Below, in pieces: positions 1 to 25,306 of a stretch of DNA of 25,306 bases. Positions within the stretch are counted from its first letter, which is position 1. Every line of letters begins with the position of its first letter. Location: the IMG/VR virus record IMGVR_UViG_3300009182_000297, positions 1-25,306 of that record; one strand, given 5' to 3'. Both the position numbers and the translations under genes were made by a program. The stretch comes from a virus. A model generated the notes under the pieces. The model was not told where the DNA came from and did not search any database. It saw nothing but the letters and a program-made list of their open reading frames with translations.

Positions 1-1
1 A

Positions 2-1360
2 GATGAAGCACAGGAAAGCAAAATACTTAGAAGCAATCAAAATATTGTTGCTGGTACTGCTTACTATTCTTTTAATCATTTCTATAAAACATGGGCGAAT
101 TATAAAAAGATAATTGAAAGTAATGGTGAAAAAAAGGCTTTAGAAGAAATTTTTCAAGGGGCAATACCAACTGGGTTTGACTGGAGAGATTATTCTATAA
201 TAAGACTTCCAGTAGAAATACTTCCTGTTGGTTTTATGGATGCTAAACAGATAACATCTGCTAGAATAAATAGTACGAAAGCAAATTATCTAATTGAGTA
301 TGGTGCTACATTTGCCACTGATTCTGATGGCTTTTTTAAACGAAGCTTAATTGAATCTTGTATTGTTGGAAAGGCAGAAAGCCCAATAAGTTTAGCAGAT
401 GGAGAAATACTTTTTCATGCTTCTTTACTTGGAGATGCTTCTGTACAACATGTTATGGCAATCGATCCAGCTTCCGAAAGAGATAACTTTGCTATAATTG
501 TATTGGCCCTACATGCAGATCATCGAAGAATAGTTTACTGTTGGACAACTAATAGAAGTGCGTTTAAACAAAAAATGAACAAAGGTATTTCAAAAGAAAA
601 AGATTTTTATAGTTATTGCTGTAGAAAAATTAGGGATTTAACTAAAGCTTTTCCAAATATGGTAAGGATATCACTCGATAGTCAAGGTGGTGGTGTTGCT
701 ATAGAGGAAGGTCTGCAAGATCCCAATAGGATCAATGAAGCAGAATCGCCAATATATAGAGTGATAGAACCTAACAAGTCAAAAGACACAGATGATAAGC
801 GTGGTGAACATATTCTTCAAATGATTAATTTCGCAGATGGTAATTGGGTATTAGAAGCAAATCATGGTCTTCGTAAAGATATGGAGGATAAAGTTTTACT
901 TTTTCCATTCTTTGATCCAGTATCAATAACTCTTGCAGAAGAAGAAGATATTGCTGCTGGAAGAAAAGAAGATTCAACAAATTTGTATGATACGCTAGAA
1001 GATTGTGTTATGGATATAGAAGAGTTAAAAGACGAGTTAGCCAGCATTGTTCATACCCAAACAATTGCTGGAAGAGATCGTTGGGATACGCCAGAAAGCA
1101 GAGATGTTGATGGTAAAAAAAATAGGATTAGAAAAGATAGGTATTCTGCTCTTTTGATGGCAAACATGATTGGAAGGATGTTTCAAAGAATTGAAGTTCA
1201 AGAAGAATACATACAAGCTGGTGGATTTGCATCAGCAGTAGAGACTAAGAACAGTGATGGACCTATGTACATTGGTCCAGAATGGTTTAAGCAAGCTACT
1301 AAGAATAGTGCTAATTATGGTACAGTTATTCCTACAAGGTGTAATAATATTTTAGAGTAA
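2..1360 (+). CDS. terL: Terminase large subunit, C-terminal part (5' end outside window)
   Basis: The reading frame is open from base 2 without a start codon, so this is the 3' part of a longer gene; the first in-window ATG (236) is probably internal. The visible 452 residues cover the end of the ATPase domain and the RNase H-like nuclease that cuts concatemeric DNA during packaging. A stretch of the type 'GATFATDSDGFFKRSLIE' is typical of terminases just before the nuclease. Candidate metal-binding aspartates are seen in 'VMAIDPASERDNFAI' (Asp at nt 464-466), 'ISLDSQGGG' (677-679) and 'RKDRYSALLMANM' (1136-1138). Walker A/B motifs must lie upstream and cannot be checked. The portal gene follows 27 nt later, the classic order. 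Packaging type (cos or pac) cannot be read from here. Confidence 0.9.
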   Translation, partial: DEAQESKILRSNQNIVAGTAYYSFNHFYKTWANYKKIIESNGEKKALEEIFQGAIPTGFDWRDYSIIRLPVEILPVGFMDAKQITSARINSTKANYLIEYGATFATDSDGFFKRSLIESCIVGKAESPISLADGEILFHASLLGDASVQHVMAIDPASERDNFAIIVLALHADHRRIVYCWTTNRSAFKQKMNKGISKEKDFYSYCCRKIRDLTKAFPNMVRISLDSQGGGVAIEEGLQDPNRINEAESPIYRVIEPNKSKDTDDKRGEHILQMINFADGNWVLEANHGLRKDMEDKVLLFPFFDPVSITLAEEEDIAAGRKEDSTNLYDTLEDCVMDIEELKDELASIVHTQTIAGRDRWDTPESRDVDGKKNRIRKDRYSALLMANMIGRMFQRIEVQEEYIQAGGFASAVETKNSDGPMYIGPEWFKQATKNSANYGTVIPTRCNNILE

Positions 1361-1379
1361 TCAGATTACAATCAGATTA
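1359..1379. repeat. 10-nt tandem direct repeat between terL and portal
   Basis: The sequence AATCAGATTA occurs at 1359-1368 and again at 1370-1379, spaced by one base. It spans the terL stop codon and runs into the ribosome-binding site (AGGTG, 1379-1383) of the portal gene. The two copies are exact. It may be a short duplication or a protein/RNA control site; nothing in the sequence decides between these. Confidence 0.45.
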
Positions 1380-1387
1380 GGTGAAAA

Positions 1388-3529
1388 ATGTCAGAAGAAA
1401 AACCGTTATTTGTTACTTGGGATGAAAATGATCCAAAATCAAAAGAAGCAGCATTTGCAAAATCTGCGTATGTTGATTCACTTCATCATACTTCTAAGGC
1501 TGGTACAGCTTTTCAAAATATAGTACCCGGAAATACCTCTATTCGTGAATCATTTGATCGTAGGGATTATGACTTTTTTAGACCAGGCGAAAGCATACCT
1601 ACCTTAGAAAAAGATATTATTTCTGCATGTATGCAAGCATATGAGCGTATAGGAATAGTTCGTAATGTAATAGATATGATGGCAGAATTTGCTTGTCAAG
1701 GGATTGATCTTGTTCACCCAAATGAAAAGATACAAACTTTTTATAGAGAATGGTTTTCAAAAATAAGTGGGGCAGAAAGAACTGAGCGTATTTTAAATAT
1801 GCTTTATAGATCTGGTAATGTGATTGTAAAGAGATCAACTGCAAAGTTAAAAAACGCAGATGTTGAAAATCTACAAAAAGGTTTAGCAGCAGACATCCCA
1901 GTTGGTGAATCCATATCTGCTCCTAAAAATGAAATACCTTGGGGGTATACCATATATAACCCAGTAACCATAGAGGTTTTTGGCCAAGAATTAGTTCCAT
2001 TTCTTGGGCCAAACTCATTTAGATATGGTGTTAGGATTCCAGAATCATTGCTGAAAAAAATAAAAAATCCACAAGACACTATTGAAAAAGATTTAATCGC
2101 TGGAATTTCTTTACAGAGTTTAACATCTGTATCTCAGGGCGGGAAGGCTTTGCCTCTTCCAGCAGATAAAACTAGTGCCATTTATTATAAAAGAGATGAT
2201 TGGCAAGTTTGGGCAAGGCCCATGACATATTGCATACTTGAAGACTTAATGATGCTCAAGAAGATGAAGCTGGCAGATCTTGCAGCATTAGATGGTGCTG
2301 TTAGCCATATTCGTGTGTGGAAATTGGGTTCACTTGAACACAAGATTCTGCCAACTGAAACAGCGATAGGTCGCTTGGCAGATATGCTCATGAACAATGT
2401 TGGTGGTGGTTCAATAGATTTAATTTGGGGTCCAGAATTAGACTTTAAAGAAACATCGACTGATGTTGCAGCTTTCTTAGGTGAAGAAAAATACAAGCCA
2501 ATTTTAAACGCAATATTTGCTGGATTAGGTATACCTCCGTCTTTAACTGGGTTACCAGCAGGACAGGGTTTCTCAAATAATTATATTAGCTTAAGAACAT
2601 TGATTGAAAGACTTGATTATGGTCGTTCTTTGCTAATTGCATTTTGGGATAAAGAAATCAAACTTGTTCAACAGGCTATGGGTTTTAAAGTTCCAGCCCA
2701 AATAGTATTTGATCAACATACACTTTCTGATGAAGCTGCTGAAAAAAGATTGCTTATTGATCTTATGGATCGTGATCTTATTAGCGAAGAAGCAATTCAA
2801 GAAAGGTTTGATCTTATTCCTGAGATTGAAGCAGTTAGAAGAAAGCGTGAAATGCGTAAACGAGAAAGCAATAAAATACCTAAGAAAGCTGGTCCTTTTC
2901 ATAATCCTCAGTTTGAAGACGATATTAAAAAGATGTGGGTTCAAATGGGAGTAATGTCACCAAAAGATTTTGGTATAGATGTTCAAACGCCAGTACCTGT
3001 GGCCAATGATATTAAACCTTCTGCGGAAGACAATGCCCAAAATCCAAAAGGTATATCTGGACAAGGAAGACCAGTTGGTATTAAAGATTCTGAGAAAAGG
3101 AAAAAGAAAGTTATTGTTCCAAAAACTGCTGCAAGATTGGTAGATACAATGGCATGGGCAGAACTTTGTCAAAAAAACATATCTGAACATGTTAACGCTG
3201 CTTATTTATCTTCTTTAAATAAAAAAAACCTTAGAGAGCTTTCATCTCAAGAATTTGAAAGCCTAGAAAAAACAAAATTTCATATACTCTGTCAAATTAA
3301 AGCAGATCAAAAAGTGGACAAGGATTTAATTAAAAAGATAATATCTTCAACTATGGAGATACCATTAAAAATACGGACTATTGTTAGTGTAGCAACAAAA
3401 AAATACATAGAAAAAGAAGGTACTCAACCCAACACCGAAATGAGAAGAAAGATTGAGGCATCATCAATAGCAATATACAGAGTAAATGAGATGCCATATG
3501 AAAACAGTGATACTGATAACATTGCATAG
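1388..3529 (+). CDS. Portal protein
   Basis: This 713-residue protein directly follows the terminase and fits the portal, the dodecameric ring through which DNA enters and leaves the capsid. Portal-like features include the early helix 'ACMQAYERIGIVRNVIDMMA' (about residues 79-98), the 'RTERILNMLYRSGNVIVKR' block (about 130-150), and a central segment with 'WKLGSLEHKILP' and 'FAGLGIPPSLTGLP', which resembles the clip/stem region of SPP1- and T4-type portals. It is longer than many portals. The extra C-terminal part (from about residue 560) is Lys-rich, with a predicted disordered stretch around 'DSEKRKKKVIVPK' and then helices; its role is unknown. The ATG is preceded by AGGTG. The 3' end overlaps the next gene by 32 nt. 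The stop is TAG. Confidence 0.85.
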   Translation: MSEEKPLFVTWDENDPKSKEAAFAKSAYVDSLHHTSKAGTAFQNIVPGNTSIRESFDRRDYDFFRPGESIPTLEKDIISACMQAYERIGIVRNVIDMMAEFACQGIDLVHPNEKIQTFYREWFSKISGAERTERILNMLYRSGNVIVKRSTAKLKNADVENLQKGLAADIPVGESISAPKNEIPWGYTIYNPVTIEVFGQELVPFLGPNSFRYGVRIPESLLKKIKNPQDTIEKDLIAGISLQSLTSVSQGGKALPLPADKTSAIYYKRDDWQVWARPMTYCILEDLMMLKKMKLADLAALDGAVSHIRVWKLGSLEHKILPTETAIGRLADMLMNNVGGGSIDLIWGPELDFKETSTDVAAFLGEEKYKPILNAIFAGLGIPPSLTGLPAGQGFSNNYISLRTLIERLDYGRSLLIAFWDKEIKLVQQAMGFKVPAQIVFDQHTLSDEAAEKRLLIDLMDRDLISEEAIQERFDLIPEIEAVRRKREMRKRESNKIPKKAGPFHNPQFEDDIKKMWVQMGVMSPKDFGIDVQTPVPVANDIKPSAEDNAQNPKGISGQGRPVGIKDSEKRKKKVIVPKTAARLVDTMAWAELCQKNISEHVNAAYLSSLNKKNLRELSSQEFESLEKTKFHILCQIKADQKVDKDLIKKIISSTMEIPLKIRTIVSVATKKYIEKEGTQPNTEMRRKIEASSIAIYRVNEMPYENSDTDNIA

Positions 3530-4244
3530 AAGATACTATGAATTTGTTAATTCAATAAAAAATATTAGATCTAAAAGTATTTTTGCAGATAATTTTCCAA
3601 GCATATTTGTGGTGTGGGCAGATCCAGATCCAAGTAGATATTGGCTTTTAAATGAATTAATCGAAGATAAAATAATAGAATTATTAATAACAAGACATAT
3701 TTTACCAGGAGAAGATTTAAAAGTAGCAACAACTTTTTATGAGGCAAACAATATAAGGCTTGGTTTAGAAAATGTTTTTAGAGCTTATCCAAATTGTTTT
3801 TGCATAGTTCAAGCATCAGACATAATTATAACTGATTATGGTTTTAATTTGATGATAAATGAAATGAATCGTGGTGCAAACGGTGTTGTTTTTTACTGGT
3901 CGCCAGATGCATTTCATACAAATTGTTTTGCAATATGTAACAATAAAGATTACTGGCCTCCATTTGCAAAAAAAAATGACCCAAACATATTAGAACTATT
4001 ATGGAAAAGAAATTTAATTTTAAAAAAAGTAAAAAATTTTTTAACGGCAATGTCTAATTATAATAATATAGCTTTTGAACATCATCATATTTCAGAGAAC
4101 ATGATTCCATTTCCTATAAAATATATTCCAAAAAACACTACAATTAATTGTTATGTTTCTGGTAGTATGAGTTTTATCAAAATTGTTTTGAATTTTTTTC
4201 GGTGTATTATTTTAGGAGATTGTAATGGCAAAAATAATTGTTAA
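3498..4244 (+). CDS. Probable glycosyltransferase-like protein (GT-A-like N-terminus)
   Basis: The 248-residue product starts 'MKTVILITLHRR', like the first beta-strand of GT-A glycosyltransferases. An ATG twelve bases upstream (3486) is in frame, but 3498 gives the cleaner N-terminus. Around residues 97-118, 'FCIVQASDIIITDYGFNLM' resembles the part of GT-A enzymes that carries acidic metal/sugar contacts, and 'FYWSPDAFHTNCFAICNN' could be an acceptor-side loop. A canonical DxD is not obvious, so activity is uncertain. It sits between portal and protease, overlapping the portal by 32 nt and the next gene by 20 nt. Its codons are more AT-rich than those of the capsid genes, consistent with an accessory gene inserted into the head operon. 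It might glycosylate virion proteins. It could also be an inactive or unrelated Rossmann-type protein. Confidence 0.5.
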   Translation: MKTVILITLHRRYYEFVNSIKNIRSKSIFADNFPSIFVVWADPDPSRYWLLNELIEDKIIELLITRHILPGEDLKVATTFYEANNIRLGLENVFRAYPNCFCIVQASDIIITDYGFNLMINEMNRGANGVVFYWSPDAFHTNCFAICNNKDYWPPFAKKNDPNILELLWKRNLILKKVKNFLTAMSNYNNIAFEHHHISENMIPFPIKYIPKNTTINCYVSGSMSFIKIVLNFFRCIILGDCNGKNNC

Positions 4245-4476
4245 TTATGATACTAAAAAATCTAAATTGGAATTTTATTTTAATAATTCTGAAATAGAAG
4301 ACATATTTTCAATATTTATTTATAGGGATATAACGAACAGTTATAAATACACAATGGAAATTGTGAGCGATGACGGAAGACAAACTATAAAAAATGGCGA
4401 AATAGTATCGCACAAAAATTCTGATTTATTTTTGAAGAAATTTTTAAACGCTATTGAGGTGCAGAACAATGAATAA
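4225..4476 (+). CDS. Small hypothetical protein (83 aa)
   Basis: I do not recognise this gene. It encodes 83 residues, charged and probably beta-rich at the N-terminus ('MAKIIVNYDTKKSKLEFYF'), with no Cys, no signal peptide and no membrane segment. A good ribosome-binding site (TAGGAG, about 4213-4218) lies seven bases before the ATG, inside the end of the preceding gene. Its own end overlaps the protease start by 8 nt (ATGAATAA). The tight coupling argues that it is real and co-expressed with the protease. A role in head assembly is only an inference from position. Confidence 0.7.
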   Translation: MAKIIVNYDTKKSKLEFYFNNSEIEDIFSIFIYRDITNSYKYTMEIVSDDGRQTIKNGEIVSHKNSDLFLKKFLNAIEVQNNE

Positions 4477-5911
4477 TATAGCTATTTACAAAGCCGAAAT
4501 AGAAGATGGCCTAAAAGAAAAAATCTCTTCTAGTCTTACCATATCATCTTGTGTAGCAATAGAAGACTGCATCCCTTTTGAAGTTTCAGACTATAAGGCA
4601 ATTGCTGAAAATAAAGGACAAGTAGATCTACATTATTTAAAATCTATTCTTGTTACAACTGGTTGGAATAAAAACGATGATGTTTTTGATCGTGCAGAAG
4701 TTTGGGTGGCAAGAACTAGTCCAGAAGATAAGCCTTTTAATTATGAGCATGATCAAAGTCAAATAATTGGTCATATAACATCTTGTAATGCAATTAATGT
4801 TGATGGTAGTAAAATACCTGACGGTAGTACAATAGATGAACTGCCTTCTAAATTTCATATTGCAACATCTGCCGTTCTTTATAAGTATTGGGAAGATGCA
4901 GAAAAACAACAAAGAATGAATGAAATTCTTTCTGAAATTTCGCAAGGTAAATGGTTTGTTTCAATGGAAGCATTATTCACCGCTTTTGACTATGCAATAA
5001 TCGAAGGTGCAAATTCTAGGATTGTAGCAAGGAATGAAGAAACTGCATTTTTAACTAAATATCTTAGGTCTTATGGTGGAAATGGCGTATATAAAGATAT
5101 GAAAATTGGTAGACTTTTGAAGAACATTACATTCTCTGGTAATGGTCTTGTTCGCAAACCAGCTAATCCAGAAAGTATTATTTTTCAAGAAACAGAAGCT
5201 TTTAAATCAAATTCGGGGTATCATTTAGGTGAGACTATAGTTTCAAAGGAGATAGATAAAATGAAAGATAATGAGAATCAATTTGAGGACATGCAAAAAC
5301 AACTTGAAGACCTCAATGTTTCATTGGCTGAAGCCAATAAGAAAGTTGAAGATTTTCATGCTGAATCTGGCATGTTGAACAAAGAAAAAGAAAATATGGC
5401 CAATCAATTGGCAGAAGCTAAAAAAATGCTTGAACAAATGAAATCTTCTCATGAAGATATATCTAAAGAACTTCATACTATGAAGAAAGAGAAAAAACAA
5501 AGTGACCGTCTTTCTATGGTAATGGAAAAGATGGGCATGAATAAAGACGAGGCTATTAATGTAGTCAACTCTTTAGAAACTCTTGCGGATGAAGCTTTTG
5601 CTTCAAGCGTAAGTTATCAATCCGATTATATGAATAAAAAAATGTCTGAATATAAAAAATCTGAATCTGATAAAGATAAAACAGACCCTCTTGAATCTGA
5701 AAATCCTTCTGAAAAGAATGATCCAAATAATAAAAAAGAAGAAGATATGGAATATGATCCATCAGAAAGTAAAGCCTCAATTTCCATTTTGGATACCGCA
5801 GAAGTTAAGAATGATGCTGCTCTTGCAACTTCTGAGGTGGCTAGTGAAGTCAGGCAAGTAGCATCGCAAATTGCTTCGTATTTTGGTTTAGACAAACACG
5901 CCACAGCATAA
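4469..5911 (+). CDS. Prohead protease fused to scaffold protein
   Basis: I place the start at ATG 4469, served by GAGGTG at 4456-4461, rather than the in-frame TTG at 4454. The product has 480 residues. The first half (about 30-245) looks like a phage prohead protease of the herpesvirus-assemblin-like fold. 'NYEHDQSQIIGHI' gives a candidate catalytic His94 and 'WFVSMEALF' a candidate Ser165, in the order and approximate spacing known for HK97-type proteases. From about residue 265 the sequence turns into Glu/Lys/Gln-rich heptads (about 270-350), then a very acidic Ser/Asp/Glu/Lys linker (about 385-435) and a short C-terminal helix ('TSEVASEVRQVASQIASYFG') that could bind capsid subunits. This is the layout of a protease-scaffold fusion, and a scaffold-only product probably starts inside it. 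The decoration gene follows after 13 nt. Confidence 0.8.
   Translation: MNNIAIYKAEIEDGLKEKISSSLTISSCVAIEDCIPFEVSDYKAIAENKGQVDLHYLKSILVTTGWNKNDDVFDRAEVWVARTSPEDKPFNYEHDQSQIIGHITSCNAINVDGSKIPDGSTIDELPSKFHIATSAVLYKYWEDAEKQQRMNEILSEISQGKWFVSMEALFTAFDYAIIEGANSRIVARNEETAFLTKYLRSYGGNGVYKDMKIGRLLKNITFSGNGLVRKPANPESIIFQETEAFKSNSGYHLGETIVSKEIDKMKDNENQFEDMQKQLEDLNVSLAEANKKVEDFHAESGMLNKEKENMANQLAEAKKMLEQMKSSHEDISKELHTMKKEKKQSDRLSMVMEKMGMNKDEAINVVNSLETLADEAFASSVSYQSDYMNKKMSEYKKSESDKDKTDPLESENPSEKNDPNNKKEEDMEYDPSESKASISILDTAEVKNDAALATSEVASEVRQVASQIASYFGLDKHATA
5245..5253 (+). promoter_or_regulatory. Internal ribosome-binding site inside the protease-scaffold gene
   Basis: AAAGGAGAT lies nine bases before an in-frame ATG at 5261 and is as good as the sites in front of the capsid genes. 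Within a coding region such a match at correct spacing, exactly at the protease/scaffold boundary, is unlikely to be chance. Confidence 0.75.
5261..5911 (+). CDS. Free scaffold protein from an internal start (nested gene)
   Basis: The ATG at 5261 is in frame with the protease gene (codon 265) and has its own strong Shine-Dalgarno sequence. Translation from here gives 216 residues holding only the coiled-coil and acidic part: 'MKDNENQFEDMQKQLEDL', then heptads to about residue 85 and an acidic tail. The same arrangement is known for lambda C/Nu3, where scaffold is made from an internal start in the protease gene so that scaffold exceeds protease. That this phage uses it is inferred from the ribosome-binding site, its position and the domain boundary. 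Confidence 0.72.
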   Translation: MKDNENQFEDMQKQLEDLNVSLAEANKKVEDFHAESGMLNKEKENMANQLAEAKKMLEQMKSSHEDISKELHTMKKEKKQSDRLSMVMEKMGMNKDEAINVVNSLETLADEAFASSVSYQSDYMNKKMSEYKKSESDKDKTDPLESENPSEKNDPNNKKEEDMEYDPSESKASISILDTAEVKNDAALATSEVASEVRQVASQIASYFGLDKHATA

Positions 5912-5924
5912 GGAGAGAAATCTA

Positions 5925-6395
5925 ATGGCAATTAAACCAGACCGCTTGATTAATGAAACCGACATCTCGTTGGTTTGCAATGATGTCCACGAAAAGGGCA
6001 CAGTTCTTATTTATGGAACTGCTGCTTCTGGTGCTGGCATTGTAACCCCAGGTATTTGTGCCTATCAATCAGGTAGTCCTTCGGGCTACAAGGTTGCTGG
6101 TCTTAGCTTGGCAAACTTTGTTGACATCGATCAAACAAGAGTTCACCGTAACTTCCACAAAGACGAACAGGTAATTGGCGAAAAAGCACCACTTCTTCGG
6201 AAAGGTTATGTCATTACTAATAAAGTAACTGGCAGTCCTACCGTTGGTGATAAGGCTTATTTGACAGTTAGTGGTTTGGTAACCCCAACTATTTCTGCTG
6301 GTGGTGGTGAAGTTGCCACTCCTAGAGTTGGAACTTTTGCTGGTGCAAAAGACGAAAATGGTTATGTTAAAGTTTATGTTGAACTTCCAAACTAA
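5925..6395 (+). CDS. Probable capsid decoration / head structural protein
   Basis: A 156-residue protein encoded directly before the major capsid gene, where many phages carry the decoration (head-stabilising) protein. It is Gly/Val/Ala-rich and probably all-beta, with no Cys beyond two near the start. 'VTGSPTVGDKAYLTVSGLVTP' followed by 'TPRVGTFAGAKDENGYVKVY' resembles the beta-barrel ends seen in phage capsid-associated proteins. AAGGAG overlaps the stop codon of the protease gene and sits ten bases before the ATG. Codons are richer in C-ending forms than in neighbouring accessory genes, as in the major capsid gene, which suggests high expression. Assignment rests mainly on position and composition. 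Confidence 0.6.
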   Translation: MAIKPDRLINETDISLVCNDVHEKGTVLIYGTAASGAGIVTPGICAYQSGSPSGYKVAGLSLANFVDIDQTRVHRNFHKDEQVIGEKAPLLRKGYVITNKVTGSPTVGDKAYLTVSGLVTPTISAGGGEVATPRVGTFAGAKDENGYVKVYVELPN

Positions 6396-6412
6396 TAAGG
6401 AGAGATAAGAAA

Positions 6413-7405
6413 ATGAAAAAGCCAACACCCGAAATGATTGAATTGCTTAAACAGTCTGGAAGCAATCAATTTGACCATGCGACTGCTGCTCAAGCTGAAC
6501 TTGCAAAGGCATTAACCCTTCCTTTGCGACAAGGTGTTCTCAACGGTGACATCATTGGTGGCATCTTTGAACCTATCAATTTCCAGCCAGGTACATCTAT
6601 TGAATTCCCATTAGATTTCCTTGCTCCTGGTTCTGAAAAAGATTTCGTTGCTTATACGATTCCTTCTCAGGGCAAAATTCCAGAACGACATGTTGAAGGT
6701 GACTTCGTAATGGTTCCAACTTATGAAGTTGGTTCCTCTATCGATTTTTCCTTGCGATATGCTAGGGATGCTCGTTGGGATTTAGTTGGTCGTGCTCTTC
6801 AAGTTCTTGAAGCCTCCTTTGTTCGCAAAATGAACAATGATGGCTGGCACACTATCCTTGCTGCTGGTGTAGGTCGTGGAATTGGTGTTTATGACGGTTC
6901 TGCCACAGATGGTTATTTTAGCAAGAGACTTGTAGCTCTTATGAAAACCTCTATGCGTAGGAATGGTGGTGGTAATAGTACCTCCATTAATCGTGGTAAA
7001 CTCACCGACTTATATCTTTCTCCAGAATCTATGGAAGATGTTCGTAGTTGGGATATTGGTGAAGTTGACGATTTCACAAGGCGTGAAATTTTTGTAAGTC
7101 AAGACTTTGGTTTAACTAAAGTTTTTGGCGTAAACCTTCACGATATCGATGAACTTGGTGTTGGTCAAGAGTACAATAATTACTATCAAAATGTTCTTAG
7201 TGGAACTTTCTCTGATGGTAAATTGGAAATTGCTATCGGTCTTGATCTTGAAAAAGCAGATAGCTTTGTTATGCCTGTTCGTCAGGATATCGAAGTATTT
7301 GAAGACCCAACTTTCCATCGTCAGCGTAGAATGGGCATGTATGGTTTCGGAGAACACGGCTTCGCTGTTCTTGATAACCGTAGGGTGCTTATTGGTCAAC
7401 TCTAA
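6413..7405 (+). CDS. Major capsid protein (HK97-fold type)
   Basis: The 330-residue protein follows protease-scaffold and decoration genes, the expected place for the major capsid protein. Matching features are a polar N-terminal arm, 'FVMVPTYEVGSSIDFSLRYA' in the middle, 'LTDLYLSPESMEDVRSW' (P-domain-like, about residues 198-214) and a C-terminal block ending 'FGEHGFAVLDNRRVLIGQL', typical of capsid proteins in uncultured phages. The ribosome-binding site is AAGGAG about ten bases upstream. Codon choice is distinctive: Phe is often TTC and Arg often CGT/CGA, while neighbouring genes prefer TTT and AGA; this fits translational selection for an abundant protein. A strong terminator begins 22 bases after the stop codon. 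Confidence 0.85.
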   Translation: MKKPTPEMIELLKQSGSNQFDHATAAQAELAKALTLPLRQGVLNGDIIGGIFEPINFQPGTSIEFPLDFLAPGSEKDFVAYTIPSQGKIPERHVEGDFVMVPTYEVGSSIDFSLRYARDARWDLVGRALQVLEASFVRKMNNDGWHTILAAGVGRGIGVYDGSATDGYFSKRLVALMKTSMRRNGGGNSTSINRGKLTDLYLSPESMEDVRSWDIGEVDDFTRREIFVSQDFGLTKVFGVNLHDIDELGVGQEYNNYYQNVLSGTFSDGKLEIAIGLDLEKADSFVMPVRQDIEVFEDPTFHRQRRMGMYGFGEHGFAVLDNRRVLIGQL

Positions 7406-7427
7406 GACCATGTTTTTAAAAAAAATA

Positions 7428-7460
7428 GCGACTCCAGTATTTACTGGGGTCGTTTTTTTT
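7428..7460 (+). terminator. Rho-independent terminator after the major capsid gene
   Basis: A ten-pair stem is formed by CGACTCCAGT (7429-7438) and ACTGGGGTCG (7443-7452), with one G-U pair and a four-base ATTT loop. An extra G-U pair is possible at the base. Eight T residues (7453-7460) follow at once. This is the strongest intrinsic terminator in the window and separates head genes from fibre genes. Confidence 0.92.
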
Positions 7461-7468
7461 AATATAAT
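7440..7468 (+). promoter_or_regulatory. Candidate sigma70-type promoter overlapping the terminator
   Basis: A perfect TATAAT (7463-7468) has TTTACT (7440-7445) 17 bases upstream as a four-of-six -35 match. The -35 lies inside the terminator loop and stem. Transcription would start near 7475, about 24 bases before the zinc-ribbon gene. Perfect -10 boxes are common in AT-rich DNA, so the location directly after a terminator is the main support. Confidence 0.55.
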
Positions 7469-7498
7469 AGCATAGGATAAAATATTAAGGAGAGTCTT

Positions 7499-7750
7499 AT
7501 GAGTAAAGAGCCAAACATATTTGAAAAAGCTGCTAATTTTGCAAAAGCTGCTGTTAAGCATGTTGCTGCTGGTATGCCAAAAGTTTCAGATGAGCAATTA
7601 AAAATTAGACTTGATATTTGTGATACATGTCCAGAAGTTAATAAAGATAATCCAAATTGGACATGCACAAAATGTGGGTGTAACTTAAAGATAAAAGCTA
7701 GTTGGGCTACTCAAGATTGTCCTATTAAAAAGTGGCCAGCCATTACTTAA
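7499..7750 (+). CDS. Small zinc-ribbon protein
   Basis: An 83-residue protein with an N-terminal amphipathic helix (about 1-30) and a cysteine-rich second half. The cysteines are arranged as 'CDTCPEV', then 'CTKCGC', then 'DCPIKKW', which is a CxxC...CxxCxC...C pattern able to bind zinc. Small phage proteins with an 'IC..CP ... C..CGC.L..K ... CP..KW' layout are familiar from tailed-phage genomes next to structural and glycosyltransferase genes, but their role is unknown. The ribosome-binding site is AAGGAG (7487-7492). It is the first gene after the capsid terminator and may be expressed from the promoter candidate at 7440-7468. A host-directed or assembly role is possible, but I have no evidence for either. 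Confidence 0.75.
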   Translation: MSKEPNIFEKAANFAKAAVKHVAAGMPKVSDEQLKIRLDICDTCPEVNKDNPNWTCTKCGCNLKIKASWATQDCPIKKWPAIT

Positions 7751-7784
7751 AAGATGGTGTATTTATCTTTGGAGAAAATAAAAT

Positions 7785-10700
7785 ATGCACTTCCAAAGAA
7801 ACATAACAAGAATACAAGATCAAGATGACTTTTCTGGAGTACCAGCCTCTGGAGAAGTTATTTCATTTGATGGGATAAACTTTTCTACATCAGATATTAC
7901 TGGATATCAAGGATCGCAAGGAAATCAGGGTATTCAAGGCATGATTGGTGTTCAAGGACATCAAGGACAAATTGGCGAACAAGGTCTACAAGGAGATCAA
8001 GGTGACCAAGGTAATCAAGGATCTATTGGTATTGGCCTTACTTTTCGTGGAGCCTATAACCCTAGTTCACAATATTATGTAAATGATGTAGTTACATATG
8101 GTGGTTCGTCTTGGATTTGCATATCAACTATTGATAGGGTTACCCCTGCGGAAAATAGTTGGTGGACAATTTTTGCTGAAAAAGGAACAACTGGATCGCA
8201 AGGATCGCAAGGATCTCAAGGAAGACAAGGTTTTCAAGGAAATCAAGGAAATCAAGGAAGACAAGGTTTTCAAGGAAATCAAGGAAGACAAGGATTCCAA
8301 GGCATTATTGGAACAACTGGAAATCAAGGATACCAAGGAATGATTGGTATTCAAGGGCATCAAGGGGAAATGGGAGAACAGGGTTACCAAGGACAAGCTG
8401 ACAGATATTCAACTTATAGTGCTGCATATACAAACATTCCATCAGTTTTTCCATTCACAGATAATATTAGTGTTAATGGTGGACTTGCCTATTCAGCAGG
8501 ACAATCAATTGTTATTGCAATTAGTGGTACTGCCTATGCAGTAGCAGTTGTAAACACTTATGACAAAGTTACTGGAATTATTAATTTTACTATTGTAGAT
8601 TCAACAGATGTTCATGGAAATCCATTTCAAGGTTTTTCATGGGGCTATGCTGTAAACCTAGAAGGTGCTGTTGGACCGCAAGGAAATCAGGGATATCAAG
8701 GATTGCAGGGTAATCAGGGCGATCAAGGAGATCAAGGTTTTCAAGGGAACCAAGGATTTCAAGGTGATCAAGGATCACAAGGCGATCAAGGAAATTATGG
8801 AAATCAAGGCGATCAAGGATGGCAAGGAAATCAAGGAAACATAGGAATTAATTATAGAGGAAATTATAATTCTTCTCTTGTTTATAATATTGGAGATGTC
8901 GTTGTTTATGATGGTCAAACCTTTTATTGCAAACAAACAGCATCGCTCGATTCCTTAATTGTTTCTGGTATCACAGGCGGTTCACTTTATAATGGCTATG
9001 GAATTTCTCAAGCTTCTGATCTGAATGGATATTATGTCAAGACATCATCTCCAGTTGGATATATGGGTGCTAGTACAAATGGTTTTAGTAACTATTATAA
9101 ATTAGCAACTAATGCTGGCGAAGTTAATGGAACTGTTTATGTTCTTGGCCCTAATAATGTTTCTAGTTATGTTGGAGATGTGCCATATCCTTTTTGGACA
9201 CTTAATTATTTATCAGACAATAAACATAGTTATTTATACAATCCTACATCTAATCCAGCAGTAGTTCCGCTTTCTGGATGGGAACAATTTTTTTCTGATC
9301 CTTTTGGTGGCACATTTGCTGGTAACATAAATTTAACTAGTGCTACATTTTCTGTTGCTTCCAGTTATCCTTATGATGGAAGCGGGTTTTGGGATTTAAT
9401 TGCAGCTAAAGGATCTCAAGGATCTCAAGGCAATCAAGGAGAACAGGGTTCGCAAGGCGATCAAGGTTCACAAGGAAGTCAGGGGGATCAAGGAAGCCAA
9501 GGAGAACAGGGGTTTCAAGGTGAACAAGGGTTTCAAGGAAATCAAGGTGATCAAGGATCACAAGGTTTTCAAGGTTTTCAAGGTGAGCAAGGCGAAAAGG
9601 GAGAACAAGGATTCCAAGGTGAACAAGGTAATCAAGGATCAGATGCGTTGTGGAATTTCACAGGTGCTTATAGTGGTGGTGCATCATATGCTGTAGGTGA
9701 TATAGCAACTTATTTAGGACAAACTTGGTATCGCATTCATTCTAATGGTGGCAATCTTGGGGATACTCCAGCAGAAGGAACTTTTTGGACATTAATTGCT
9801 CAGAAAGGTGACCAAGGTTATCAAGGTCAACAAGGTTTACAAGGCAATCAGGGCGATCAAGGTTTCCAAGGTGAACAGGGATTACAAGGCGATCAGGGTC
9901 ATCAAGGATTTCAAGGTGAACAGGGTTTTCAAGGCAATCAAGGCAATCAAGGAGATCAAGGAAATCAGGGTTATCAAGGCGATCAGGGATCGCAAGGAAA
10001 TCAAGGTTTTCAAGGTGATCAAGGCGAGCTTGGAACTGGTGCATTGTCTTGGACATACAAGGTAAACACAACAACTCTTACAGATCTTGATCCTACTAAT
10101 GATTATATAAGTTTTAATGCTGATCCTTTTACTTCGGCTACTCAAGTTAAAGTAGATGATAATCCATACGGATTAAATACTACCCTACATGATTTATTCT
10201 TAAGTATTCAGAGTGGTTATTTAACTCTAACAAATCAAGCCAATCCTTCAACATATGTTACTTATCAAATAACTTCTTGCGTAGATGGTACTGCAACAAA
10301 TGATACTATTGATGGAAGTTATGTAATATTTAATGTGACACTAGTCAGTACATATGGAGTAATAAACAATGAAGACTTTGTTACTCTATCTATTGGAATT
10401 GTTGGTCCGCAAGGAGATCAAGGTTTTCAAGGCAACCAAGGCGATCAAGGTTATCAGGGCATAAATAGAGGCATATATACTGCAAGTCCAACTGCTCCAT
10501 TATCGCCAAGTGCTGGTGATATGTGGTTGGATACAACGACAGGCATTATATACATATTTATATATGATGGCGTTACTGGAATTTGGATTCAACCTGTTGG
10601 ATCTATAGGGGCACAAGGTTATCAAGGAAGACAGGGTGCTGGTTTTCAAGGAAGTCAGGGATTGCAAGGTTTACAAGGATTACAAGGATTTCAAGGGTAT

Positions 10701-13448
10701 CAAGGTTTTCAAGGAAACCAAGGGTATCAAGGTTTTCAAGGAAGACAGGGAAATCAAGGATATCAAGGATCTTTAGGCACAATTGGCTTTCAAGGGAATC
10801 AAGGCGAGCAAGGAAATCAAGGCGAGCAAGGCTATCAAGGTCGCCAAGGTTACCAAGGATTTCAAGGTCAACAGGGTTATCAAGGTGAACAAGGAGAACA
10901 AGGTTATCAAGGCGAAGTTCCATTTGCGTACATAGGCACTTGGTCTTCATTAGCAACATATATTTTAAATGATGCGGTTACATATCAGGGTTCATTTTAT
11001 CAATTAATAAATATTGGAGCTTGGTCATTAGGCTCTTCGCCACCAAATAATGGTTGGGGATTATTAGTATCTAAAGGTGATCAAGGTTATCAAGGAAGTC
11101 AAGGCGATCAAGGTGAGCAAGGTGAGCAAGGTGAGCAAGGATATCAAGGTCGCCAAGGATTAAAAGGTGATCAAGGATATCAAGGATTAAAAGGCGAACA
11201 GGGTTATCAAGGTTATCAAGGGTATTTTGGGTTACAAGGATCTCAAGGTTTACAAGGAAGACAAGGATATCAGGGTGATCAAGGAAATCAAGGAGATCAG
11301 GGTTATCAAGGATATCAGGGTTATCAAGGAAATAGGGGATACCAAGGATTTCAAGGAGAACAAGGTTTTCAAGGATTTCAAGGAGAACAAGGTGATCAAG
11401 GAAATAGGGGCAATCAAGGCTTTCAAGGTATTCAAGGATCTCAAGGTTTTCAAGGAACGCAGGGAAATCAAGGAAATCAAGGATATCAAGGTTTACAAGG
11501 AAGACAAGGTTTGCAAGGCAATCAAGGTTTTCAAGGAGTTCAAGGAAGTCAAGGTATTCAAGGATATCAAGGGCAACAAGGTTTTCAAGGTTTTCAAGGT
11601 TTTCAAGGTTTAATAGGCAATCAAGGATTTCAAGGAATTCAAGGGTATAGGGGCTATCAAGGTTATCAAGGTCAAACAGGTTCTGGTGTTAGCATTAAAG
11701 GCTCTGACACTTGGGAACATATATTTAATGTTCAAACTTATAGTGCTACTGTTGGTGATGTTTGGATAATTACAGATACGGAACAAGGAACTGCAACAGA
11801 AGGATGTCCAAATCCATACATTGGTATTGCAAACATTGGAAACGGTTTAATATACACTGGAAACCCACCCAAATATTGGCAGAATGTTGGTTTTATTAGA
11901 GGTCCACAGGGCTATCAGGGAATTCAAGGTAGACAAGGATTTCAAGGAAACCAAGGGGATCAGGGTAGGCAAGGAATTTATGGAAATCAAGGTGATCAAG
12001 GATTCCAAGGTGTTCAAGGAAGTCAAGGCACTATTGGTCTTCAAGGAAGGCAAGGTAATCAAGGTATTCAAGGATCTATTGGTGAACAAGGATATCAAGG
12101 TAGACAAGGTTTACAAGGAATAATTGGATCTACTGGAGCACAAGGTTTTCAAGGTTCTCAAGGAACAAATGGAAGTCAAGGTCTTCAAGGTCTTCAAGGA
12201 AGTTTTGGAAATCAAGGATACCAAGGAGTAACTGGTGGCACTGGATCACAAGGTTCTAGTGGCACAAATGGCTCACAAGGATATCAAGGATACCAAGGAT
12301 TAGTTGGTGTTCAAGGATCTCAAGGTTTTCAATCTAGTGGATCAGTAACATCTGTATCATTATCTGTACCAGCCATATTTAGTATTTCTGGTTCAAATCC
12401 AGTTACTACTGCTGGTGGATTTACTGTAACTCTAGTTAGTCAATCAGCAAATACTGTTCTTGCATCACCAAATGGTTCTACTGGTGTTCCATCATTTAGA
12501 GTTTTAGTTCCTGCCGATATACCCACACTTAATCAAAATACTACTGGTGTGGCCACAACAGCGATAAATATTTCTGGTGGTGCAGCGGGGCAAATATCAT
12601 ATCAAACTGGTTCTGGATCAACAGCTATGCTTGCTGCTGGAACTAGTGGGCAAATACTTAAGTCAAATGGTTCTGCTGCTCCAGCTTGGATAAATCAAAA
12701 TACAATTATTGCTGGTGGATTATCATCAACTTTAACTGTTGGCTCTGGTGGAACTGGACTTGCATCTGCTGGAACAATTGGGAATGTTCTTACAAGTGAT
12801 GGCACAAATTGGAAAAGTTTACCAGCAGCAGTTTCAACTCCAACTGGATCAATAATTGCTTTCGCTGGTAGTTCTGCTCCTGATGGATGGTTACTGTGTG
12901 ATGGCACAGTTTATACTAGAGCATCTTATGTCACATTATCTAATCTGATACAATCAAACTATGGTGGCAATGGAACTACTACATTTGCTGTGCCAGATTT
13001 AAGAAGCAGAACAATAATAGGAACTGCTGGAACTAATGTAAATGCAATGCCAGTTGGTTCAAATGGGGTTTCTTTAACCCCTAGAAGTTTAGGCAATGTT
13101 GTTGGTGCAGAAAATCATCAACTTTCAGTAAGTGAATTGGCTCAACATAATCATTCTATATATGATCCAACTCATCGTCACAGTGGTCGTACTGGCGATG
13201 ATAGTCCTGATCATAACCATCAACAAGCTAGTTTTCAAGGTTCATTTACTTTAGGATATGGTGTTTATGATACTATGAATTCAAGAAGTAGCGGTCAACC
13301 GTATACTGGTGGTGCTAATACTCGCCATCAACATAATTTTTTCACAGACTATGTTGCCACAAATATAACCATACAGAACAATGGTCAAAGTATACCACAC
13401 AACAATATGCAACCTAGTATAGCCATAAATTACATAATAAAGACATAG
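7785..13448 (+). CDS. Giant collagen-like tail fibre with CBM-like modules and tail-collar tip
   Basis: This 1887-residue protein has a short unique N-terminus (1-39, probably virion attachment), then nine Gly-X-Gln collagen-like stalk segments separated by globular modules. Four modules (about 85-131, 354-543, 621-675 and 1045-1098) share 'Y...Y..(G/N)D(V/I/A)..Y.G' followed by a Trp-containing end ('WWTIFAEKG', 'FWDLIAAKG', 'FWTLIAQKG', 'WGLLVSKG') and resemble carbohydrate-binding CBM5/12. Two other beta domains lie at about 206-293 and 753-873. Modules at about 893-940 and 1300-1373 recur in neighbouring genes. The C-terminus (about 1518-1687) is a generic fibre shaft; it is followed by a phage tail-collar domain ('FAGSSAPDGWLLCDG', about 1691-1705) and a tip with several HxH motifs ('HNH', 'HRH', 'HQH') that could bind metal as in T4 gp12. 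It should form a very long flexible trimeric fibre that binds surface glycans. Ribosome-binding site: TTGGAG. Confidence 0.85.
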   Translation: MHFQRNITRIQDQDDFSGVPASGEVISFDGINFSTSDITGYQGSQGNQGIQGMIGVQGHQGQIGEQGLQGDQGDQGNQGSIGIGLTFRGAYNPSSQYYVNDVVTYGGSSWICISTIDRVTPAENSWWTIFAEKGTTGSQGSQGSQGRQGFQGNQGNQGRQGFQGNQGRQGFQGIIGTTGNQGYQGMIGIQGHQGEMGEQGYQGQADRYSTYSAAYTNIPSVFPFTDNISVNGGLAYSAGQSIVIAISGTAYAVAVVNTYDKVTGIINFTIVDSTDVHGNPFQGFSWGYAVNLEGAVGPQGNQGYQGLQGNQGDQGDQGFQGNQGFQGDQGSQGDQGNYGNQGDQGWQGNQGNIGINYRGNYNSSLVYNIGDVVVYDGQTFYCKQTASLDSLIVSGITGGSLYNGYGISQASDLNGYYVKTSSPVGYMGASTNGFSNYYKLATNAGEVNGTVYVLGPNNVSSYVGDVPYPFWTLNYLSDNKHSYLYNPTSNPAVVPLSGWEQFFSDPFGGTFAGNINLTSATFSVASSYPYDGSGFWDLIAAKGSQGSQGNQGEQGSQGDQGSQGSQGDQGSQGEQGFQGEQGFQGNQGDQGSQGFQGFQGEQGEKGEQGFQGEQGNQGSDALWNFTGAYSGGASYAVGDIATYLGQTWYRIHSNGGNLGDTPAEGTFWTLIAQKGDQGYQGQQGLQGNQGDQGFQGEQGLQGDQGHQGFQGEQGFQGNQGNQGDQGNQGYQGDQGSQGNQGFQGDQGELGTGALSWTYKVNTTTLTDLDPTNDYISFNADPFTSATQVKVDDNPYGLNTTLHDLFLSIQSGYLTLTNQANPSTYVTYQITSCVDGTATNDTIDGSYVIFNVTLVSTYGVINNEDFVTLSIGIVGPQGDQGFQGNQGDQGYQGINRGIYTASPTAPLSPSAGDMWLDTTTGIIYIFIYDGVTGIWIQPVGSIGAQGYQGRQGAGFQGSQGLQGLQGLQGFQGYQGFQGNQGYQGFQGRQGNQGYQGSLGTIGFQGNQGEQGNQGEQGYQGRQGYQGFQGQQGYQGEQGEQGYQGEVPFAYIGTWSSLATYILNDAVTYQGSFYQLINIGAWSLGSSPPNNGWGLLVSKGDQGYQGSQGDQGEQGEQGEQGYQGRQGLKGDQGYQGLKGEQGYQGYQGYFGLQGSQGLQGRQGYQGDQGNQGDQGYQGYQGYQGNRGYQGFQGEQGFQGFQGEQGDQGNRGNQGFQGIQGSQGFQGTQGNQGNQGYQGLQGRQGLQGNQGFQGVQGSQGIQGYQGQQGFQGFQGFQGLIGNQGFQGIQGYRGYQGYQGQTGSGVSIKGSDTWEHIFNVQTYSATVGDVWIITDTEQGTATEGCPNPYIGIANIGNGLIYTGNPPKYWQNVGFIRGPQGYQGIQGRQGFQGNQGDQGRQGIYGNQGDQGFQGVQGSQGTIGLQGRQGNQGIQGSIGEQGYQGRQGLQGIIGSTGAQGFQGSQGTNGSQGLQGLQGSFGNQGYQGVTGGTGSQGSSGTNGSQGYQGYQGLVGVQGSQGFQSSGSVTSVSLSVPAIFSISGSNPVTTAGGFTVTLVSQSANTVLASPNGSTGVPSFRVLVPADIPTLNQNTTGVATTAINISGGAAGQISYQTGSGSTAMLAAGTSGQILKSNGSAAPAWINQNTIIAGGLSSTLTVGSGGTGLASAGTIGNVLTSDGTNWKSLPAAVSTPTGSIIAFAGSSAPDGWLLCDGTVYTRASYVTLSNLIQSNYGGNGTTTFAVPDLRSRTIIGTAGTNVNAMPVGSNGVSLTPRSLGNVVGAENHQLSVSELAQHNHSIYDPTHRHSGRTGDDSPDHNHQQASFQGSFTLGYGVYDTMNSRSSGQPYTGGANTRHQHNFFTDYVATNITIQNNGQSIPHNNMQPSIAINYIIKT
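8845..9412 (+). other. CBM-like module with a large internal insertion
   Basis: The module starts normally ('YNIGDVVVYDGQTFYC') and ends normally ('FWDLIAAKG'), but about 135 residues (nt about 8943-9380) are inserted where the sister modules have about 15. The insert has its own pattern (NGYY, YYKLA, VNGTVYVL, FWTLNY, SYLYNPTSNP, GWEQFF), which resembles a 'vNGtY...Y...W...Y...P..W' domain of phage fibres. It looks like one domain inserted into another. Confidence 0.5.
11683..11902 (+). other. Shared module D (copy 1), also in the 676-aa stalk protein
   Basis: Residues about 1300-1373 read 'SDTWEHIFN', 'GDVWIITDTEQGTAT', 'CPNP', 'IGNGLIYT' and 'YWQNVGFIRGPQG'. The 676-aa protein has a clear copy at 14218-14432 ('SDSWQNVFN', 'HDVWVLTDVSQGTAT', 'CPDP', 'IGDGLIHT', 'YWKNIGQIRGPQG'). 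Each copy is framed by collagen-like stalk, so the module moves as a unit. Function unknown. Confidence 0.7.
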
Positions 13449-13458
13449 GATATATGAT

Positions 13459-15489
13459 ATGCCAATAAATTTTCCTGACGATCCACACTTGGGTGACATA
13501 TACACATTTGGTGAAAGATCATGGGAATACAATGATATTGGTTGGATATCTATAGGTATTCCTGGACCACAAGGTGATCAAGGTTCACAAGGAAATCAAG
13601 GGAATCAAGGTTTTCAAAGTACTCAAGGTGAACAAGGTTTTCAAGGTTTTCAAGGTTTTCAAGGCCATCAAGGAATTCAAGGAAACCAAGGAAATCAAGG
13701 CTTTCAAGGAGATCAAGGTTTTTTAGGTGAAATAGGTGTAACTGGATTTCAAGGATTTCAAGGATTTCAAGGGTATGGTGAACAAGGATATCAGGGAGAT
13801 CAAGGTAGTCAAGGAGATCAAGGAGATCAAGGAGATCAAGGAGATCAAGGCGATCAGGGTTTAAATGGCTCTTATGGAAATCAAGGATATCAGGGCAATC
13901 AAGGTAATCAAGGGATTTATGGTAATCAAGGAGATCAAGGATTTCAAGGATTAAAAGGAGATGTTGGTGATCAAGGAAGTCAAGGCATTTTTGGATTACA
14001 AGGATTTCAAGGACATCAAGGCGTTGTTGGAACTACTGGAAATCAAGGTAGCCAAGGATCAAATGGCAGTCAGGGAGATCAAGGAAATAAAGGAGAACAG
14101 GGCGATCAAGGTTATCAAGGATTAGGTAAACAAGGCGAACAAGGTTATCGTGGTTACCAGGGCGATCAAGGAAATCAAGGAGATCAAGGAAATCAAGGTA
14201 ATGTAGGGTATGGTTCTGTAATCATAGGTTCTGACAGTTGGCAAAATGTATTCAATGATGAAACTCTTGGGGCTATCTTGCATGATGTTTGGGTATTAAC
14301 AGATGTAAGTCAAGGCACTGCAACATACCCATGTCCTGACCCAAGTGGTCGAGTTGCTGCTATTGGTGATGGATTAATACATACAAATACTTCTCCTACA
14401 TATTGGAAAAATATTGGACAAATCAGAGGTCCACAAGGAGATCAAGGCGAACAAGGTCAACAAGGTTTAACTGGAGAAAGAGGGTATCAAGGATACCAAG
14501 GAGAGCAAGGGGATCAAGGTTTTCAAGGAAATCAAGGTTATGATGGTTTTCAAGGAAGTCAAGGATTACAAGGTTTTGAGGGTAATCAGGGTAGACAAGG
14601 AATTAAAGGAGATGCTGGAGAATGTGAATGTGTAATTACAACTCCAATGCCATCAGGATCAGGAGAGCAGGGAGATCAGGGAGCAATAGGAGCACAAGGA
14701 TCAAGAGGCTTGCAAGGGTTTCAAGGATCACAAGGATCACAAGGTGCTCAAGGCTATGGTTTGCAAGGCCAGCAAGGTCAACAGGGATCACAAGGAGCAC
14801 AAGGTTATGGTTCACAGGGATCGCAAGGTTCACAGGGTTCAACTGGAACAGGCACACAAGGATCTCAAGGTCATCAAGGCATTGTTGGAACCACAGGTTC
14901 ACAGGGAAACCAAGGTGTCGTAGGCACAACTGGCAACCAAGGCTCGCAGGGTTTCCAAGGTGTCGTTGGAACTATTGGGTCGCAAGGCAATCAAGGTTAC
15001 CAAGGCGTTGTTGGAACCACAGGAAACCAAGGTTTACAAGGATTGCAAGGCACAGTTGGAACCACAGGATCACAGGGTTTGCAAGGATTTCAAGGTGTAA
15101 CTGGAACAGGTAATCAGGGTAGCCAAGGATCACAAGGTTTTCAAGGAGTTGTTGGCACAACAGGAAACCAAGGCAATCAAGGATATCAAGGTGTTGTTGG
15201 CACAACAGGAAACCAAGGCAACCAAGGAGTCGTTGGAACAACTGGTTCACAAGGTTTTCAAGGAGTCGTTGGAACAACTGGATCGCAAGGATTTCAAGGA
15301 ATTGTTGGAACCACAGGCTCACAGGGCAATCAAGGCTTTCAAGGCATCGTTGGAACCACTGGAAACCAAGGTGCAACTGGAACAGGAAGTCAGGGTTATC
15401 AAGGATATCAAGGTGTTGGAAATCAAGGATATCAAGGATATCAAGGGTCTTCAGCAACTATATCTACAATAGACGGAGGTAGTTTCTAA
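13459..15489 (+). CDS. Collagen-like stalk protein without a recognisable tip
   Basis: This 676-residue protein begins with a 30-residue module ('FPDDPHLGDIYTFGERSW...GW') that recurs at the end of the 425-aa protein and in the 49-aa mini-gene. Gly-X-Gln stalk runs from 36 to about 253, then shared module D (about 254-325), more stalk, a break containing 'GECECVITT' (about 387-395), and a second stalk rich in 'GTTG(N/S)QG' and 'GTGNQG' units (about 405-660). It ends with 'ATISTIDGGSF'. No collar, beta-helix or enzyme domain closes it, which is odd for a fibre. The next gene starts on the base after its TAA, in the same frame, and begins with a beta-helix domain. The two may therefore act as stalk and head. 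A second copy of module D at 14218-14432 links it to the 1887-aa fibre. Confidence 0.82.
   Translation: MPINFPDDPHLGDIYTFGERSWEYNDIGWISIGIPGPQGDQGSQGNQGNQGFQSTQGEQGFQGFQGFQGHQGIQGNQGNQGFQGDQGFLGEIGVTGFQGFQGFQGYGEQGYQGDQGSQGDQGDQGDQGDQGDQGLNGSYGNQGYQGNQGNQGIYGNQGDQGFQGLKGDVGDQGSQGIFGLQGFQGHQGVVGTTGNQGSQGSNGSQGDQGNKGEQGDQGYQGLGKQGEQGYRGYQGDQGNQGDQGNQGNVGYGSVIIGSDSWQNVFNDETLGAILHDVWVLTDVSQGTATYPCPDPSGRVAAIGDGLIHTNTSPTYWKNIGQIRGPQGDQGEQGQQGLTGERGYQGYQGEQGDQGFQGNQGYDGFQGSQGLQGFEGNQGRQGIKGDAGECECVITTPMPSGSGEQGDQGAIGAQGSRGLQGFQGSQGSQGAQGYGLQGQQGQQGSQGAQGYGSQGSQGSQGSTGTGTQGSQGHQGIVGTTGSQGNQGVVGTTGNQGSQGFQGVVGTIGSQGNQGYQGVVGTTGNQGLQGLQGTVGTTGSQGLQGFQGVTGTGNQGSQGSQGFQGVVGTTGNQGNQGYQGVVGTTGNQGNQGVVGTTGSQGFQGVVGTTGSQGFQGIVGTTGSQGNQGFQGIVGTTGNQGATGTGSQGYQGYQGVGNQGYQGYQGSSATISTIDGGSF
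14218..14432 (+). other. Shared module D (copy 2)
   Basis: Residues about 254-325 of the 676-aa protein. Conserved positions with copy 1 include SD.W, .FN, DVW..TD..QGTAT, CP.P, IG.GLI.T, P.YW.N.G.IRGPQG. Both copies end with the same Gly-Pro-Gln entry into the following stalk. Confidence 0.7.
15019..15074 (+). repeat. 56-nt perfect direct repeat, copy 1
   Basis: Bases 15019-15074 are identical to 16918-16973, including third codon positions, although the copies lie in different genes. The copies are 1899 bases apart, a multiple of three, and both genes share one frame. Confidence 0.85.
15475..15480 (+). promoter_or_regulatory. Ribosome-binding site encoded by the Gly-Gly end of the 676-aa protein
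   Basis: GGAGGT, coding the Gly-Gly of the C-terminus '-DGGSF', is nine bases before the ATG at 15490. It is a perfect Shine-Dalgarno core and supports independent or coupled initiation at 15490. The same device occurs at 20326-20331, 20475-20480 and 20920-20927. Confidence 0.8.
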
Positions 15490-18400
15490 ATGGCAGATAC
15501 AACGATCAATGTAACCTCAACATCTGATTCGGGTGCTGGAACGCTTAGGCAAGCAATTACAGACCTCAATGCAATTGTTGGTTCGCACACGATTACTTTT
15601 ACTGGACTAACAGGTACGATCACGCTTGCATCAGCATTGCCAACACTTACAAAAAGCACGACCATTACTGGGCCTGGATTAAGCTCACTTACAATTTCTG
15701 GCAACAGTCTTTATAGAGTTTTTGATTTAACTGCTGGTTTAACATTTTCTATTTCAGCACTAACAATAGCTAATGGAAAAGCAACCGCAGCGGGTATATA
15801 CAACAATATGGGCGGTGGTATTAGAAATGGAACTAACAGCGGTGGTGCTGATCTTACTATAAGTAATTGTTATTTTACTGGGTGTAACGCTACAATTGGT
15901 GGTGCAATATCAAGTTATTCAAATGTAACAGTTACTAATACTTCTTTTGTAAGTAATACTGGAAATGCTTCTTGTATAAATATGACTGGTGGAACTTCTA
16001 TAATAGGCAACTGTACATTTTATAATAACACCGGTCTTGCGGTTAATGCACAAAGTACAAGCACAATTTATAATTCTACATTTAACGGAAATTCTTCTTC
16101 TAGTATTAGTGCTATAAAGTTTTATCTACATGGAAGTGCCTCATTATTGTCTAGCACAATATCTGGAAATGCTAGTGGATCTGGCGGTTACTCTGGTGCT
16201 GTTTATTTGGGCGAATACTGTACTCTTACCCTTAAAAATACAATCATCTCTGGTAATACTGGTACTTCAGATTTTAATTCTTACAATGACGATCGTAGCA
16301 TAGCTTCCGCAGCATCGAACATTATCGGAACTATTTCTTCTGCATCTGCTACTAGTGCAGCAAGAGTAATTGGCGATCCCCTCCTTAGTGCCATAGCAAA
16401 TAATGGTGGCTCGACTTTAACAATGGCTGTTGGTGCTGGAAGTCCTGCCATTGGTGCTGGTAACGCTACGGCATCAAACGCATCCCCTGTTAGCGGATTA
16501 GATCAAACAGGGGCTACACGATCAGCAACAACCCCAACAATTGGGGCGGTTGAGTATGTTGCGGTAACAACTACCACTACAACAGCAGCACCTACTACTA
16601 CTACTACAACGACTACTGCTTCGCCTACAACAACAACAACAACGACTACGACTACAGTAGCACCAGTTATTATAAAAATAAAAAGATCTAGCACATCTTC
16701 TTCTGTTCCTGCCACACTCTCATTGGGTGAATTAGGGATAAACATAGTAGATAAAAAAATATGGGTGGGAAATTCAAGTCAGACTCCTGTTCTTATTTCA
16801 GATTATAACAATCTAGGCAATCAAGGATTTCAAGGAAGTCAAGGAAATCAAGGAGTTCAAGGCAATCAAGGTGCAGCAGGAAATAATGGATCTCAAGGTT
16901 TTCAAGGCTTAACAGGAACAGGAAACCAAGGTTTACAAGGATTGCAAGGCACAGTTGGAACCACAGGATCACAAGGCTTACAAGGTTTACAAGGTGTTGT
17001 AGGAACCACAGGTTCACAGGGCAACCAAGGTAACCAAGGTGTCGTAGGCACAACAGGAAATCAAGGCTCACAAGGTTTCCAAGGAGTCGTTGGAACCACA
17101 GGCAATCAAGGATTGCAAGGCACAGTTGGAACAATAGGGAATCAAGGTTTACAAGGATTGCAAGGTACAGTTGGAACCACTGGAAATCAAGGTGCAACTG
17201 GAACAGGAAATCAAGGCTCACAAGGAAATCAAGGATTTCAAGGAATTGTTGGAACCACAGGATCACAGGGTTCGCAGGGTTTCCAAGGTGTGGTTGGAAC
17301 AACAGGAAATCAAGGTTCACAAGGAACAGCGGGAACTAATGGATCTCAAGGTTTTCAAGGTGTCACTGGAACAGGCAACCAAGGTAGCCAAGGATCACAA
17401 GGTTCAACTGGAACAGGAAATCAAGGTTTGCAAGGAAACCAAGGTTTTCAAGGTATATCAGGAACAGGAAATCAAGGTAGCCAAGGGTCACAAGGTTCAA
17501 CAGGAATAGGGAATCAAGGTAGTCAAGGACCACAAGGTTTTCAAGGAGTTGTTGGAACAACAGGAAACCAAGGCAATCAAGGATTACAAGGCGTTGTTGG
17601 AACCACAGGTTCACAGGGCAACCAAGGTTATCAAGGTTACCAAGGATCTGTAGGATCGCAAGGCAATCAAGGCGATTCAGGACATCGAGGCGATGAAGGA
17701 GGCCAAGGCGATCAAGGCGATCAAGGATATCAAGGTTTCCAAGGTGTAACAGGAACAGGCAATCAAGGATCACAAGGATCACAAGGTGCAACTGGAACAG
17801 GTAGTCAGGGTAGCCAAGGCAATCAAGGTTTTCAAGGTGTCACTGGAACAGGCAATCAAGGTAGCCAAGGGTCACAAGGTGCAACTGGAACAGGCAGTCA
17901 AGGTTCTCAAGGAAACCAAGGGCTTCAAGGTTTAACTGGCCCAGTGGCTGGATCTGCAAATCAAGTTGTGTATAAAGACTCAGGCAATGCTGCTGCTGGC
18001 TCTTCGAGCTTTACTTTTGATGGCACAACAGTAACTGTTCCAATACTCTCAGTTACTAGAACGGCTGGCACAGGAACACAAAGTCCTTCAGTAACTATTA
18101 CTGCTCCTGCCCATACCGCTTTGACTGCTTCTACAGAATCTAATGATTTAAATATAAATTTGGCAAGAACTGCTCAATTTGCAACTGGTGCTTTAACTAC
18201 TCAAAGAGCAGTTAGAATACAAGCTCCAACTTATAGTTTTGTTGGTGCTAGTACATTAACTACGGCAGCTACAGTCCAGATTGATTCAGCCCCTGTTGCT
18301 GGAACTAATGCGACTATAACAAATGCTATCGGGCTAAGAGTTTCAACTGGAGTTGATGCTGGAGTTGGTATAGTAATTCAAGGATCTTCTAGTCAATCAG

Positions 18401-19059
18401 GCGATTTATTTAGAATACAAAATTTTAGCGGAACTAAACTTCTTTATGTAGATAGCAACTACTCACTATATTTAGCAAGATCTTTGAATCTAACCCCATT
18501 TAATACTTCTGCTGGAAGTACAAGCGAATTAAGGTTCTACGAACTAGCAGCTAATGGCACAAACTATGTAGGATTTAAAGCTGGAGATAGTATAGCATCT
18601 AATTTAATTTGGACTTTACCAAGTACGGATGGTACTAATGGGCAGTTCATGGCCACTAATGCAAGTGGTGTTTTATCTTGGGCATCACCTATTGCTGGTT
18701 CACAGGGCAGTCAAGGATCACAAGGTGCAACTGGAACAGGTAGCCAAGGCAGTCAAGGCTCACAAGGTTCTCAGGGTGCAACTGGAACAGGGAATCAAGG
18801 TTCACAAGGCAGTCAAGGCTCGCAAGGTGTAACTGGAACAGGCAGTCAGGGCAGTCAAGGAAATCAAGGATTCCAAGGTGCAACTGGAACAGGAAATCAA
18901 GGTAGTCAAGGTTACCAAGGTAGTTATGCATCCAATTTTACATCATCAGCTTCTGCTCCAGTTTCACCAGTAGTTGGTAATGTTTGGCTTGATACTACAT
19001 CTGGAATAGTATATATGTATGTGTATGATGGCGATACTTACCAATGGGTGCAATTCTAA
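15490..19059 (+). CDS. Beta-helix / collagen-like adhesin fibre
   Basis: The 1189-residue protein has an unusual order. Residues 1-357 form a right-handed beta-helix ('SDSGAGTLRQAITDLNA', repeated 'TIS.C.F..N', then 'VIGDPLLSAIANNGGST', 'GSPAIGAGNA', 'TIGAVEY'), the signature of 'choice-of-anchor Q' bacterial surface proteins. A 30-residue Thr-rich linker follows (360-389), then a fibre adaptor-like segment ('LSLGELGINIVDKKIWVGN', about 410-428) and Gly-X-Gln stalk (about 443-817) with 'GTTGNQG' and 'GTGNQGSQG' units. Next come a fibre-shaft domain (about 818-1068), a short stalk and a final module ('GNVWLDTTSGIVYMYVYDG') also found at about 893-940 of the large fibre. No signal peptide is visible, as expected for a virion protein. 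The beta-helix could bind or cleave polysaccharide, but I cannot identify catalytic residues. Confidence 0.82.
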   Translation: MADTTINVTSTSDSGAGTLRQAITDLNAIVGSHTITFTGLTGTITLASALPTLTKSTTITGPGLSSLTISGNSLYRVFDLTAGLTFSISALTIANGKATAAGIYNNMGGGIRNGTNSGGADLTISNCYFTGCNATIGGAISSYSNVTVTNTSFVSNTGNASCINMTGGTSIIGNCTFYNNTGLAVNAQSTSTIYNSTFNGNSSSSISAIKFYLHGSASLLSSTISGNASGSGGYSGAVYLGEYCTLTLKNTIISGNTGTSDFNSYNDDRSIASAASNIIGTISSASATSAARVIGDPLLSAIANNGGSTLTMAVGAGSPAIGAGNATASNASPVSGLDQTGATRSATTPTIGAVEYVAVTTTTTTAAPTTTTTTTTASPTTTTTTTTTTVAPVIIKIKRSSTSSSVPATLSLGELGINIVDKKIWVGNSSQTPVLISDYNNLGNQGFQGSQGNQGVQGNQGAAGNNGSQGFQGLTGTGNQGLQGLQGTVGTTGSQGLQGLQGVVGTTGSQGNQGNQGVVGTTGNQGSQGFQGVVGTTGNQGLQGTVGTIGNQGLQGLQGTVGTTGNQGATGTGNQGSQGNQGFQGIVGTTGSQGSQGFQGVVGTTGNQGSQGTAGTNGSQGFQGVTGTGNQGSQGSQGSTGTGNQGLQGNQGFQGISGTGNQGSQGSQGSTGIGNQGSQGPQGFQGVVGTTGNQGNQGLQGVVGTTGSQGNQGYQGYQGSVGSQGNQGDSGHRGDEGGQGDQGDQGYQGFQGVTGTGNQGSQGSQGATGTGSQGSQGNQGFQGVTGTGNQGSQGSQGATGTGSQGSQGNQGLQGLTGPVAGSANQVVYKDSGNAAAGSSSFTFDGTTVTVPILSVTRTAGTGTQSPSVTITAPAHTALTASTESNDLNINLARTAQFATGALTTQRAVRIQAPTYSFVGASTLTTAATVQIDSAPVAGTNATITNAIGLRVSTGVDAGVGIVIQGSSSQSGDLFRIQNFSGTKLLYVDSNYSLYLARSLNLTPFNTSAGSTSELRFYELAANGTNYVGFKAGDSIASNLIWTLPSTDGTNGQFMATNASGVLSWASPIAGSQGSQGSQGATGTGSQGSQGSQGSQGATGTGNQGSQGSQGSQGVTGTGSQGSQGNQGFQGATGTGNQGSQGYQGSYASNFTSSASAPVSPVVGNVWLDTTSGIVYMYVYDGDTYQWVQF
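16567..16656 (+). repeat. Thr-codon microsatellite encoding a mucin-like linker
   Basis: Thirty codons read as runs of 6, 8 and 10 Thr separated by AAP and ASP. The DNA is a run of ACA/ACT/ACG triplets, prone to slippage in steps of three bases, so linker length may vary between relatives. A shorter run of nine Thr codons occupies the equivalent place at 20152-20178 of the paralogous gene. Confidence 0.85.
16816..17940 (+). repeat. Gly-X-Gln coding repeats of the beta-helix fibre
   Basis: Collagen-like coding repeats with higher-order 'GTVGTTGNQGLQG' and 'GTGNQGSQGSQG' units, closely related to 14870-15400. A second short block lies at about 18700-18922. The whole block is in frame and without stops. 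Confidence 0.9.
16918..16973 (+). repeat. 56-nt perfect direct repeat, copy 2
   Basis: Identical to 15019-15074 in the preceding gene. It lies near the start of the second stalk, just downstream of the beta-helix and Thr linker. Confidence 0.85.
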
Positions 19060-20337
19060 ATGGCAGTAATAGTATCTTCACTTTCTGATTCGGGTGCTGG
19101 AACGCTTAGACAAGCTATTACAGACATTAATGCTGCAACAGCAACTAGCCCTATTACCTTTTCTGTAACTGGTACTATTACACTTGCTTCAGCACTTCCA
19201 GCTATAAATAAAAACTTAACAATTACTGGGCCAGGATTAAGTTCATTAACTATTAGCGGTAATGATCTCTATCGAATATTTTATTTAAATACTGGTTTTA
19301 CAATTAGCATTTCTGGATTAACTATATCTAATGGTCGAGCAGCAACAGCAGGATCGCCAGGATCTTATGGTGGAGGTATTTATAATGCTGGATCAACTTT
19401 AACTATAGACAGTTGTTATTTTACTGGATGCTACGCTGGTGTATCTGGTACTGGTACTGGCGGTGCTATTTACACTATAGGAACTACAACGATAACTAAC
19501 ACATCATTTGTTAGTAATAATATAGCATCTGGTGGTGGTTCAGCAATTTATGCTGCTGGTAGCGGTACTCTTACTGTGGGTAATTCTACTTTTTCTTCTA
19601 ATACTACTACGGCAATTCTTCATAATGTAGTAAGCACAATTTATAATTGTACTTTTTATAATAATCTTCTTGGTTTATATGCTGGTGCTATTGCTGTGTT
19701 TGGTAATACTACTACAATTTTATCCAGTACAATTTCTGGAAATAGCACCACAGGGGGATCTATAAATGATCCTGGTGCTGGTGGTGTTTTTGTATCTGAA
19801 TATAGTGGAATTGTTTTAAAAAATAGTATTATCTCTGGAAATACTGGTGGAAATGATTTTAGTTCTTATCAAGCTGCTAAAACATTTAATTCCGCAGCTT
19901 CAAATATTATTGGAACAATATCCACCGCATCGGCAACAAGTGCAGCAAGAGTAATTGGTGATCCACTTCTCGGTGCTTTGCAAAATAATGGTGGATCAAC
20001 TCAAACTATGGCAGTTGGTGCTGGCAGTCCAGCTATTAATGCTGGTAATGCAGCAGCTAGCAATGCATCTCCTGTTAGTGGATTAGATCAAACAGGAAGA
20101 GCAAGATCTGCTACTACACCTACGATTGGTGCTGTCGAGTATGTTGCAGCGACAACAACCACTACAACTACTACAACTCCAGCACCTTCAACATTTAATT
20201 TTCCAGCCTCGCCATCAACTGGACAAGTCTATACATTTAATGGTATTATATGGGTTTGGAATGGCATTGGGTGGAAAAAAAGGTTAATATTACCTTCACA
20301 GGATATATTTATGTCTAGTAACTATGGGGGGTTATAA
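19060..20337 (+). CDS. Beta-helix (choice-of-anchor Q-like) protein, paralogue of the upstream head domain
   Basis: The 425-residue protein is a beta-helix (about 1-362) clearly paralogous to residues 1-357 of the upstream fibre: the same 'LSDSGAGTLRQAITDINA' start, 'LTITGPGLSSLTISGN', 'CYFTGC', 'VIGDPLLGALQNNGGST', 'GSPAINAGNA' and 'TIGAVEYVA'. A poly-Thr linker (about 365-373) leads to a 45-residue C-terminal module, 'FPASPSTGQVYTFNGIIW' then 'GIGWKKR', ending '-YGGL'. The start follows the upstream TAA with no gap, in the same frame. Unlike the first copy it has no collagen stalk. It may be a separate spike attached through the C-terminal module, which the following mini-gene repeats. The extra copies could bind different sugars. 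No catalytic residues could be assigned. Confidence 0.8.
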   Translation: MAVIVSSLSDSGAGTLRQAITDINAATATSPITFSVTGTITLASALPAINKNLTITGPGLSSLTISGNDLYRIFYLNTGFTISISGLTISNGRAATAGSPGSYGGGIYNAGSTLTIDSCYFTGCYAGVSGTGTGGAIYTIGTTTITNTSFVSNNIASGGGSAIYAAGSGTLTVGNSTFSSNTTTAILHNVVSTIYNCTFYNNLLGLYAGAIAVFGNTTTILSSTISGNSTTGGSINDPGAGGVFVSEYSGIVLKNSIISGNTGGNDFSSYQAAKTFNSAASNIIGTISTASATSAARVIGDPLLGALQNNGGSTQTMAVGAGSPAINAGNAAASNASPVSGLDQTGRARSATTPTIGAVEYVAATTTTTTTTTPAPSTFNFPASPSTGQVYTFNGIIWVWNGIGWKKRLILPSQDIFMSSNYGGL

Positions 20338-20486
20338 TGGCGATAGATTTTCCAGCATCTCCTACTACTGGTCAAACTTATTCTTATGGTGGATTCATTT
20401 GGATTTATAATGGTACTGGTTGGAAAAAAATGCCAAATGATGCATCCAATACAATTTACCTAGCTAACAACTTTGGAGGTTTATAA
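20337..20486 (+). CDS. 49-aa mini-protein, copy of the preceding gene's C-terminal module
   Basis: The ATG overlaps the upstream stop (TAATG) and follows GGGGGG at 20326-20331. The 49 residues begin 'MAIDFPASPTTGQTYSYGG', continue 'FIWIYNGTGWKKM' and end 'IYLANNFGGL'. This aligns end to end with the last 45-48 residues of the 425-aa protein (20194-20337: 'FPASPSTGQVYTF', 'IWVWNGIGWKK', 'IFMSSNYGGL') and with the N-terminus of the 676-aa stalk protein. It is flanked by working start and stop signals, so it is probably a true small gene born by tandem duplication rather than a remnant. It may be a free attachment or adaptor subunit. Confidence 0.72.
   Translation: MAIDFPASPTTGQTYSYGGFIWIYNGTGWKKMPNDASNTIYLANNFGGL
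20475..20480 (+). promoter_or_regulatory. Ribosome-binding site encoded by the Gly-Gly end of the 49-aa protein
   Basis: GGAGGT codes the Gly-Gly of '-FGGL' and lies eight bases before the ATG at 20489. Confidence 0.8.
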
Positions 20487-20488
20487 CT

Positions 20489-20935
20489 ATGGCAGTAACA
20501 TCTACACCTATCTTTGCTCAAGCTCCTTATATGGCTTGCACTACACTAGCAGCACAAACAGCTTGTACAACTAGAGGCCCAACAGCAACAGCTAGTCTTG
20601 CAGCAGCAAATATTGTACAAATAGTTCCTACTTCCACTAATGGATTAAGAATTGATGCTATTCAAGTTAGTGCTTGCTCCACTGCCTTTACCGCACCCAC
20701 TGCTGGTAATATTGTAGGCATATGGGTACACGATGGAACTACAGCTTTCTTGTTTACAGAAATACTTGTTACTGCTGTAACTCCTTCGACTACTGTTGCT
20801 GGATTTACTACCACTTTGACTTTTGCCAATCCTCTTGTTTTACCAAGTACATTTAAACTTTATGCCTCCCTTAGTGTTACCACTACTGCTAGTACTACTG
20901 CATTGCAAGTTTGTGTAATGGGAGGGGCATACTAA
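20489..20935 (+). CDS. Hypothetical virion structural protein (148 aa)
   Basis: The 148-residue product is Ala/Thr/Val-rich and probably all-beta, with four scattered Cys near the start and middle. Segments such as 'TRGPTATASLAAANIVQI', 'STNGLRIDAIQVSACST' and 'NIVGIWVHDGTTAFLF' look like a compact beta-sandwich. Similar short proteins are common in structural regions of uncultured phages, but no function is known to me. It starts after a strong GGAGGT and ends '-GGAY', whose codons form the ribosome-binding site of the next gene. Its stop overlaps that gene's ATG (TAATG). Position between two fibre genes suggests a fibre or baseplate component. Confidence 0.65.
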   Translation: MAVTSTPIFAQAPYMACTTLAAQTACTTRGPTATASLAAANIVQIVPTSTNGLRIDAIQVSACSTAFTAPTAGNIVGIWVHDGTTAFLFTEILVTAVTPSTTVAGFTTTLTFANPLVLPSTFKLYASLSVTTTASTTALQVCVMGGAY

Positions 20936-21648
20936 TGGCTGGAGCGTTTGCATACGGCATGACTCCGACTAACTCTCCAAAAGGTTCTGCATTCCAAGCA
21001 GTTCAACCTTCTGTAATTCCTGTTGGTGTTATTGAAATGTTTGCTGGTTCTACCGCCCCCAATGGATGGCTAGTTTGTGACGGAAGTACTGTGAGTAGAA
21101 AGACTTATAGCGATCTTTTTAAAATTATTGGTACTACTTATGGTGCTGGTAATTCTAACGATACATTTACTTTACCAGATATGAGGGGAAGATGTCCGAT
21201 TGGTGTTGGTACTGGCACATATGTTACAGCAACTACACGAACATTAGCTTCAACTACTGGAGCAGAAACAGCAACATTACTTGAAGCAAATCTTCCATCT
21301 CATGCTCATGCTTTTACTCCTTCTGGATCGTTAAACACAGAAAGTAGTCATACGCATGGTAGTGCTAATGCTGGAAGTCATAATCATACAACAAACAATT
21401 CAATATTAGCTTATGTTGGTTCTGGTGGTGGTGCAAATCTAAGTGCTGGAACTAGTTATCAGATTTACAATCTTAATGCAATCGAACAATCTGCTGGTGA
21501 TCACTCTCACGGATCAACAAATAGTAACACGGGTCATACCCATACATTTACTGGATCTTCTGGAACAACAGGAAATGGAAATGGAACTGCAACCGCAGTA
21601 AGCCTAATGCAACCAGCGATAGCAATCAACTTTATAATTAAGGCTTAA
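20935..21648 (+). CDS. Phage tail-collar domain protein (short fibre tip)
   Basis: I choose ATG 20935, preceded by GGGAGGGG (20920-20927), over an in-frame TTG at 20911, giving 237 residues. After about 30 residues of N-terminus comes a clear tail-collar domain: 'FAGSTAPNGWLVCDGSTVSR', 'YGAGNSNDTFTLPDMRGR'. The C-terminal half is Gly/Ser/Thr/His-rich with 'HAHAF', 'HTHG', 'HNHTT', 'HSHG' and 'HTHTF', the histidine-pair pattern that coordinates metal ions in T4 gp12-like short tail fibres. It ends 'SLMQPAIAINFIIKA', matching the end of the 1887-aa fibre ('NMQPSIAINYIIKT'). It is therefore a stalkless relative of that tip and probably binds a surface receptor. Confidence 0.88.
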   Translation: MAGAFAYGMTPTNSPKGSAFQAVQPSVIPVGVIEMFAGSTAPNGWLVCDGSTVSRKTYSDLFKIIGTTYGAGNSNDTFTLPDMRGRCPIGVGTGTYVTATTRTLASTTGAETATLLEANLPSHAHAFTPSGSLNTESSHTHGSANAGSHNHTTNNSILAYVGSGGGANLSAGTSYQIYNLNAIEQSAGDHSHGSTNSNTGHTHTFTGSSGTTGNGNGTATAVSLMQPAIAINFIIKA

Positions 21649-21658
21649 GGAGAAAGTT

Positions 21659-22216
21659 ATGTTAAATCATTTTAGTGTTTCTAATATGCAAGCTATTTCA
21701 AATGATCCAAACGATATTGGAAACTCATATCAAATAGCAATTGTTCAATCAGATGCTGATGGTTCAAATAAAACCAATGTTTATAAAATAAGAAACACAG
21801 AAGATATTTCTGCTAAAATAGATGAGCTTGCTTCTTTATTGTTAAGCTATTCTCCACTTGCTGATACATTAGAGTTAGCAAAACATAAAAAATTAAATGA
21901 CATTAATAATGAATGGCTTGCATTAGAAAGAACTGGTTGGGATTCTGGTCAAGGCTATTATCTTGGCATTACCCCCTCTGATGTAGCACTTCTTGTAGGT
22001 GTGTTCTCTCTTGCAAAAGAGGCAGCAGCATTGGGCTTAGAACTTCCTCACCTAATCAGTATGGCTAATACACCTATTAGCTTCTCCACCATACAAGAAA
22101 TGACCATGCTTCTTCTCCAATATGGCCAAGCTCGCTCCAATATGGCTAGTTCCTTTGCTGCCAGACGAAAAGCTGTTGCTGATGCTATTACTATAGAAGA
22201 GGCTAATGCTGCGTAA
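21659..22216 (+). CDS. DUF4376-like protein, possible fibre assembly factor
   Basis: The 185-residue protein begins with a short beta-rich part (1-50) and continues as helices. 'LAKHKKLNDINNEWLALERT', then 'YYLGITPSDVALLVGVFSLA' and 'SFSTIQEMTMLLLQYGQAR', follow the general layout of DUF4376, a domain often encoded right after tail fibres and sometimes in fibre-assembly proteins. The C-terminus is an Ala/Arg-rich helix. AAGGAG overlaps the upstream stop region and sits six bases before the ATG. The gene ends overlapping the GNAT gene start (TAATG). Position after two collar-type fibres supports a chaperone or small fibre component. The family assignment is from pattern memory only. Confidence 0.6.
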   Translation: MLNHFSVSNMQAISNDPNDIGNSYQIAIVQSDADGSNKTNVYKIRNTEDISAKIDELASLLLSYSPLADTLELAKHKKLNDINNEWLALERTGWDSGQGYYLGITPSDVALLVGVFSLAKEAAALGLELPHLISMANTPISFSTIQEMTMLLLQYGQARSNMASSFAARRKAVADAITIEEANAA

Positions 22217-22680
22217 TGATAATTGAGCCAATAACAGCAGAATATATTCAATCAGTAGAAGATCTTGCAACATCATCATACCCTTCTAATTATTATGAAG
22301 GCCAAGAATCATTCAAGTCCAAGATAACAGGATATCCAAACGGCTGTTTTTTGGCTAGAAAAGACAGCGAAGTAGTTGGTTATATTATTTCTTTCCCCTA
22401 CATGTTAAATAAAGCACACCCACTAAATAAAACTTATATAGAAACAATTAATCCAACATGTTTATATATCCATGATTTGTGTGTGTCTCAAACCCACAGA
22501 AGAGAAGGAATAGCTAAGAGGTTAGTGGAAAAGATATTAAAGAACCCATTGTCACCGAAGGCTTTGGTATCTGTCCTAAACTCTGAGCCATTCTGGAAAA
22601 AACTAGGTTTTGTGTCGCAAAGATGTTTTGATTATTATGGGGGTGTCGCCCACTACATGGTACAAAAAGGTGTAATTTAA
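22216..22680 (+). CDS. GNAT-family N-acetyltransferase
   Basis: The 154-residue product matches the GNAT fold: a first strand and helix ('MIIEPITAEYIQSVEDLA'), a central strand 'CFLARKDSEVVGYIISFP', the acetyl-CoA-binding motif A 'LCVSQTHRREGIAKRLVEKI' (the R-R-E-G-I-A pyrophosphate loop), and a closing strand with 'PFWKKLGFVSQR', a common GNAT ending. Length is normal. The ATG overlaps the preceding stop by one base, so translation is likely coupled, with GAAGAG as a weak ribosome-binding site. The substrate is unknown. Within a fibre module it may acetylate a virion protein, a nucleotide sugar or a host target. No other enzyme of a sugar pathway is adjacent. Confidence 0.85.
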   Translation: MIIEPITAEYIQSVEDLATSSYPSNYYEGQESFKSKITGYPNGCFLARKDSEVVGYIISFPYMLNKAHPLNKTYIETINPTCLYIHDLCVSQTHRREGIAKRLVEKILKNPLSPKALVSVLNSEPFWKKLGFVSQRCFDYYGGVAHYMVQKGVI

Positions 22681-22715
22681 TGTAGGCACAACTACATTAT
22701 TTGGGGGTTAGAACA

Positions 22716-23003
22716 ATGGATGACAAAGATCTTATCCTATTAATTGAACGATTAGGTGTTTCTTGCAGTTTTTTAATATTTTTTGTTTGGACAACTTATA
22801 GAGCAGCAACTTGGTTGGGTGAAAAGATCATCCTCCCTTTGCATGAAAGACACATCAAATTTATAGATAGACTAGAAGTTGGATTAGAAAGTGTGGTTAA
22901 AAGCCAAGAAAACACTATGGACATACTTAATCAGATATTGTTGAACACTAGAGAGCTACATGAACTTAAAAGGAATAAAAAGGAAACGGCTAATGCAGAA
23001 TGA
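22716..23003 (+). CDS. Small single-span membrane protein (holin candidate)
   Basis: Start ATG 22716 is served by TTGGGGG (22701-22707); the in-frame TTG at 22701 is part of that site. The 95 residues contain one hydrophobic segment at about 12-30 ('LGVSCSFLIFFVWTTYRAA'), an amphipathic stretch ('GEKIILPLHERHIKFIDR'), a predicted coiled coil (about 52-82) and a Lys/Glu-rich C-terminus. A short N-terminus, one membrane span and a cytoplasmic coil fit some small phage holins and other inner-membrane phage proteins. No endolysin is visible nearby, so the lysis assignment stays weak. Its last 11 bases overlap the next small gene. Confidence 0.65.
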   Translation: MDDKDLILLIERLGVSCSFLIFFVWTTYRAATWLGEKIILPLHERHIKFIDRLEVGLESVVKSQENTMDILNQILLNTRELHELKRNKKETANAE

Positions 23004-23103
23004 AATCGTTTATACAAATGACACTATTATTAATGTTGAGTATACTGTATTAAATAGTAATGAATGTATTTACATATACACAAGTGGGTTTGTACAAAAA
23101 TGA
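22993..23103 (+). CDS. 36-aa small protein
   Basis: The ATG at 22993 has AAGGA (22980-22984) eight bases upstream. The frame overlaps the membrane-protein gene by 11 nt and ends at TGA overlapping the next ATG (ATGA, 23100-23103), the typical picture of a coupled phage gene. The 36 residues start 'MQNEIVYTNDTIINVEYTVL' and include 'CIYIYTSGF', probably beta-rich, without a signal peptide. I do not recognise it. An alternative is a 17-residue frame starting at 23000, which has poorer signals. Its existence rests on the start and stop signals alone. Confidence 0.5.
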   Translation: MQNEIVYTNDTIINVEYTVLNSNECIYIYTSGFVQK

Positions 23104-23429
23104 TCACTTTTGTTGCTGGTGACACATTAGATTTAAGGTCAACAGATGACTACTATGCAGTAGATGATAGAGCTATAGATTTCACCTCTGATGATTACCC
23201 AAATTTAAGTGAAGTTACAACAATATTTTATGTTGATGGAAAAGTAAACTTTTTAAAAATAGCCTCTTATATTGATAGTAAAACTTTAAGACTTGAACTT
23301 AGCAGTACAGATTTACAAAACATTGGTGCTGGAAGATGGTCTTATGAAATTAGATCTGTTTTTCTTAGTGGCCATACTGTAACTGTAAGTTTTGGAAATT
23401 TAATTATAACTCCTGCTTTTGGAGATTAA
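23100..23429 (+). CDS. Beta-sandwich-like virion protein (109 aa)
   Basis: I start at ATG 23100, which overlaps the TGA of the small upstream gene; an in-frame ATG at 23064 lacks a ribosome-binding site. The 109 residues form one module with 'LDLRSTDDYYAVDDRAIDF', 'LRLELSSTDLQNIGAGRWS', 'YEIRSVFLSGHTVTV' and 'GNLIITPAFGD'. The C-terminal half of the next protein is a clear paralogue. The pattern (a 'LTDDY' entry, 'L...AGRWSYE', a closing 'G.L.I.P') is seen in short beta-sandwich proteins of phage neck and fibre regions. The function is unknown to me. GGAG near its 3' end serves the next gene. Confidence 0.6.
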   Translation: MITFVAGDTLDLRSTDDYYAVDDRAIDFTSDDYPNLSEVTTIFYVDGKVNFLKIASYIDSKTLRLELSSTDLQNIGAGRWSYEIRSVFLSGHTVTVSFGNLIITPAFGD

Positions 23430-23430
23430 A

Positions 23431-24075
23431 ATGGCATTTGAAATTGGCATAAGTTTATCCTTTGGCAAAAAATATGAAAATTGCACAACTTTATCTGCAC
23501 AATTAATAAATGGAGATGGAACAAATTACAATACTCCATATACAACTGGATTTGTAAATCTAACCAATGGCTATTTTTTGTTTACTCCAACAATACCAAC
23601 ATCTTTTAGGGGTGCTATCAAATTTTATTGTGGTGCTGAATTTCTTGGTGCTTTGGCGATTAATCCAGAAGAGTATGAAAACATAGATGTTAAAGTTAGT
23701 ACAAGATGTAGTTCTACTGGAAATGGGGTTCCTACACTGACAAACCCAATACCGATTAATCCAGCAGATCCTATTGAGTTAAGATTAACGGATGATTATT
23801 TAGTTCAAGAATCTAGATCTATAGACATAACTTCTGTAAATTGGCCAGATTTAACTGATTCTTCTACTAGCTTTATAATTGATTCAATGCCTACTTTTAC
23901 TAAACCAGCAGAATTGCTCAATGCAACATCGTTAAGGGTTGAGTTAAGCAATGAAGAACTTCAACAAATCGGTGCTGGTAGATGGTCTTATGAATTTAGG
24001 TCAGTTTTGTCAAATGGCCACATAATAACACTAGTGGTTGGCAATATTATAATAGTTCCACCATTTACCGATTAG
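23431..24075 (+). CDS. Two-domain beta-rich virion protein with duplicated C-terminal module
   Basis: Start ATG 23431 follows GGAG (23421-23424), so an in-frame TTG at 23419 is not used. The 214 residues have an N-terminal beta domain (1-95: 'FEIGISLSFGKKYENCTTLS', 'RGAIKFYCGAEFLGALAI') and a C-terminal module (about 115-214: 'LRLTDDYLVQESRSIDI', 'RVELSNEELQQIGAGRWS', 'YEFRSVLSNGHIITLV', 'GNIIIVPPFTD') paralogous to the whole preceding protein. The pair probably arose by tandem duplication, one copy keeping or gaining an extra domain. Proteins of this type occur near neck or fibre genes in many uncultured phages. A more precise role cannot be read. Confidence 0.6.
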   Translation: MAFEIGISLSFGKKYENCTTLSAQLINGDGTNYNTPYTTGFVNLTNGYFLFTPTIPTSFRGAIKFYCGAEFLGALAINPEEYENIDVKVSTRCSSTGNGVPTLTNPIPINPADPIELRLTDDYLVQESRSIDITSVNWPDLTDSSTSFIIDSMPTFTKPAELLNATSLRVELSNEELQQIGAGRWSYEFRSVLSNGHIITLVVGNIIIVPPFTD

Positions 24076-24123
24076 AATACGGTGTATTATTAGTTGTAAT
24101 TATTACTAAATAACGAGGTGATT

Positions 24124-24654
24124 ATGTACTGGCAAGCAGAATTCATAACACTGATAAGGGTTTTGATTGACGATCTATCATCGCCACAAACATATAATGA
24201 CAAAAGACTTACACAAGTTTTGGCAGTAGCTGCTCAATTAGTCACAAATGAATTGAGTTTTCCTAATAAATTTAAGGTTGATATTCAAGCTTTAACTATT
24301 GATCCAAGTCCAGTAGATAGAGATTCAACCAGAGATGAAAATTTTATAAATTTAGTTTGTATAAAAGCAGCATGTTTAATAGAGCGTGGAGAAACTAGAA
24401 AATCTGTTGGTCAAGGAATTGCTATTAGAGATGGTAGCTCATCTATTGATCTTCGTGGAACTATGGATGGTAGACTTAAATTACTTGAAAAGGGCTGGTG
24501 TGCAGTATACGATGATACCAAGCTAGAATATCAAGCAAACAGGAATGGGGCAATTGCTGGTGCAGCTATTATGACTCCGTTCAGAGTTTTTGCTGGATAT
24601 AGAGATATGGCGTATTATCCTTACAGTAGAGATGGTAGAAACTTTATTCCATAA
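24124..24654 (+). CDS. Neck / head-tail connector-like protein
   Basis: ATG 24124 (after ACGAGG at 24113-24118) is preferred over the in-frame GTG at 24118, which is part of that site. The 176 residues are helical at first ('EFITLIRVLIDDLSSPQ', 'DKRLTQVLAVAAQLVTNEL'), then have 'LTIDPSPVDRDSTRDENFIN', 'LVCIKAACLIERGETR', 'IAIRDGSSSIDLRGTMDGRL' and 'LLEKGWCAVYDDTKLEYQ'. Helical proteins with a 'R.LI.D....Y.D..L......AA' start are typical of head-tail connector/neck proteins in phages. It lies near other virion genes but far from the portal, which is unusual for a connector. A 48-nt gap precedes it, holding two tiny palindromes and no convincing promoter. Confidence 0.55.
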   Translation: MYWQAEFITLIRVLIDDLSSPQTYNDKRLTQVLAVAAQLVTNELSFPNKFKVDIQALTIDPSPVDRDSTRDENFINLVCIKAACLIERGETRKSVGQGIAIRDGSSSIDLRGTMDGRLKLLEKGWCAVYDDTKLEYQANRNGAIAGAAIMTPFRVFAGYRDMAYYPYSRDGRNFIP

Positions 24655-24667
24655 CGAGGGTTTTTTC

Positions 24668-25126
24668 ATGGGAACAATTCATATTCTTGGTGCTGGCATA
24701 GTAAATGGTTATTCAACAATTAATCCCACTGAAGGATATCCAAGTGGTCAAATAATTAATTATGTTAGCGAAGGAAGAGCTTTAAAATCAGAAACATTGG
24801 ATTATCCATCCATTGAAACAAATTTTGGTATTCCAATCATTGATATTTCAAGGCCGGGAGTTCTCGTAGATGGATCTGCAACCATACTTTCTTCTAATGT
24901 AAACCAACAAATATTTGGTTCTAATTATGATAGGAGTTACTTGTATATTCAAAATAAGTCAAATGATAATATGTATGTAGATTTTGGAGTACCAGCAAAT
25001 ACATCTACTTCTTTTAAAATACCAGCAAGTGGCAATTTAATCTTTGATACTGCTTTTATTCCAGCTTCCACAGTTAATATTATTTGTGCCACAAGTGGTG
25101 CAGCATTTATTGCAAAAGAAGCTTAA
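24668..25126 (+). CDS. Hypothetical virion protein (152 aa)
   Basis: The ATG at 24668 follows ACGAGGG (24654-24660); upstream in-frame TTG starts are inside the previous gene. The 152 residues start 'MGTIHILGAGIVNGYSTINP' (Gly-rich, no signal peptide) and end with a beta domain: 'QQIFGSNYDRSYLYIQNKS', 'NMYVDFGVPANTSTSFKIPA', 'IICATSGAAFIAKEA'. That C-terminal half resembles small capsid- or tail-associated proteins that occur as short single-domain genes in many uncultured phages. It is the last gene before the terminator at 25149. I cannot give a specific role. Confidence 0.6.
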   Translation: MGTIHILGAGIVNGYSTINPTEGYPSGQIINYVSEGRALKSETLDYPSIETNFGIPIIDISRPGVLVDGSATILSSNVNQQIFGSNYDRSYLYIQNKSNDNMYVDFGVPANTSTSFKIPASGNLIFDTAFIPASTVNIICATSGAAFIAKEA

Positions 25127-25148
25127 AAAAGTATTGATGATATATATT

Positions 25149-25182
25149 GGCTGTTGTATCATAATGGTACAGCAGCCTTTTT
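25149..25182 (+). terminator. Rho-independent terminator at the end of the fibre/neck unit
   Basis: GGCTGTTGTA (25149-25158) pairs with TACAGCAGCC (25168-25177) with one G-U pair, and two further pairs (T-G, C-G) shorten the loop to five bases. TTTTT (25178-25182) then GTTTT follow. It closes a unit that may begin near 7475. Confidence 0.88.
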
Positions 25183-25207
25183 GTTTTAGGAAATAGAAGG
25201 AGGAATT

Positions 25208-25306
25208 ATGATTCTTACAATTGGCATGGCCACATATGATGATTTTGATGGAGTTTATTTCACTTTACAAGCATTAAAAGCATATCAAGATTTAGAAGAT
25301 GTAGAA
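25208..25306 (+). CDS. Glycosyltransferase family 2-like protein (N-terminal fragment)
   Basis: The gene starts at ATG 25208 behind a strong AGAAGGAGG site (25195-25203) and runs off the window after 33 residues. 'MILTIGMATYDDFDGVYFTL' followed by 'QALKAYQDLEDVE' is the usual first strand and helix of GT2 (GT-A fold) enzymes found in phages. The DxD motif lies beyond the window. It is the first gene after the terminator, so probably the start of a new transcription unit, and could glycosylate virion or host components together with the GT-like gene at 3498. Confidence 0.7.
   Translation, partial: MILTIGMATYDDFDGVYFTLQALKAYQDLEDVE

Follow-up and report, generated by a model that had tools for sequence, protein, structure and literature searches.

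The window analysed here is a whole virus record of IMG/VR, IMGVR_UViG_3300009182_000297, with a length of 25,306 nt. A reading frame starting from the ATG at 4469 stays open for 480 codons up to the stop codon at 5909–5911. An in-frame ATG at 5261–5263, which encodes residue 265 of the 480-aa protein, is preceded by AAAGGAGAT at 5245–5253, in which GGAG occupies 5248–5251, leaving a spacing of 9 nt to the ATG; 216 codons run from this ATG to the stop codon in the shared frame. The first-pass annotation had claimed a strong internal ribosome-binding site with an in-frame start for a 216-aa product inside the 480-aa gene, and its coordinates and lengths are right. The predicted pairing with the 3′ end of 16S rRNA amounts to -8.7 kcal/mol at the internal site versus -6.9 kcal/mol at the gene's own start, as calculated with what we take to be the anti-Shine–Dalgarno letters. 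The use of Shine–Dalgarno (SD) sequences is inferred from the starts of the phage genes. The features of the locus are listed in Table 1.

Table 1. Features of the protease–scaffold locus and its neighbours in the window
Feature	Position	Strand	Basis
Terminase large subunit (TerL), C-terminal part	236..1360	+	Full-length homologues in L030 and L033 match terminase families
Portal (weak assignment)	1388..3529	+	L012 homologue matches phrog_30703 portal, E 0.0011; position after TerL
Full gene, predicted protease–scaffold fusion, 480 aa	4469..5911	+	Open frame, ATG start; full-length IMG/VR homologues
Predicted protease domain, residues 1–241	4469..5191	+	AF2 models; VIA T4 gp21 Z 9.8/9.5, then herpesvirus proteases; His94, Ser165
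Disordered linker holding the internal ribosome-binding site	5192..5260	+	pLDDT < 50, residues 242–268
Internal SD AAGGAG, 9 nt 5′ of ATG	5246..5251	+	Sequence; GGAG in 218/222 homologues listed
Nested in-frame gene, predicted scaffold, 216 aa	5261..5911	+	ATG conserved
Long helix, residues 268–355, predicted coiled coil	5270..5533	+	AF2; mostly coiled-coil matches in PDB and Pfam
Conserved C-terminal helix, residues 458–471	5840..5881	+	AF2; conserved end in alignment A1
Decoration/cement protein	5925..6395	+	phrog_563 virion structural, E 5.4e-5; Phage_cement, E 0.0016, below curated cut-off
Major capsid protein (MCP), 330 aa	6413..7405	+	phrog_3922, E 0.003; Bacillus phage G major head protein

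In the 227 loci compared, including the window's own copy (L081), the genes are arranged, where matched, in the order of TerL, portal, one or two accessory genes, fusion, cement and MCP. TerL, which has a phmmer match in 164 of the 227 loci, can be assigned firmly by way of its full-length homologues. The portal copy of the window has no family match in PHROG or Pfam. The MCP is weak by sequence, with E-values from 0.003 to 1.5e-5 for the window and its homologues, and the window protein shares 20.9% identity with the major head protein of Bacillus phage G (E 3e-5). Its N-terminus ahead of the conserved core is short with no evident delta-type domain, which would suit a separate scaffold rather than one fused to the MCP. 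Two frames in the gap between portal and protease (3486–4244 and 4225–4476) have no Pfam or PHROG match, and phmmer matches to them are found in 35 and 25 of the 227 loci, respectively. Further downstream, the window encodes three giant collagen-repeat tail-fibre-like proteins of 1887, 676 and 1189 aa (7785–19059), the first of which carries a CBM_5_12 module and a Collar domain, and an acetyltransferase-like gene (22216–22680; phrog_3810, E 4e-6).

A full-length AlphaFold2 (AF2) model built on the 46-member alignment A1 consists of a folded first part up to around residue 241, with the last protease strand at 221–228, a linker of pLDDT below 50 (residues 242–268), a long helix (268–355), additional helices up to residue 399 and, after a disordered stretch, a final helix (458–471). 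The linker differs in length and sequence between relatives. Met265 thus lies between the last protease strand and the long helix, and the first-pass annotation had correctly placed the internal ATG at the junction of the protease and the coiled coil. When the protease part was modelled alone (63 sequences), the mean pLDDT was 86.9, and the best VIA match of this predicted model was T4 gp21 (Z 9.5, rmsd 3.6, 143 residues aligned), as it was with the whole model (Z 9.8). The best 37 of 50 VIA rows were all T4 gp21 or herpesvirus capsid proteases, the next row having a Z of 4.4. Foldseek against viral models (BFVD) gave 90 matches at E ≤ 1e-3, several of them named prohead protease; plain Foldseek against PDB gave no match at E ≤ 0.001, and its first 14 rows were herpesvirus proteases. 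His94 and Ser165 are conserved in 176/176 and 175/176 aligned rows, respectively, and by this conservation they fit a candidate catalytic pair. Pfam provided no convincing protease-family match for the fusion, and a PHROG family named peptidase (phrog_20590) matched 1 of the 46 members weakly (E 0.0019), distant families being apt to escape such searches. Sequence-library searches with the fusion returned mostly coiled-coil noise and nothing named with confidence. From the models, the first domain is predicted to be a capsid maturation protease with the fold of T4 gp21 and the herpesvirus proteases.

The predicted 216-aa product has a mass of 24.4 kDa and a pI of 4.73 and contains neither Cys nor Trp. 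It has the properties by which a scaffold may be recognized, being a coiled coil, mostly helical, acidic and encoded ahead of the MCP, and the short form is 175–269 aa long in the 214 complete genes among the matches listed. The conserved C-terminal helix (458–471) may be a capsid-binding tip. No match in sequence or fold names the coiled-coil part as a scaffold, and it might be argued from the lack of a naming family that the short product is made for some other purpose, for example as an internal or minor head protein. This is unlikely considering the place of the gene between portal and MCP, the length range, the coiled coil, the acidity, the shortness of the MCP N-terminus, which shows no evident delta-type domain, and the precedents in lambda and Mu described below. 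Anatomy and gene order thus suggest a scaffold role of the short form.

Relatives were collected by eight scans of IMG/VR, one of which gave none, and from GTDB genomes. Several of the IMG/VR scans gave at least 80 loci each; the loci do not amount to a complete census, and all counts of relatives here are among the matches listed. One query peptide in each of two scans overlaps the junction (one of six in the first scan); another scan was queried with only two peptides, and its 80 loci are free of junction bias because both queries lay in the protease domain. A protease-domain profile detected 325 open frames from 324 sources including the window, 222 of which were distinct among the matches listed, and the site was scored when GGAG ended 4–12 nt upstream of an in-frame ATG located at the junction. 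Such a site was found in 218 of the 222 distinct homologues listed, many of which are close relatives. The exceptions are a gene on a contig that ends 13 codons past the protease domain (L056), both halves of a gene split by a transposase gene (L232) and a partial homologue that matches only positions 74–130 of the profile (L233). The first-pass annotation had named relatives that keep the coding frame and lack the site as evidence against its proposal; the site is present in every one of the 218 intact genes extending to the junction, and no intact gene without it is present among the 222 distinct homologues listed.

At such a distance, GGAG precedes only 20 of 2084 other in-frame ATGs in the 218 homologous genes, while its spacing to the internal ATG is 6–12 nt in all 218 (among the matches listed). 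The internal start codon is ATG in 218/218 in a scan that sought ATG only, and in 174/174 in an earlier scan that allowed GTG and TTG as well. In the aligned internal column, GGAG accompanies 166/166 ATGs, whereas the best internal columns of the portal and TerL reach 36/142 and 22/91, and the real starts of cement and MCP have GGAG in 73/153 and 74/116, respectively. The portal column is an observation in its own right: the internal in-frame ATG with GGAG at alignment column 489 might have arisen by chance from codon usage, or it might be a partial nested start. The median pairing energy in 174 genes is -8.45 kcal/mol at the internal site, -7.1 at the gene start and -1.7 at other in-frame ATGs. 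The internal site pairs more strongly than the own start in 124 of these genes, equally in 1 and more weakly in 49, so that the SD alone does not guarantee an excess of the short form.

The GTDB matches are from bins of Gemmataceae, Flavobacteriales, SAR202 and Planctomycetia and from the Limnoglobus roseus chromosome; those in bins may stem from prophages or from viral contigs that were binned along. The site is kept in L229, L230 and L231, three of the five GTDB loci, and is missing from the other two (L232 and L233). In the L. roseus locus (L232, 6001–8389), the fusion homologue is split by an HTH frame and a DDE_3 transposase frame, presumably an IS630-like insertion, and its scaffold part is short and without GGAG. 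This locus looks like a degraded prophage. A group I or II intron was considered for the insertion and rejected, since there was no Rfam match and Pfam gave the DDE_3 transposase.

The codons in which GGAG is embedded differ among relatives. Among the matches listed, GGAG is read in phase 2 in 133 and in phase 0 in 85 of the 218 genes. All 133 phase-2 genes spell the Glu as GAG, a codon that makes up 21.9% of the Glu codons in the rest of these genes, and the preceding codon always ends in G whatever residue it encodes (Lys, Gln, Arg, Glu, Met or Trp). Phase-0 genes have GGA GAA or GGA GAT/GAC, and thus Glu is replaced by Asp in 25 of the 85. The spacing tracks the phase, being 6, 9 or 12 nt in phase 2 and 8 or 11 nt in phase 0. 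On a quick tree of the protease domain from 112 representatives, which has many weak forks, at least 3 changes of phase and at least 32 changes of the encoded residue pair occurred with no loss of the site; on an earlier tree of 90, the phase changed 2 times. On this sequence evidence, it is the nucleotides of the GGAG motif that are conserved, while the residues they encode vary. The residue following the internal Met is Ser or Ala in 203 of the 218 genes, versus 8.3% after 2084 other in-frame ATGs. Ser and Ala as the second residue are typical of true N-termini that lose Met.

Conservation of both the ATG and the second residue is not expected of a pause site or a relic. The SD comes directly after the folded domain in the AF2 model, and it might slow ribosomes at the domain boundary to aid folding of the protease without any initiation. 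Pausing does not need an ATG kept at 6–12 nt in 218/218 intact genes, nor Ser or Ala after it in 203/218, and this explanation is highly improbable. That the site is the old start of a once separate scaffold gene, now neutral after gene fusion, is hardly credible; protease and core are indeed separate elsewhere, as with gp21 and gp22 in the account of T4 in a passage of PMC9958956, but the site is never lost on the tree despite at least 32 residue changes, and the control columns argue against retention of such motifs by chance.

Another explanation places the selection on the protein. The conserved Glu might be a maturation cleavage site between protease and scaffold, with GGAG as a by-product of its codons. 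The T4-like cleavage motif is I/L-x-E. Ile or Leu is found two residues before the acidic residue in 39 of 80 phase-2 representatives, and Ile in 23 of 32 phase-0 representatives, against a background of 12.7% for Ile plus Leu. A cleavage site would not, however, account for the exclusive use of GAG in phase 2 (background about 22%), the G-ending preceding codon across Lys, Gln, Glu, Arg, Met and Trp, or the conservation of the ATG and of its distance; Asp replaces Glu in 15 of the 32 phase-0 representatives, and the window itself has S-K-E. As the sole explanation, cleavage is very unlikely, although a cleavage site and an SD could coexist. A doubtful extension is that the junction carries two codes, its nucleotides serving both as the SD for the scaffold and as an I/L-x-E/D site at which the protease would cut itself loose from the scaffold tail. 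The Ile two residues before the acidic residue in phase 0 is always encoded by ATA (23/23 versus a background of 25%), and together with the Ile preference this looks as if both codes were kept; the S-K-E of the window junction lends such a reading no support. If it were true, one motif would set both the synthesis ratio and the release. Internal initiation at the nested ATG is strongly supported by its conservation.

The short form might also be translated from its own transcript made from an internal promoter. In herpesviruses, the short scaffold form UL26.5 arises from such a transcript, whereas the window has an internal SD, and both the protein architecture and the protease fold (UL26/UL80a) are common to the window and herpesviruses. 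The region 4300–6000 contains 3 promoter-like sites versus 6.7 expected from shuffled sequences, in a scan that covered promoters other than phage-type ones; the sole site on the + strand is at 4615–4643, and none lies just upstream of the internal start. An SD would be required in either case, and an internal promoter is very improbable.

Collectively, the locus is very probably one gene with two translation starts on one mRNA, which would yield a protease–scaffold fusion and an excess of the nested scaffold. Ribosomes starting at the ATG at 4469 would synthesize the 480-aa protein, in which a flexible linker connects the protease to a coiled-coil scaffold tail, while those starting at 5261, directed by its own strong SD, would synthesize only the 216-aa coiled coil. 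This short form would be the bulk scaffold that shapes the procapsid, and the long form would be a minority that brings the protease into the procapsid through the same tail, the two copolymerizing via the common coiled coil. After assembly, the protease would degrade the scaffold, giving DNA room to enter. Production and excess of the short form, and digestion of the scaffold by the protease, are what the gene layout and the known systems lead us to infer. The T4 head core is described in a passage of PMC9958956 as containing about 580 gp22 to about 55 gp21 protease, a ratio of the kind that a nested start could supply. Removal of the scaffold by the protease is described for herpesviruses (in part of PMC4379554).

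The first-pass annotation likened the arrangement to lambda C/Nu3, and the comparison is apt: the predicted protease, the coiled-coil second part and the gene order agree. As in the window, lambda has a protease–scaffold fusion in which an in-frame scaffold start is nested (in lambda at residue 239 of 439), and the decoration protein and the MCP come next. Lambda C is annotated as an S49-family peptidase, which is another fold, unlike the gp21/herpesvirus-type fold predicted for the window. The predicted SD strengths are also reversed, since in lambda the C start is stronger (-12.0 versus -6.9 kcal/mol for nu3). C and Nu3 are named as the lambda protease and scaffold in a passage of PMC3224144. 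Mu I/Z is equally close, the scaffold start being nested in the protease gene; as a control, Mu Z has GGAG before its ATG (-7.4 kcal/mol), and the Mu record annotates Z as 'start site internal to gene I'. A tblastn search with the window fusion revealed no sequence relation to Mu. The Mu-like Pseudomonas aeruginosa phage PaMx73 has a putative internal start with an SD at the same relative place (described in part of PMC4378225); that start is a Val codon, whereas here it is ATG in 218/218 of the matches listed. In T4, whose gp21 is the best fold match, gp21 and the core protein gp22 are separate proteins (as treated in part of PMC9958956), unlike the single fusion gene here. Bacillus phage G (L228) has a distantly related MCP, and its gp19 is a BFVD fold match to the fusion model. 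This protein is 300 aa long and, unlike the window fusion, has no long coiled-coil extension, so that this phage could serve to study fission or fusion of the two parts, protease and scaffold; hhalign of A1 against phage G gp19, gp20 and gp21 was not significant.

A tblastn search of 50,697 phage records gave no match to the fusion protein (E 1e-5), and in phage records none was obtained for the L071 homologue (E 0.01), the window portal or the TerL part. The lineage appears to be a large family of uncultured phages without close cultured relatives. Its identity with the RNA-polymerase-encoding Caudovirales treated in part of PMC7481178 was considered and dropped, because PF00623 was found in 0/10 virus records, which are possibly fragments; the 2 matches among 12 records were both in cellular genomes. 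The tail sheath family PF04984 was likewise found in 0/10 virus records. Among open-licence PMC papers, the lambda and Mu-like precedents were found and this lineage was not. The nested protease/scaffold arrangement is thus already known, and the novelty, as far as these searches show, lies in the lineage and in how strong the evidence is.

One would expect a gene caller to list a single 480-aa protein at such loci and to overlook the scaffold. The retention of the SD across changes of codon phase provides a clean argument, from sequence only, for internal starts. The present locus would add a large uncultured lineage to the phages that set the protease:scaffold ratio by a nested start, and would join the nested-start trick of lambda and Mu to the protease fold of T4 and herpesviruses.
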